50,020 nt of DNA. Origin: an uncultured Chloroflexota bacterium (GTDB lineage Bacteria > Chloroflexota > Anaerolineae > Anaerolineales > Villigracilaceae). Every line of letters starts with the position of its first letter. The first letter of the stretch is position 1. The notes under the pieces are model-generated. The model was not told where the DNA came from. It saw only the letters and a list, made by a program, of their open reading frames with translations, and did not search any database. Positions 1 through 50,020 of the stretch are shown here, piece after piece. Location: contig CAIWRB010000374.1 of the NCBI GenBank assembly GCA_903914955.1, positions 1 through 50,020 of the forward strand, given 5' to 3'. Position numbers and translations under genes: made by a program.

Positions 1-177
1 CCGATACCCTTCTATTGTCTAGATGTAAGATGCGTTTGCCCTGTCTCGGGAATTTGTATAGGCACACAAACTTTGAGAAAAATACTCCACTACACAGAAT
101 CAATACCGGCAGAAAACTTATTTTGGAAACAACAAAACCCCTCGGAATTCCTATGTGACTCCAAGATATATCAGGTA

Positions 178-1626
178 CTAGACGACGCTCTCAGCCACCG
201 TTTTTCCATACTCCATCAACGCTTTGACCATTTCCATATTTCTGCCTTCCACGTATACGCGCAGGACGGGTTCTGTGCCAGACGGGCGGATGAGCAACCA
301 CGAGTCATCGGCCATAATATATTTCACGCCATCACTCTGACTAACCTCATCCACGTTTTGACCGCCGATCTCTTTCGGTGCTTTCTGTGTCAGGAATTCA
401 GTCATCTCGGCTTTTGCAACGGGACGACTCAAGCGCATGTCTACGCGTTCGTATAAAGCGGGACCAACATCTGCGAGCAGATCATCCACCATTTCAAAAA
501 GGGATTTCTTAGACGCGGCGATCATCTCTACAAGCAGCAAGCCCATGATCGGGCCATCACCTTCGGGAATATGTCCCTTGAAAGAGATGCCGCCCGATTC
601 TTCGCCGCCGATCAAGACATCTTCCTTCAGCATATAATCCGCAATGTGATTAAAACCAACGGGGGTTTCATATAACTTCAAGCCGTACCTTTTGGCGAGC
701 CGATCGATCATACGGGTGGTGGATACTGTCCGAACGACAGCTCCGCTCCAGCCGCGATTTTCCACCAAATACTTTAACGACAGCGCCATGATCTTATGCG
801 GGTCGACAAAATTGCCACGCTCATCCATCGCTCCGATACGGTCTGCGTCGCCATCCGTGACAACTCCAAAATTCCCCATACCCGAACTGACCGCGCTTGC
901 CAGCGGGCCGAGATATTTTGCGATCGGTTCAGGATGCACACCTCCGAAGCCGGGATTCATCTCGCCGCGAATTTCGGCGATCTCACAACCTGTCCCCTGC
1001 AAAAATGATTTGATCACGCCGCGCCCGGAGCCATACATCGCATCCACCACAAACCGCTGTGGATTGTCTGCGATGATATTTGTGTTGATCAACTTGTGCA
1101 GGTGCTCAAAATACACAGGCAATGGATTAAATTTTTGGATCAAGCCGGCATCGCGCGCCTTTTTGAAATCCATCAAGTTGGGTCCGCGCGCCTGTTCTTC
1201 ATTATCGTTGATATAAACTTCCACGCGGCGGCATTGTTCGGGCAAGGCCGAACCGCCGAACGCGCCCTTAAGTTTTAATCCGTTATAACGCGGGGCATTA
1301 TGTGATGCCGTGACCATCATCCCTGCGATGGCATTATGATATTTCACCGCGAATGAAATGACTGGCGTCGGCGAATCAGATTGTGCCAACAGAACAGTGA
1401 ATCCGTTGGCAGCGAGAACACGCGCCACTTCCCCGGCAAAACGATCTGAAAGAAAACGTGTATCATAGCCAACCACGATCTTCCTCGGATCCACACCCGG
1501 CGATTTATTCCAATGATCAGAAGCCACTGCGTCGGCAATGGCTTGTGTCACAATGCGCAGGTTATCAAAAGTAAAACTATCCGATATGACGGCGCGCCAG
1601 CCGTCTGTGCCAAAATGTATGGGCAT
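178..1626 (-). CDS. Phosphoglucomutase/phosphomannomutase family enzyme
   Basis: A 482-residue alpha-D-phosphohexomutase, which interconverts hexose 1- and 6-phosphates in the cytoplasm and feeds nucleotide-sugar synthesis. The four family signatures are all present: the phosphoserine loop TASHN at 106-110 (Ser108 is the phosphorylated residue), the metal loop DGDADR at 258-263, the sugar-binding loop GEESGG at 341-346 and the phosphate-binding loop RPSGTEP at 447-453. The start is supported by a GGAGG ribosome site 7 bases upstream on the minus strand. The substrate (glucose, mannose or glucosamine phosphate) cannot be decided from these motifs. It lies 96 bases downstream of a DUF389 membrane protein in the same direction, with no obvious functional link. 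The family call is very secure. Confidence 0.95.
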   Translation of the reverse strand: MPIHFGTDGWRAVISDSFTFDNLRIVTQAIADAVASDHWNKSPGVDPRKIVVGYDTRFLSDRFAGEVARVLAANGFTVLLAQSDSPTPVISFAVKYHNAIAGMMVTASHNAPRYNGLKLKGAFGGSALPEQCRRVEVYINDNEEQARGPNLMDFKKARDAGLIQKFNPLPVYFEHLHKLINTNIIADNPQRFVVDAMYGSGRGVIKSFLQGTGCEIAEIRGEMNPGFGGVHPEPIAKYLGPLASAVSSGMGNFGVVTDGDADRIGAMDERGNFVDPHKIMALSLKYLVENRGWSGAVVRTVSTTRMIDRLAKRYGLKLYETPVGFNHIADYMLKEDVLIGGEESGGISFKGHIPEGDGPIMGLLLVEMIAASKKSLFEMVDDLLADVGPALYERVDMRLSRPVAKAEMTEFLTQKAPKEIGGQNVDEVSQSDGVKYIMADDSWLLIRPSGTEPVLRVYVEGRNMEMVKALMEYGKTVAESVV

Positions 1627-1722
1627 GAATATCCTCCGATGGATTCATTTATGATTACAAAAGTGTCTCCTCAAAACGAACCTTAACTGGGAGGTCACGA
1701 CGGGGAGAAAAGTATTTTTGCT

Positions 1723-3024
1723 TTATGGAGTTGGCGTAGCTATTGTGGATGCCGTTCCGAAGTTCGGCGCAGGTGTGGCATAAATGACTGTCGATTCTAA
1801 CAGCCAGCCTTCAAGGCGTTGTCCGTTCAAGGTGGCAAAAACGCGGAGCCATGTCACGCCAGTCACAAGCCGAAACTCCGGAGTAACTTCCACGATCGTA
1901 CCGTTATTCAATGTCTTCAAAAGCTTTCCATTTGGCAATTCGCGCAAGTTCGCACCGCCGCCTTCATTTGCGCTGACTTTACCAAATATCGGCGCCGGCT
2001 CGATGGTCATCGTTACGGTAGGCGTTTCAATGACGGGTAATGTTACATCGATCGTAATTGGTACAGCACTGGGCGTTATTGCCGCCTGAGAAAATGCCGC
2101 CGCAACAGTTTCTGTAAAATCCACTTTTGTTGGAGCGGGTGTAAACGTGCTTGAAGGATGTGGACTGCTTGTAATCGTCGCTGGCAGGCTCGTAGTTATG
2201 GGAATCGCAGTCGGCATAGATGCGGGCGGCTTCGATTCTTTCACAAGCGGGAAACCTGATCCCATAAAAATGAAAAGTATCCAGGCGAAAAGCGCGAGTG
2301 CGAGTGCGCTAACGAAGATACCGCGAGTCGATGGGCGGAGTTTTAATATAAAGAGGGTTAAGAGACCGAAGACGCTTGCCAGCGCAAAGTGCGTGACAAA
2401 AACAAGAGCACCTTGCGGCCAAATTCCATCCAAACCGGAGCCGAGTCCAAATCCGCCTGCGCTGATCGGCAGATAAAACGTGTATGCAATTACAACACTG
2501 GGAAGAAATGGTTTTTTTTCTGAACGGGCAAATGAAGCCACCAATGTGATCGCCCCAACAACAAGCACAAGGAGTTCTGGAATCCATAAACGAGAATGGT
2601 TATACACATTATAGAGTGTCACCGCCGGAAAAAGCCGCGCAGCAAAACCAGTCAACATGCCGCTCAGAAAAACGATACCTGCACTGATGAGCAGCGCCAT
2701 GAATGTTTCAAAAAGAAATCTCGGTGAACCCGTCAGAATGGCAAGCAAAAATCCCACCCATGGCGTCATCAGCGGCGTGACGAGAATGCCCAGCAAAAGC
2801 ACAGCCTGCGAATCAAGCAGATAGCCAAGCCCAAGGATTGCGCCGCATGCCATCGAAAATAAGAACAACTCAAAAGAAGGGTAGGCGCGGCGTGAAAGAT
2901 CAAAAATAAATGCGGCTTGCCCGACTGCGTCATTGGGAATCATATCGCGGCGGGTGACTCGCCTGCGGCGTGCGCGCGGCGGTGTTGGTTCGGAGGGAAT
3001 TATGGGTTCGTCAGAAAAAGACAT
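1723..3024 (-). CDS. DUF389-type membrane protein with C-terminal SH3b domain
   Basis: About 433 residues from the chosen ATG. An Arg-rich cytoplasmic N-terminus is followed by about seven hydrophobic segments, including LLGILVTPLMTPWVG, which resembles the core motif of DUF389. A Ser/Thr/Pro-rich linker then leads to a bacterial SH3-like domain (ANLRELPNGKLL, then TWLRVFA and EGWLLEST). SH3b domains often bind cell-wall peptides, so the C-terminus is probably outside the membrane; the function is unknown. An in-frame ATG 19 codons further upstream (position 3081) is possible. I prefer 3024 because the acidic MSFSDEP start is more typical and a CATAAA box lies 6 bases before it. Neither start has a ribosome site. 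No partner gene is evident. Confidence 0.75.
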   Translation of the reverse strand: MSFSDEPIIPSEPTPPRARRRRVTRRDMIPNDAVGQAAFIFDLSRRAYPSFELFLFSMACGAILGLGYLLDSQAVLLLGILVTPLMTPWVGFLLAILTGSPRFLFETFMALLISAGIVFLSGMLTGFAARLFPAVTLYNVYNHSRLWIPELLVLVVGAITLVASFARSEKKPFLPSVVIAYTFYLPISAGGFGLGSGLDGIWPQGALVFVTHFALASVFGLLTLFILKLRPSTRGIFVSALALALFAWILFIFMGSGFPLVKESKPPASMPTAIPITTSLPATITSSPHPSSTFTPAPTKVDFTETVAAAFSQAAITPSAVPITIDVTLPVIETPTVTMTIEPAPIFGKVSANEGGGANLRELPNGKLLKTLNNGTIVEVTPEFRLVTGVTWLRVFATLNGQRLEGWLLESTVIYATPAPNFGTASTIATPTP

Positions 3025-3181
3025 AGGAGTTTTATGGAATAATATTTTCTTGAACTTGCAATGAGATGCGCGAATTCTCATACACTGTGAGGGGATTCAT
3101 ATCCGCAATTATACTAGAGAGAGCGGATGGTAAAATGCCAGTATTTAACATAGATCTATAATTCCTTGTTAACAGCGACAC

Positions 3182-3190
3182 TGCTATAAT
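3182..3190 (+). promoter_or_regulatory. Extended -10 promoter of the R3H ATPase gene
   Basis: The sequence TGCTATAAT is a perfect extended -10 element (TG-N-TATAAT). It sits in the intergenic space and would give a leader of about 33 bases before the ATG at 3231. A TTGTTA lies 13 bases upstream, too close for a normal -35, which fits an extended -10 promoter. No Shine-Dalgarno sequence precedes the start codon. Confidence 0.5.
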
Positions 3191-3230
3191 AAGTCTGCTT
3201 TTACCTAATCACCTCATTACCTAACCTCCT

Positions 3231-4823
3231 ATGACTCAACATCGAATTACAGACGATTTGGAAGCGCTCCTTGAGGTGCTTCCCACAAATATCCGCCACG
3301 CGGTGGAAAAAATAAACAACAGCGACAGACTGCTCGAGATCGTGATCGATCTGGGGCGTTTGCCGTCTGCGCGTTTCGTTGAAAACGAATTGACCTTGTT
3401 GGATAAAGAGATCACACGCGCAGATATTGACCACATCACCGAACGCATCGGAAATTTTGACGCGGATAACCGTGCCGGCATGGAACGCACGCTGCATCGC
3501 ATCTCTGCCATCCGCAATCGGCGCGGTGCCATTGTTGGGCTAACCTGCCGCGTTGGCCGCGCCGTGTATGGCACAGTGGATATTATTCAAGACATTATCG
3601 AATCAGGCAAGTCTGTTTTGATCCTCGGACGGCCTGGCGTTGGCAAGACCACACTTCTGCGTGAAGCCGCGCGCATCCTCGCCGAAAACAAACGCGTCGT
3701 CATAGTGGATACATCCAATGAAATCGGCGGCGATGGCGATGTGCCGCATCCCGCGGTGGGCAGGGCGCGCCGCATGCAAGTCAGCCAGCCGACACAACAG
3801 CATGAGGTCATGATCGAAGCCGTTGAAAATCATAATCCTGAAGTCATCGTGATCGACGAGATCGGACGCGAACTCGAAGCTCAGGCGGCGCGCACCATCG
3901 CCGAACGCGGTGTGCAGTTGATCGGCACGGCGCACGGTCAAACGCTCGACAACCTTTTACTCAACCCAACGCTCAGCGATCTGATCGGCGGCATCGAAGC
4001 GGTCACTCTTTCAGATGAAGAAGCACGTCGGCGCGGCACCCAGAAAACAGTGCTTGAACGGCGCTCCCCTCCCACCTTTGATATCGTCATCGAGATCCAA
4101 ACACGTGATCGATTTGCGGTGCATCTAGATATATCCGCTTCAGTGGATTCGCTTTTGCGCGACGCCCCTGTGCCGCCCGAATTACGCACGCGCAATGCCG
4201 AAGGGAAGATTCTGATCGAGAAAGCCGCACCCGCTCCCAAATCCAAAATGGAAGCGAAGGAAGTAAAAGCGCAGCGCCGCGCTCGTCAGACTGATCCCGT
4301 TATCGAGGAGCACAGTCCCACACCCAATCAGACTCCGACCATGCTCACGTCACCTTTGCAAACAGTGCGCGTATTTGCGTATGGCGTGGCGCGGAACAGA
4401 CTCTCACAAGCCGCAAAGAGACTCGGCGTGCCAGCCGTGATCGTGACCGACGTTGACGAAGCCGACGCGCTCGTTACACTACGCACGTATTATCGCAACC
4501 GCGAACAAACGGTGATGGATGCCGAGCATCGCGGGATGCCGATTTATGTTTTGCGCGCGAACACCGTGGCGCAAGTGGAACAGTTCCTTGGCGACTTGTA
4601 TAACATCAGCGAACAGCATCATCCGCGCGACAGTATGGAGAGTGTGCGCGAAGAAACACAGCACGCCATTTCCGCAGTACTCAACGGCGAGCGCTGGGTG
4701 GATTTGCCCCCAGGCACATCTCTGGTGCGAAGATTGCAGCACGAGCTAGCGCGCAATGCGGAGTTGGTTTCACATTCGTATGGAAAAGAACCGCGCAGGC
4801 ATGTAAGGATATTCAGGGAATAA
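3231..4823 (+). CDS. R3H-domain AAA-type ATPase (Ycf45/SpoIIIAA-like)
   Basis: A 530-residue cytoplasmic protein with a P-loop GRPGVGKT at 133-140, a Walker B VIVIDE at 205-210 and a GTAHG sensor motif at 232-236, in the order seen in the SpoIIIAA/Ycf45 ATPase family. A charged, Pro-rich linker (about 335-365) leads to a C-terminal region ending in an R3H motif (Arg500-x3-His504), which binds single-stranded nucleic acid. The family is common in cyanobacteria and Chloroflexi, and its cellular role is not established. No sporulation genes are nearby, so a SpoIIIA-type role is unlikely. It stands alone between divergent and convergent neighbours. The domain call is secure; a function is not offered. 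Confidence 0.88.
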
Positions 4824-4864
4824 AACTGAGAATTTTGATTCCTAAATAACGAATTCCAATAAAC

Positions 4865-4900
4865 AAAATAAGGACAGGCGAATTGCCCATCCTTATTTTT
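4865..4900. terminator. Bidirectional intrinsic terminator
   Basis: A perfect 10-bp stem (AAAATAAGGA with TCCTTATTTT) is extended by an inner GGC/GCC stem across a 2x2 internal loop. A T-run follows on the plus strand and the matching A-run gives a T-run on the minus strand. It lies between two convergent genes, the R3H ATPase and the HtrA protease, and can serve both. Confidence 0.8.
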
Positions 4901-4989
4901 ATTTGCTACCAAGATGTCATTCTGAGACTCTCACCAGCACGGGTGTACGGAGCAAGTGTCGCTCCGCCAAGAGAATCGTAACGGAATAT

Positions 4990-6147
4990 TTATGTATGAC
5001 TCGACTCGCCAAGTGTGATCTGAATTGTGATCTCTTTTCCGCTGCGCATCACGCCTAACGTGACCTGATCACCAGGTTTGTAGGTATAAAGTACATTTAA
5101 GTAATTATGCGTTTCGTCCATCTTGACACCGTCAATGCTGGTGATTATGTCATCAGCCTGCAGGCCTGCTTTACCAGCTGGGCTGCCAGTGGCAACCTTG
5201 GTCACATACACGCCCCACTGCACGGGCAAGTTATATGAGGCAGCGATATCAGGTGAAATGGCTTGGTAGCTGATTCCCATGAAAGGCCGTGAGAAATATC
5301 CGTGATCGACAATTTGAGTTGCCACAGCATGAGCGGTATTGACCGGGATCGCGAATCCCAAACCTTCTGCAATGGCTCCACTTCCAGAGCCACGTACGAT
5401 CATGTTGTTGACACCGATCACTTCACCGGCTAGGTTGACGAGCGGACCGCCAGAATTGCCTTGATTGATGGCAGCGTCAGTCTGGATCAAACCTTCGATT
5501 TGGTAGCCTTTGCCGGTATCGATGGATCGTCCCGTGGCGCTAACCACGCCAACCGTGACGGTGTTCTTGAAATCACCAAGCGGAGACCCGATCGCGATCA
5601 CTGACTCACCCGAGTTAAGTAGATCCGAATTTCCAAGCGTTACCACTGCCGGCACCTTACCTTCCGTCTTTAAGATCGCGATATCTGAATAAGGATCTGC
5701 GCCAACGATGGTGGCTTTTTGCTGGCTCCCATCCGACAAAACAATATTTACTTCCTTGGTTCCTTCAACGACATGGTTATTCGTCAGGATATAGCCTTTG
5801 TCGGATATAAAGAATCCGCTGCCGCTGACGGTCTGATCGCCGGTCTGACCGAAGAATGTCATTTGACCGGAAATGGTCCCAACAATTGTCACTACGGCTG
5901 GACCGACTTTTTGAACTGCTTGTGTTACAGCGGTTTCCACGTCAGTCGAATTGAGCACAAGTGTTTGACTGGGAGTGTTATTATTGGGATTGGATGCGAG
6001 TGCGGGAATTGGAATGGAAGAATTCCCTGCTTGATTTCTGCTAACAGCTGTATATACAGCCGCACCGCCTGCTGCAGCGCCTGTCAATGCCGATACTCCG
6101 GCAATGACCATGACCAGTAAAAGGTAAATTATTTTTTTCCATGACAT
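4990..6147 (-). CDS. Membrane-anchored HtrA/DegP-type serine protease with PDZ domain
   Basis: A 385-residue S1C-family protease for quality control of proteins outside the cytoplasmic membrane. An N-terminal hydrophobic segment (about 5-35) anchors it. A Gly/Ser/Asn-rich linker precedes the trypsin-like domain with the complete triad His125 (TNNHVVEG), Asp155 (SDIAILK) and Ser232 (GNSGGPL). One PDZ domain follows (about 285-380). The ATG at 6147 is chosen over an upstream one at 6174 because a GGAGG ribosome site lies 5 bases before it. The gene diverges from tmk-map-dnaJ and a second HtrA-type gene. All catalytic residues are intact, so activity is expected. Confidence 0.93.
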   Translation of the reverse strand: MSWKKIIYLLLVMVIAGVSALTGAAAGGAAVYTAVSRNQAGNSSIPIPALASNPNNNTPSQTLVLNSTDVETAVTQAVQKVGPAVVTIVGTISGQMTFFGQTGDQTVSGSGFFISDKGYILTNNHVVEGTKEVNIVLSDGSQQKATIVGADPYSDIAILKTEGKVPAVVTLGNSDLLNSGESVIAIGSPLGDFKNTVTVGVVSATGRSIDTGKGYQIEGLIQTDAAINQGNSGGPLVNLAGEVIGVNNMIVRGSGSGAIAEGLGFAIPVNTAHAVATQIVDHGYFSRPFMGISYQAISPDIAASYNLPVQWGVYVTKVATGSPAGKAGLQADDIITSIDGVKMDETHNYLNVLYTYKPGDQVTLGVMRSGKEITIQITLGESSHT

Positions 6148-6284
6148 TTTCGCCTCCGATATAAGTAAGAACATTCTGACACATAATCATGACAGCACAA
6201 TTAAATTATGATCGTTAAAAATTAATTTAACCTAATAATATTGTTAGAGATTGTAAAGAATAAAATCCAACATAAAGAGTTGAC

Positions 6285-6905
6285 ATGTTCATCACCCTCG
6301 AAGGCCCCGAAGGCTCCGGCAAGACATCACACATCCCCTATCTCGTGGAATATCTGCGCGAGAAAGGCTATACCGTTTTCCCGACGCGTGAACCAGGCGG
6401 CACATCCATCAGCGAACAAATCCGCGATATTCTACATGACTTGAAGAACGCCGAGATGCATCCGCGCACAGAGACGCTGCTCTATCAAGCCGCACGCGCA
6501 CAGATCGTAGAGCAGGTCATCAAGCCGCGATTGGCTGTGGGCGAGATAGTGATCTCAGATCGTTATTACGACTCGACCATCGCCTATCAAGGATACGGAC
6601 ATCAGCAGGATCTGAATCAAGTCCGCGCGCTGGTGAAATATGCCACCGACGGATTAACTCCCGACTTGACCATTTTGCTCGACCTCGACGTTGAAGTTGG
6701 TCTGAAACGAAAGACTCAAAACGAATTGGAATGGAATCGAATGGATGCGTACACCGTGGAATTTCATCAACGCGTGCGCAGAGGATATTTGGAAATGGTG
6801 AAGCAGGAATCGCAGCGATGGGTCGTGATCAATTCAGATCAAAAATGGGATGAAGTACAGGCAGAATTGAAGAAGGTAATTATTACAGGATTAACAAAAT
6901 CATGA
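6285..6905 (+). CDS. tmk: Thymidylate kinase
   Basis: A 206-residue kinase that phosphorylates dTMP to dTDP with ATP, an essential step of dTTP synthesis. Visible signatures are the P-loop GPEGSGKT at 7-14, the DR(Y/H) region in SDRYYDSTIAYQG, the nucleotide-binding TREPGGT and the LDLDVEVGL strand. Length is typical. Only a weak AAGAG precedes the ATG. The stop codon overlaps the start of map by 4 bases (ATGA), which implies translational coupling. The family call is very secure. Confidence 0.95.
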   Translation: MFITLEGPEGSGKTSHIPYLVEYLREKGYTVFPTREPGGTSISEQIRDILHDLKNAEMHPRTETLLYQAARAQIVEQVIKPRLAVGEIVISDRYYDSTIAYQGYGHQQDLNQVRALVKYATDGLTPDLTILLDLDVEVGLKRKTQNELEWNRMDAYTVEFHQRVRRGYLEMVKQESQRWVVINSDQKWDEVQAELKKVIITGLTKS

Positions 6906-7645
6906 TCGTCAACTCTGAAGAAGATATCAAACACCTGAAAGCCATCGGTCACATCTGCGCCATGACCTTGAAAACAATGATGGAACATGCCAAGCCCGGC
7001 ATGACCACATTGGAGTTGGACAATATCGGCATGGAGTTCCTGAAAAAAGAAGGCGCTCAATCTGCGCCGATGGCAATGTATCATTTTCCCGGCGCGACCT
7101 GCATCAGCGTGTCGCCGGTCATCGCGCATGGTATTCCCAATGAACGTGTTTTGCAGGAAGGCGACCTTGTCAACATCGACGTCTCTGCTGAAATGAATGG
7201 CTACTATGGAGACACAGGCGCCTCGTTGGTCATTGCCAAGCAGGTGCCTGAATACGAAAAACTACTTGCGGCCGCCAGGTCCGCGCTTGAAAAAGCGATC
7301 CAGGTGGCGGTAGCAGGACAGCCTCTAAATCTGATCGGCCAAACCATTCAGGAGGACGCAAAACGAAACGGCTTTGGTGTCATTTATGATCTGACCGGTC
7401 ACGGCATTGGACATAAGCTGCACGAAAATCCGGCTGAAGTTTTCAACTATACCAAACCAAAAGACCACCGCATTCTTGACGAAGGATTGGTTCTCGCAAT
7501 CGAGCCATTCCTCACCACCGGCAAAGGACACGTCCACGAAGAACCGGATGGCTGGTCACTGCGGACAATAGACAGAACGATCGCGGCTCAATTTGAACAT
7601 ACGATCATTGTCACAAAAAATAAACCTATCATCCTTACGATATAA
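6902..7645 (+). CDS. map: Methionine aminopeptidase, type I
   Basis: A 247-residue metallopeptidase that removes the initiator Met from nascent proteins. All five metal ligands of the pita-bread fold are present: Asp93 and Asp104 (NIDV...YYGDTG), His167 (LTGHGIG), Glu201 (AIEPFL) and Glu232 (FEHTIIV). His76 (IAHGIP) is the substrate-side histidine. No N-terminal zinc-finger extension is seen. The start overlaps the tmk stop by 4 bases (ATGA), so the two genes form a coupled pair. The next gene, dnaJ-like, has its own putative promoter. Confidence 0.95.
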   Translation: MIVNSEEDIKHLKAIGHICAMTLKTMMEHAKPGMTTLELDNIGMEFLKKEGAQSAPMAMYHFPGATCISVSPVIAHGIPNERVLQEGDLVNIDVSAEMNGYYGDTGASLVIAKQVPEYEKLLAAARSALEKAIQVAVAGQPLNLIGQTIQEDAKRNGFGVIYDLTGHGIGHKLHENPAEVFNYTKPKDHRILDEGLVLAIEPFLTTGKGHVHEEPDGWSLRTIDRTIAAQFEHTIIVTKNKPIILTI

Positions 7646-7733
7646 ATCGCTCTGCAATGTTCTTGAAAAACAACTTTACGGCTGTATCACGAAAAACGCA
7701 GGTTAGAGTTATGTTAGTGTATCTTTTGAGTGC

Positions 7734-7762
7734 TTGACGAAGAACTTACGCGGTGTCACAAT
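7734..7762 (+). promoter_or_regulatory. Putative promoter of the DnaJ-type gene, leaderless spacing
   Basis: TTGACG at 7734-7739 and CACAAT at 7757-7762 are separated by 17 bases. The -10 ends only 6 bases before the ATG at 7769, so transcription would start at or next to the start codon. No Shine-Dalgarno sequence is present. The -10 matches the consensus at 4 of 6 positions. Confidence 0.45.
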
Positions 7763-7768
7763 AGCTTC

Positions 7769-8674
7769 ATGGATTATAAGGATTACTATAAAGTACTCGG
7801 CGTTGGACGAAAAGCCAGTAGTGACGATATCCGCACGGCATATCGTAAGCTTGCCATGCAATTTCACCCGGATAAAAATCCTGGCGACAAAAAAGCCGAG
7901 GATAAATTCAAAGAAATAAACGAAGCGTATCAGGTCTTGAGCGACGAACAAAAACGCGCGCGCTACGACCAGCTGGGAAGCGCATATTCCAACTTCCGCA
8001 CAGGCGGCGGACGACCTGGTGACTTTCGATGGGATGACTGGTTTCAGCAGCAACAAGGCGGGCAACAAAGAGGCTCTGTAAACGCTGACGATCCACTTGC
8101 GGGAGCTGGTGGGTTCTCCGATTTCTTCCGCACGATATTTGGCGAGGCGATCCGTAATTCTGCGCGCGGTCAGGGAACGCAGCAACAGCAGGGATTTCAA
8201 CAGGAAGTACAGATCAGTTTTCAAGAGGCGTACGAAGGCACCCTGCGTCAATTTCAAAAAAGTGAAAAAAAGTTACAGGTGCGAATCCCAGCCGGGGTAA
8301 AGACAGGTTCAAAAGTAAGAGTGGCAGGCGCGGGTCCCGAAGGACTCGATCTCTATCTCGTAGTAAAAATCACAGATGAAGATAAATTCGAGCGCGAGGG
8401 TCAAGACCTAACGACAACATCCACGTTAAGCGTATTCACATTAATTCTCGGCGGTGAAACAGAAGTGGAAACACCCACTGGAAAAGTAAAGTTAAGTATT
8501 CCCGCCGGCACACAGACCGACCAGGTCTTTCGTCTGGCGGGACGCGGTATGCCGAATTTGAAGGACCCAAAAACAAAAGGTGATCTTTTTGTGAAGTTGA
8601 AAGTACAAATTCCAAAATACCTATCGTCCAAACAGAGAGAGCTGCTTGAAGAAGCATCCCATATAAAATTTTAG
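7769..8674 (+). CDS. DnaJ/CbpA-type J-domain co-chaperone (no zinc finger)
   Basis: A 301-residue class II Hsp40. The J domain (about 5-70) has the HPD motif at 33-35 that activates DnaK. A Gly/Phe/Gln-rich stretch follows (about 75-140), then the C-terminal substrate-binding domains ([28 protein letters not shown]). No CXXCXGXG zinc repeats occur, so it is CbpA/DnaJ2-like rather than canonical DnaJ. The ATG at 7769 is chosen over one 13 codons upstream because [10 protein letters not shown] is the standard J-domain start. It sits 19 bases before a lipoprotein HtrA gene, a plausible proteostasis pairing. Confidence 0.92.
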
Positions 8675-8693
8675 TGTAAACCTAGGAGAGTTC

Positions 8694-9830
8694 ATGAAAA
8701 CAAAGCGAAGCATTTTAGCTTTCATAGTTTTAATCGTTGCAATGCTGGCATGTCAATCACTACCGTTATCCAATCAACAACCTTCATCTGTTGTGGCGGC
8801 GCCGGTGCAAGCCATCGAACCTGTTAATACGAATGCCACCAACCCGTCCGCTCAACAAGATGGGCTGGTCGCGCTTTATGAAAATGTCAGCCCTGGTACC
8901 GTTGCGATCATCACAGATCAAGGTCAAGGTTCTGGATTTGTTTATGATGCAAAAGGTGACATCGTAACGAACTTTCACGTGGTCGAAGGCGCCACCACAA
9001 TAGAAGTTAGATTCAGTTCCGGCTTTATGGCTTACGGAACAGTTGTCGGGACGGATACGGATTCTGATCTTGCCATCGTCAAAGTGGATGCTCCCGCCGA
9101 GGAGCTTCATCCCCTGCCGTTAGGTGATTCAGACGCACTGAAAGTGGGTCAGACCGTCGTGGCCATTGGCAATCCTTTTGGTTTGAACGGTACAATGACA
9201 GTAGGCATTGTCTCTGCGCTCGGGCGCACATTGGACGCCATTCATCAAACAAAGGATGGACAACCATTCACAGCCGGCGATATTATCCAAACGGATGCGG
9301 CCATTAATCCTGGCAACTCCGGCGGACCCCTCTTCAATATCAACGGTGAAGTGATCGGTATTAATCGCGCCATTCGCACGCTGAGCTCAACATCCAGCGG
9401 CGAGCCGGTAAATTCCGGTATTGGTTTTGCAGTTTCCATCAATATGGTCAAACGCGTTGCTCCGGTTTTGATCGCGGCTGGAAAATATGACTATCCATTT
9501 TTGGGGATCTCATCCATGGATTCTTTGAGCCTTGAAATGGTCAAGGAACTTGGCTTGAACACATTTATCGGTGCATACGTCACAGACGTAGTCGCCGGTG
9601 GCCCTGCTGATAAAGCAGGGATCATATCAGCCAGTAAACCCACCAGTATCCCTGGCTTATTTGGCGGCGGCGATCTTATCATCGCAATTGATGGACACGC
9701 AATCCGCACATTTGATGAAATGCTGGCCTATCTAATCACCAACAAAGGCCCAGGCGACACGGTTGTCCTGCAAGTATTACGCGGCAGTGAAAAAGTGGAT
9801 ATAACACTTACTCTTGACAAACGTCCATAG
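8694..9830 (+). CDS. HtrA-type serine protease lipoprotein with PDZ domain
   Basis: A 378-residue S1C protease. The N-terminus is a lipoprotein signal peptide ending in the lipobox AMLAC (Cys20), so the mature protein should be lipid-anchored on the outer face of the membrane. The triad is complete: His95 (TNFHVVEG), Asp125 (SDLAIVK) and Ser209 (GNSGGPL). A PDZ domain follows (about 275-375). An AGGAG ribosome site precedes the ATG. It is the second HtrA-like protease within 4 kb, but differs from the first in anchoring and sequence, so a very recent duplication is unlikely. It follows the J-domain gene by 19 bases. Confidence 0.93.
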   Translation: MKTKRSILAFIVLIVAMLACQSLPLSNQQPSSVVAAPVQAIEPVNTNATNPSAQQDGLVALYENVSPGTVAIITDQGQGSGFVYDAKGDIVTNFHVVEGATTIEVRFSSGFMAYGTVVGTDTDSDLAIVKVDAPAEELHPLPLGDSDALKVGQTVVAIGNPFGLNGTMTVGIVSALGRTLDAIHQTKDGQPFTAGDIIQTDAAINPGNSGGPLFNINGEVIGINRAIRTLSSTSSGEPVNSGIGFAVSINMVKRVAPVLIAAGKYDYPFLGISSMDSLSLEMVKELGLNTFIGAYVTDVVAGGPADKAGIISASKPTSIPGLFGGGDLIIAIDGHAIRTFDEMLAYLITNKGPGDTVVLQVLRGSEKVDITLTLDKRP

Positions 9831-9869
9831 AAAACAAAGAGCGGCTCAAACGAGTCGCTCTTTGTTTTC
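9830..9869 (+). terminator. Strong intrinsic terminator hairpin
   Basis: A 14-bp perfect stem (GAAAACAAAGAGCG with its complement) is extended by four more pairs (one G-U) to an AAAC loop, beginning at the last base of the HtrA lipoprotein stop codon. The right arm carries CTTTGTTTTC as the T-rich tail. Confidence 0.85.
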
Positions 9870-9980
9870 AGTTTCTAATTTAAATCTAATATTCAAACGC
9901 AATTGTTCATCGTGCTGTCATGTTGAAGACGTAGAATAAAAGAATAAGATGCAAAGAACAAGCATCGCATTCTCCCTCCA

Positions 9981-10014
9981 GAAAATCCGAAGTCCGGGCA
10001 GACTTCGGATTTTC
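9981..10014 (-). terminator. Intrinsic terminator of the FAD oxidoreductase operon
   Basis: A perfect 14-bp stem (GAAAATCCGAAGTC with its complement) surrounds a 6-base loop and lies 3 bases past the stop codon of the minus-strand oxidoreductase gene. Read on the minus strand, the hairpin ends in GGATTTTC. About 110 bases with no recognisable content separate it from the plus-strand terminator. Confidence 0.8.
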
Positions 10015-10017
10015 GTT

Positions 10018-11295
10018 TTAATTCAACATCATCCGCGCCGCTTTTCTTCCGATCTCCACTGCGAAATTCGTTCCCCGATCCCACGGATAGACCTGACTCA
10101 TCGATGCAAAATATAATCCTTCGATCGGAGTTTGTATCTCCGGAATATTTCTTGAATGATTCACCAACGGCACGGGCTGTGCATAATTTGTTTTGTGCAC
10201 CCAAATCTTCTTCACCCACCCGCGCGAAAATTCAGGATTAAACTTTTGAAACGCCGGGATAAATCTTTCTAACAATTCATCATCGCTCATTGAAAAATAT
10301 TCATGGCCCAACTCGAGATAATCACCGGCATACACGATATGATCGCCGCCGAAATTTTCCTTGGGCACAAAATTCGTGTGCTCCACTAGCGCCAAAAACG
10401 GATAGCCTTCATCCTTCGGCACGTTGAACCAGTAATAGCCGTCCTTTGAAAGCGAATATTTCAGCGCCAGCGTCATCACCACCGCACCCATCGATTTCAA
10501 TTCAAGCAAACCTTTTAAATAACCTTCAGGAAGATCTGGACATAACCTTGCCATGAGATTCGGCGATGTAGTGACAAGAACTTTATCGAAGGATTCGCCG
10601 CCCACGGTCAGACTACCCGTCGATTGATCCTTTTTAATAGACTTGATCTGCGCGTTGAATTTTATCTCCACGCCCAGCTCCCGTAGTTTTTCCGCAAACA
10701 GATCAGCGAACTTCTGAAAGCCACCTTCGAATGTGCCGAGCCGTGTGGTGCGTGCATGGATACGCGCCCACATCCACGCCATATTGACATCTTTATAAAA
10801 GGGGCCAAATTTTCCTAAAAGTAAGGGCTTCCACATCTGCTCGTAAACCTGTCTACCCGCGTATTTTAACATCCACTCATCGGCAGTGACTTTTTCCAGC
10901 GCGCGCCAGTTGTTCGTCAGGCGCAGAAACAATCCGACGAAACCGAATCTAATTTTGTTCAGACCAAACCCAAGTCCGGGAAAGCGAAGCGCGTTGAGAA
11001 TTGAGTCAAAGGGATACCATTTATTTTTGTACAGCATCACTGTAAATGGACGGGGAAATTTTACTTTATCCTCCAACCCCAGCTCGCGGATCAATCCCAG
11101 CATTTCCGAGTCACTTTGAAACCAGTGATGATAGAACTTCTCGACCGACCAATCCCAGTGCGGCTCCTTGAAACCGGAAGCCAATCCGCCCACATACTCA
11201 GCGGATTCAAAAATGGTCACAACATGTCCTGCTTTTTTTAGATCGTATGCGGCGACCATGCCGCTGTATCCAGCCCCAATAATTGCGATTTTCAT
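10018..11295 (-). CDS. FAD-dependent oxidoreductase (protoporphyrinogen oxidase/amine oxidase-like)
   Basis: A 425-residue flavoprotein with an N-terminal dinucleotide-binding GAGYSG at 7-12, followed by an ESAEYVGGLA segment that binds the ribose, and a C-terminal FAD-contact motif (WDRGTNFAVEIGRKAA). Members of this NAD(P)/FAD superfamily branch are often annotated as HemY-like, but no heme genes are near. The aromatic-rich region FYHHWFQSD is typical of a subgroup found beside glycan genes. The substrate is unknown. A GAGGA ribosome site precedes the ATG. It lies 18 bases downstream of a UPF0104/AglD-like membrane protein, so the two are probably one operon acting on a polyprenol- or lipid-linked molecule (inference). 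Confidence 0.82.
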   Translation of the reverse strand: MKIAIIGAGYSGMVAAYDLKKAGHVVTIFESAEYVGGLASGFKEPHWDWSVEKFYHHWFQSDSEMLGLIRELGLEDKVKFPRPFTVMLYKNKWYPFDSILNALRFPGLGFGLNKIRFGFVGLFLRLTNNWRALEKVTADEWMLKYAGRQVYEQMWKPLLLGKFGPFYKDVNMAWMWARIHARTTRLGTFEGGFQKFADLFAEKLRELGVEIKFNAQIKSIKKDQSTGSLTVGGESFDKVLVTTSPNLMARLCPDLPEGYLKGLLELKSMGAVVMTLALKYSLSKDGYYWFNVPKDEGYPFLALVEHTNFVPKENFGGDHIVYAGDYLELGHEYFSMSDDELLERFIPAFQKFNPEFSRGWVKKIWVHKTNYAQPVPLVNHSRNIPEIQTPIEGLYFASMSQVYPWDRGTNFAVEIGRKAARMMLN

Positions 11296-11313
11296 TTTTC
11301 CTCGTTTGTACGA

Positions 11314-12318
11314 TTAATTTTTTGTTTCTTCCCTCAATGAATCGTTCCACTTCAAGCCTTCACGCGTCATGTAATATGCGCCAAGCAAAGTAATGGGCAG
11401 CCAGAGCGCTACGTGCAAGGTGAGTGTGTATCCCGCGGCTGTGGCTTGATCCACTCCATAGGCGGTGAGGACTGCGATGCCCGGCGCGTCAAATGTGCCA
11501 ATGTAGCCCGGCGCGGATGGAATGGTGGTGGCGAGGTTGACAATGCCGTTCATCAACATCAACGCGAAGAAAGACACGTTGAAATTAAAAGCGTGCATCA
11601 CGAACCAGTATTTGCCCGTCTCCAACAGCCATATGATGACCGAGGTGAGGAAGACCATCAACACATTAAAGGGGGAACGCAGCGCAGCGAGTCCGTCCAA
11701 GAACTTATTCATGATGCCAATAATTTTGTCATGCATTTTTTTGGGCGTGAGGCGCCCGATCATCCAATGGCCGATCTTTGCAGTGACCTGCGGAAACATG
11801 GCCGCCAGCAGAAAAAAGAATAGCGCGCCAAGAAAAATGCCTGTGCCAACAACCGCCACCTGTTGAATGTTCCCCACAAAGCCAGATGCGCTGGTTAGTT
11901 TCGCAAGCTCTGATAAATTAACAAAAATAAACGCCAGCATCACCACGCCGTCAAAAATACGCTCGACGATAATGGTGGCAAGCGATGCTGAGACGGGCAC
12001 ACCTTCTTTTCGTTTCAATATAACAGCGCGTAATACTTCACCTGCGCGCGCGGGATAAATATTATTGCCCATATAGCCGATCGTGGTAATGGGGAACATT
12101 GTTTTCGTGGGGATTTCCTTGATGGGCCTAAGCAAATAATGCCAGCGCCAGGCACGCACCCAAACACCGATGAAATACACACCGATCCCTGGGATCAACC
12201 AGAAATAATTTGCTTTTTGAACGGTGCCCCAAAATTCAGTAAGTTTTAATCCACGCAGGGAAAGCCAGATAAAGACGATGCTGATTAGCACCCCAAGCCA
12301 AAATTGCCATTTTTTCAT
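11314..12318 (-). CDS. Lysylphosphatidylglycerol synthase TM-region/UPF0104 (AglD-like) membrane protein
   Basis: About 334 residues with eight or so membrane helices. The family signature appears in YPARAGEVLRAVILKR followed by ATIIVERIFDG. Relatives are the membrane half of MprF and the archaeal AglD region; a flippase role for lipid-linked substrates is commonly proposed. The ATG at 12318 is chosen over a TTG at 12336. A TACAAT box lies 8 bases before it and there is no ribosome site, consistent with a leaderless mRNA. It is the first gene of a two-gene operon with the FAD oxidoreductase. Confidence 0.85.
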   Translation of the reverse strand: MKKWQFWLGVLISIVFIWLSLRGLKLTEFWGTVQKANYFWLIPGIGVYFIGVWVRAWRWHYLLRPIKEIPTKTMFPITTIGYMGNNIYPARAGEVLRAVILKRKEGVPVSASLATIIVERIFDGVVMLAFIFVNLSELAKLTSASGFVGNIQQVAVVGTGIFLGALFFFLLAAMFPQVTAKIGHWMIGRLTPKKMHDKIIGIMNKFLDGLAALRSPFNVLMVFLTSVIIWLLETGKYWFVMHAFNFNVSFFALMLMNGIVNLATTIPSAPGYIGTFDAPGIAVLTAYGVDQATAAGYTLTLHVALWLPITLLGAYYMTREGLKWNDSLREETKN

Positions 12319-12326
12319 AGGCGCTG

Positions 12327-12332
12327 ATTGTA
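12327..12332 (-). promoter_or_regulatory. Putative -10 box, leaderless spacing (UPF0104 gene)
   Basis: TACAAT on the minus strand ends 8 bases before the ATG at 12318. No Shine-Dalgarno sequence is present. The -35 region is weak (TCATCA at 17 bases). Confidence 0.45.
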
Positions 12333-12378
12333 CCAAAGGAAAGGATGAGTGATGAAATGAGTGCCGAAATCATTCGGA

Positions 12379-12384
12379 TATAAT
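12379..12384 (+). promoter_or_regulatory. Putative -10 box of the YitT-family gene
   Basis: TATAAT lies 34 bases before the ATG at 12419. The leader includes AAGGA 7 bases before the start, so this gene looks conventionally led, unlike its divergent neighbour. No good -35 is visible. Confidence 0.4.
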
Positions 12385-12418
12385 GATTTGAGCGTTGAAA
12401 AAATAAAAAGGATTTTTT

Positions 12419-13303
12419 ATGGAAAAATACTGGCCTTACCTCAAAGACTATCTTGTCATCGCATTCGCTTCGCTGATTCAGGCGGCCAGTTTGCGGATAT
12501 TTTTTGTCCCTGCGAATCTGGCATCTGGCGGCGTGAGCGGTATCGCGCAGTTGATCAATCACTTTACAGGCTGGCCGATCGGCTTGATGGTGTTGATCGG
12601 GAATATTCCATTATTACTGCTTGGCTGGCGCTTTCTGGGCGGCCGCCGCTTTGCATTGCGAACCGCGGCGGCAATTGTCACTTATTCGCTGCTCACAGAT
12701 CTGCTTTTGAAAATCCCGATCTTTACTTACTACACAAATATTTTGATCAATGACTTAAAAGGCGACATTTTTCTCAACTCTTTATATGGTGCGATCATCG
12801 GCGGTATCGGGTATGGACTGGTCTACCGCGCCCGCGGCACAAGCGGCGGCTCGGATATTCTGGCTCGTATCCTCAATAAATGGCGCGGAATTCCAATGAC
12901 GCAAAGTTATTTGATGGTGGATACCGCAGTCATTTTAGCGGCGGGATTTGTGTTTGACTGGAAACATGCTTTATACGCGATGATCACGTTATACGTCAGC
13001 GGGCTGGTTTCAGAGACGGTACTCGAAGGCGGCGGAACTGTCCGCACGGCGATGATCGTCACGAACAATCCTAAAGAAGTTTCAGCAAGAGTGATCGAAG
13101 ATCTTGAGCGCGGCGTAACCTATCTGGAAGGACGCGGCGCTTACACGGGCAATTCACGACCCGTTTTATATTGTGTGGTTTCACGCGCAGAAGTTGTAAC
13201 GCTAAAAACGATCGTTAACGAAATCGACCCCGAAGCATTTATGGTGATCGGGGTCGCGCATGAAGCATTGGGAGAAGGCTTTAGGCCGTTGAAGGGACAC
13301 TAA
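12419..13303 (+). CDS. YitT family membrane protein (DUF161 + DUF2179)
   Basis: A 294-residue protein with five or six N-terminal membrane helices, including the conserved NLASGGVSGIAQL and a Gly-rich RGTSGGSDILARIL segment. A cytoplasmic DUF2179 domain follows (about 215-290; YLEGRGAYTGNSRPVLYC and AFMVIGVAHEALGEGF). YitT proteins are widespread in Gram-positive bacteria and Chloroflexi, and their transported substrate is unknown. The gene is monocistronic and convergent with era. The family assignment is firm. Confidence 0.9.
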   Translation: MEKYWPYLKDYLVIAFASLIQAASLRIFFVPANLASGGVSGIAQLINHFTGWPIGLMVLIGNIPLLLLGWRFLGGRRFALRTAAAIVTYSLLTDLLLKIPIFTYYTNILINDLKGDIFLNSLYGAIIGGIGYGLVYRARGTSGGSDILARILNKWRGIPMTQSYLMVDTAVILAAGFVFDWKHALYAMITLYVSGLVSETVLEGGGTVRTAMIVTNNPKEVSARVIEDLERGVTYLEGRGAYTGNSRPVLYCVVSRAEVVTLKTIVNEIDPEAFMVIGVAHEALGEGFRPLKGH

Positions 13304-13342
13304 CTCTCATCCCTTTGGCAGAGGTCCACAGGGCGAGGGCTT
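13304..13342. repeat. Degenerate CCCT-type palindromic repeat between yitT and era
   Basis: The 39-base gap contains CTCTCATCCCTTTGG and CCACAGGGCGAGGG, arms of an imperfect inverted repeat (CCCT/AGGG-rich). The composition resembles the repeat embedded in the giant YYY gene at 40786-40834. It may act as a shared transcription stop for the two convergent genes, but no T-run is present. Confidence 0.35.
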
Positions 13343-14251
13343 TCACTTTCTCTTGATATACCCAAACTGATTCAACATATTTTGATTGTCGCGCCAATCC
13401 TTTGAAACCTTCACGCGCACTTCGAGAAAAATTTTTCGCCCGCCCATTTCTTCGATCTCTTTACGTGCGGCACTTCCAATAGACTTCAACATCTTGCCGC
13501 CTTCGCCGATGACAATTCCCTTTTGTGATTCGCGTTCCACAAAAATCGTCGCGGCGATGTAGGCCATGCCATTCTCGCGCTCCTTGAATTCGTCAATACG
13601 AACGGCTAAGCTATGCGGCACTTCATCGCGCAATATTTTCAGGCAAGATTCGCGGATGAGGTCTGCGGCGATGTCGCGCTCATACGAGTCGGTCACTTGT
13701 TCTTCGGGATAATCGGGAGGCCGCTCTGGGAGCATGCTGATCAGTTTCTCGCGCAGTTCATCCAGCCCAATCTTTTTCGTAGCGGATACTTTCATCGCCT
13801 CGGCATGATTCAATAATTTGACATATTCCGCGCTGTTGGCAGATTCTTCGTCAGCGCTGGGAATGTCAATTTTGTTTAAGACCAGCAATCGTTGAGCACG
13901 AAGCGGAAGCTTGTTGAGCAGGTCAGCGATACGGATGTCATCTTCGGTGGGTTGATCAGAAGAATCCACCAGCCAGATAATTACATCCACGCCATCTGCG
14001 GCTTCTTCAGCTTCGTAGTTTAGAAATTCGCCCAGTTTATGGCGGGCTTGATGAATGCCAGGCGTATCCACAAAAACGAGTTGGGCGTTTTCGAGGCTGA
14101 GGATACCAAGCTGACGGCGGCGCGTGGTCTGTGGACGCGGCGATACAGCGGCGACCTTTTGCCCAAGCAGTGCGTTGAGCAAAGTGGACTTGCCCACGTT
14201 GGGGCGTCCGAGAATGGCGATAAAACCTGAATGATGTTCTGCGCTGGTCAT
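13343..14251 (-). CDS. era: GTPase Era
   Basis: A 302-residue GTPase that assists 16S rRNA 3'-end maturation and 30S assembly. The G1 motif GRPNVGKS is at 15-22, the G3 DTPG and G4 NKID motifs follow in order, and a C-terminal KH domain carries GEGGKMLKSIG. The start at 14251 is fixed by a 4-base ATGA overlap with the stop of the upstream EamA gene. A longer TTG-initiated reading from 14269 is possible but less likely. No DNA-repair or rRNA genes adjoin it. The call is very secure. Confidence 0.95.
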   Translation of the reverse strand: MTSAEHHSGFIAILGRPNVGKSTLLNALLGQKVAAVSPRPQTTRRRQLGILSLENAQLVFVDTPGIHQARHKLGEFLNYEAEEAADGVDVIIWLVDSSDQPTEDDIRIADLLNKLPLRAQRLLVLNKIDIPSADEESANSAEYVKLLNHAEAMKVSATKKIGLDELREKLISMLPERPPDYPEEQVTDSYERDIAADLIRESCLKILRDEVPHSLAVRIDEFKERENGMAYIAATIFVERESQKGIVIGEGGKMLKSIGSAARKEIEEMGGRKIFLEVRVKVSKDWRDNQNMLNQFGYIKRK

Positions 14252-15123
14252 ATTTCCCTTTGTTTCCAATTTGTGACAGCCAAGCTGGCGATAATGAGAA
14301 TAGCTCCTGCAAGAATCTGCCAGGTCAGTTCTTCGTGGAGGAAGAACACTCCGAGGGTAACACCGCCCAATGGAAAGAGGTAGGTCACCATGGTTGCGCG
14401 TGTCGGCCCGATTTCATGGATCAGGTAATAAGCCAGAATAAATGCAACGCCCGATCCGAATATGCCCAGCCATAAAAGGGCAATCCATACAATTGAAGTG
14501 TGAGGAACTTTAACAGGCGCTTCAAGAAAAAATGTTCCAAGCCACATGATCGCGGTTGCTGAAACTAAAGGCCCCGCGCTGCGGAAAATGCCAGGTGTAT
14601 TCTCTGTAAACTTACGCGCGTAAATCGAACTGCCTGCATAAAATACGCAAGCCAAAATGACAGCGGCTTGCCCAGGTAGGGAGCTGGACGAAGCCCCGAT
14701 ATCCCTGCTCATTAGTACAACTACACCTGCAAAGCCGACCAGCAGACCAACTACTTTTGGAACGGTCATTTTGTCGTCATGCAGAAGGAAGTGGGCAACC
14801 ACGATGGTGAAGAGTGGAACGGTTGCATCGAGGATGGAAGCAACACCCGAGTCGATGGATAATTCTCCCCACGAGATAAGGAAAAAGGGAATGGCTATAT
14901 TTGTCACTCCCAACACAAGCAGGGGCAACCATTCCTTGAAACTCGATGGCCAGGATGTGCGTTGAATGAGGATCACAACAACTCCAAATAAGAGCCCGAA
15001 TAGAACCCGATAAGCGACCAAAGTGATGGGTCCCATTTCCTGTACGGCGATCTTGATCCACAGGAAGGAAGAGCTCCAAATAGCCCCGAGCGAAAGAAAA
15101 GCGACCCAATGTTTTGTTTTCAA
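14248..15123 (-). CDS. EamA/DMT-superfamily permease
   Basis: A 291-residue protein with ten predicted helices formed by two EamA repeats (about 5-140 and 150-285), typical of small-metabolite exporters of the RhaT/YdcZ type. The substrate cannot be inferred. It starts with TTG, preceded by AGGAG at 4-5 bases, and no better ATG is available. The stop codon overlaps the era start (ATGA), so the two genes are translationally coupled although no functional link is apparent. Confidence 0.88.
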   Translation of the reverse strand: MKTKHWVAFLSLGAIWSSSFLWIKIAVQEMGPITLVAYRVLFGLLFGVVVILIQRTSWPSSFKEWLPLLVLGVTNIAIPFFLISWGELSIDSGVASILDATVPLFTIVVAHFLLHDDKMTVPKVVGLLVGFAGVVVLMSRDIGASSSSLPGQAAVILACVFYAGSSIYARKFTENTPGIFRSAGPLVSATAIMWLGTFFLEAPVKVPHTSIVWIALLWLGIFGSGVAFILAYYLIHEIGPTRATMVTYLFPLGGVTLGVFFLHEELTWQILAGAILIIASLAVTNWKQREI

Positions 15124-15142
15124 TTTACTCCTAAAAAATTAA

Positions 15143-15204
15143 TAACCACGAAAGGCACAAAAATGGGAATAGGCTTTTCGTGCTCTTCGCATCTTTCGTG
15201 GTTA
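15143..15204. repeat. 12-bp perfect inverted repeat around elp3 stop (TTCGTGG type)
   Basis: TAACCACGAAAG (15143-15154) and its exact complement (15193-15204) flank 38 bases that hold a further nested GCAC...GTGC pairing. The right arm includes the elp3 stop codon. CCACGAAGG/CTTCGTGG-type repeats are seen dispersed in many bacterial genomes. It could fold as a long hairpin that ends the elp3 transcript before the eamA start. Confidence 0.6.
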
Positions 15205-16857
15205 GCTTATCTTCTTCACCAAATAATACTCGCCGCGTTCAAAGCCGCGATCTAAATAGTAGTGACGTGTTCCAATGGCGGAAATAACAGCGAGTTTCTC
15301 AAAACCGTTTTTGCGCACTACGTTTTCCGCTTCTTCGAGCAGACGTGTTCCAAGCCCCAGATGTTGAGCTGCGCCAGATTGTTCCGTGCCTACTGCGAGC
15401 GATTGTCCATAGACATGCACTTCGCGAATGAGCGCCGCGTTATCAAGATCAGACATGCCTGTCAGGGTCGTATTTTTTACGGGCAATGACAAACGGATAA
15501 AACCCGCAAGCCCATCATCAAGAGTGACGAATGAAATAAAATGTTCCTCGGCTGTGCCGGCCTGATAAGTGAGATCGTCAAGGCGCAGGGTTTTTGAGTC
15601 GACAGTTTTGCCGCGCACTTCACGACAGCGCACACATTCACAGATCGTGCCGCGCTTTTTCATGATCGCCTGAATATCCTGTCGCAGACTGGTGCGCGAA
15701 TTTCCTTCCACAACATTATTGCCCGGAATATCACGGATCACGCGGTTGACTCGGCAATAACGCGGAATAGTTGGTTTGATATCCGCGATCAGGTCAACCA
15801 ATTCTTCAGTGGTGTACGGATGGAATTCTCCGCGCCGCCAGTATTCATATAACTCAGCATTCGCGAGCAATTGATTCGGGTAAATTTTTATTTCATCGGG
15901 ACAGAAATCCTGCCAGAATTCCGCGAAATCTTCGCGGTCTGATTCGGGAGTCGCACCTAAAAGATTCGGCATCCAATGTAGAACGATCTTGAAACCAAAG
16001 GCGCGAAGCATGGCAGTGGCTTTACGTGTACATTCCACATCATGTCCGCGCTTGTTAATCTGTAAAATATGATCGTCAAAACTTTGCGCGCCCATTTGTA
16101 CTTTGGTCACGCCAAGGTGACGCAGCCAGCGTAATTCATCTGGATTAATTTCGTCGGGACGAGTCTCGATCACGAGTCCCACATTACGGTGGATCGCAGT
16201 TTCATTGACAGCTTGCGCCAAAGAAATATTTACTCCAACAGTTTCCAGTTTATCGCTGTGATCTCGAAGTGCGCCTCTTTCGATTTCGTTCATCGCATCG
16301 AAACAACGTTTAATAAACCACTCTTGATAATCACGCCGATAAGACGACCACGTCCCGCCGAGGATCAGCAACTCGATCTTTTCTGTAGGATGTCCCAGAT
16401 TCTCAAGCGCGCGGATCCGCGCGTGCACTTGCTCATACGGATCGAATTGATGCTCGAGCGCGCGCATCGCGCCAGGTTCATCAGGCAGATAACTCTTCGG
16501 CATCCGCACATCTGTGGGGCAGAAGATACACTTGCCGGGGCAGGGATACGGCTTCGTTAAAACGGTAACAGTGGTCACGCCCGAAAGAGTTCGCATGGGT
16601 TTCATGCGTATCTTTTCCAGCAAGGCTCGATCCGCCTCAACATCGCCCGACGCCAGCATTTGGTTATATGCGGCCACCAGCGCGGCCTTTGTCAGGTAGC
16701 CTCCGCCATGCTGCGCATCCAGCGGATGAGAGCGCAGAGCACGCATCACATCCATCCCTTCGCGGATCTCATCCAACACATGCTGAGCCAGCGCAAGTTT
16801 CTCTGACGTAAGGTTGTTAAATTTTTTCCAGCGTTGTCTTCGTTCGGAAATTTCCAT
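15202..16857 (-). CDS. elp3: Elp3-type tRNA U34 modification enzyme (radical SAM + GNAT)
   Basis: A 551-residue bacterial Elp3. In eukaryotes this enzyme makes the carboxymethyl group on wobble uridine 34 of tRNA. An N-terminal tRNA-binding part (1-95) is followed by a radical-SAM domain whose cluster cysteines are Cys106, Cys110 and Cys113 (CX3CX2C). KVQMGAQSFDD and a MPNLLGATPESD segment are typical of the family. The C-terminal GNAT domain ends in LGLGTRLLEEAE and AIGTRHYYLDRGFERG. A Chloroflexi Elp3 (Dehalococcoides) is a well-studied relative. It is divergently transcribed, across 56 bases, from a Trm9/ALKBH8-like methyltransferase, which suggests further processing of the same modification. 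Confidence 0.93.
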   Translation of the reverse strand: MEISERRQRWKKFNNLTSEKLALAQHVLDEIREGMDVMRALRSHPLDAQHGGGYLTKAALVAAYNQMLASGDVEADRALLEKIRMKPMRTLSGVTTVTVLTKPYPCPGKCIFCPTDVRMPKSYLPDEPGAMRALEHQFDPYEQVHARIRALENLGHPTEKIELLILGGTWSSYRRDYQEWFIKRCFDAMNEIERGALRDHSDKLETVGVNISLAQAVNETAIHRNVGLVIETRPDEINPDELRWLRHLGVTKVQMGAQSFDDHILQINKRGHDVECTRKATAMLRAFGFKIVLHWMPNLLGATPESDREDFAEFWQDFCPDEIKIYPNQLLANAELYEYWRRGEFHPYTTEELVDLIADIKPTIPRYCRVNRVIRDIPGNNVVEGNSRTSLRQDIQAIMKKRGTICECVRCREVRGKTVDSKTLRLDDLTYQAGTAEEHFISFVTLDDGLAGFIRLSLPVKNTTLTGMSDLDNAALIREVHVYGQSLAVGTEQSGAAQHLGLGTRLLEEAENVVRKNGFEKLAVISAIGTRHYYLDRGFERGEYYLVKKIS

Positions 16858-16901
16858 GATTATTTTTACCCTATACCAATAACGTGCGTGGATTATACCG
16901 T

Positions 16902-16907
16902 TATAAT
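16902..16907 (+). promoter_or_regulatory. Putative -10 box, leaderless spacing (Trm9-like gene)
   Basis: A perfect TATAAT ends 6 bases before the ATG at 16914 and no Shine-Dalgarno sequence is present. The opposite strand of the same 56-bp gap carries a second TATAAT (16892-16897) facing elp3, so the two genes may share this short divergent promoter region. Confidence 0.5.
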
Positions 16908-16913
16908 GCCGCT

Positions 16914-17642
16914 ATGAATTCCAGCACCGCACAGCAGCTCCTTAAGATCAACCGCGAATTTTACGATCGTTTTCGAGAGTCTTTTTCCGCCACGCGTCAG
17001 CGCCTGCAACCGGGCGTAAAAAAAATTCTTGGGACAATTCAAGCGGATGTCTCCGTTTTGGATCTGGGATGCGGCAACGGGAATTTCCTGCGCGAGCTCA
17101 GCAGACGTGGCCACAAAGCAGATCTTCTCGGCGTAGACTTTAGCCTGCCTCTGCTTCGAGATGCAGAATCCCAACCCGAGGAATTTTCTGCCAGATTCTT
17201 GGAAATTGATATTACTAAGTTATCAGTTATCAGCAATCAGTCTCTGATACCTGATAACTGGTCACTGATCACTGCTTTCGCCATGTTACATCATATCCCA
17301 TCAACTGAAATGCGTTTGGATATTTTGCGGACGGTTCGTAAATTATTGAAAACGGATGGGCGATTAATTTTATCCAACTGGCAGTTCTTGAACAGCGAAA
17401 AACTCAAGTCACGTATTCAAGCCTGGGACAAAGTTGGAATTGCTGATAGTGATTTAGATGCGGGAGATTATTTACTGGATTGGCGAAGCGGGGGCGAGGG
17501 CTTGCGATACGCGCATCATTTCACAACGCAGGAACTGCTTGCGCTGGCAGAACAGGCCAAAATGCGCGTGATCGATTCTTTTTCATCGGATGGCGATGGA
17601 GGCAATCTGGGATTGTATCAAGTGTGGTCGCCGACCACCTGA
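16914..17642 (+). CDS. Trm9/ALKBH8-like SAM-dependent methyltransferase
   Basis: A 242-residue class I methyltransferase. SAM motif I VLDLGCGNG is at 48-56. Beyond the fold, several segments match eukaryotic Trm9 and the ALKBH8 methyltransferase domain: FYDRFRESFSATR at the N-terminus (Trm9 has VYNEIAPHFSQTR), AMLHHIPSTEMR (ALKBH8 has AVIHHFATAERR), a GDYLLDW that aligns with DVLVPW, and the C-terminal RYAHHFTTQELLALAEQA aligning with RYYHVFREGELEGACR. Those enzymes methylate carboxymethyl-uridine 34 to mcm5U. The neighbouring divergent gene is elp3, which would make that substrate. The start at 16914 follows a TATAAT by 6 bases. Residues 102-120 are encoded by a palindromic repeat. The specific function is inferred by alignment from memory. 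Confidence 0.72.
   Translation: MNSSTAQQLLKINREFYDRFRESFSATRQRLQPGVKKILGTIQADVSVLDLGCGNGNFLRELSRRGHKADLLGVDFSLPLLRDAESQPEEFSARFLEIDITKLSVISNQSLIPDNWSLITAFAMLHHIPSTEMRLDILRTVRKLLKTDGRLILSNWQFLNSEKLKSRIQAWDKVGIADSDLDAGDYLLDWRSGGEGLRYAHHFTTQELLALAEQAKMRVIDSFSSDGDGGNLGLYQVWSPTT
17218..17273. repeat. Palindromic TATCAG/CTGATA repeat inside the Trm9-like gene
   Basis: A 56-base imperfect palindrome made of TTATCAG, AATCAG, CTGATA and CACTGATC units lies wholly inside the reading frame and keeps it open, encoding SVISNQSLIPDNWSLI. In relatives this position is a short loop before the HH motif. It looks like a small mobile palindromic element tolerated in frame. Confidence 0.65.
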
Positions 17643-17643
17643 G

Positions 17644-18624
17644 TTATGGAATTACGTTATGCGGCGCGGCCACGTACTGCCACCAATTGTTATGGATCCC
17701 ATTCTTACGGCCCGCCACGCGCGGAAAATGATTGAGCCACCATTTGTGGTGTTCGCGAATCTCGCCGCCCCATTCTGATGGACCAACCACACGCACATCA
17801 CCTTTGAAATTCGGGAAGTTCAATTGCCAGTCATAGCATTCGCTTCTGACCATGCCCGGGTTATTCCAGTCATAATCCTGCTGACTATTGGGCGCAAAAT
17901 GAATATTTCCACAGGAGGCCTTGCCCGGCGCGATCTTTTCATATTGCGTGAAGCGCCTCCACAAATTGGCAGGGCCTGTCAATTTGCTAAAAGTTTTCTC
18001 CATGATCGATTCGGCGCGGTGACCGTACGCCTCCAGCATTTCGCCGACAAATCTTTCAAAGGAAAATCCCATGATGACAAAACGGCGTTTGCTGGCGTCT
18101 GTGTTTTTTAAAGGAGGCGCGTTACACCAGAATGCGCCCGGCCCGCCCATGATCGATTCGTAAAACCCCGCGTGTGGAAAACCAAATAACCAGACTTCAT
18201 CAATTTCATTTCTTGCCACGCGCTGTAAAATATTAAATTGACTGATGATGGCATGGTAGTTAACTTCCTGCGGCATGTGCAGCGGAACTGTACCGCGAAG
18301 AACATTCATATACGTTTGGGGAGTGTAGCGAAAGCCGTCCGTCTTGGCAGGGAATTCATCCAGATCCACGCGTTGAACGATTTCATAGCGAACCATGCCC
18401 GCGCTGATCTGCATCAGATCCAGCATGAAGCTGGTGATCAAGTCTGCGGTGCGGTACCATGTTTGCTGCTGAGAGAGCGTGACGCCCGAAGCCATGACAG
18501 GGTCATACACGATCAGCAATACTTTGCTTTTTGTGATCTGCGCCGGTTCGGTGATGCTATCGGTTGGGGGTTTGGGTTGAGCAGGTTTGAAAAAACTGGA
18601 AAACGCGCCGAAAAAATTTTGCAT
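17644..18624 (-). CDS. Conserved protein of unknown function, Trp/aromatic-rich
   Basis: A 326-residue protein I do not recognise. A short Pro-rich N-terminus (about 10-30) is followed by a strand KVLLIVYDPVM, then DEVWLFGFPHAGFYES, an MGGPGAFWCNAPP segment, RRFVIMGFSFERFVGEMLEAYGHR written as two blocks here (RRFVIMGFSFERF and GEMLEAYGHR), and a Trp-rich C-terminus (HHKWWLN, HNNWWQY). Alternating hydrophobic strands with Gly/His/Glu turns suggest an enzyme-like alpha/beta fold, but no catalytic motif can be named. It lacks a clear signal peptide. An AAGGA ribosome site precedes the ATG. It lies 42 bases downstream of the PP2C-like/propeller gene and is probably co-transcribed with it. Confidence 0.7.
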   Translation of the reverse strand: MQNFFGAFSSFFKPAQPKPPTDSITEPAQITKSKVLLIVYDPVMASGVTLSQQQTWYRTADLITSFMLDLMQISAGMVRYEIVQRVDLDEFPAKTDGFRYTPQTYMNVLRGTVPLHMPQEVNYHAIISQFNILQRVARNEIDEVWLFGFPHAGFYESIMGGPGAFWCNAPPLKNTDASKRRFVIMGFSFERFVGEMLEAYGHRAESIMEKTFSKLTGPANLWRRFTQYEKIAPGKASCGNIHFAPNSQQDYDWNNPGMVRSECYDWQLNFPNFKGDVRVVGPSEWGGEIREHHKWWLNHFPRVAGRKNGIHNNWWQYVAAPHNVIP

Positions 18625-18666
18625 AAATATTCCTTGTATCTCATCAACACGAGTGCGTTGGGCGGG

Positions 18667-21114
18667 CTACGGCATATCTGTTGCGAAATAGATCTGTCCT
18701 TTTACCGCAAGGTACAACACATGATTGGAGCCAACTGCAATTGCGCCAATGGGGCCTGGTGGTATGGAATTTGACGTTCCAATTTTGGGGCGGAATTGAT
18801 TTTGCAAGTCAAGCGTACGCGGCGTAAAACGGAAAACGCCCTGAGACAGCGAGTCAGCATCAAGCAGCAGAATGGATTGATCCGGCAAAGCAGTGAACAG
18901 CAATTGTGTAAAATGAACGCTGGCAAACAGATCTGTGTCGCGGTATGCCTGAAAAGGATTGTTATAAGGTGATGGATCCTGACATCGCGTGGAGGCAGAG
19001 TTGAGGCGGCTAAAGGAACAGGTGGAAAGATGCCCGTCTGCGTGGAGCATATATAGATCGTCACCGGAAACAACCAGATCAATTACATCCTGCTTTTCAG
19101 GGGTTTGCCCGCCAAAGAAAAAATTTGGAAGATCTATAAAAGCTCCATCTATACCGGTATATACCCACACTGCGCGCGCAGACGAATCCAAGACATACAA
19201 ATTACCGCCATCTAACACAAAGGCTGTTACACGTTCCCAACTGGTGGCAGGCGGCGGCAAGGGAATGGGCAGTGCCGCTTGTCCAGGAGCACAATATAGC
19301 AGGTTGCCGGCCGCATCAATACCTAGCAACGAGGCACCTTTTATATTCACCAACGGTAATGTGAGAATATCGACTAGCGGACCGACTGTGTAATCACCAT
19401 AAACGCCCGGCTTGCATTCAAAAGTAGCATCCAATTCAAAACCGTGTCCACTCTTACCCGGGCTGGCTCTGAGCACTTCTCCATTAGCCGCGTTAAGCAT
19501 GTATAGATCAGATTCGTTGGCCGCCATGCGGCTGATATCGATCCCAAGATTACTGCTGAAGGCCGGGTTGAACTTTAAACGCGCGATCCCCAGCAACGTA
19601 TCGAGATTGGATTCAGCTTCCTGACGGAGCGTGATCGTATCAGAAGTTTCGCGATGTGATTCAGCGATAGCCACATTGCTGATGACATTTTCCCAGGCTT
19701 TACGTTGCTCCACAGGGTCGGTCAATGCAAGCGCTTGCACCTTCATTTCATTTGCATGAAACAAATAGGTATCATATTGCTGACTGCGCCCATATCGCAG
19801 ATAAACAACACTGGCAATGGTAACGACCGCCAGTGGGATCAGCACAGCCATGAACATCATGGTTGCAGTGGATGGCGAGTTAAGGGATTCAGTGGAATCA
19901 GTATTGGGCAGTAAGCGTGGTATAAAATTTCTAAATTTGTCGCTGATGGTTTTGATACTGCCACGCATAAATTGGATCGAACCTGCCAGCGCCTTCGCGG
20001 TTTGACGAGTCAGAACGGAGGTTTCAATCTGAACTAAAGGCCTCCTCACTCTTACAGGCACTGGCTCAAGGATCTTTTCAACGACGGGCAATTCCTCTGA
20101 TTCAACCACAACCGAATCTTCCTTGTCACCGACAGGTTCACTTTCGACGGGTTGTAGTTGGGCTTGTATTTGTGCCCGCGGAATGGAAGCGGGAAAATCG
20201 TGCGGCGGATTATTTTGTGTGCGCGACAGACTGGCCGCAGGTTTTTTTTCCGGTGGAAACGATTCTTCGTGCTGGAGTGGAATCGCATACGCTGAGGCTT
20301 GAATCACATGCGATAGCAGCGCGTCAGCGGAGTCAGCTTTGGAGGTGGAAAAAAATTCCTCGTGCTGAGGCAGGCTCGGGGTTATGCCCAGAGGCGCTTC
20401 CATTCTCTTTTCCTCTTTTGCTTCAATGGTCGCTTTTATTAGATTCACAGCACCCAGACCATCTGTCGCTTGTATCAGCACAGCATTTAGATCTGCACTG
20501 GTCAGCGTCATCAGGCGGCGGCGCATTGCATCCATCAAAGATGGAGCCGCATCATTCAGCGTGCTATTCCAGGCGCTCGGCGCTCTCCCAAAAAAGAGCA
20601 AACGATCCCCCGCATTCAATGTCGTCTGGGCATAATGGATATTCATAATTTGGTTGGCGCCCAGCCCCTTACCCGCAGCAAGCGGCTCATGAATATGACG
20701 TGATTCTTTTTGGCCGAACCAGTATGCATGCATGGGGCCACACATTGAAAGTGTGCATTGTTCATCACGCAATACGGCAAGGGTCAGCCACCCGACCGCA
20801 TATTGACCCTGTATATTGGTGGTCATATTGCGGTCGAACAATGTTTTATTTACATGATCAGAGGCAGTGCGCAAGGCGCTGGTAAGCGAACCGGTGGTTT
20901 TATAAAAAAGATTCGCCGCATCCTGCGCCAATTTTAAATATTCAGTTGTTGAAAATGTGGAAGTGCCGGTCAGCAATAAATAAACAATCAGTCGGTCTTT
21001 TTCGCGGCCGCGCACCGCGTTCTGCGTAGGCATAAGCGCAACCAGGCCAGGCAGGCTGGCGATTTCCTGTCCGTTGATGCGATAGATGGGTGTAAGAGTG
21101 AGGTCAAGTGCCAT
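18667..21114 (-). CDS. Degenerate PP2C-like domain + TM helix + propeller-like extracellular domain
   Basis: An 815-residue protein in three parts. Residues 1-235 follow the PP2C/SpoIIE strand order (RGREKDRLIVYLLLTG, GWLTLAVLRDEQCTL, AGDRLLFFGRAPS) but lack the metal-binding Asp residues: the usual GDG and SDG positions are replaced, so it is probably a pseudophosphatase. A low-complexity Glu/Pro-rich linker (about 240-370) leads to one membrane helix (about 418-440). The outer part has a coiled-coil-like start, then about six repeated segments such as DLYMLNAANGEVL, NLYVLDSSARAVW and DLYMLHADGHLS, consistent with a beta-propeller. It may sense an outside ligand. It is the first gene of a pair with the unknown 326-residue protein. 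Confidence 0.72.
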   Translation of the reverse strand: MALDLTLTPIYRINGQEIASLPGLVALMPTQNAVRGREKDRLIVYLLLTGTSTFSTTEYLKLAQDAANLFYKTTGSLTSALRTASDHVNKTLFDRNMTTNIQGQYAVGWLTLAVLRDEQCTLSMCGPMHAYWFGQKESRHIHEPLAAGKGLGANQIMNIHYAQTTLNAGDRLLFFGRAPSAWNSTLNDAAPSLMDAMRRRLMTLTSADLNAVLIQATDGLGAVNLIKATIEAKEEKRMEAPLGITPSLPQHEEFFSTSKADSADALLSHVIQASAYAIPLQHEESFPPEKKPAASLSRTQNNPPHDFPASIPRAQIQAQLQPVESEPVGDKEDSVVVESEELPVVEKILEPVPVRVRRPLVQIETSVLTRQTAKALAGSIQFMRGSIKTISDKFRNFIPRLLPNTDSTESLNSPSTATMMFMAVLIPLAVVTIASVVYLRYGRSQQYDTYLFHANEMKVQALALTDPVEQRKAWENVISNVAIAESHRETSDTITLRQEAESNLDTLLGIARLKFNPAFSSNLGIDISRMAANESDLYMLNAANGEVLRASPGKSGHGFELDATFECKPGVYGDYTVGPLVDILTLPLVNIKGASLLGIDAAGNLLYCAPGQAALPIPLPPPATSWERVTAFVLDGGNLYVLDSSARAVWVYTGIDGAFIDLPNFFFGGQTPEKQDVIDLVVSGDDLYMLHADGHLSTCSFSRLNSASTRCQDPSPYNNPFQAYRDTDLFASVHFTQLLFTALPDQSILLLDADSLSQGVFRFTPRTLDLQNQFRPKIGTSNSIPPGPIGAIAVGSNHVLYLAVKGQIYFATDMP

Positions 21115-21188
21115 GTAAGAATAATCCCTGAGCGCCTATCCTAAGAGGTGCGTTTCGATAACATTATAACTGGTAAAATTTGGCGGCC

Positions 21189-22199
21189 ATGAAATATACA
21201 ATTCACAATGATTTTTCTGATGTTGATCCACATGAATGGAACAACCTGTTAACAAGCTCTGTTAGTGACAATCCTTTTTTGCGCTATGAGTATCAACGCA
21301 CATGGTGGGAGCATCGCGGCGGCGGCGAATGGAAGGATGCACAGTTAATTTTAATTTCTGCCCGCGAAGAAGAACAGCTGATCGGCATTGCGCCGCTATT
21401 CCTATCAATGTATGACGGCCAGCCTACGCTTCTATTGAATGGCAGCATCGAAATATCCGATTATCTGGATCTGATCGTGCGGATGGATGACCACGCCCGC
21501 TTCCTCTCCGGGTTATTTGATTTTCTCGCTTCAACCTTAACCGATAAATGGCTCACTGTCGATTGGTATAACATACCCAATTCATCCACCACATTAACCG
21601 CCCTAAAAGAGGAAGCTACCAAACGCGGTTGGACTCATCTTGAAGAAATGTACCGACCAACTCCGCGCATCTCCTTGAACGGTGATTTTGAAGAATATCT
21701 TGGGCGTGTAGAAAAAAAACAACGTCATGAGATCCGCCGTAAAATGCGCCGTGCAGAAGAAAGCGGACGCGGCGTCCGCTGGTTCATCTCAAATATGGCA
21801 GATGTGGAATCAGAAATAGATTCCTTCCTCGGTTTGATGGAGCAGGATCAAGGCAAAGCGGGCTTTCTGCATAAACCCATGCGCGCTCAAATGCGCGCAG
21901 TCATCCGCACCGCGCAGGAAAACGGCTGGCTGTGGCTGGCCTTCCTCGAGGCAGATGGGCAGCGCATAGCGGCTTATCTTAATTTTGATTACAACAATAA
22001 ATTATGGGGCTACAACGCCGGGGTCAACCGCGAATTCATGGAGCTTTCGCCCGGCTGGGTTTTGCTCGGTCACGTTTTACAATGGGCTTGTGAAAATAAA
22101 CGGACTGAGTTTGACTTCATGCGCGGCGACGAAGAATACAAATACCGCTTTGGCGCAATCAATCAATATGTGATGCGAGTTAGGTTGACGCGTAATTAA
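21189..22199 (+). CDS. FemAB/CelD-like GNAT-fold acyltransferase
   Basis: A 336-residue protein of the Acetyltransf_6 (CelD/BioF2-like) group. Diagnostic parts are NPFLRYEYQRTWWEH near the N-terminus, the basic helix VEKKQRHEIRRKMRRAEE in the middle and the C-terminal SPGWVLLGHVLQWA followed by FDFMRGDEEYKYRFGA. Such proteins transfer acyl or aminoacyl groups to cell-envelope or polysaccharide acceptors. The substrate is unknown. ATG at 21189 is preferred over a TTG 3 codons upstream. A TAAAAT box lies 9 bases before it and no ribosome site is visible. It is divergent from the PP2C-like gene across 74 bases. Confidence 0.83.
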   Translation: MKYTIHNDFSDVDPHEWNNLLTSSVSDNPFLRYEYQRTWWEHRGGGEWKDAQLILISAREEEQLIGIAPLFLSMYDGQPTLLLNGSIEISDYLDLIVRMDDHARFLSGLFDFLASTLTDKWLTVDWYNIPNSSTTLTALKEEATKRGWTHLEEMYRPTPRISLNGDFEEYLGRVEKKQRHEIRRKMRRAEESGRGVRWFISNMADVESEIDSFLGLMEQDQGKAGFLHKPMRAQMRAVIRTAQENGWLWLAFLEADGQRIAAYLNFDYNNKLWGYNAGVNREFMELSPGWVLLGHVLQWACENKRTEFDFMRGDEEYKYRFGAINQYVMRVRLTRN

Positions 22200-22203
22200 A
22201 AGT

Positions 22204-22233
22204 AAGCAAGTTGCAATACAGCCTGCTTTTTTT
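22204..22233 (+). terminator. Intrinsic terminator
   Basis: AAGCAAG (22204-22210) can pair with CCTGCTT (22222-22228) with one mismatch, followed by a run of Ts to 22233. It lies 5 bases past the acyltransferase stop codon. Confidence 0.45.
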
Positions 22234-22275
22234 CATCCTTCGGGATTATGATTCACAAAAATATTGGAGGCTCTC

Positions 22276-23148
22276 ATGCGAGATTTAACAAATGAAATCC
22301 TTGAATTGATCCGCCGCACATCATCCAGTTTGCCGCCGGATGTGGAAAAGCGCCTGCGCGAATCCTTTGAAAAGGAACAACCCGGTTCATCGGCGCGCGG
22401 GGCTTTTGAAACCATTCTCAAGAATATAGAAATTTCCCGCGCCAATTCCACACCGATCTGTCAGGATACCGGCACGCCAATTTTTTACGTGCATTATCCT
22501 GTCGGGTTATCCACGATCAAACTCAAAGGGCAGATCCGCTCTGCGCTGGCGGAAGCCACCAAACGGTCGTATATGCGTCCGAACGCTGTGGATGCGATCT
22601 ATGACAAAAACACTGGCAACAATCTCGGCGGCGACGATTTCCCGTATGTCCATTTTGAAGAAGTGGAAGGCGATGATCTCACCATCGAGTTGATGCTCAA
22701 GGGCGGCGGCTGTGAGAATGTTGGGCGTCAATATTCCCTGCCGGATAATTCAATCGGCGCGGGGCGTGATCTGGCCGGTGTGCGCAAAGTGGTTTTGGAT
22801 GCAGTTCATAAGGCGCAGGGTCAGGGGTGCGCGCCCGGTATTCTGGGCGTTTCCATCGGCGGTGACCGAGGCTCTTCCTATATCAAATCAAAAGAAGTGT
22901 TGTTCAGTGAAATGGGCACACGCAATGCCGACCCGAAGATCGCCGAACTCGAAGAACGCCTGACTAGTGAAGCCAATGAAATGGGGATTGGCCCGATGGG
23001 TTTCGGCGGAGCGACAACCATATTAGACACCAAGATCGTTGGCTTGAGTCGTTTGCCCGCTTCGTATTTTGTCTCTGTTTCATATATGTGCTGGGCGTAT
23101 CGCCGCCGCAAGATGACGGTGAAGGGTGAGGAAGTAATTTACGATTAA
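22276..23148 (+). CDS. Class I fumarate hydratase, alpha (Fe-S) subunit
   Basis: A 290-residue subunit of two-part, iron-sulfur fumarase, which interconverts fumarate and malate. The likely [4Fe-4S] ligands by family spacing are Cys62 (TPICQDTGTP), Cys185 (GQGCAPGI) and Cys272 (VSYMCWAY). GGDRGSSYIKSK is also typical. The ATG at 22276 is fixed by GGAGG 5 bases upstream; a TTG 4 codons earlier overlaps that ribosome site and is rejected. The beta subunit follows after 7 bases. L-tartrate dehydratase (TtdA) is a close relative and cannot be excluded from sequence alone. Confidence 0.9.
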   Translation: MRDLTNEILELIRRTSSSLPPDVEKRLRESFEKEQPGSSARGAFETILKNIEISRANSTPICQDTGTPIFYVHYPVGLSTIKLKGQIRSALAEATKRSYMRPNAVDAIYDKNTGNNLGGDDFPYVHFEEVEGDDLTIELMLKGGGCENVGRQYSLPDNSIGAGRDLAGVRKVVLDAVHKAQGQGCAPGILGVSIGGDRGSSYIKSKEVLFSEMGTRNADPKIAELEERLTSEANEMGIGPMGFGGATTILDTKIVGLSRLPASYFVSVSYMCWAYRRRKMTVKGEEVIYD

Positions 23149-23155
23149 GGAGAAT

Positions 23156-23779
23156 ATGATGAAACAGATAACTACTCCAATAACCGATGATGTGATCCGC
23201 GACTTAAAAGTCGGCGATGCGGTTGCGCTTTCCGGTATGCTGGTGACCGGGCGCGACGCCGTCCACAAATGGATGATCGAAACTTTTATCAAAAAGACTC
23301 GAGAACCTCAGGGCGATGATCTGCAAGTCTATGAAGAATTGAAAAAACTATTGAACGGTTCGGTCATCTATCACTGCGGACCGGTCGTCTCGGGACTTGA
23401 TACAAAAGAATATAAATTTGTGGCGGCTGGCCCGACCACATCCATCCGCGAGGAACCGTATCAAGCCGATGTGATGAAGCACTTCAATCTCAAAGGTGTG
23501 ATCGGCAAAGGCGGCATGGGCGCAAAGACCCTCAAAGGCTGTGAAGAAACTCCCGCAGTATATTTCCACGCCATTGGCGGAGCGGCTTCCTATATCGCGC
23601 AGACAGTCACCAAAGTGCATGGTGTGTTCAAGCTGGACTTTGGCGTGCCCGAGGCGATCTGGGTGATCGAAGTCAAGGAATTCCCGGTTGTCGTCACCAT
23701 GGATTCGCATGGCGGCAGTCAGCACGCGGTGATCGAAGCATCTTCGAAGAAAATCTTGGAAGACCTGCTGGCACGATAA
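23156..23779 (+). CDS. Class I fumarate hydratase, beta subunit
   Basis: A 207-residue C-terminal-type subunit that completes the active site of the two-part fumarase. Signature segments are SGMLVTGRDAVHKW, YHCGPVV, AAGPTTSIREEPY and IGKGGMGAKT. Two ATGs stand in tandem at 23156 and 23159; the AGGAG site is 3 bases from the first and 6 from the second, so translation may use the second. It forms an operon with the alpha subunit and is followed by a terminator hairpin. Confidence 0.92.
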   Translation: MMKQITTPITDDVIRDLKVGDAVALSGMLVTGRDAVHKWMIETFIKKTREPQGDDLQVYEELKKLLNGSVIYHCGPVVSGLDTKEYKFVAAGPTTSIREEPYQADVMKHFNLKGVIGKGGMGAKTLKGCEETPAVYFHAIGGAASYIAQTVTKVHGVFKLDFGVPEAIWVIEVKEFPVVVTMDSHGGSQHAVIEASSKKILEDLLAR

Positions 23780-23804
23780 TAATGAAGGAATTCAAAATGA
23801 TCGT

Positions 23805-23842
23805 TATAAAAAACTTCCGAGGTGTTGGCTTCGGAAGTTTTT
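23805..23842 (+). repeat. Left copy of 38-bp direct repeat (terminator hairpin)
   Basis: A hairpin with stem AACTTCCGA/TCGGAAGTT and a T-run tail, 25 bases after the fumarase beta stop, so it can end the fumarase operon. The same 38 bases recur with one change (T23823 for C26694) at 26676-26713. The two copies bracket the AbiE/IS630 island. Confidence 0.85.
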
Positions 23843-24499
23843 TTGATTCTCAAGGCGATGGTCAGGAAACCAGCGGTATTTTTTATTTCCAGTCTTTGCG
23901 CGGAGTCCAATGGCGGTTTGATTTTATTTTGTTGATGGATGCCAGTAATGGGTGTTGAAGAAAAATCCAAATCTTTTGGATGATGGTTACGAAGTCATTG
24001 CTTTCGTTGGTTTCAAGGTTCATCTTTTTCAGAAAATTACTCCAGCGAACCTGGTTAGCGGATGCGTATTCAACTGTCAGAGCAATAGGCCTTTCGATCG
24101 GAAGTTCAGTATCGCGTTTCCTAAAAGTAGTTTCAATTGCCTTTTGCAGGGGCTGGCTATCAAAATCAAATGTCTCCGAGATCAACCACAGATCGTAGTA
24201 ATCCTTCATGCGGCTGTTCAATTCTGCGTGGCGTATCATGGCATGGAATTTCTCCGCGACCACAGACTCCTTTGGATATCCTTTCATGCGGACCTGTTTG
24301 AGGCCAGGCAGGATATTTGGGTAATCTACAGTTTCGGCTTTTGACGCAACCTCATCGGAAAATCCGATATCGATCTGAACTGGGATTTTTGAACGCCCTA
24401 AATGAGCAGTCAATTTTGCGCGAATGCCTTGCTATACTGAAAGCGGGTACAAATTGAGGTTTTAAGAAATCGTAAAAAAAGATTTGGTAAGATAGTGCA

Positions 24500-25539
24500 A
24501 TGACCATTCAGATTGAATTCACGCCAGAACAAATTTCAGAACTGCGCTATCAACACTACAACCATCTTGTGCCATTAGTGCAACGTCGCATGGAGGCTCT
24601 CCTGCTAAAGGCGCATAAATTACCGCATGGACAAATCGAAGAAATCATAGGCGTGACTGGGAATACCATCCGAGAATATTTTGATCTTTATCAAGAAGGT
24701 GGTATAGAGAAGTTGAAGGAAATCAACTACTACAAACCTGAGGGTGAATTGGTCAAACACATTGTGTCCTTGGAAGCGTATTTTCGAGAAAATCCGCCAG
24801 CCAGTATCAAGGAAGCCCAAAAAGAGATCGAGGAGATCACAGGCATAAAGCGCAGTGAAACGCAAGTGCGCGAGTTTTTTAAAAAAAACTCAATCTTCGT
24901 TACCGGAAAGTAGGGATGATCCCGGCCAAAGCCGATCCAGAAAAACAGAAAGAATTTCTAGAAAAAGACCTGCAACCTCGATTAGATGAAGCGCAGGCAG
25001 GGAAAAGGGTGGTTCTATTCGTGGATGCGGCTCATTTTGTGTTATCTGCCTTCCTCGGCTTTCTGTGGTCAGTAGCACGTATTTTTATTCCAGCGCCATC
25101 TGGGCGTCAACGGTTCAATGTCCTGGGTGCACTCAATGCGATTACGCACGAAATGATCACGGTCACCATTGATGCGTACATTACCGCTCAAAGCGTGTGC
25201 GAGCTGTTAGAAAAAATCGCGGTGCGTTATGTAGGCATACCGATTACCATTATTTTGGACAATGCTCGCTACCAGAAATGAGCCTTGGTCATGGAAAAAG
25301 CCAAGAGTTTGAACATTGAATTGTGCTTCCTGCCATCCTATTCGCCCAATCTTAACTTGATCGAAAGAGTTTGGAAATTCGTGAAAAAGAAATGTCTGTA
25401 TTCACAGTACTATGAAAAATTTCCTGCTTTCAAAGATGCTATTTCAAAGTGTCTGCAAGAAACATCGACAACTAGAAAGCCGATCTCGGTTCTTTACTCA
25501 ACTTACGTTTTCAGACCTTTGAAAAAACGTAATTCCTGA
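24500..25539 (+). pseudogene. IS630 transposase, frame change plus in-frame TGA
   Basis: About 346 codons in total, normal for IS630. The first part (24500-24913) has the N-terminal helix-turn-helix (KLPHGQIEEIIGVTGNTIRE). A -1 shift near 24889 gives the continuous IS630 sequence LNLRYRKVGMIPAKADPEK. The catalytic Asp residues lie in LFVDAAHF and ILDNARYQK and the Glu in NLIERVWK, with D-34-E spacing. A TGA at 25279-25281, just after NARYQK where relatives usually have Cys, breaks the gene between the last Asp and the Glu. So the element is probably immobile. An ATG at 25285 restarts in the same frame but lacks the first two catalytic residues. Confidence 0.85.
24883..24889 (+). other. Putative -1 ribosomal frameshift heptamer A_AAA_AAC
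   Basis: Within TTTTTT-AAAAAAAA-CTC, the zero-frame codons AAA AAC preceded by A form the classic slippery heptamer. Slippage by -1 here joins the helix-turn-helix part to the catalytic part of the transposase. Programmed frameshifting is known in some IS630-family members. A simple base loss in the homopolymer is the alternative. Confidence 0.55.
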
Positions 25540-25912
25540 CCGTGTGAGGTATAGTCCGCGTCTATTTGTGTTTTTTCAACTGAAATTGATTTTGGGTCAA
25601 AAACAATTCCATCCTCAGGCGAGGACTCGGCAATGACCTCCCTGAGAATTTGAAACAGGCTTTCACGGCTGTTGATCACGTAGCCGCGAAAATCAATATC
25701 CTTTGTAGACCTGCGAAGTGGAATGTTCCAAACGTAAAACAGCAAGCCTCCTTTGAGGATGAATTTTGCCGCATACTTTGTCTTTGAAAGCCGAAACAGA
25801 AATCTTTCCATTGTATAGTATTGAAGAATTTCAGCAAAAGGTCTTCCCTGTTTCCCGGCTTCATTCTTCAATCGCGCCTGTATGGAGGCAGGAGTATTTT
25901 TTACAAGTTCTG

Positions 25913-26518
25913 TCATAGCAGCGCCTCCAGATATGGACGCATTATCTTTTCCACCCGATTGACTTTTGCATATTCCATCAGCAGAGACACCTTCGGGCGC
26001 GGCTGTCTGAGATAGTCCTTCAAGGCTTCGAGCGCAATATCCATGCCGATCTTTTCGCGGAATTTGAAACAATCAGCAACGGTTTTCTCGCGGTTATAGA
26101 TTTTCACCTTCACGCCGTCCACAACTTCCTCCACGATCCCTGCTTGATAAGCTTCCTGCGAAAGATGGAAAACGCGGATGGGCGGATATTCGATCTTCGG
26201 TGTTTTGACATCGCGCGGCAGGGCAAAATATACCTGGTGCGGAATTTGCGTGGTCAGATCGTGGAAATACAGTGCAGAGATAAGACAGATCACCGCTCGT
26301 GGTACGCGCAGGCTGATCTGCACCAGATCGGGGCTGCCCAGCGGATCGGATTCACTCAGACGGTAAATCCCCTGTGCCTCGCGGACAAGTTGACCTGCTT
26401 TCACCATTTCGTAGAGGATATGCTTTGGCACACCCTGCTCAATGGCAGTGGATGCGCGCAGGATACCGCTTTTCTTAGCGAAAATCTTTTTATATTTTGC
26501 GTAGATTTCTGTTGCCAT
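25913..26518 (-). CDS. abiEi: AbiEi-type antitoxin/transcriptional repressor
   Basis: A 201-residue type IV antitoxin. The N-terminal winged-helix region (about 1-65; FAKKSGILRASTAIEQGV, LVREAQGIYRL) binds operator DNA in the family, and the C-terminal half (VYFALPRDVKTPKI, VKIYNREKTVADCFKFR) is the usual AbiEi domain. The ATG at 26518 is preferred over one 9 codons upstream, because TATAAT lies 6 bases before it. The stop overlaps the toxin start (ATGA). The antitoxin is intact while the toxin is broken, so it may be a solitary repressor now. Confidence 0.88.
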   Translation of the reverse strand: MATEIYAKYKKIFAKKSGILRASTAIEQGVPKHILYEMVKAGQLVREAQGIYRLSESDPLGSPDLVQISLRVPRAVICLISALYFHDLTTQIPHQVYFALPRDVKTPKIEYPPIRVFHLSQEAYQAGIVEEVVDGVKVKIYNREKTVADCFKFREKIGMDIALEALKDYLRQPRPKVSLLMEYAKVNRVEKIMRPYLEALL

Positions 26519-26524
26519 GCAGAG

Positions 26525-26530
26525 ATTATA
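26525..26530 (-). promoter_or_regulatory. Putative -10 box, leaderless spacing (abiEi)
   Basis: TATAAT on the minus strand ends 6 bases before the abiEi ATG. A TTGTAT lies about 19 bases further upstream. No ribosome site is present. AbiEi proteins typically repress their own promoter by binding inverted repeats, but no clear one is seen here. Confidence 0.5.
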
Positions 26531-26675
26531 CAACAAAAATACCACACTTATACAAAAACATGGCGTTTTAGGATGTTACTAAAAATTAAAGGAACTCAAC
26601 GTGACCATCGAAGATAGCAAAGATGGGACAACGTGGAGACATTCGTAATTTTGGAGATAGGTAATAAGGAATAAG

Positions 26676-26713
26676 TATAAAAAACTTCCGAGGCGTTGGC
26701 TTCGGAAGTTTTT
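26676..26713 (+). repeat. Right copy of 38-bp direct repeat (terminator-like hairpin)
   Basis: Identical to 23805-23842 except C26694. The hairpin and T-run lie 158 bases upstream of the abiEi start and point toward rlmB, where no plus-strand gene precedes it. Its presence here is best explained as a duplicated boundary of the island or a dispersed terminator-type repeat. The stretch 26531-26675 contains nothing else I can recognise. Confidence 0.8.
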
Positions 26714-26727
26714 GTTATTCATAAGTA

Positions 26728-26765
26728 AAGTGACAGTCACCTTAAAGGGAACTGTCACTTATAAT
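26728..26765 (+). promoter_or_regulatory. Operator-like palindrome overlapping the rlmB -10 box
   Basis: AAGTGACAGT (26728-26737) and its exact complement (26751-26760) are separated by 13 bases that include a smaller inner pairing. The right arm ends on the first base of TATAAT (26760-26765), which lies 7 bases before the rlmB ATG without a ribosome site. The palindrome may be an operator, a transcript hairpin or a dispersed repeat. Confidence 0.5.
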
Positions 26766-26772
26766 CAGCTAT

Positions 26773-27501
26773 ATGAAAGAACTCATCTATTCACGCAACG
26801 CAGTCTATGAAACCCTGTGCGCAAAGCGCAGACAGATATTTTCGATCGAGATCGCCGAAGGGGTACAGGAGAAGGGCAAAATCGAACAAATTCTCCGACT
26901 GGCGAAAGAGCAAAAGATCAAAGTCAATCGCGTGGGGCGTCCCAAACTGGACAAGGTACACCAAAATAATCAGGGCATCGTGGCCGAAGTCAGCGGCTAC
27001 CCGTATTCGGATGTGGTTGATATTCTTGACAAGGCCAAAGGCGAACTCCCATTTATCCTCATGCTTGATTCCCTGCAAGACCCGCAGAACTTCGGCACGC
27101 TCATCCGCACGGCGGAGGCGCTCGGCGTGCATGGCGTGGTCATCCCATCTGCGCGCACGGTGGACGTGACGCCCGCCGTGGTCAACGCGTCCTCGGGCGC
27201 CAGCGAACACATGCTCATCGCGCAGGCAAATCTGTCGCAGACGATAGACGCGCTCAAAGACAACGACATCTGGATCGTCGGACTGGATCAAGCTGGAGCG
27301 GAGATCGACTCGGGATCGCGTCATCTCAAAGGCGCATTGGGATTAGTCGTCGGCTCGGAAGGCGAAGGACTGCATGATCTCGTCCGAAAGAAATGTGACT
27401 TCGTTTTGAAGCTGCCTATGAAAGGCAGGATCGAATCCCTCAACGCCGCCGTCGCGGGGTCGGTGGCTTTGTATCTTGCATATCTATCAAGAAAATCCTA
27501 A
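26773..27501 (+). CDS. rlmB: 23S rRNA (guanosine-2'-O-)-methyltransferase, RlmB/TrmH family
   Basis: A 242-residue SPOUT methyltransferase. An N-terminal substrate-binding domain (1-75; YSRNAVYETL) is followed by the knotted catalytic domain with motif 1 DPQNFGTLIRTAE, motif 2 LVVGSEGEGL and motif 3 LPMKGRIESLNAAVA. This layout fits RlmB, which modifies G2251 of 23S rRNA; other TrmH-type rRNA targets remain possible. A perfect TATAAT 7 bases before the ATG suggests a leaderless message. The stop codon lies inside the left arm of the following hairpin. Confidence 0.9.
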   Translation: MKELIYSRNAVYETLCAKRRQIFSIEIAEGVQEKGKIEQILRLAKEQKIKVNRVGRPKLDKVHQNNQGIVAEVSGYPYSDVVDILDKAKGELPFILMLDSLQDPQNFGTLIRTAEALGVHGVVIPSARTVDVTPAVVNASSGASEHMLIAQANLSQTIDALKDNDIWIVGLDQAGAEIDSGSRHLKGALGLVVGSEGEGLHDLVRKKCDFVLKLPMKGRIESLNAAVAGSVALYLAYLSRKS

Positions 27502-27525
27502 AGGTCTTTAAGACCTTTAGGATTT
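27493..27525. terminator. Perfect 16-bp palindromic hairpin between rlmB and the glycosidase gene
   Basis: AAATCCTAAAGGTCTT and its exact complement surround a single T. It includes the rlmB stop codon and ends 15 bases before the glycosidase ATG. The short T-stretch (GATTTG) makes it a weak terminator. A hairpin with the same 16-1-16 design is at 36053-36085, so it may be a dispersed repeat. Confidence 0.6.
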
Positions 27526-27540
27526 GTATCAGGAGAACAC

Positions 27541-28866
27541 ATGCCTCAAGCAACCTATCATTTTCCAAAAGGATTTTTGTGGGGAACGGCGACCTCCTCG
27601 CATCAAGTGGAAGGCGGCAACACCAATAACGATTGGTCGAAGTGGGAAGCGGACGGTCATACCGACGGGACATCTGGTCTGGCCGCCGACTGGTGGGGCG
27701 GCCGCTGGCGCGAAGACTTCGACCGCGCCGCAGAAACTGGTCAGAACGCGCACCGTTTTTCGGTGGAGTGGAGCCGCATCCAACCAACACCCGATTCGTG
27801 GGACGAGGAAGCCATCGAAAAATATCGCGCCATGCTGCGCGGACTCAAAGAACGCAACATGACCGCGCTGGTGACTCTACATCACTACACCGATCCGCTA
27901 TGGGTGACAGAACGCGGCGGCTGGGAGAATGATGAGATCGTGACTTTGTTTGAAAAATTCACGCGCAAAGTTGTAGATGCGTTGAAGGAATATGTGACGC
28001 TCTGGTGCACGATCAACGAACCGAACGTGTACGCATTAAGCGGCTATGCAGTCGGCGTGTTCCCACCTGGAAAAAAGGATTTGAAATTATCCATGCGCGT
28101 ACTAGGCAACATGATCCGCGCGCACGCCGCCGCCTATCGCACCATCCATGAAGTACAGCCCGAAGCGCGCGTAGGGTACGCCCTGCATTTCCGCCCGATG
28201 GTTCCGAGGCTGAGTTGGTCACCACTCGATAGACTCATGCGCAATATCCGCTACGGTGGGATCAACATGGGATTTCCAACCGCCATCTCAACGGGCGTGA
28301 TGAAATCACCCATTGGCAACCAGAGCATTCCCGAAGCCAAAGGCACGCAGGATTATCTCGGATTGAATTATTATTCCGTGGATACCGTTTGGTTTGACAT
28401 TACCAGACCCCATGAATTATTCTCGAACAGCGGCTTCCCCAAAGATGCTGACATGAGCGACACGAACTTCCTCGCCAATATCCCCGAAGGACTTTATAAC
28501 TCCATCAAATGGATTGATCATACCTATCCCCACCTGCCTATCATCATCACCGAGAACGGCGTGGAAGATTCCGATGATCACATGCGCCCGCGTTACATCG
28601 CCCAGCACCTTCATCAAGTCTGGCGCGCGGTCAACTTCAACTGGCCTGTGAAGGGATACTTCCACTGGTCACTAGTCGACAACTTCGAATGGGAGCGCGG
28701 TTGGACTCAGCGCTTCGGTCTGTGGGGGCTGGACATCGACACTCAAAAACGGATCCGCCGCCCAAGCGTGGACCTGTACGCTGAGATCTGCAAAGAGAAC
28801 GGCATCTCTTCCGAGATGGTGAAGCAATATTGTCCCGAAGTATTTGATAAGATTTTTCCGAGTTAG
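27541..28866 (+). CDS. Glycoside hydrolase family 1 (beta-glucosidase/beta-glycosidase)
   Basis: A 441-residue TIM-barrel retaining glycosidase. FLWGTATSSHQVEG at the N-terminus is the GH1 signature, the acid/base Glu160 is in CTINEPN, and the nucleophile Glu338 is in IITENGV. WSLVDNFEWERGW near the C-terminus binds the aglycone side. No signal peptide is present, so it acts in the cytoplasm on imported oligosaccharides. The exact sugar is not predictable. An AGGAG ribosome site precedes the ATG. No transporter is adjacent. Confidence 0.93.
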   Translation: MPQATYHFPKGFLWGTATSSHQVEGGNTNNDWSKWEADGHTDGTSGLAADWWGGRWREDFDRAAETGQNAHRFSVEWSRIQPTPDSWDEEAIEKYRAMLRGLKERNMTALVTLHHYTDPLWVTERGGWENDEIVTLFEKFTRKVVDALKEYVTLWCTINEPNVYALSGYAVGVFPPGKKDLKLSMRVLGNMIRAHAAAYRTIHEVQPEARVGYALHFRPMVPRLSWSPLDRLMRNIRYGGINMGFPTAISTGVMKSPIGNQSIPEAKGTQDYLGLNYYSVDTVWFDITRPHELFSNSGFPKDADMSDTNFLANIPEGLYNSIKWIDHTYPHLPIIITENGVEDSDDHMRPRYIAQHLHQVWRAVNFNWPVKGYFHWSLVDNFEWERGWTQRFGLWGLDIDTQKRIRRPSVDLYAEICKENGISSEMVKQYCPEVFDKIFPS

Positions 28867-28900
28867 ACGAAAGACTGTTGACGGTGGACGGTAGAACAAA

Positions 28901-29217
28901 ATGAAATTACGAGTGACCTTATTATCGCTGGTTGTCATCCTGCTCGCAGCTCATTTCCTGGGGACCTTTACGATCATCCCCATGTTGATCTGTCTCGCTG
29001 CTCCATTTCTTTTGCTCATCAAAAAACGCTGGAATTTGTCGGTCCTTCAAATGCTGACTGTTCCTGCGGCTCTTTGCTAAATGACATCATCCAGCAAAGA
29101 ATTCAAGAAGGCCGCTCCTGGACAGCATCTGCAATTATTTTGGGCGTGATTACAGGCTACACACTGATGACTGGCTGGCTGCTGGAAAGTCCGCTCGTAA
29201 AAGAAAAATATCCGTAA
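28901..29217 (+). pseudogene. Small membrane protein gene with a single frameshift
   Basis: The frame from the ATG at 28901 encodes a hydrophobic 59-residue peptide (MKLRVTLLSLVVILLAAHFL, later FLLLIKKRWNLSVLQML) and stops at 29080. A -1 shift at the TTT near 29073 reads on as NDIIQQRIQEGRSWTASAII, then GYTLMTGWLLESPLVKEKYP, stopping at 29217. The joined product has about 105 residues and three membrane helices. The simplest cause is one T lost from a TTTT run, or a sequencing error. The family is not recognised. The gap before it (28867-28900) holds a GACGGTGGACGGT direct repeat. Confidence 0.6.
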
Positions 29218-29233
29218 GAACAAAGGATGAAAG

Positions 29234-29257
29234 CGCGCAGAAAAATGTGCGTTTTTT
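29234..29257 (+). terminator. Intrinsic terminator
   Basis: CGCGCA and TGTGCG pair (one G-U) around a GAAAAA loop, followed by six Ts. It lies 16 bases past the stop of the frameshifted membrane protein gene. Confidence 0.65.
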
Positions 29258-29312
29258 CAACTTGCAACTTTCACCTTTCACCCTTCATCCTTCCTCATTC
29301 ATCCTTTCCTGA

Positions 29313-29348
29313 TAAAATCCACACATGACTCACAAGATAGCAAAGTAG
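29313..29348 (+). promoter_or_regulatory. Putative -10 box and 7-codon leader ORF before the DUF3592-like gene
   Basis: TAAAAT (29313-29318) ends 6 bases before an ATG (29325) that opens a 7-codon frame, MTHKIAK, ending at a TAG (29348). The GGAGG ribosome site of the next gene begins 4 bases later. The arrangement could be a short leader peptide or chance. Confidence 0.3.
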
Positions 29349-29364
29349 CGGGAGGAAGTTTTTT

Positions 29365-29817
29365 ATGCCATACGCTTTTTCTGTTTTGTTTTTTGTTCTC
29401 GGCTTAATAACGGGCATTCCCGCAATTCCCCAGTTTTTGCGGATGCGAAAGATCAAGCCAAACAGTTCAACCACAACTGGAGCTGTATACCTGGACGTCC
29501 GCCCGGAATTAAACGATAGTACGGAAGCTGGGCTAATGTCCTCGATTATGGGCAAAATCAGCTATCCTAAAATTTCCTATAAAACTTCGGACGAAAAAGA
29601 AAGAACCATTGAAGTAATACAAAGCAGCAGTTTTCAAAATCACCGCTACAAGTCCGGCGATGCAGTTGTAGTTGTCTACGATAAAAACGCCCCCTGGCTG
29701 GCCTACCTCCAGAAGGAATGGGATTATGTTGTGCGTGATCTATGGATGACCGGCGCGGAATTATTGCTTGCGGTTGTGCTTTGGAGTATTGGGCTTGCCC
29801 TAAAAATTCCGATCTGA
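29365..29817 (+). CDS. DUF3592-like membrane protein
   Basis: A 150-residue protein with an N-terminal helix (about 2-25), an extracytoplasmic beta-strand domain and a C-terminal helix (about 128-148). ISYPKISYKTSDE followed by YKSGDAVVVVYDKNAP matches the usual DUF3592 layout, in which a Y-x-PGD-x-V-x-V-x-YDP motif ends the domain. The function is unknown. A GGGAGGA ribosome site supports the ATG. It is monocistronic, with tex next downstream under its own putative promoter. Confidence 0.75.
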   Translation: MPYAFSVLFFVLGLITGIPAIPQFLRMRKIKPNSSTTTGAVYLDVRPELNDSTEAGLMSSIMGKISYPKISYKTSDEKERTIEVIQSSSFQNHRYKSGDAVVVVYDKNAPWLAYLQKEWDYVVRDLWMTGAELLLAVVLWSIGLALKIPI

Positions 29818-29924
29818 TCCTTTGTTAGAACTCAGGCAAAACTAAAAGGTATCAGATAAATTTAGATCTTCGGTTCGTGACTATCAATATTGGATTTTAA
29901 ACGTTCAAAGAAATTCCCCCATGA

Positions 29925-29930
29925 TAGAAT
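29925..29930 (+). promoter_or_regulatory. Putative -10 box, leaderless spacing (tex)
   Basis: TAGAAT ends 8 bases before the ATG at 29939. No Shine-Dalgarno sequence lies between them; the intervening bases are CCTCCCCT, the opposite of a ribosome site. Confidence 0.45.
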
Positions 29931-29938
29931 CCTCCCCT

Positions 29939-32080
29939 ATGACTCACGCAGAACAGATAGCATCCCAACTTAATGTCAAGCCGTCACAAGTGACGGCAGT
30001 CATCAACCTTTTGGACGAAGGCAACACCGTCCCGTTCATTGCGCGGTATCGCAAGGAAATGACAGGATCGCTTGACGATGAACAGATCCGAATCATCGCC
30101 GATGAAATCATTCGTTTACGCGGACTCGATGAGCGCCGCGTCTCCATCCTTGCATCCATCGAAGAGCAGGGCAAACTCACCGATGAATTACGTGACAGTA
30201 TCAACGCCGCAGTCACCATGACCGCGCTCGAAGACCTGTACGCGCCGTATAAAAAGAAGCGACGCACCCGCGCCATGCTCGCCCGCGAAAAGGGACTGGA
30301 AGCACTGGCTGAATTAATTTTGAAACAAGACTCTGGCTCGCCTGAAGAACTTGCAAAGCAATTCATCAACGAGCAAGTTCCCAGCATTGAAGAAGCGCTG
30401 CAAGGCGCGCGCGACATCGTGGCAGAAACGATCAGTGACAATGCCAACGTCCGTGCTGTGACCCGCGAGAAGGCACTCAAGGATTCCACTGTCCGCGCCG
30501 AAAAGATCGAAAAAGCTGTAGACGAAAAGAACGTGTATGAAAGTTATTATAATTTCTCGATCCGCGTAGACAGAATCCAGCCGCACCAGATTCTCGCCAT
30601 CACGCGCGGCGAAAAAGAGGGCGTGCTGCGTGTGCATGTAGACGTCCCCGAGCGCGACTGGCTCAAAGCCATTCAAGCCGAATTCGAAGAAGATATCATT
30701 AGTCCCTTCGCGAAACAACTCGAACTCGCGATTCAAGATTCCGCTGAAAGACTTTTGCTGCCCGCCATTGAACGCGATGTGCGTCGTGAAAAAAGCGAAG
30801 CCGCAGATAATCACGCCATTCAAGTTTTCGCCACCAATTTGCGCGCTTTGCTAGGCCAGGCTCCGCTTGCGAATCAAATCGTACTCGGACTCGACCCCGG
30901 CTTCCGCACAGGCTGCAAAGTTGCAGTCGTGGATGTCACTGGAAAATTACTCGATACTGGTACGATCTATCCGCACGAACCGAGGAAAGATTGGGCTGGC
31001 TCGATCAACACTTTGCAAGATATGATCAACCGCCACCATGTCACACTCATTACCATTGGCAACGGAACTGCCTCGCGAGAAACTGAAAAACTGGCCGCTG
31101 AACTCATCCGCGACATTCGACCTTCAAACCATAAACCTGCAACAAAATATCTCATCGTCAACGAAGCGGGCGCATCGGTCTATTCCGCATCCGCACTCGC
31201 GCGCGCCGAATTCCCCGATCTGGATGTCACCATCCGCGGCGCAGTTTCCATCGCGCGCCGCGCACAAGACCCGCTCGCAGAGTTGGTCAAGATCGATCCC
31301 AAATCAATCGGCGTCGGCATGTATCAGCACGATGTCGATCAAACCGCCCTCACTCACGCACTCGACGGTGTGGTCGAAAGCGTAGTCAACAGCGTCGGCG
31401 TGGATCTCAATACCGCCAGCTCCGCACTGCTGACGCACGTCGCGGGCATCGGCCCAAAACTTGCAAATAATATTGTCACGCACCGTGACACCAACGGTCC
31501 CTTCAAATCACGCGCCGCGCTTCGAAAAGTGGCTGGGCTTGGACCCAAGGCATACGAACAAGCCGCAGGCTTCATGCGGATTCGAAATGGAGCGAATCCG
31601 CTGGATGGATCAGCGATCCATCCAGAATCCTACACGATCGCAGAATCCATTCTCGCCCGCGCCTCTCTGACAGCTACTTCGCCATTAAGTGACAGAGTGC
31701 CCGCCTTGGAATCTCTCGCCTCAAAAACCTCCCTCGACATTTTAGCCAAAGAATTAAACTGCGGCGTACCCACACTCAAAGATATTCTCGAACAACTCGT
31801 CCGCCCGGGCCGTGACCCGCGCGCCGACACCCCCGCACCCATCCTGCGCTCAGATGTACTCAAAGCCGAAGACCTGCTGACAGGCATGCAGCTCAAAGGC
31901 ACCGTCCGCAACGTGGTCGATTTCGGCGCATTCGTAGATATCGGCGTCAAAGGTGATGGACTCCTGCACAAGAGTCAGATCCCACACGGCACGATCCTCA
32001 AGGTCGGCGACATCATTGATGTGGATATCCAAAAGATCGAAACCGAACGTGGACGAATCAGTTTGGGCTGGGTCAAATAA
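29939..32080 (+). CDS. tex: Tex-family RNA-binding protein (S1 domain)
   Basis: A 713-residue homologue of Tex/YhgF, a conserved transcription-associated nucleic-acid-binding factor. The N-terminal helical region contains VIPFIARYRKEM-like NTVPFIARYRKEMTGSLD. A YqgF-like RNase H fold begins at LGLDPGFRTGCKVAVVD. Helix-hairpin-helix motifs (LLTHVAGIGPKLA, LRKVAGLGPKAYEQAAG) follow, and a C-terminal S1 domain (GTVRNVVDFGAFVDIGVKGD) ends the protein. The second ATG at 29939 is chosen over one 6 codons upstream because TAGAAT precedes it by 8 bases and MTHAEQIA is the usual family start. Convergent with plsC. Confidence 0.94.
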   Translation: MTHAEQIASQLNVKPSQVTAVINLLDEGNTVPFIARYRKEMTGSLDDEQIRIIADEIIRLRGLDERRVSILASIEEQGKLTDELRDSINAAVTMTALEDLYAPYKKKRRTRAMLAREKGLEALAELILKQDSGSPEELAKQFINEQVPSIEEALQGARDIVAETISDNANVRAVTREKALKDSTVRAEKIEKAVDEKNVYESYYNFSIRVDRIQPHQILAITRGEKEGVLRVHVDVPERDWLKAIQAEFEEDIISPFAKQLELAIQDSAERLLLPAIERDVRREKSEAADNHAIQVFATNLRALLGQAPLANQIVLGLDPGFRTGCKVAVVDVTGKLLDTGTIYPHEPRKDWAGSINTLQDMINRHHVTLITIGNGTASRETEKLAAELIRDIRPSNHKPATKYLIVNEAGASVYSASALARAEFPDLDVTIRGAVSIARRAQDPLAELVKIDPKSIGVGMYQHDVDQTALTHALDGVVESVVNSVGVDLNTASSALLTHVAGIGPKLANNIVTHRDTNGPFKSRAALRKVAGLGPKAYEQAAGFMRIRNGANPLDGSAIHPESYTIAESILARASLTATSPLSDRVPALESLASKTSLDILAKELNCGVPTLKDILEQLVRPGRDPRADTPAPILRSDVLKAEDLLTGMQLKGTVRNVVDFGAFVDIGVKGDGLLHKSQIPHGTILKVGDIIDVDIQKIETERGRISLGWVK

Positions 32081-32098
32081 CGATCTACAAGATGTGTT

Positions 32099-32815
32099 TT
32101 ATTGCCGAGAATATGCCCCGCGATATTTTTCCGGAAGTAGATTCGCCAGCGCCTGCATGATCTGACTTGTCCCAAGCTCCACCGCAGCCTGTCTACTTTC
32201 AACCTGCTCTGCCAACTTGAACATTTTCCCCACTCGAACATTTACCGCCGCGCGCCGAAATTTTTTCATATGACCATATACATTTTCGTTCTCGGTGCCT
32301 GTAATGGCGATCGGAAGAATTGTCGAACCCGATTTATAAGCGAGGAACGCCGCGCCGCCGCTGCCTTCCTCCAACGCGCCTGTAACAGAATACCTGCCTT
32401 CGGGCGCGATGACGATGATACGCCCTTCTGCAAATCCATCCAGCGCGGTGCGCAAGGCCTTTGTATCAGCGCGGCCTCGATGTAGCCAGATCACTCCATA
32501 CCAATCTATTAATTTTCCAAGAATCGGGAGATCATACAATTCTATCTTGCCAAGCGCATCTGGAGGAAATGGCAGGGTCGAGATCAACGCGAGGATATCC
32601 GCATCGCCCAGATGATTGATAACAACAAGGACAGGTCCTCGCGCAGGAAAATTCTCCATTCCTTCAGTTGTAATGTTCAGGAAAATTTTCGCAACGAGTT
32701 TCATCAATCCATGCGCGAACGAACGAAAAGCACGTCGAGCACGTGTCATCTTCGGCAGGCGTACTAAGTCCGGCCGCCAGACTTCGCTGATGGGTTTGGG
32801 TAGAAGATCATTCAT
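32099..32815 (-). CDS. PlsC-type lysophospholipid acyltransferase
   Basis: A 238-residue 1-acyl-glycerol-3-phosphate acyltransferase-like protein for membrane lipid synthesis. The catalytic HX4D is His68-Asp73 in NHLGDAD, and the acceptor-binding motif is APEGRYS. One N-terminal hydrophobic stretch (about 35-48) suggests membrane association. A second PlsC-type gene lies immediately upstream on the same strand, so they may act in successive acylations or on different acceptors. TAATAT precedes the ATG by only 3 bases and no ribosome site is seen. Confidence 0.9.
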   Translation of the reverse strand: MNDLLPKPISEVWRPDLVRLPKMTRARRAFRSFAHGLMKLVAKIFLNITTEGMENFPARGPVLVVINHLGDADILALISTLPFPPDALGKIELYDLPILGKLIDWYGVIWLHRGRADTKALRTALDGFAEGRIIVIAPEGRYSVTGALEEGSGGAAFLAYKSGSTILPIAITGTENENVYGHMKKFRRAAVNVRVGKMFKLAEQVESRQAAVELGTSQIMQALANLLPEKYRGAYSRQ

Positions 32816-32836
32816 AAAATATTACGGAAGACCGTC

Positions 32837-32871
32837 GTCTCCCGTTGTTGGATTTTCCAAAGTCAGGAGAC
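32837..32871. repeat. Inverted repeat between the two plsC-type genes
   Basis: GTCTCC and GGAGAC pair around an inner TTGGA/TCCAA stem. The hairpin occupies the 57-base gap and ends 2 bases from the stop of the upstream plsC-type gene, so it may end or attenuate that transcript. Confidence 0.45.
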
Positions 32872-32872
32872 T

Positions 32873-33568
32873 TCAGACTCCGATATAGAGAGCCTGCCCC
32901 GCATAGACTCCGTGATATTCCTCTGGCAGAAGGCCTGCGATATGACGCATCACCAGGTCTGAATTCTTCTGACGAGTTTCCCTGCGCTCTGCGCCTTTCT
33001 CGAGAATGGGAGGAAAAATTATCGGTTTACCGATACGCACTTCCAACGGCGGCTTTTCTCCATGTGTGGCGCGCTGCCAGAAATCATCAGTTGTCCCAAC
33101 CAAGCCGACAGGGATAACCGGAACTTGCGCGTGCTCAACAATATAACCAACACCCGGCATGGCACGCCGCATGGCAAGTTGATGGGAACGTCCGCCTTCC
33201 GGGGCAATGACAAGCGGGCGGCCTGACTTTAAGATCGCCATGATCTTATCAAGCAGGAATCGATCATAATCACCGCGATGAACTGGGATGACTCCATACA
33301 TGGATAGGATGGTGCCCAGACCCTTTTTCTCAAACACATCCGCCGCGCCGATCACTTCGGGCTCTTCAGGCCAAAAAGAAACCGCCAGCGGAGGATCAAA
33401 GATGGAAATATGATTCATGGCGATCACATACGGTTTGCCAAGCGGAACATTTTCCTTCCCGCTGACCTTTACGCGACCTAATATTCGGAACAGCAGGTTA
33501 ATGCCGGGACGTAAAAAGAGTCGATTCAATTGGATGTGCGGGGGAATATTGTAACTTTTTGTCGGCAT
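32873..33568 (-). CDS. plsC: PlsC-type lysophospholipid acyltransferase
   Basis: A 231-residue acyltransferase with HX4D at His53-Asp58 (MNHISIFD), the acceptor motif IAPEGGRS and the downstream VIPVGLVGT strand. It presumably makes phosphatidic acid or a related lipid at the inner membrane face. It follows cmk by 48 bases, and cmk-plsC order is common in bacteria, so this copy is the likelier housekeeping PlsC. The ATG at 33568 is chosen over a TTG at 33586; only a weak GAGAA lies upstream. Confidence 0.9.
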   Translation of the reverse strand: MPTKSYNIPPHIQLNRLFLRPGINLLFRILGRVKVSGKENVPLGKPYVIAMNHISIFDPPLAVSFWPEEPEVIGAADVFEKKGLGTILSMYGVIPVHRGDYDRFLLDKIMAILKSGRPLVIAPEGGRSHQLAMRRAMPGVGYIVEHAQVPVIPVGLVGTTDDFWQRATHGEKPPLEVRIGKPIIFPPILEKGAERRETRQKNSDLVMRHIAGLLPEEYHGVYAGQALYIGV

Positions 33569-33616
33569 AATTTTCTCAATAAACAATACTCTTTTGACTG
33601 CTTTTTCGTCATGCCT

Positions 33617-34300
33617 CTATTTGCACAACGCAAGCACCTGGTCAAAGACTTGATCGGCATCCATTTTATCCGAGTCGATGATGATGGCGTCTTCAGCCGG
33701 TCGCAACGGCGCAACCGCTCGCGTAGAATCGATGTGGTCACGCTCGATCACTTTTCGTAGAATTTCGTCGTAGTCAGATCTCTCGCCGCGCGCAATGATT
33801 TCATCGTATCTGCGTTTGGCGCGTTCCTCGGCGCTCGCATCCAAATATATTTTTATGTCTGCTTCCGGCAGAACGACCGTGCCAATGTCGCGGCCGACCA
33901 TCACAACCCGGCCGCGCAGCCCAATGCGGCGCTGCTGCTCAGACAATGCCTGACGAACTCCGGCATACGCGGAGACCACAGACACATTCGCATCTACATT
34001 TCCATCGCGCATTTCCCAGGTGACATCTTTTTCAGCGATCACAACATCACAGGCTCGGCCATCTTTTTTTGATGGCGGACGAATATCTATTTGCGCTGTT
34101 TGAGCCAATTCAGTGACAGTAGATTCATCACGAAGGTCAAGCTGACGTTGAAGCGCGATCCAGGTGATGGCGCGGTACATGATGCCAGTATCAAAGAAAA
34201 GGTAACCAAGCGAGTCCGCGAGTCTTAACCCAAGTGTAGATTTACCCGACGCGGCGGGACCATCCAGAGCGATGATTGAGGGATGAGAATTTATTGTCAT
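33617..34300 (-). CDS. cmk: Cytidylate kinase
   Basis: A 227-residue nucleoside monophosphate kinase that converts CMP/dCMP to the diphosphates. The P-loop GPAASGKST is at 14-22, FDTGIMYRA and the family VGRDIGTVVLPEA follow, and the lid carries RRYDEI and ERDHIDSTRAVAPL. It starts 3 bases after the stop of a GT-C membrane protein gene, so translation is probably coupled to it. The call is very secure. Confidence 0.95.
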   Translation of the reverse strand: MTINSHPSIIALDGPAASGKSTLGLRLADSLGYLFFDTGIMYRAITWIALQRQLDLRDESTVTELAQTAQIDIRPPSKKDGRACDVVIAEKDVTWEMRDGNVDANVSVVSAYAGVRQALSEQQRRIGLRGRVVMVGRDIGTVVLPEADIKIYLDASAEERAKRRYDEIIARGERSDYDEILRKVIERDHIDSTRAVAPLRPAEDAIIIDSDKMDADQVFDQVLALCK

Positions 34301-34303
34301 TTT

Positions 34304-36031
34304 TTACGGAACAGCATTGGGCGCAGAGTCGAGGAACATATCATCGCGAGCCCAAAGAATGATGGTCTCACCAGATTGAGGTGCATCACGCAAACTGACC
34401 CAACGCACCCAGCTCTGGGATAATGTGTCATTCCATAATGGCGTTTGCCGCCAAGTAAAATCCTGTCCACGATACGAAGAGGCGAGTGTTGGATCATCTT
34501 GAAGGGGCGTAATGACAAAATACGGAGAGCTGGAAATATCCAATGATTCAACGACAGTTAATGGATGCTCGCGAAGAGCCCACTCAAGCGCTGGAGAATT
34601 CACGCCCGCAATGACGACAGGCGCTGAATAGTCATTACCAAGTTCCCATTCGGAGATATCACTCACCGTTGAGCGGAGAAGTTCGGCTTGCGCGGGAAGG
34701 TTTGCAGACCACCATAATTCGGGATGTTCTAGTCCGCGCAGGCCTGCGGAGCCAAGCGCGCCGCCAAGCCCAAAGATGCCCAGTACGATGGCCAATCCCA
34801 AGACGCCGCCTATTCGCGCTGTGCGGATCGACCAACCCGACGCCACAAGCAGGATACTGAACACGAGCAGGAGAACGGCGCCAAGCAAAAGCCAAAAGCG
34901 CATGTAGTATTCCTGTGAGGCAACCTGCACCCAGACGATCTTTGAAAAATCGAGCCACGAAAATGCCCAGACAAATGCCGTTAAGAGCATAACACCAGCT
35001 ACTTCGATACGCTCATCCGGAAAAATATCGATGTTGCGGACGAGTTCCAGCGCGGCCAGTGCGCTGAGTGGAATGAGCATCCACGCCAGATCACTGAGTT
35101 GGCGCGAGGGAATAAAGACCGCGAGCAGTAGTGAAACCAATAACCACAGGCTTAGTGGAATGATCCTGGAGCTCGCATTCCGCCAGCCGCGAATAATGGC
35201 AATCAATGCCAGCAACAAGGTGAGTGGTTGATAAACAAGCAGCGAAACAAATAATCTACTGGCGGGGATGGTTGAAGAAGTTAGCCAGCCGTTTATAAAT
35301 GTTGGGATTGAAGCCAGCGTGGCGCTTAATCCGTTGGGGACGATGAAAAAGAGGGTGCCGGCGGTAATAAAGGTGATTGCAAAAGAGAATATCGAATTTC
35401 GAAAGTCAAAGGGGGCAGGCTGCGCGTGAAGTTCCGTTTCTACGGATTCGTCATTGGATTGATTGCTTGGCTTGAGTCGAATTTCAATGGCTTGATATAA
35501 CGTCCACGTGACCCCGAGTCCGAGCAGACCAGCCCAGATCGATGGTCCACTGAGGAGCGCGAGCGCGGCGAAAAATCCCGCAAGACGCGGCTTGTTCTGG
35601 CTAAAAAATCCCCAAGTGAAAAGAAGGAATGTGATCGCAAAGATGGGACTGGCTGCCTGACGGGATAGGGAGATCAAGCCCGGGTCTACGGCAATGAAGA
35701 AGGCCAGGATCAGGCTCGGGCGCGGTTTGATGCGTGTCAAAAAAAGAGGAGCAAGCACCAGCAAGCATCCTGTCAAAGCGGGGATAAATCTCGCGAGGAA
35801 ATTAGTCCCACCGCCGTATAGGAAAAACAGGATCGAGGTGGAAAGAATATAAAAGGGATGCGGACTGAGTGCAGGCTTGAGGCTTTGCGCGATGTGCAAG
35901 GCTTGCAAGGCGGGCAAGGCTTCGGCGTCGGCGAGAGGCATTGCGCCGAGTTGGATGAAACGCAAGCCAAAGGCGAGCAGAAAAGCCAGCGCATACAGCC
36001 AGCCTTCATGTTTGAAATGTCGGTAGGTCAT
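34304..36031 (-). CDS. GT-C membrane glycosyltransferase-like protein (TIGR03663/ArnT-like)
   Basis: A 575-residue protein with about a dozen membrane helices and a soluble C-terminal part (about 470-575). Its N-terminus aligns with TIGR03663/PMT-like transferases: LRFIQLGAMPLADAEA corresponds to the loop where an acidic DE pair is usual, then SPHPFYI and NFLARFIPALTG. The usual DE and HGP motifs are changed here to AE and HPF, so activity is uncertain. TIGR03663 members are known to occur beside YYY-family proteins, as here. TACAAT lies 7 bases before the ATG. It is followed by cmk after 3 bases. Confidence 0.72.
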   Translation of the reverse strand: MTYRHFKHEGWLYALAFLLAFGLRFIQLGAMPLADAEALPALQALHIAQSLKPALSPHPFYILSTSILFFLYGGGTNFLARFIPALTGCLLVLAPLFLTRIKPRPSLILAFFIAVDPGLISLSRQAASPIFAITFLLFTWGFFSQNKPRLAGFFAALALLSGPSIWAGLLGLGVTWTLYQAIEIRLKPSNQSNDESVETELHAQPAPFDFRNSIFSFAITFITAGTLFFIVPNGLSATLASIPTFINGWLTSSTIPASRLFVSLLVYQPLTLLLALIAIIRGWRNASSRIIPLSLWLLVSLLLAVFIPSRQLSDLAWMLIPLSALAALELVRNIDIFPDERIEVAGVMLLTAFVWAFSWLDFSKIVWVQVASQEYYMRFWLLLGAVLLLVFSILLVASGWSIRTARIGGVLGLAIVLGIFGLGGALGSAGLRGLEHPELWWSANLPAQAELLRSTVSDISEWELGNDYSAPVVIAGVNSPALEWALREHPLTVVESLDISSSPYFVITPLQDDPTLASSYRGQDFTWRQTPLWNDTLSQSWVRWVSLRDAPQSGETIILWARDDMFLDSAPNAVP

Positions 36032-36038
36032 GTGGGCA

Positions 36039-36044
36039 ATTGTA
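36039..36044 (-). promoter_or_regulatory. Putative -10 box, leaderless spacing (GT-C gene)
   Basis: TACAAT on the minus strand ends 7 bases before the ATG at 36031, and no ribosome site lies between. It is just downstream of the hairpin repeat at 36053-36085, which would separate this transcript from the YYY gene. Confidence 0.5.
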
Positions 36045-36052
36045 ATCCATCA

Positions 36053-36085
36053 AGACCTTAGAGTTCTTAAAGAACTCTGAGGTCT
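36053..36085. repeat. 16-1-16 palindromic hairpin between two glycosylation genes
   Basis: AGACCTTAGAGTTCTT pairs with AAGAACTCTGAGGTCT (one G-T) around a single A. It matches the architecture and the AGGTCT/AAGACC ends of the hairpin at 27493-27525. No T-run follows. It may be a dispersed repeat acting as a transcript boundary. Confidence 0.6.
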
Positions 36086-36095
36086 GCCAATAAAA

Positions 36096-38543
36096 TCACG
36101 GCACTTCATAAATCACCGTGCTTCCCTGCTGAAAAATGGGCTTGAGGTGAGACTGGAATTTCTCTTCATTAACTTGCAGGGCTGATCGTTCGAGATTGCC
36201 GATATAAACATAGCGAATATTATATTTTGCGATGATGGTTTGCGCTTCGTCCCAGTGGGTTGTGCCGTAGAGTTTTGTTATATCCTCGCTACGGGAGGCT
36301 TGCGGCGCGTAACTACCGCGCCATTGCGCCTCGTGACCGGTCCAGCCAAGAACGGTTTGCAACCCTGTGTACATGGAGATGCGCGCATAAGCAGAGTAAC
36401 CGCCACCTATGGCTTCGGAGATGATCCCATCCGGAACCGTCTGAAGAAATTTTATGGCAGCGGCTTCATCGGGATTCTCGCGGAGAATTCGGTCAAAGTC
36501 GTCGAGAGTGAATCCTCCCAAAGGATTAAAGTTATTCGTCTTTGTGATCAGGCCAAAGACAGGGAATAGTAATCCTGAAAAAATAACAAAACCGATCACG
36601 ACTCGAAAAATAATATTTATCATGCCGCGCAGTTTTTGAAGCAACTGCGCAACTGCGAAAGCGGCGGCCAGACTCCACAACATCCATGCTTGATAGTAGA
36701 ACTTAAAGACCGTGTTAATTCGATAGCCAAATTGGTCACGCAGATAAACAAAATCGGGGACGAGAATGAGGATGGCACCGAGGGTGAGGAGAAGCAGGAT
36801 GAATTGAGTGGGAAGAACAGAAGTCGTAAGGTTGTCTTCGGTCTGCTGTCTATCAGCCATAGCAGAAGAATCTTTAAATAGGAAGGCTAGGGACGGAATC
36901 AAAACTGCCAGCAACGTAATAAGGCTTCCAATATAACCTAATCTACGCAAGGATGTTGCGATAACGAATTGACCGGTGGTCATATCTTGCGATTTAAGAA
37001 AATTTATGACAAAATCTTTTTCAACAAAAGAACCAACCCAGCCAATGGAGAATGTGAGTAGAAATAGAGCAAAAGTAAAACCAAGCCCAAGTGAAAAGCC
37101 AAGCTTCCAATTTGAGGGTATTTTTTCGCCGCGCCATAAATAGATCAAATATACAAAGATGGGAACGAGAAGCGTTCCCCACATCACCCATAAATGTACA
37201 CCGCGCGTGGGATACATGAAGTTGGGCAAGAGACCACCTGCTTGAGATGAGAAGCCGAGATAGAACGGAAAATATAACAAAATCGAAAGAATACCGAGCG
37301 GCAAGCCAAGCAGAAAAACATCTTCAAGGCGCGCCCAACTCCAGCCAGCTTCATTCGCACGCCAGAGAATATACGAAGCAACGATCAATGCTGCCGCGAT
37401 GAGAATGTCCCATGTGTTGAGGAAGGCCAGTCCACCAATGACCAGCGCGGAAAATAAAAAGCCCTGAATGTTGATATGTAATTTTGCGCCAAGCAAATTG
37501 ATCGTTCCGCGAAAACCTCCGAAGAGCAGATTCATTGCGACGGAGATGGCGAGCAATCCAAATGGAATTGCAAGCAGATGCGGATGCAAGTCACCAAGCA
37601 GAAAAGAGAAGAACGGGAACTCATCGATCACTTCCAACGGATTATTACGCATGTCGTAATCCTGGAGGACGCGCGAGGAACGCCACCACCAAAAGTAACG
37701 GTCAAGTGGAATCCAATGAAGTGGGGTTGCGGGCGGCTGGGATAATTCTTTCATATCCAACCAGGCCCACAAGCGGCTGGAATATTCACCGGTTACAGAA
37801 TCTTTCGCCCAGAACAATCCGCCCTGATGCAGGACCTCAAGCATCGCACCGAAGTTTGAGACAAACAGCAGGAAGAGCGGGGCGAGGAGGGAGTTTCCAA
37901 TTTTCGATTTTTTATCTTCGATTTCCAATTTGGAAAGCAGATTATATAAAATACCATACGAACCGAGCGCGCCAAGAGAGAAGATGAGCGAGGTCATCAG
38001 GTTGTGCGCCATGCTGCCAGCGATGCCAGAGACGCGCGCAAGCATGGCAGTCATAACGTAGCCGAAGTAATAATACGAAATGGCATAACCGGAGAGCCAC
38101 GGATCCTGTGGGGGAAAAGTTGGGGAGCGCAGGATGCCGTTAATAAAAGCCAATTCCATCGGCTTTTCGGTGCTGGCTAATTCAGGATTGGCAGAGCGAA
38201 CGAAGGCAAGAAATGCAAATGCAAGAAAAAATAAAATTTCAGTTGTTAGAATCAGGGAGATATTAGATTTGAGAAAATCAATAATGGCTGAACGATGACT
38301 GATAATTAACCAAACACATAATCCAATAATAAAGGCGAGGGCGAGCAAAATTCCGCCAAGATCATTTTGCGCGATACCAAGAGAGGCCAACAGCCAGAAG
38401 ATATATCCCCAGATCAGCAGACCTGCAGCACGTGACAAGGTATAACCTCTATCCGCCAGCGCGGGAAAAAGAGTATACGCTAATGGAAAAATCAGCCAGC
38501 CGAGAATACTTATGATGAAATACCAGGAGAAGAATGCGGTCAT
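36096..38543 (-). CDS. Chlor_Arch_YYY (DUF2298) polytopic membrane protein
   Basis: An 815-residue, very hydrophobic protein with about 15-18 membrane helices. It carries the family motif YYYFG at 157-161 preceded by FPPQDPW, then EFPFFSFLLGDLHPHLLAIP, LNTWD, RINTVFKFYYQAWML and the C-terminal TGLQTVLGWTGHEAQWRG and YNIRYVYIGNLE. Each block recurs in the C-terminal half of the 1642-residue protein upstream. The family is described mostly from Chloroflexi and Archaea and has no known function. The loop Asp/His residues could be catalytic in a GT-C-like enzyme (inference). It starts after TATAAC at 9 bases. Confidence 0.85.
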   Translation of the reverse strand: MTAFFSWYFIISILGWLIFPLAYTLFPALADRGYTLSRAAGLLIWGYIFWLLASLGIAQNDLGGILLALAFIIGLCVWLIISHRSAIIDFLKSNISLILTTEILFFLAFAFLAFVRSANPELASTEKPMELAFINGILRSPTFPPQDPWLSGYAISYYYFGYVMTAMLARVSGIAGSMAHNLMTSLIFSLGALGSYGILYNLLSKLEIEDKKSKIGNSLLAPLFLLFVSNFGAMLEVLHQGGLFWAKDSVTGEYSSRLWAWLDMKELSQPPATPLHWIPLDRYFWWWRSSRVLQDYDMRNNPLEVIDEFPFFSFLLGDLHPHLLAIPFGLLAISVAMNLLFGGFRGTINLLGAKLHINIQGFLFSALVIGGLAFLNTWDILIAAALIVASYILWRANEAGWSWARLEDVFLLGLPLGILSILLYFPFYLGFSSQAGGLLPNFMYPTRGVHLWVMWGTLLVPIFVYLIYLWRGEKIPSNWKLGFSLGLGFTFALFLLTFSIGWVGSFVEKDFVINFLKSQDMTTGQFVIATSLRRLGYIGSLITLLAVLIPSLAFLFKDSSAMADRQQTEDNLTTSVLPTQFILLLLTLGAILILVPDFVYLRDQFGYRINTVFKFYYQAWMLWSLAAAFAVAQLLQKLRGMINIIFRVVIGFVIFSGLLFPVFGLITKTNNFNPLGGFTLDDFDRILRENPDEAAAIKFLQTVPDGIISEAIGGGYSAYARISMYTGLQTVLGWTGHEAQWRGSYAPQASRSEDITKLYGTTHWDEAQTIIAKYNIRYVYIGNLERSALQVNEEKFQSHLKPIFQQGSTVIYEVP

Positions 38544-38552
38544 TGATGTCCA

Positions 38553-38558
38553 GTTATA
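38553..38558 (-). promoter_or_regulatory. Putative -10 box, short leader (YYY gene)
   Basis: TATAAC on the minus strand ends 9 bases before the ATG at 38543, with no ribosome site. It is a weaker example of the leaderless arrangement. Confidence 0.35.
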
Positions 38559-38576
38559 AGATAGCGGAAGGCGGAT

Positions 38577-39179
38577 TTAGGATAATTGTTTGACCATGCG
38601 ATGATAGCCAAGAAATTCGTTTGAATGCTGTATTGTTTCAACGATCTGATATCCAAGACGTTGATATAAACGCAGCGCATTTTGATTATAAAGACCAACC
38701 ACCAAGGCACACTTCGTCAAGACTGCTGACTGGGCGGATCGTTCGGCGTACGCAAGCAATCGCGAGCCGATACCCTGCCCCTGCGCAGAGGAATGAACGC
38801 CGACATTGCTGACATAATACTCGTCACGCTCGGCTTCCCGTCCGCCGGGCAGCCAATATCCGCGCCAGAGAAAACGTAAAGCGGGCATCATGTCCATTGC
38901 AGGAAAAAGATGCGGAAGCACAGCCAGGTTAAGTTTATCAAGCCGAGCACCTTCACACGAAACCAAACCGCCTACTGGCTTGTCATCCGCTTCTGCAACA
39001 AAAGCGATTCCAGAATCAAACCGGCCGGCGTTGTGAGCGACAAGATTTTTTATGATCGTGAGGACAGGCTGGCGATTATCTTTAAAAAGATAATCAGCCA
39101 GCTTGCCCATCGAAAGGTACATTATTTCCGCGATGAACGCGGAATCATTTTGGCAGGCGGGGCGGATATTAAAACTCAT
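38577..39179 (-). CDS. GNAT-family N-acetyltransferase
   Basis: A 200-residue acetyltransferase. The acetyl-CoA loop is VHSSAQGQGIGSRLLAYAE and the C-terminal LVVGLYNQNALRLYQRLGY is typical. The acceptor is unknown. The ATG at 39179 is fixed by a 4-base ATGA overlap with the DUF952 gene stop. This gene and DUF952 form a coupled pair inserted between two YYY-family genes, which may or may not reflect a shared task. Confidence 0.9.
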   Translation of the reverse strand: MSFNIRPACQNDSAFIAEIMYLSMGKLADYLFKDNRQPVLTIIKNLVAHNAGRFDSGIAFVAEADDKPVGGLVSCEGARLDKLNLAVLPHLFPAMDMMPALRFLWRGYWLPGGREAERDEYYVSNVGVHSSAQGQGIGSRLLAYAERSAQSAVLTKCALVVGLYNQNALRLYQRLGYQIVETIQHSNEFLGYHRMVKQLS

Positions 39180-39529
39180 TCGGGTAGAGAATGCCATTCG
39201 CCGTCAGAGTCAGGTTCGAAATTTAAAACTGATTCGACTGCGGTTAAATTGATGGGACCAAAGATATGCGGAAATTTATCGGATTCAGAAATGCCCGGGG
39301 CAGGCATTCCTGCGGGCGGTTCCCACTTAAGCTCAGGCTTGAGTTTTGTTTCATCGAGCTTTAACAACACCAGATCATTTCGTCCGCGATAAAAAGCGTT
39401 CGCAACATGCAAGACTTGCGGTTCAGTGGAGCAATGAATGAAGCCTTCGGTTTGTAAACTTGGCGCACTGTATTCGCCGCGCCCTTGAGCTTCAAGCCAT
39501 TCCTGTTTTGAAGTAATATGCAAAATCAA
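39176..39529 (-). CDS. DUF952 domain protein
   Basis: A 117-residue cytoplasmic protein matching DUF952 over its full length: EGFIHCSTEPQVLHVAN, LVLLKLDETKL, WEPPAGM and FPHIFGPINL. Members resemble a small mono-ADP-ribosyltransferase-like fold in some classifications, but no activity is established. It starts with TTG preceded by AAGGAG at 6 bases; no ATG fits. An 11-bp hairpin lies directly upstream of that ribosome site. The stop overlaps the GNAT start. Confidence 0.85.
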   Translation of the reverse strand: MILHITSKQEWLEAQGRGEYSAPSLQTEGFIHCSTEPQVLHVANAFYRGRNDLVLLKLDETKLKPELKWEPPAGMPAPGISESDKFPHIFGPINLTAVESVLNFEPDSDGEWHSLPE

Positions 39530-39539
39530 AATTATCTCC

Positions 39540-39568
39540 TTACCAATTACTGTTCACGTAATTGGTAA
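39540..39568 (-). promoter_or_regulatory. 11-bp inverted repeat abutting the DUF952 ribosome site
   Basis: TTACCAATTAC and its exact complement surround a 7-base loop. On the minus strand the second arm ends in GGTAA, immediately before GGAG of the DUF952 gene. It could be a weak terminator of the YYY fusion gene, an operator or a structure that affects translation. Confidence 0.5.
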
Positions 39569-39575
39569 TTATATT

Positions 39576-42500
39576 CTACGGGATGACTTCATAAATAACT
39601 GTATCGCCGTAACGATAGACTTCCTTCCAAAGAACGCCATTGAATTCATCAAATTTCAGCAGTCCACTGGGGACTCCCTGGTCAAACACCGCATATTTGA
39701 CAAGCTCCAATTGTCCAACAACAATATAGCGCACATTGTATTTGCGTAAGAAATTCACCGCCGCGGTTTGATCTGGAGAAGTATAGAAGCTATCCACATC
39801 CACACCACGTTGGATGATCTGGTTTGACCCCAAGGCGCGTTGCTGTTGTTGATGATATTGCCAGCCAACCACGCTCGGCAGACCTGTATAAGTGGTAATG
39901 CGGGAATGCCATCGGTACTGAACACCAGCCGGAGCGGCTTCGACAATTACTGGCGAGCCTTCAATATTTTCCTGCATCCAGCGGATCGCGTGATAATCCT
40001 CTTCAAAAGAGAAATCGCGTCCATAATCTGCATAGGAGGAATATTGCATGTAGGTCATACTGTCGAGCGTGTGCGGCGCAGAGGGTGTCATGCGGTCGCT
40101 GATCTTGTCGGGGGTTGCGGTGAGGGTGAAAAGTAAAGCGCCCGTGGCCAGCGCATAAAGCCCGACTTGATAAATTGTGCGCCAGCGGATTCTCCAAAAT
40201 GGAAATATATTTAACAGCCAGCCAAATGCCGCGGCCGCACTGACAGCCAGCAGCATCCAGGCTTGTAAATATAATTTAAAGACCGTGTTCATACGTCCAA
40301 TATCACCGACCAGCACAACAACTTCAACAGCGATGGTGAGTACAAGTGCTGTGCCGATCATCATCAACACACCGCGTTTGACATCGGGCAGATCCGGGCG
40401 CAGGAGCAGAATCCCAGCCCAGGCTGCCAGAGGCAATGCCAGCCAGCCAATGCGAACACCTTCCACCGCAAAGTATGCCAGCAAAGCGATAATCACCGCA
40501 AGCCCAATTTCGATCGGCAGGGAATAATCACGCAGTTTCTGTAAATGCGAAACCGGTGTGGATTCCATCCACTCACGCGTTTCCCAGGCAAGCCATGCCA
40601 CAATAATAAAGAGGAACAAGCCCCATTGCGTGACATACGAAGAGATCGGTGTGTGCGAACCTCTCCATGGGTCTACTGCGCCATAGCTGAGGCTGTACCA
40701 ATGTGTGAACGGTGAATACAAAGCAGAGCTGAGTATATACAGGAAAGCCACCGCACCCACGGCAATCACTGCGCGCAGGAGCCAACTCACATCCCCAGCC
40801 CCTCCCCTTTGGGAAAGGGCCAAGGGTAAGGATTTTAGATCAAAATTACGATACAACGTATAAGCCAACGCAATCGCCGCCAACGGAAAGTAAGTATATA
40901 GATCCCAGGTATTCGTCGGCTTGAGCGCACCGATCATCAATGCGCCGATGCCGAATGTCGCGGCCCATTCCGAACGACTCATTTCTGCACGTGATTTTAT
41001 AAATGATACCGCCCACGCAATAATGAACAATGTGATCGGCATAACAAGCATGTGCGCGTGCATATCGCTGTACAGGAAAGTAAACAAAGGGAATTCCGTG
41101 ATCGGTTCCACATCATTCGGCGCGGGAATTACTCGGCTGGGATTCCAGTACCAGTCTCCCCGGCCAATCGGCAGCTGCATCCCGCCGAACGACAGATACA
41201 ATCCTTTGGCGGCAAATATCCATTTTTGGATGATGTTCGCGTCCGCTGGAACCAATCCATCTGGCGCGGCGATTCTTTGGAATCCATTGAAGATCATCCG
41301 CACCGTTCCAAGGTTGCCCAAGAGAATGGTCATGACCGAAGCGGACAGGCCAGAGATCCACGCGGAAGACTGAATGTTGGAAGCTGAATCTTTATCCGTT
41401 TTAACAAGTGAAAACGCAACCGTGAATGCGCCGACCGCGATCAACGCAAACCACGTCGGCAAAATAAGGTTGTACGCGATCGAAGGCACAATGCCAAGCA
41501 ATTTCACCGGCGTGCCAGCCAGCACAAAACCGTAATAGTAATAATTAATATAACCGCCCGCGTACCACGGATCATACGGCGGAAAAGAAGTACTCTTCAA
41601 CACCGCGTTGAAATACGAAAAATCCATCGGCCGCTCGCCGCCTTTTGCGGGATGCCACAGATCCGCATTGCCGAGTCGAATGAACAAATCGATCAGGAAG
41701 AAGACGAGAAACAGGATCTCGACCATGACGAAGAATCTGCGGTTTGAATTCCACTCCGCTTTGAACTGGTCTCTGCGAATCATCCACAAGCTGACACCTG
41801 CCGCAGCAATAAGGACAAACACCACGCTGATGGTGACTCGCGTATATGGTACGCCGACAGATCCGTCCATCCACGCGATCCATGCTAGCAAAGCCAGCCC
41901 TACAATTCGTCCAAGCGGATATGAATATTGGCCAAGTCCTGGCAAAGCCAAACGTGTGATCGGATAAGCAAACAGTCCCAACACAAAAATAAATCCATAC
42001 CAAAACAAAATGCCGAAAATTGGGTATTTATTTTGAAGCCAATTGTAATTAAATAACTGAGACCATGTTCCGCCAGCGGTTTGTTGCGCAAGGCGAGTAT
42101 CGGGAAGCATCAGATCTTTGTAATTATTGGCCTGCTTCGGCAGGAGATGAACAACGTTCGTTAAATCCACAGTGCCAAGCTGCGCGAGTACTTTCGCCGG
42201 TTCATAATCGTCAGTCTTCTGGAAAATCATCACTTTTGGATGATCGTAGAATGTGAAGGCTTCTTCCGCGGCTTGATCGTTGATCACCAGCGGCCCAAGA
42301 GTAGGATACGATTCAAAGACCGCCACCAGCTTAAATCCCAATCTGCCTTCATATTGGCCGGGTTTGGCAAGGCGGTAGCACTTGATTATATTTTCATTTT
42401 CCGGGCAACCGAGCAGATCGCGATAATACTTTGTCGTCAGCGGATATCTTTCAGGCAGCCGCGTGATCTGCGCATACTGGTGATTGGTCGGGATGAAAAT

Positions 42501-44504
42501 ATAATCGGCCTGATTAAGCGTATTTTGCAAGAGGGTCAGTTTGTCTGCGTTATCGTCCCAATAAACCTGCAAATTCAGATCGCCGCGATACAATCCGCCA
42601 AAGGGATCGTATCCATCAAGGCGGAAGGGCAGACCCCAGTCATAATCTGTCTCATTGGCGAAGGATGCGCCGGAAAGAGTCAGGTTTTGCGTGCCGAAAG
42701 TTTCTAACATCAACGTGTATGTCGCATTCGTCGAGACAGGCACAGGCTCAGCAAAAGTGAATAAAATTTGCGGGCCGCGCGGGTCTTTTGAATCAGGCGC
42801 ATAGAGTTTGGCGGATGCACTCGCAAATATCTGTCCGGGATCATCGACAGCGGCAATAGACAGATCGAGTCTGACTGCTGATGTTGAAAGATCGGTAGCG
42901 TGAGCAAGAATTACGCCGGTCAACACGCCATCTTGTTTCGGCGCGATCACGGTAGTATACGGAACTCCAGGTTGAACAAACCCGCTATTCGGGAATGAAA
43001 TGGGCTGCGAGATGACGTTTCCATCACTTGTGCGAATCTGCAAATTGATCGGACCCGGCACATTCTCATAGATCCAACGCGAAGCGGCCATGCGGGTCTC
43101 GTCTCGCAGATAAATGCTCTGGAACGCGAAAGCCCAGATTGCGGTCAACACTAGAACTGTAACGCCGATACTGCCGGCCAATATAGTTGGAAGATTTAAA
43201 CGTTTTAGCTTTCCAACCTGCCAACCTGCCAACTCAAAAATGAACCATGCTGCCATCATGCACAGCAACGGATAGACCGGCAGTTGATAGCGCATGGTCG
43301 GGTTGAATTGCATGGATTGCCAGCCAAAATAAAACGCGGTCCAGCCCCATAGCAATAAGTGACGCCATTCACCTTTGAGTATCCTCCAGCCCATGAGCAG
43401 GAATCCAGCCCAAGCGAGAATACCAAGCGGAAGCCCCAACCCCCAAACGGTTAAATTGATGAACGAATACAAATGCGTGCGCCGCGCCCATTGTAAATTC
43501 CACGGCAGGTCGGATTCTCCGGTAGCCTGAAGACGCTGTTCACTGATATTCGCGACCCAATGCGGGTCGAGTCCCAATCCATTGAATGCATAAGGCTGGA
43601 AAATGCGGAAGGATATGATCGTCATCAATCCGCCGGCGATCAAAAACAAACTGATCATTAACCAGTAATCAGTATTCTGTTTTTTGTTTTCATCGTACAA
43701 AAAATAACGGACAATGAAAGCCCCCGGCAGCATGACCGCCAACACCGCCGCGTTGATCTTGGAAGCCATCGCCATGCCCAGGGCAAAGCCGAAACCAATG
43801 CTGAGCCAGAAAAGCGGAGAGCGCAGGAACTTGGTAAGCAGTGATCGAAAATCAGGCGGGTCTTCCAAACCTTCTACTCCCTGATTCTTTATTCCTAATT
43901 CCTTTTGATTTATTATCCCCACCGCAAAATAAAGCGTCAGGAACATAAATACATTGACAAACAGATCCGAAGTAAAAAAGTGTGATTGCTGGATCTGCAT
44001 CACCGCAAACGATGAGAACGTCGCGGCGATCAAACCTATCCGCCGCCCGTATAGATTTGAAACAATAAGATAAAGTAAAAATATGGTGAAGAGATCAGCC
44101 AAAGCGGAGAATTGTCTCGCGAAGAATTTCGATTGACCAATATCTTCATTGTTGGTCAACTCGATGGCGGAACGCACCAAGGTCAGCGGCAGATCGCCAT
44201 ACACATATGAAGCATTTCCTCGATTGTATGGGTTGAGCGTGGATGTGGCAGAGTCAAAATATTCTCCTGGTGTTATCCAACGCTTTAGTTCCGGCGGGCA
44301 GGCATCCACAGGGATGAGCGGATCTTCACAGGAATGAGCGCGTAAATTATCCAGCACGCCCGTCATGAATAATTCATCCGGATGCTGGTGATATCCTTCC
44401 CCCCATTTCGCACCACCCAAGCGCAAATAACCCGCCATCAGCAGGACAAGAATAAAAAGCAGGTCATAAACCCAGTCGCGTTTTTTGATTTTTGAATTTT
44501 CCAT
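39576..44504 (-). CDS. Giant GT-C transferase fused to a Chlor_Arch_YYY domain
   Basis: A 1642-residue membrane protein. The N-terminal third resembles PMT/ArnT-type GT-C transferases: a helix at 12-28, then HPDE at 41-44 supplying the acidic pair that binds metal and sugar donor. A soluble beta-rich region (about 490-720) precedes the YYY half, which has GGERPMDFSYF, FPPYDPW, YYYYG at 988-992, EFPLFTFLYSDMHAHMLVMP, NTWDLY, RMNTVFKLYLQAWML and TGLPSVVGWQYHQQQQR. Such fusions unite both modules in one chain, suggesting they act together in glycan transfer (inference). Residues about 1224-1239 are encoded by an inserted palindromic repeat. No ribosome site is visible. Confidence 0.85.
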   Translation of the reverse strand: MENSKIKKRDWVYDLLFILVLLMAGYLRLGGAKWGEGYHQHPDELFMTGVLDNLRAHSCEDPLIPVDACPPELKRWITPGEYFDSATSTLNPYNRGNASYVYGDLPLTLVRSAIELTNNEDIGQSKFFARQFSALADLFTIFLLYLIVSNLYGRRIGLIAATFSSFAVMQIQQSHFFTSDLFVNVFMFLTLYFAVGIINQKELGIKNQGVEGLEDPPDFRSLLTKFLRSPLFWLSIGFGFALGMAMASKINAAVLAVMLPGAFIVRYFLYDENKKQNTDYWLMISLFLIAGGLMTIISFRIFQPYAFNGLGLDPHWVANISEQRLQATGESDLPWNLQWARRTHLYSFINLTVWGLGLPLGILAWAGFLLMGWRILKGEWRHLLLWGWTAFYFGWQSMQFNPTMRYQLPVYPLLCMMAAWFIFELAGWQVGKLKRLNLPTILAGSIGVTVLVLTAIWAFAFQSIYLRDETRMAASRWIYENVPGPINLQIRTSDGNVISQPISFPNSGFVQPGVPYTTVIAPKQDGVLTGVILAHATDLSTSAVRLDLSIAAVDDPGQIFASASAKLYAPDSKDPRGPQILFTFAEPVPVSTNATYTLMLETFGTQNLTLSGASFANETDYDWGLPFRLDGYDPFGGLYRGDLNLQVYWDDNADKLTLLQNTLNQADYIFIPTNHQYAQITRLPERYPLTTKYYRDLLGCPENENIIKCYRLAKPGQYEGRLGFKLVAVFESYPTLGPLVINDQAAEEAFTFYDHPKVMIFQKTDDYEPAKVLAQLGTVDLTNVVHLLPKQANNYKDLMLPDTRLAQQTAGGTWSQLFNYNWLQNKYPIFGILFWYGFIFVLGLFAYPITRLALPGLGQYSYPLGRIVGLALLAWIAWMDGSVGVPYTRVTISVVFVLIAAAGVSLWMIRRDQFKAEWNSNRRFFVMVEILFLVFFLIDLFIRLGNADLWHPAKGGERPMDFSYFNAVLKSTSFPPYDPWYAGGYINYYYYGFVLAGTPVKLLGIVPSIAYNLILPTWFALIAVGAFTVAFSLVKTDKDSASNIQSSAWISGLSASVMTILLGNLGTVRMIFNGFQRIAAPDGLVPADANIIQKWIFAAKGLYLSFGGMQLPIGRGDWYWNPSRVIPAPNDVEPITEFPLFTFLYSDMHAHMLVMPITLFIIAWAVSFIKSRAEMSRSEWAATFGIGALMIGALKPTNTWDLYTYFPLAAIALAYTLYRNFDLKSLPLALSQRGGAGDVSWLLRAVIAVGAVAFLYILSSALYSPFTHWYSLSYGAVDPWRGSHTPISSYVTQWGLFLFIIVAWLAWETREWMESTPVSHLQKLRDYSLPIEIGLAVIIALLAYFAVEGVRIGWLALPLAAWAGILLLRPDLPDVKRGVLMMIGTALVLTIAVEVVVLVGDIGRMNTVFKLYLQAWMLLAVSAAAAFGWLLNIFPFWRIRWRTIYQVGLYALATGALLFTLTATPDKISDRMTPSAPHTLDSMTYMQYSSYADYGRDFSFEEDYHAIRWMQENIEGSPVIVEAAPAGVQYRWHSRITTYTGLPSVVGWQYHQQQQRALGSNQIIQRGVDVDSFYTSPDQTAAVNFLRKYNVRYIVVGQLELVKYAVFDQGVPSGLLKFDEFNGVLWKEVYRYGDTVIYEVIP
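40786..40834. repeat. CCCCTCCCC-type palindromic repeat inside the YYY fusion gene
   Basis: CCCCTCCCCTTT-GGGAAAGGG and flanking CCTT/AAGG arms form an imperfect palindrome within the coding sequence. It keeps the frame and encodes SLPLALSQRGGAGD in a loop between two membrane helices. It resembles a dispersed intergenic repeat and the remnant at 13304-13342. Confidence 0.6.
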
Positions 44505-44525
44505 AATTATTTTTTGGAGGCAAAA

Positions 44526-46694
44526 CTATTTTTCGACCATAAGGATCATAAAGTCTTTACCTTCAAGCGGTGAAGTATAGCGGGTCAACACACCATTCGG
44601 ATAGAGTACTTTAAGAGCCTTCTCAGTTTCCAGATCATCATAACGGAAGATAAACATCTTCGGAGCGGATACATTCACTGTCTCAGTAAAATTCTCAGGC
44701 CAGAGCGCAAAATCACGGTTCGGAATGCCAGCCCATACCCCAGGCAAACGCGTATCCACCCAATATGGAAATGGCACGATCCAAACAGAATCCGTCTGCC
44801 CATATTTATCGCGGAACTTACTGATATACCTTCCCATGTCAGAACTATTCCACGCGCCCGCCCTGAAATTCTTATCGAACTTATTGAAAACAAGATCAAA
44901 ATTTTGAAAAGCGGAGGCAGCGAATAAAAATCCCACCAAACCAAAGGAGATGAATTTCCGCCTCATACTTCGTGATTCGGCGAGGCTTGTCACCAGCCCT
45001 TCAAGAGCCAACGCGCTGACGATGACCGCCGCTATAGCTCCACCGCCTGCACGGTTCAACGCAGGGTTTTCACCTGGAAATGCCAGAGAAAGGATGGATG
45101 GCATTAATAAGGTAGGAATGGAAACCAGCAGTAACATATCACGCCAATCGCGCCCGCGCACGTAACGTGCAACCAGCAAAACAATTCCGATCATGAACAA
45201 CGCACCGGTTACCACATCCAACGCAGGGCGGTGAGGTAATGAGTTCACCCAGATCTCACCGTCATCCCAGTTAAACATCAAAAGGCCGCGATACAAATTC
45301 GACAGGAAAATCTTCCACGCCGGCCCTGGCAGAGCGGTCTCTACAGAAGTTAAGCGGGTCAATGCGCGGTATCCAAACTGTTCCGGATTTGAAATCCAAT
45401 AACGCAGGAGGGGAATAAAGACAAAGAGGGAAGTCATAACGATAATGGAGAACCAGCCCAAGACATTTTCACCCTTCCTGCCTGACCTGTTGTATAACAT
45501 GTAAACAATGAAGGCGATCACTACAAGAATGGGCATAATGCGGAAAGGACTATACCCGTGCAAGCCGAGTCCGAGGAAAATGCCGCAGAGGATAAAATCG
45601 TTCCGGTTACGAGTGCGCAGACCGCGGATCAGGTACAGAAGCGTAGGCGCGACGAAGAGTGGATATAAAGGGAATCGCAGTCCAATGCGTGAGATCACGT
45701 TCGGCCAGTACGCGACCCCAAACAGAAAAAGCGCGAAGAGCCCGACGCGTTCGTTCCCATATTCTTTTCCGAGCAGATAAATATAGGGAAGAGTCAGAAT
45801 GCCGAGCAAAGCCGTGCCAAGTTTAAGACTCAAATAGGAAAGACCCGTACCAAAAACATTGGCGACCAGTAATGTCCAGTACATTTGAATGGCTTCACGG
45901 CCCGTGTTGCGCGGGAAGTATACGCTGTAATCACCCCGCGAAATATCGAATACATCCAGAATTTTTTCGGCATGGTCACTGAACGGCTCAGCGGGTATAG
46001 ACTGCGTACGATAAAGGCGAAAGAAAATCGTAATTCCAAAAACTGCGATGACAAGCAAATTCCACAGGATCTTATTCCTGCGCGCTTCCGTGCTTAATTC
46101 TTCCTTTGCGATCTTTGGATGTTTTATCCAGAGCGCATAAGATAGAGACGCAAGTGATGCCACCCAAAAGCTAATGTTAACGAGAGTGAATTTCCCGCCG
46201 CCAAAGGCCCAGAAGGTGAATAAAGCGAGGAGAATTGAAAGTATGAATGGAATGATGAGCGCGGTCTGGGAATCGTATGTTTGTCTAAAAAGAGGAAGAT
46301 TGGGCAAATGCCACTCATCATTGAGATATGCCCAGATGACAAACCCCAGCGCGAAGACATACAATGCAATGCCCATGGATACCAGGCGGTTTGGCGGCTC
46401 GAGTATTAACTGCGCGCTGAGGGCAAGAAAAAGCCCCAGCGTCGACCTCCATGGGAAATAAGAAACACGCGCAGGTTCTTGCGGGCTTTGTTCCTCACTC
46501 ACATGCGAAGCCACTTCATCTGCAAGAGTTTGATTGAGTTCAGCACGACGGCGCGCATCCCACAGTGCCCGGATGAAATTAAAGAATGAAATCCAATCTC
46601 TGGTAACAGATTTGTACAGATCAAGAACTGTGGGTTCCTGCTGAGATTCTTCATTTTTTAATTCGGGAATTTGAAATTGGGAATCGTTGTTCAT
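44526..46694 (-). CDS. GT39/PMT-like GT-C membrane glycosyltransferase
   Basis: A 722-residue protein. A cytoplasmic N-terminus (about 1-85) is followed by about 14 membrane helices and a soluble C-terminus (about 620-722). The first large loop PAEPFSDHAEKILDVFDI carries the acidic residue and NTGREAIQMYWTLL continues as in ArnT/PMT-type transferases, which use polyprenyl-phosphate sugars outside the membrane. The sugar and acceptor are unknown. It starts 12 bases after a methyltransferase stop and ends 21 bases before the YYY fusion start, so all are likely in one operon. Confidence 0.8.
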   Translation of the reverse strand: MNNDSQFQIPELKNEESQQEPTVLDLYKSVTRDWISFFNFIRALWDARRRAELNQTLADEVASHVSEEQSPQEPARVSYFPWRSTLGLFLALSAQLILEPPNRLVSMGIALYVFALGFVIWAYLNDEWHLPNLPLFRQTYDSQTALIIPFILSILLALFTFWAFGGGKFTLVNISFWVASLASLSYALWIKHPKIAKEELSTEARRNKILWNLLVIAVFGITIFFRLYRTQSIPAEPFSDHAEKILDVFDISRGDYSVYFPRNTGREAIQMYWTLLVANVFGTGLSYLSLKLGTALLGILTLPYIYLLGKEYGNERVGLFALFLFGVAYWPNVISRIGLRFPLYPLFVAPTLLYLIRGLRTRNRNDFILCGIFLGLGLHGYSPFRIMPILVVIAFIVYMLYNRSGRKGENVLGWFSIIVMTSLFVFIPLLRYWISNPEQFGYRALTRLTSVETALPGPAWKIFLSNLYRGLLMFNWDDGEIWVNSLPHRPALDVVTGALFMIGIVLLVARYVRGRDWRDMLLLVSIPTLLMPSILSLAFPGENPALNRAGGGAIAAVIVSALALEGLVTSLAESRSMRRKFISFGLVGFLFAASAFQNFDLVFNKFDKNFRAGAWNSSDMGRYISKFRDKYGQTDSVWIVPFPYWVDTRLPGVWAGIPNRDFALWPENFTETVNVSAPKMFIFRYDDLETEKALKVLYPNGVLTRYTSPLEGKDFMILMVEK

Positions 46695-46706
46695 TCAACA
46701 ATGCTC

Positions 46707-47420
46707 TTATTTCTTTTTTGCAATTACCAATATACTTTCGCCCCACGTCATCGGCAGGAATACGAAACCTGTGATGGCCTGAATCCCGCCAAGTGCACCG
46801 AAAAATAATTTCTGCAGTTTCTTCGGTACAAAGCGAATATATGGCACATCCCAAAAGCCATCTGAAAAAACACGTTCTAAATCAAAGCTTGCATTTTGGA
46901 TCAACGTGAGCCACTCAGCCGGTAGTTTCAATGAAATATGGGTTGGGTCTTGATAGCCGATCCACCTGTCACCCTTCCATGGTTTGAGCATGGATCCGAG
47001 ATTCGGCGTGGCAAAGATCAACGTTCCATTTTTCGCGGTAATGCGCCCGATCTCATTGATGGCTTTCTCGGGGTTCGGCAAATGCTCGACGATATGTTTG
47101 ATGATGACAACATTGAAAACACCGGCCTCAAACGGCAACTCCTGTGCGGAGGCAGTCTGCAGGGAGGAATGATTCACAACAGCCTTGGACTGGCTGACTG
47201 CCCAATGATTCAAATCCAGCCCGTACGTTTCAAACGTATCTTCAAGCTGGGCGACCAAATGCCCCATGCCTGATCCCACCTCAAGCAGACGCGCTCCGCG
47301 CCTGCCATATCGCCGCGCCAGTATGGCAAAGAATCGATTAGACCACCAATACATGCTATATTTGGCGAAAGTAATATTGGCGTAGGTGTGTGTGGAAAAA
47401 TATTTTTCGTCGAAAGACAT
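46707..47420 (-). CDS. Class I SAM-dependent methyltransferase
   Basis: A 237-residue methyltransferase with SAM motif I LLEVGSGMGHL, motif II-like YGLDLNHW and the post-I HIVEHLPNPEKAINEI, followed by a C-terminal hydrophobic hairpin (LFFGALGGIQAITGFVFLP) that may contact the membrane. This is the pattern of methyltransferases in surface-polysaccharide loci; the target is probably a lipid-linked glycan or sugar (inference). The ATG at 47420 is chosen because an upstream extension would overlap the preceding gene by 120 bases and lacks family features. No clear ribosome site is seen. Confidence 0.82.
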   Translation of the reverse strand: MSFDEKYFSTHTYANITFAKYSMYWWSNRFFAILARRYGRRGARLLEVGSGMGHLVAQLEDTFETYGLDLNHWAVSQSKAVVNHSSLQTASAQELPFEAGVFNVVIIKHIVEHLPNPEKAINEIGRITAKNGTLIFATPNLGSMLKPWKGDRWIGYQDPTHISLKLPAEWLTLIQNASFDLERVFSDGFWDVPYIRFVPKKLQKLFFGALGGIQAITGFVFLPMTWGESILVIAKKK

Positions 47421-47467
47421 GGGGAAGAGATCAGTAAACAGGTTAGAGTAATTACGGAAACATGCGC

Positions 47468-48238
47468 TTATTTCTTGCGGGCAATATAAAACGTAAATGT
47501 ACCATTTGCAATTGGTTCGGGCGAGGAGAATTTCTTTACAAATTTTTTCGTGAGGGCTAAATTCCATTCGGTGCGCGAGATGATCCATTTACCTGTTAAC
47601 AAACGCACGACCACCGACGGGACGCCGAAATAATGTCCCCATTCTAACACGCGCATGGAGGCGGGCGAAAAATAATGCCACCAGCGCTCCAGTTTGAAAC
47701 CTGCCCTTTCCAGGCGTTCTTCCCACACATCAGGTTCGTCCGCATGAGAAACTCGGGAAATCTTGCGAAACCACTCTGTATACCCCTTTCCCAAAATCTT
47801 TGAAATGGATAATTCGCTTAAGTATCTCGTGTTTGGCACACAAAAATAGAACAGCGCATTGGGCTTTAACACACGCGCTGTTTCTTTCAACACCTCATCA
47901 ATATGAGGAATATGTTCCAAAACTGAATTGCTGAATCCGCTAGAGAAATGTCCGGAAGGGAAAGGCGTTCGCGCGCCATCGGCTTCCACCAATAATTTAT
48001 ATGCGCCAAATTTTTTCGCTTCGTGGATGGGAGCATGCCACGGGTCGAGTCCAACATCGAGTTTTTGATCGAATGTTAGAGAAGCAAAATGACCATCGCC
48101 GCAACCCACATCATAGACAGGCGCGGGCAAGGGCAGGTCTTGATAATATCCACTCTCTATCGCGCGCAAAAATGCGCGGAAGTAAGGCAGGTCACGAAGT
48201 TGTAAATACAGAAAATCTTTTGATTGACGATTGCTCAT
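47468..48238 (-). CDS. Class I SAM-dependent methyltransferase
   Basis: A 256-residue methyltransferase with motif I VYDVGCGDGHF, then VGLDPWHAPI and NSVLEHIPHIDEVL. The C-terminal part (about 160-256) is basic and aromatic-rich and may bind membrane or glycan. It overlaps the GT4 gene by 4 bases (ATGA), showing coupled translation and supporting a shared role in glycan decoration. It is only distantly similar to the next methyltransferase. Confidence 0.88.
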   Translation of the reverse strand: MSNRQSKDFLYLQLRDLPYFRAFLRAIESGYYQDLPLPAPVYDVGCGDGHFASLTFDQKLDVGLDPWHAPIHEAKKFGAYKLLVEADGARTPFPSGHFSSGFSNSVLEHIPHIDEVLKETARVLKPNALFYFCVPNTRYLSELSISKILGKGYTEWFRKISRVSHADEPDVWEERLERAGFKLERWWHYFSPASMRVLEWGHYFGVPSVVVRLLTGKWIISRTEWNLALTKKFVKKFSSPEPIANGTFTFYIARKK

Positions 48239-49392
48239 CGCGTCATTAGCCTTTGAAATAATTTTTCATATTCCTGCGCAACGGAATCAGGGGCATAGGA
48301 TTTCTTGATCGATTCAATGTCGCCGCGATATTTTTGCGGATCATCCAACACGCCGAGAATTGATTCTGCCAATGAAGCAGAATCTCCAATTTGAGAGACG
48401 ATGCCCATGCCGTGCATCTTGACCGGTTGACGTACACCAGGCAAAGCGGACGGCACACTTGGCACGTTGTTCATCATCGCTTCGATCTGAACGAGTCCGA
48501 AAGCTTCGGTGGAGTTAAGCGATGGCACGGTCAGAACATCCAGGCTTGGATAGAATGCCGCCATCTGGACTGGGTCCAGGTTGCCGAGGAAAGCCCAATG
48601 ACCCTGTTGTTCATATTCATGAATGCGTGGCATAAGCCTTTCTGAATAAGCTTGTTCGCCCATCACGTTTTGATAGGTACCGGCAAAGAGCACTTGCGCC
48701 TTTGGATATTTTTTTAGAACGATGGGTAGCGCATCGAGTAAAACGTCCACGCCTTTTTCGGCGGCAAGACGGGCGGCCATGCCGATGACCGGTCTGCGTT
48801 CCTCCACGCGATGCTCGCGGGCAAAGGCAGAGACAGCCTCAGGCGTAGGAACAGGCAATTCAATCGGAGGCAGGATCGGGGTCAGTTTTGATGTGTAGCG
48901 TGAGAGGAAGGGCGAGTTATCCGCATAATCTTGTGTATAAGTCACAATGTGATTCGCGAGTCGTCCTGCCATATTATTTTGAAAATCCACAACAAAATTT
49001 ACCAGGCGATTAAACAATGTGCGCGTTAGAAACAGATCGCAGTGATAGGTAAGAACTGCGGGTTTGCCGAACAGGCGTGCGCGGAAGGCTACGCCGGGCG
49101 CGTCAAATTGAGGCAAGTGCAGTTGAACAACATCATGCTGCGCGACAAGTTTCGTAGCGACCCAGCCAAATGTCGGTGCGATAACACCCTTGCTGATGCG
49201 TGCCGCAACAGGTATGCGAATCACTTTCACACCATCCATTGTTTCTTCGAGCGGAAGAGACGGGTCGTATTGCGTAGTCATCACAGTCACTTGATGGCCG
49301 CGTTTGACGAAGGCGCGCGCGAGGCGCTCGGCGTAAATAGTCAACCCGCTTGTGTGCGGGCGATAATAAGTTAGAACAGTAAGAATTTTCAT
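48235..49392 (-). CDS. Glycosyltransferase family 4 protein
   Basis: A 385-residue GT-B enzyme. An N-terminal acceptor domain starts with LTVLTYYRPHTSGLTIYAERL, and the donor domain holds IGMAARLAAEKGVDVLLDA and the EX7E motif Glu296-Glu304 (TEAFGLVQIEAM). It transfers a sugar from a nucleotide donor at the cytoplasmic membrane face, probably to a lipid-linked acceptor. It is the first gene of the long minus-strand run. TATAAT lies 11 bases before the ATG. Confidence 0.92.
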   Translation of the reverse strand: MKILTVLTYYRPHTSGLTIYAERLARAFVKRGHQVTVMTTQYDPSLPLEETMDGVKVIRIPVAARISKGVIAPTFGWVATKLVAQHDVVQLHLPQFDAPGVAFRARLFGKPAVLTYHCDLFLTRTLFNRLVNFVVDFQNNMAGRLANHIVTYTQDYADNSPFLSRYTSKLTPILPPIELPVPTPEAVSAFAREHRVEERRPVIGMAARLAAEKGVDVLLDALPIVLKKYPKAQVLFAGTYQNVMGEQAYSERLMPRIHEYEQQGHWAFLGNLDPVQMAAFYPSLDVLTVPSLNSTEAFGLVQIEAMMNNVPSVPSALPGVRQPVKMHGMGIVSQIGDSASLAESILGVLDDPQKYRGDIESIKKSYAPDSVAQEYEKLFQRLMTR

Positions 49393-49403
49393 AAAGCGGA
49401 GAG

Positions 49404-49409
49404 ATTATA
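49404..49409 (-). promoter_or_regulatory. Putative -10 box of the glycan operon
   Basis: TATAAT on the minus strand, in TGTATAAT, ends 11 bases before the GT4 ATG. The expected leader is 4-5 bases and there is no ribosome site. This is the likely head promoter for the GT4-methyltransferase-GT39-YYY series. Confidence 0.5.
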
Positions 49410-49510
49410 CACCACGAAAACTAATGCCTTTTGCAACATTAATTGAAGCAAGTTTGTGGTTTAATGGGGATAATATCTTGCAGAAAAATAAAATCTCAAA
49501 AGGAAACTAT

Positions 49511-49921
49511 ATGGCACCCAAAACTTCAAACCAACCCAAGCCGGAAAGCATAGCAGCCGCGGCAACAAACTGGAATTTTCTTTTAAAATGGCTCTTTATT
49601 CTCGGCGGGCTCATTGCTGGCGTGATGAACGCGTTGACGGTAAATAATATTATTACCGCTGATGCTCAATATTCATATATTGTGACTGCCTTGATGACTG
49701 TCGGTATCATCGTTGGAATTTTCTACTTTAATTCAGATGACGTCATCAATATCGGTCTGCGCTTTATGATCTTCGGCGCGGCGGCCAACTCCATTAGTGG
49801 GTTTTATAAGGTCGGTGGTTATCTTGCCCCGTTCTTCCTGGGCTTCGCCTATTATCTCGGACCGATCGTTCTGACCTTGGTCGTCATCTATTTTGTAAAG
49901 AAATATATTCTGGACAAGTAG
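49511..49921 (+). CDS. Small four-helix membrane protein, unknown function
   Basis: A 136-residue protein. A Lys/Pro/Ala-rich soluble N-terminus (1-20) is followed by four hydrophobic segments (about 22-42, 52-70, 80-98 and 105-130) and ends in KKYILDK. I do not recognise a family. ATG at 49511 is chosen because AAAGGA lies 7 bases before it; a longer frame from 49424 overlaps the promoter region. The 6-bp hairpin TTCTCT/AGAGAA (49925-49942) just after the stop may be part of its terminator. Confidence 0.65.
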   Translation: MAPKTSNQPKPESIAAAATNWNFLLKWLFILGGLIAGVMNALTVNNIITADAQYSYIVTALMTVGIIVGIFYFNSDDVINIGLRFMIFGAAANSISGFYKVGGYLAPFFLGFAYYLGPIVLTLVVIYFVKKYILDK

Positions 49922-49942
49922 AAATTCTCTGCGGCAAGAGAA

Positions 49943-50020
49943 ATCGAGTAGGGAGCGGTGATTAGCCGCCCCCTCTCACACCACCGGACATGCGGGTCCG
50001 CATCCGGCGGTTCAATGAGA
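49943..50020 (-). ncRNA. 3' end of a group II intron (domains V and VI), truncated by window edge
   Basis: On the minus strand, ACCGCCGGA pairs exactly (one G-U) with TCCGGTGGT (49980-50011) around an inner GCG/CGC stem and tetraloop, the form of domain V. The CGC at the triad position is typical of bacterial class C introns. A GTGTGAGAGGG linker and the GGGGCGG...CCGCTCCC hairpin with CTACTCGAT as 3' end follow, as in domain VI. The intron body and any reverse transcriptase would lie beyond the right edge. Confidence 0.7.

Follow-up and report, generated by a model that had tools for sequence, protein, structure and literature searches.

The closest described relatives of the YYY proteins (DUF2298/TIGR03662, the latter named Chlor_Arch_YYY) are enzymes of the GT-C fold. 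The oligosaccharyltransferases (OSTs) STT3, AglB and PglB (GT66) resemble the predicted YYY fold, C-terminal domain included, but YYY has neither a PF02516 match nor the WWDYG motif. AftA, an arabinofuranosyltransferase (GT85), transfers to a glycan acceptor. It was the best structural match of YYY (Z 16.0, rmsd 5.0, 497 residues), but the identity was 12%, and AftA was not among the YYY sequence matches in the PDB. PMT/ArnT-type enzymes (PMT_2; GT39 and GT83) resemble the N-terminal module (N-module) of a YYY fusion protein, with structural Z-scores of about 25–27 and an HPDE loop motif; the N-module differs by an extra beta-rich sequence and by being fused to YYY. Agl23 (TIGR03663) weakly matches a 575-aa protein of the same locus across residues 15–331. 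This protein is far under the family cut-off; in its alignment E37 is invariant (15/15), and position 35 is D in only 7/15.

No function is assigned to DUF2298/TIGR03662 in the libraries searched, and the GT-C assignment is added here; Pfam may already place DUF2298 in its GT-C clan. Among the papers listed from the open-access literature, which leaves out most subscription journals, none studied the function of DUF2298, TIGR03662 or TIGR03663 under these names. DUF2298 was named there in passing mentions only, and TIGR03662 and TIGR03663 not at all.

A three-component extracytoplasmic glycosylation system, as outlined in PMC11127046, combines a polyprenyl-phosphate-sugar synthase, a flippase and a GT-C enzyme (GT136) and uses lipid-linked donors. 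The loci described here would follow the same logic, and in some of them a GT2 gene or a flippase-like relative of LPG_synthase_TM lies near YYY. The difference is that five GT-C modules are predicted in the one operon analysed here, and that no GT2 synthase or flippase-like gene was recognised within it.

Gene layout of the window

The window is the whole stretch of 50,020 nt that was analysed, from an Anaerolineae-type Chloroflexota genome, and all coordinates are positions within it (Table 1). Twelve minus-strand genes, from a GT4 gene to two plsC-like genes, are separated by gaps of 64 bp or less and are therefore probably one operon, predicted to encode five GT-C modules. The operon probably extends past the 575-aa gene, via the cmk-like and the two plsC-like genes, to position 32099; these gene names are tentative readings of the sequence.

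The initial annotation described four tandem membrane proteins, preceded by a GT4 and two methyltransferase genes. The four genes are real and their coordinates are right, and the preceding genes were recovered with Pfam matches. The tandem arrangement has to be corrected, as DUF952 and GNAT genes separate the fusion from the stand-alone YYY. These two genes were absent from that description. The 293-aa methyltransferase ORF at 46707–47588 is probably too long: close homologues align from about residue 53–57, so the likely gene is the shorter, 237-aa form.

Table 1. Features of the probable operon, with positions in the window, strand and basis
Feature	Position	Strand	Basis
GT4-type cytoplasmic glycosyltransferase, opening the probable operon	48235..49392	-	PF00534, E 9.7e-27
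Class I methyltransferase MT2	47468..48238	-	PF08241, E 2.6e-14
Class I methyltransferase MT1, probable 237-aa form	46707..47420	-	PF13489, E 1.9e-16
GT39/PMT_2-like GT-C protein, 722 aa	44526..46694	-	PF13231, 41 bits (cut-off 26.1)
Predicted fusion of two GT-C modules, 1642 aa	39576..44504	-	ORF, family profiles, structural comparison
Fusion N-module (aa 1–829), PMT/ArnT/OST-like GT-C with beta-rich part	42018..44504	-	predicted structure
HPDE motif (aa 41–44) of N-module, candidate first-loop catalytic acids	44373..44384	-	conservation
Fusion YYY module (aa 830–1642)	39576..42017	-	TIGR03662 and PF10060
EFPLFTFLYSDMHAHML motif of fused YYY copy (aa 1137–1153)	41046..41096	-	sequence
DUF952 protein	39176..39529	-	PF06108, E 2.2e-30
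GNAT acetyltransferase	38577..39197	-	PF13508, E 3.4e-14
Stand-alone YYY (DUF2298/TIGR03662) protein, 815 aa, predicted GT-C fold	36096..38543	-	profiles and predicted structure
First-loop EKPME motif (aa 126–130)	38154..38168	-	E126 193/195; D or E at 130 in 193/195
FPPQDPW (aa 143–149)	38097..38117	-	D147 189/195
YYYFG (aa 157–161)	38061..38075	-	sequence
EFPFFSFLLGDLHPH (aa 308–322), candidate D-x-H metal site immediately ahead of a helix	37578..37622	-	E308 194/195, D318 193/195, H320 195/195, H322 193/195
RINTVFKFYYQAWML (aa 608–622), candidate lipid-phosphate-binding basic residues	36678..36722	-	R608, N610 195/195; K614 194/195
C-terminal globular domain (aa 684–815), archaeal AglB-like	36099..36494	-	3vu0, Z 9.2, rmsd 2.7 over 112 residues
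TIGR03663 (Agl23)-like protein, 575 aa, GT-C by profile comparison	34304..36031	-	TIGR03663, 28.1 bits (cut-off 126.25)
Probable cytidylate kinase gene (cmk)	33617..34300	-	sequence; gap 3 bp
Two PlsC-like acyltransferase genes, end of the probable operon	32099..32815, 32873..33586 (together 32099..33586)	-	sequence, gaps

Predicted fold and conserved residues of YYY

Both YYY copies are full-length members of DUF2298/TIGR03662. The stand-alone and the fused copy scored 471.0 and 482.5 bits with TIGR03662 (E 8.6e-141 and 2.8e-144; cut-off 300.25) and 343.5 and 379.8 bits with PF10060 (E 3.1e-102 and 3e-113; cut-off 27.8). As the curated cut-offs were passed by both, a chance match is excluded. 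Each of the five motifs initially described (FPPxDPW, YYYxG, EFPxFxFLxxDxHxHxL, NTWD and RxNTVFKxYxQAWML) was found in both copies.

The comparison of the predicted YYY structure with GT-C folds had been set beforehand as a check, and GT-C enzymes topped both lists. With Foldseek, the model (pLDDT 93.2, pTM 0.95) matched GT-C enzymes at all of ranks 1–11 (AglB 1.7e-6, DPY19 1.8e-6, PglB, AftA, ArnT), with low query-normalised TM-scores of 0.28–0.35 and rmsd of 12.7–17.9 Å. Rank 12 was a pyrophosphatase (probability 0.30). With VIA-align, the matches below AftA included yeast STT3 (Z 14), AglB (Z 12.5) and ArnT (Z 12.1). Among the 50 matches listed, the first 46 consisted of GT-C enzymes, chains of the GPI transamidase and the AglB C-terminal domain on its own (Z 16.0–6.4), and the next had Z 5.9; the rmsd was 4.5–8.3 Å, the small C-terminal domain excepted. 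We count the GPI transamidase chains as GT-C-type. By the tool's own warning, a common arrangement of helices can lift the top Z of a helical model to about 14, and the best YYY value is little above this. The GT-C case therefore rests on the matches being of one kind.

By sequence, the C-terminal domain of YYY matched three OSTs of one Chloroflexota genome (hhalign E 2.5e-5, probability 75). YYY also matched the N-module weakly (E 1.3e-4, probability 53.5); in this alignment K614 faces R405, a residue shared by 80/80 N-module rows. No credible match to YYY was found in the PDB, where the best of six listed was a chemokine receptor (E 0.12), and the whole-length YYY profile matched neither the Agl23-like nor the GT39-like family.

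Residue conservation was read from 195 sequences of fused and unfused copies, in the numbering of the stand-alone protein. H320, R608, N610, F613 and W620 were invariant, and the loop Asp and His residues proposed as catalytic candidates were conserved as expected (Table 1). Homologues in one Bacillota and one haloarchaeon retain EKxxD, YYYxG, GDLHAH and RxNTxFK. The transmembrane fold of the GT-C superfamily was found in the predicted model, and the acidic residues of a first extracytoplasmic loop were found in E126 and D/E130, which follow helix 95–118; the extracytoplasmic side of this loop is deduced from the fold. As the model matches GT-C enzymes first and the loop residues are near-invariant, the YYY half is predicted to be a GT-C module.

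The D-x-H motif would be a metal site by its sequence and the helix order. AfAglB carries a similar motif (D161/H163) ahead of a helix (PMC8342417), with an equivalence that is statistically unsupported. The N-terminal half of YYY gave no significant hhalign match to OSTs, the N-module or the GT39-like family, and D-x-H did not fall on a matching motif. When the insertion at residues 241–303 was removed, D318/H320 came to lie opposite D206/H208 (DHH) of the OSTs, with a non-significant score (E 0.088, probability 0.65). The trimmed YYY did not reproduce this match against the N-module, where D318/H320 were placed elsewhere, and the two residues were unaligned against the GT39-like and Agl23-like families. 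As the OST alignment is not significant, depends on trimming and is contradicted by that with the N-module, the metal site stays a candidate.

The fusion, its neighbours and their distribution

Residues 1–827 of the N-module were modelled with pLDDT 93.7 and pTM 0.91, and the model matched AglB (Z 28.1), ArnT (Z 26.6, rmsd 4.0) and Pmt4 (Z 25.6, rmsd 3.5). Its profile found Pmt1 in the PDB (E 1.1e-5) and the three Chloroflexota OSTs (E 1.1e-10). D43 and E44 were present in 78/78 rows covering the site, out of 80 rows. Of 573 relatives found, the best 80 were kept. Thus, the GT-C fold (in a predicted model) and the first-loop acids were both found here. Since the YYY half is itself predicted to be GT-C, the 1642-aa protein is, on these models, GT-C plus GT-C in tandem. 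The claim that it links a glycosyltransferase to an unknown module stands for the physical fusion; the second half is no longer unknown but a predicted GT-C module.

The GT39-like label was borne out, as the curated PMT_2 cut-off was passed. Asp240 (18/18) and Glu243 (17/18) were conserved, and the protein aligned with the N-module (hhalign E 1.6e-16). The likeness of the 575-aa protein to TIGR03663 is weak and misses the family cut-off. Pfam gave nothing for it at E up to 0.1, and it aligned with the N-module at E 1e-8 (probability 95.7).

DUF2298 was found in 269 of 399 sampled Chloroflexota genomes and, among 14 control genomes, in Haloferax and Methanosarcina. The counts at 120 Chloroflexota YYY loci are descriptive, because the loci were chosen for holding YYY (the window is one of them), many contigs are short, L113 has a partial YYY only, and some genomes apparently occur twice (e.g. 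L070/L073, L038/L078, L046/L148). The fusion was present at 86 loci and is thus widespread in Chloroflexota, not peculiar to this genome. In all 75 same-strand pairs, the stand-alone YYY lay downstream of the fusion. An Agl23-like gene lay within 300 bp of a stand-alone YYY at 81 loci; a GT4 family was seen at 43 (the window included), a cmk-related gene at 42 and plsC-related genes at 22. A GT2 gene adjoined YYY at 32 bp (L060) and 7 bp (L068); the former was weakly similar to polyprenyl-phosphate-sugar synthases (best 48.6 bits, cut-off 325). The Bacillota homologue belongs to a polysaccharide cluster that also contains an O-antigen ligase gene. At locus L112, a fused-clade YYY has no N-module beside it, and at L064 both YYY genes are stand-alone, with no fusion present. 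In a tree built by a quick search and supported by SH-aLRT values only, the fused copies formed one clade and 55 of 58 stand-alone copies another, the stand-alone group as a whole not being a clean clade (four changes). The root is unsure: both outgroup rows sit on long branches and fall apart from each other, one of them joining the stand-alone copy of L062.

Proposed role and alternative readings

We consider it fairly probable that YYY is a family of GT-C-fold glycosyltransferases, that the modules use polyprenyl-phosphate sugars outside the membrane and that the fusion is bifunctional. What was computed here is the predicted fold of YYY, the conservation of its loop residues and of its gene neighbourhood, and its fusion to another GT-C module. 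A role in polyprenol-dependent surface glycosylation is likely. Each module would take its sugar from a polyprenyl-phosphate carrier at the outer face of the cytoplasmic membrane. In YYY, the active site is proposed to be lined by E126, D/E130 and D318-x-H320, which would probably coordinate a metal ion, while the lipid phosphate may be bound by K614 and R608. Both active sites of the fusion would extend the same extracytoplasmic glycan, and the stand-alone YYY, GT39-like and Agl23-like proteins may supply further steps. The GT4 and the methyltransferases would act on the cytoplasmic, lipid-linked precursor. The product would most likely be a surface glycan or the glycan of a glycoprotein.

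Canonical N-glycosylation by STT3 was rejected for this genome, in which PF02516 (E up to 1) had no match. It is rather unlikely that YYY is a protein glycosyltransferase of OST-like or PMT-like type, acting for example in O-glycosylation of surface proteins and filaments. STT3, AglB, DPY19 and Pmt are among the best structural relatives, and the C-terminal domain is AglB-like. However, the best Z belongs to AftA with its glycan acceptor, neither YYY protein matched PF02516 at E up to 0.1, and the sequon motif WWDYG is absent from the 74-sequence YYY consensus, which reads PVILEAxxxxYxxxxRVS in this region. In its favour, densities near Thr66 and Thr145 of a Chloroflexota archaellum were read by the authors as likely O-glycosylation (PMC12488501). 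We regard it as improbable that some of the proteins are flippases or lipid-carrier handlers on a GT-C-like scaffold. Agl23 of Haloarcula hispanica suppressed a yeast rft1 deletion, and translocation of lipid-linked oligosaccharides in liposomes needed added Rft1 or Agl23 (PMC11182771), and Agl23-like genes often lie beside the stand-alone YYY. The 575-aa protein is, however, far from the Agl23 family cut-off, and YYY and the N-module have near-invariant acidic loop residues, as enzymes would have.

It is very unlikely that YYY is a catalytically dead GT-C relative, serving as a scaffold for a fused or neighbouring partner. Position 130 varies between D and E, the second YYY copies of two double fusions have N at 147 (one copy) and Q at 710 (both), and L112 lacks the N-module partner beside its fused-clade YYY. 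Against this, the five invariant residues and D318 are kept in fused and unfused copies alike, and the two YYY genes of L064 stand alone without any fusion. A table entry in a published database (PMC12828279) lists DUF2298 as an electron transport chain component; the fold, motifs and neighbours all point to glycosylation instead, and we give this assignment practically no credence.

For YYY as a glycosyltransferase, a more far-reaching version is somewhat less likely than not. YYY may found a new GT-C family that Chloroflexota share with Archaea and some Bacillota; it would have a D-x-H metal site like that of OSTs but lack a sequon-binding motif. The Chloroflexota fusion would then have two working GT-C sites in one polypeptide and assemble a disaccharide or repeat on the outer side of the membrane. 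This step would be the core of a cell-surface glycan pathway that most of the phylum shares.

With a predicted fold, residues to mutate and a conserved operon, an uncharacterised family becomes testable. A protein that joins two GT-C modules would also be useful as a model for the hand-over of a glycan between the active sites of extracytoplasmic glycosyltransferases.

Predicted fold of the YYY module and its neighbours

The stand-alone YYY protein (815 aa; DUF2298/PF10060) was modelled with AlphaFold2 from 74 sequences, with a mean pLDDT of 93.2 and a pTM of 0.95. In a Foldseek search of the PDB, GT-C enzymes took every one of ranks 1–11, with E-values between 1.7e-6 and 4.7e-3 and low TM-scores of 0.28–0.35. 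VIA-align, run on Foldseek's candidates, ranked AftA at the top (Z 16.0, rmsd 5.0, 497 residues), with further matches to yeast STT3 (Z 14.0), ALG12 (12.9), AglB (12.5), ArnT (12.1), DPY19 (11.8) and Pmt4 (11.6); according to its own warning, helical models can reach Z 14 through a common arrangement. GT-C-type chains filled the first 46 of 50 rows, including two rows of the isolated AglB C-terminal domain and three GPI transamidase chains, which we assume to be GT-C-type; the next row had Z 5.9. Residues 684–815 matched the isolated archaeal oligosaccharyltransferase (OST) C-terminal domain 3vu0 with a Z of 9.2 at an rmsd of 2.7; profile comparison also matched them to the C-terminal domain of three OSTs from a single Chloroflexota genome (E 2.5e-5, probability 75). 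The initial annotation guessed correctly about the structure, and its guess can be made more precise, since YYY is itself predicted to be a GT-C module. One database paper places DUF2298 in the electron transport chain (PMC12828279), which conflicts with the predicted GT-C fold.

The N-terminal module (N-module) of the 1642-aa fusion is, judged by its model (pLDDT 93.7, pTM 0.91), the clearer predicted GT-C module (Z of 28.1 for AglB, 26.6 for ArnT and 25.6 for Pmt4). Its profile matched yeast Pmt1 (E 1.1e-5), and profile comparison tied to it both the Agl23-like protein (E 1e-8) and the GT39-like protein (E 1.6e-16). Taking both models together with these ties, the four window genes would encode five GT-C modules, the Agl23-like and GT39-like ones by profiles rather than models.

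Candidate active site

Conservation was read from 195 YYY modules (109 stand-alone, 84 first fused and 2 second fused copies), left from 201 after identical sequences were dropped. The loop Asp and His residues proposed earlier as catalytic candidates are indeed conserved: D318 in 193, H320 in all 195 and H322 in 193. Counts were similar at the acidic positions: E126 was kept in 193 modules, position 130 was D or E in 193, D147 was kept in 189 and E308 in 194. Of the basic/polar residues, R608 and N610 were each kept in 195 and K614 in 194. EKxxD, YYYxG, GDLHAH and RxNTxFK are kept in the Bacillota (Pseudobutyrivibrio plasmid) and haloarchaeal homologues.

In the model, helix 95–118 is followed by the loop with E126 and D/E130, and D318-L-H320 comes shortly before helix 326–340. 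As we read it, two membrane passages lie between the first loop and D318-L-H320; we infer the membrane sides of the loops from the predicted helix order. This order of elements is similar to that of AfAglB, whose metal ligands are Asp47 (first DXD motif) and Asp161 and His163 (second, Asp-His-His), according to PMC8342417. D318-L-H320 before its helix also resembles three Chloroflexota OSTs, in which a hydrophobic stretch is preceded by a YTDHH or YTDTH motif. Sequence alignment of the YYY half bearing D-x-H with other GT-C families gave no significance. A weak alignment pairs K614 with the N-module residue R405, which is invariant in 80 of 80 rows.

That YYY might itself be an OST was rejected by the features tested. 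The window's genome gave no STT3 match even at E 1, and STT3 exceeded the cut-off in 14 of 121 sampled Chloroflexota genomes, mostly marginally. Background is available on OSTs (review, PMC7226087) and on the GT-C loop motifs of TMTCs (PMC7801869).

Distribution and tree of YYY modules

Of the 399 Chloroflexota genomes sampled, 269 carried PF10060, with 266 scoring over the cut-off. Among 14 control genomes, it was seen only in Haloferax volcanii and Methanosarcina acetivorans. By hand count of the scan table, 26 of the 269 had one match and the remainder two to five; these are lower bounds, with at most three candidates scored in most genomes. The fetched relatives were Anaerolineae-type and other Chloroflexota, including records named Brevefilum, Ornatilinea and Bellilinea, among them the cultured species Ornatilinea apprima and Bellilinea caldifistulae. 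The fusion was found in 86 of 120 YYY-holding loci (window included), in 75 of them together with a stand-alone YYY. The latter lay downstream of the fusion in 75/75 same-strand pairs, within 1500 bp in 70. Two families (f28 and f61; loci L051 and L061) carry two YYY modules in one fusion. The fusion is therefore a standing feature of the phylum.

The tree comprised 95 Chloroflexota modules (37 fused, 58 alone; thinned from the 195 at 48% identity) and two outgroup sequences. The fused copies needed two label changes (shuffled mean: 29.6) and fell into a single clade supported at SH-aLRT 99, which also takes in a lone stand-alone copy, from locus L112. This copy adjoins a second stand-alone YYY, with no N-module beside it; as it is nested in the fused clade, this looks like secondary loss of the N-module. 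A second group, supported at SH-aLRT 92 but with its inner order open, comprised 55 of the 58 stand-alone copies. The stand-alone copy of locus L062 joined one outgroup row, and that of L064 joined the fused side at its base, with a support of 80, and may represent the pre-fusion state. The genome of the latter (G150; loci L064 and L171) has two unfused YYY genes and a clear STT3 OST (E 9.2e-33). In the double-YYY fusions, first and second copies formed separate pairs. Because the tree separates fused and stand-alone groups, their split looks old, and because both lines are often kept, distinct steps are suggested.

Probable operon, genomic setting and meaning

The probable operon has twelve genes with intergenic gaps of -22 to 64 bp, in the order GT4, two methyltransferases, GT39-like, fusion, DUF952, GNAT, stand-alone YYY, Agl23-like and three last genes, which by their sequence are probably cmk and two plsC. 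The initial annotation described four membrane proteins in tandem; coordinates and motifs were confirmed, and the tandem arrangement was not, with two small genes separating the YYY genes.

Features of the window, its genome and related loci
Feature	Location	Details
Probable operon	window, 49392 -> 32099	minus strand
LPG_synthase_TM / TIGR00374 flippase-like protein	window, 11314-12336	23.8 kb from window's YYY
Open reading frame	window, 18667-21114	815 aa; no Pfam match at E 0.001
Double-YYY giant protein	L051, 7497-14993	2498 aa; one GT-C N-module, two YYY modules
Double-YYY giant protein	L061, 4290-12335	2681 aa; one GT-C N-module, two YYY modules
Stand-alone YYY in fused clade	L112, 8321-13293	
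Possible second double GT-C protein	own genome G000:C113, about 10121-12814	1707-aa open frame; two PMT_2 matches
Methyltransferase-like + AglJ-like GT2 open frame	own genome G000:C244 (L204:790-2205)	472 aa; both parts below family cut-offs

The window's genome has 23 PMT_2 and 19 GT2 places, and AglJ was the best NCBIfam match for 4 of 7 scanned GT2 proteins, all below cut-off. A GT2 gene lies 32 bp from YYY in L060 and 7 bp in L068. In 13 further loci, relatives of the window's LPG_synthase_TM protein are encoded no more than 5.4 kb away from YYY. The Pseudobutyrivibrio YYY gene sits among O-antigen ligase, glycosyltransferase and epimerase genes. The genes around YYY fit a pathway for surface glycans that is lipid-linked and extracytoplasmic. 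In the literature, Agl23 is reported as a flippase (PMC11182771), three-component GT-C systems are described (PMC11127046) and O-glycosylation of a Chloroflexota archaellum is considered probable (PMC12488501).

An enzyme activity of YYY is likely, and it is plausible that the fusion is a bifunctional enzyme with two predicted sites. Pfam may already place DUF2298 alongside GT-C families, which would lower the novelty. The superfamily is already known; YYY is probably an unassigned GT-C family within it, and the double-GT-C architecture is both unusual and widespread.
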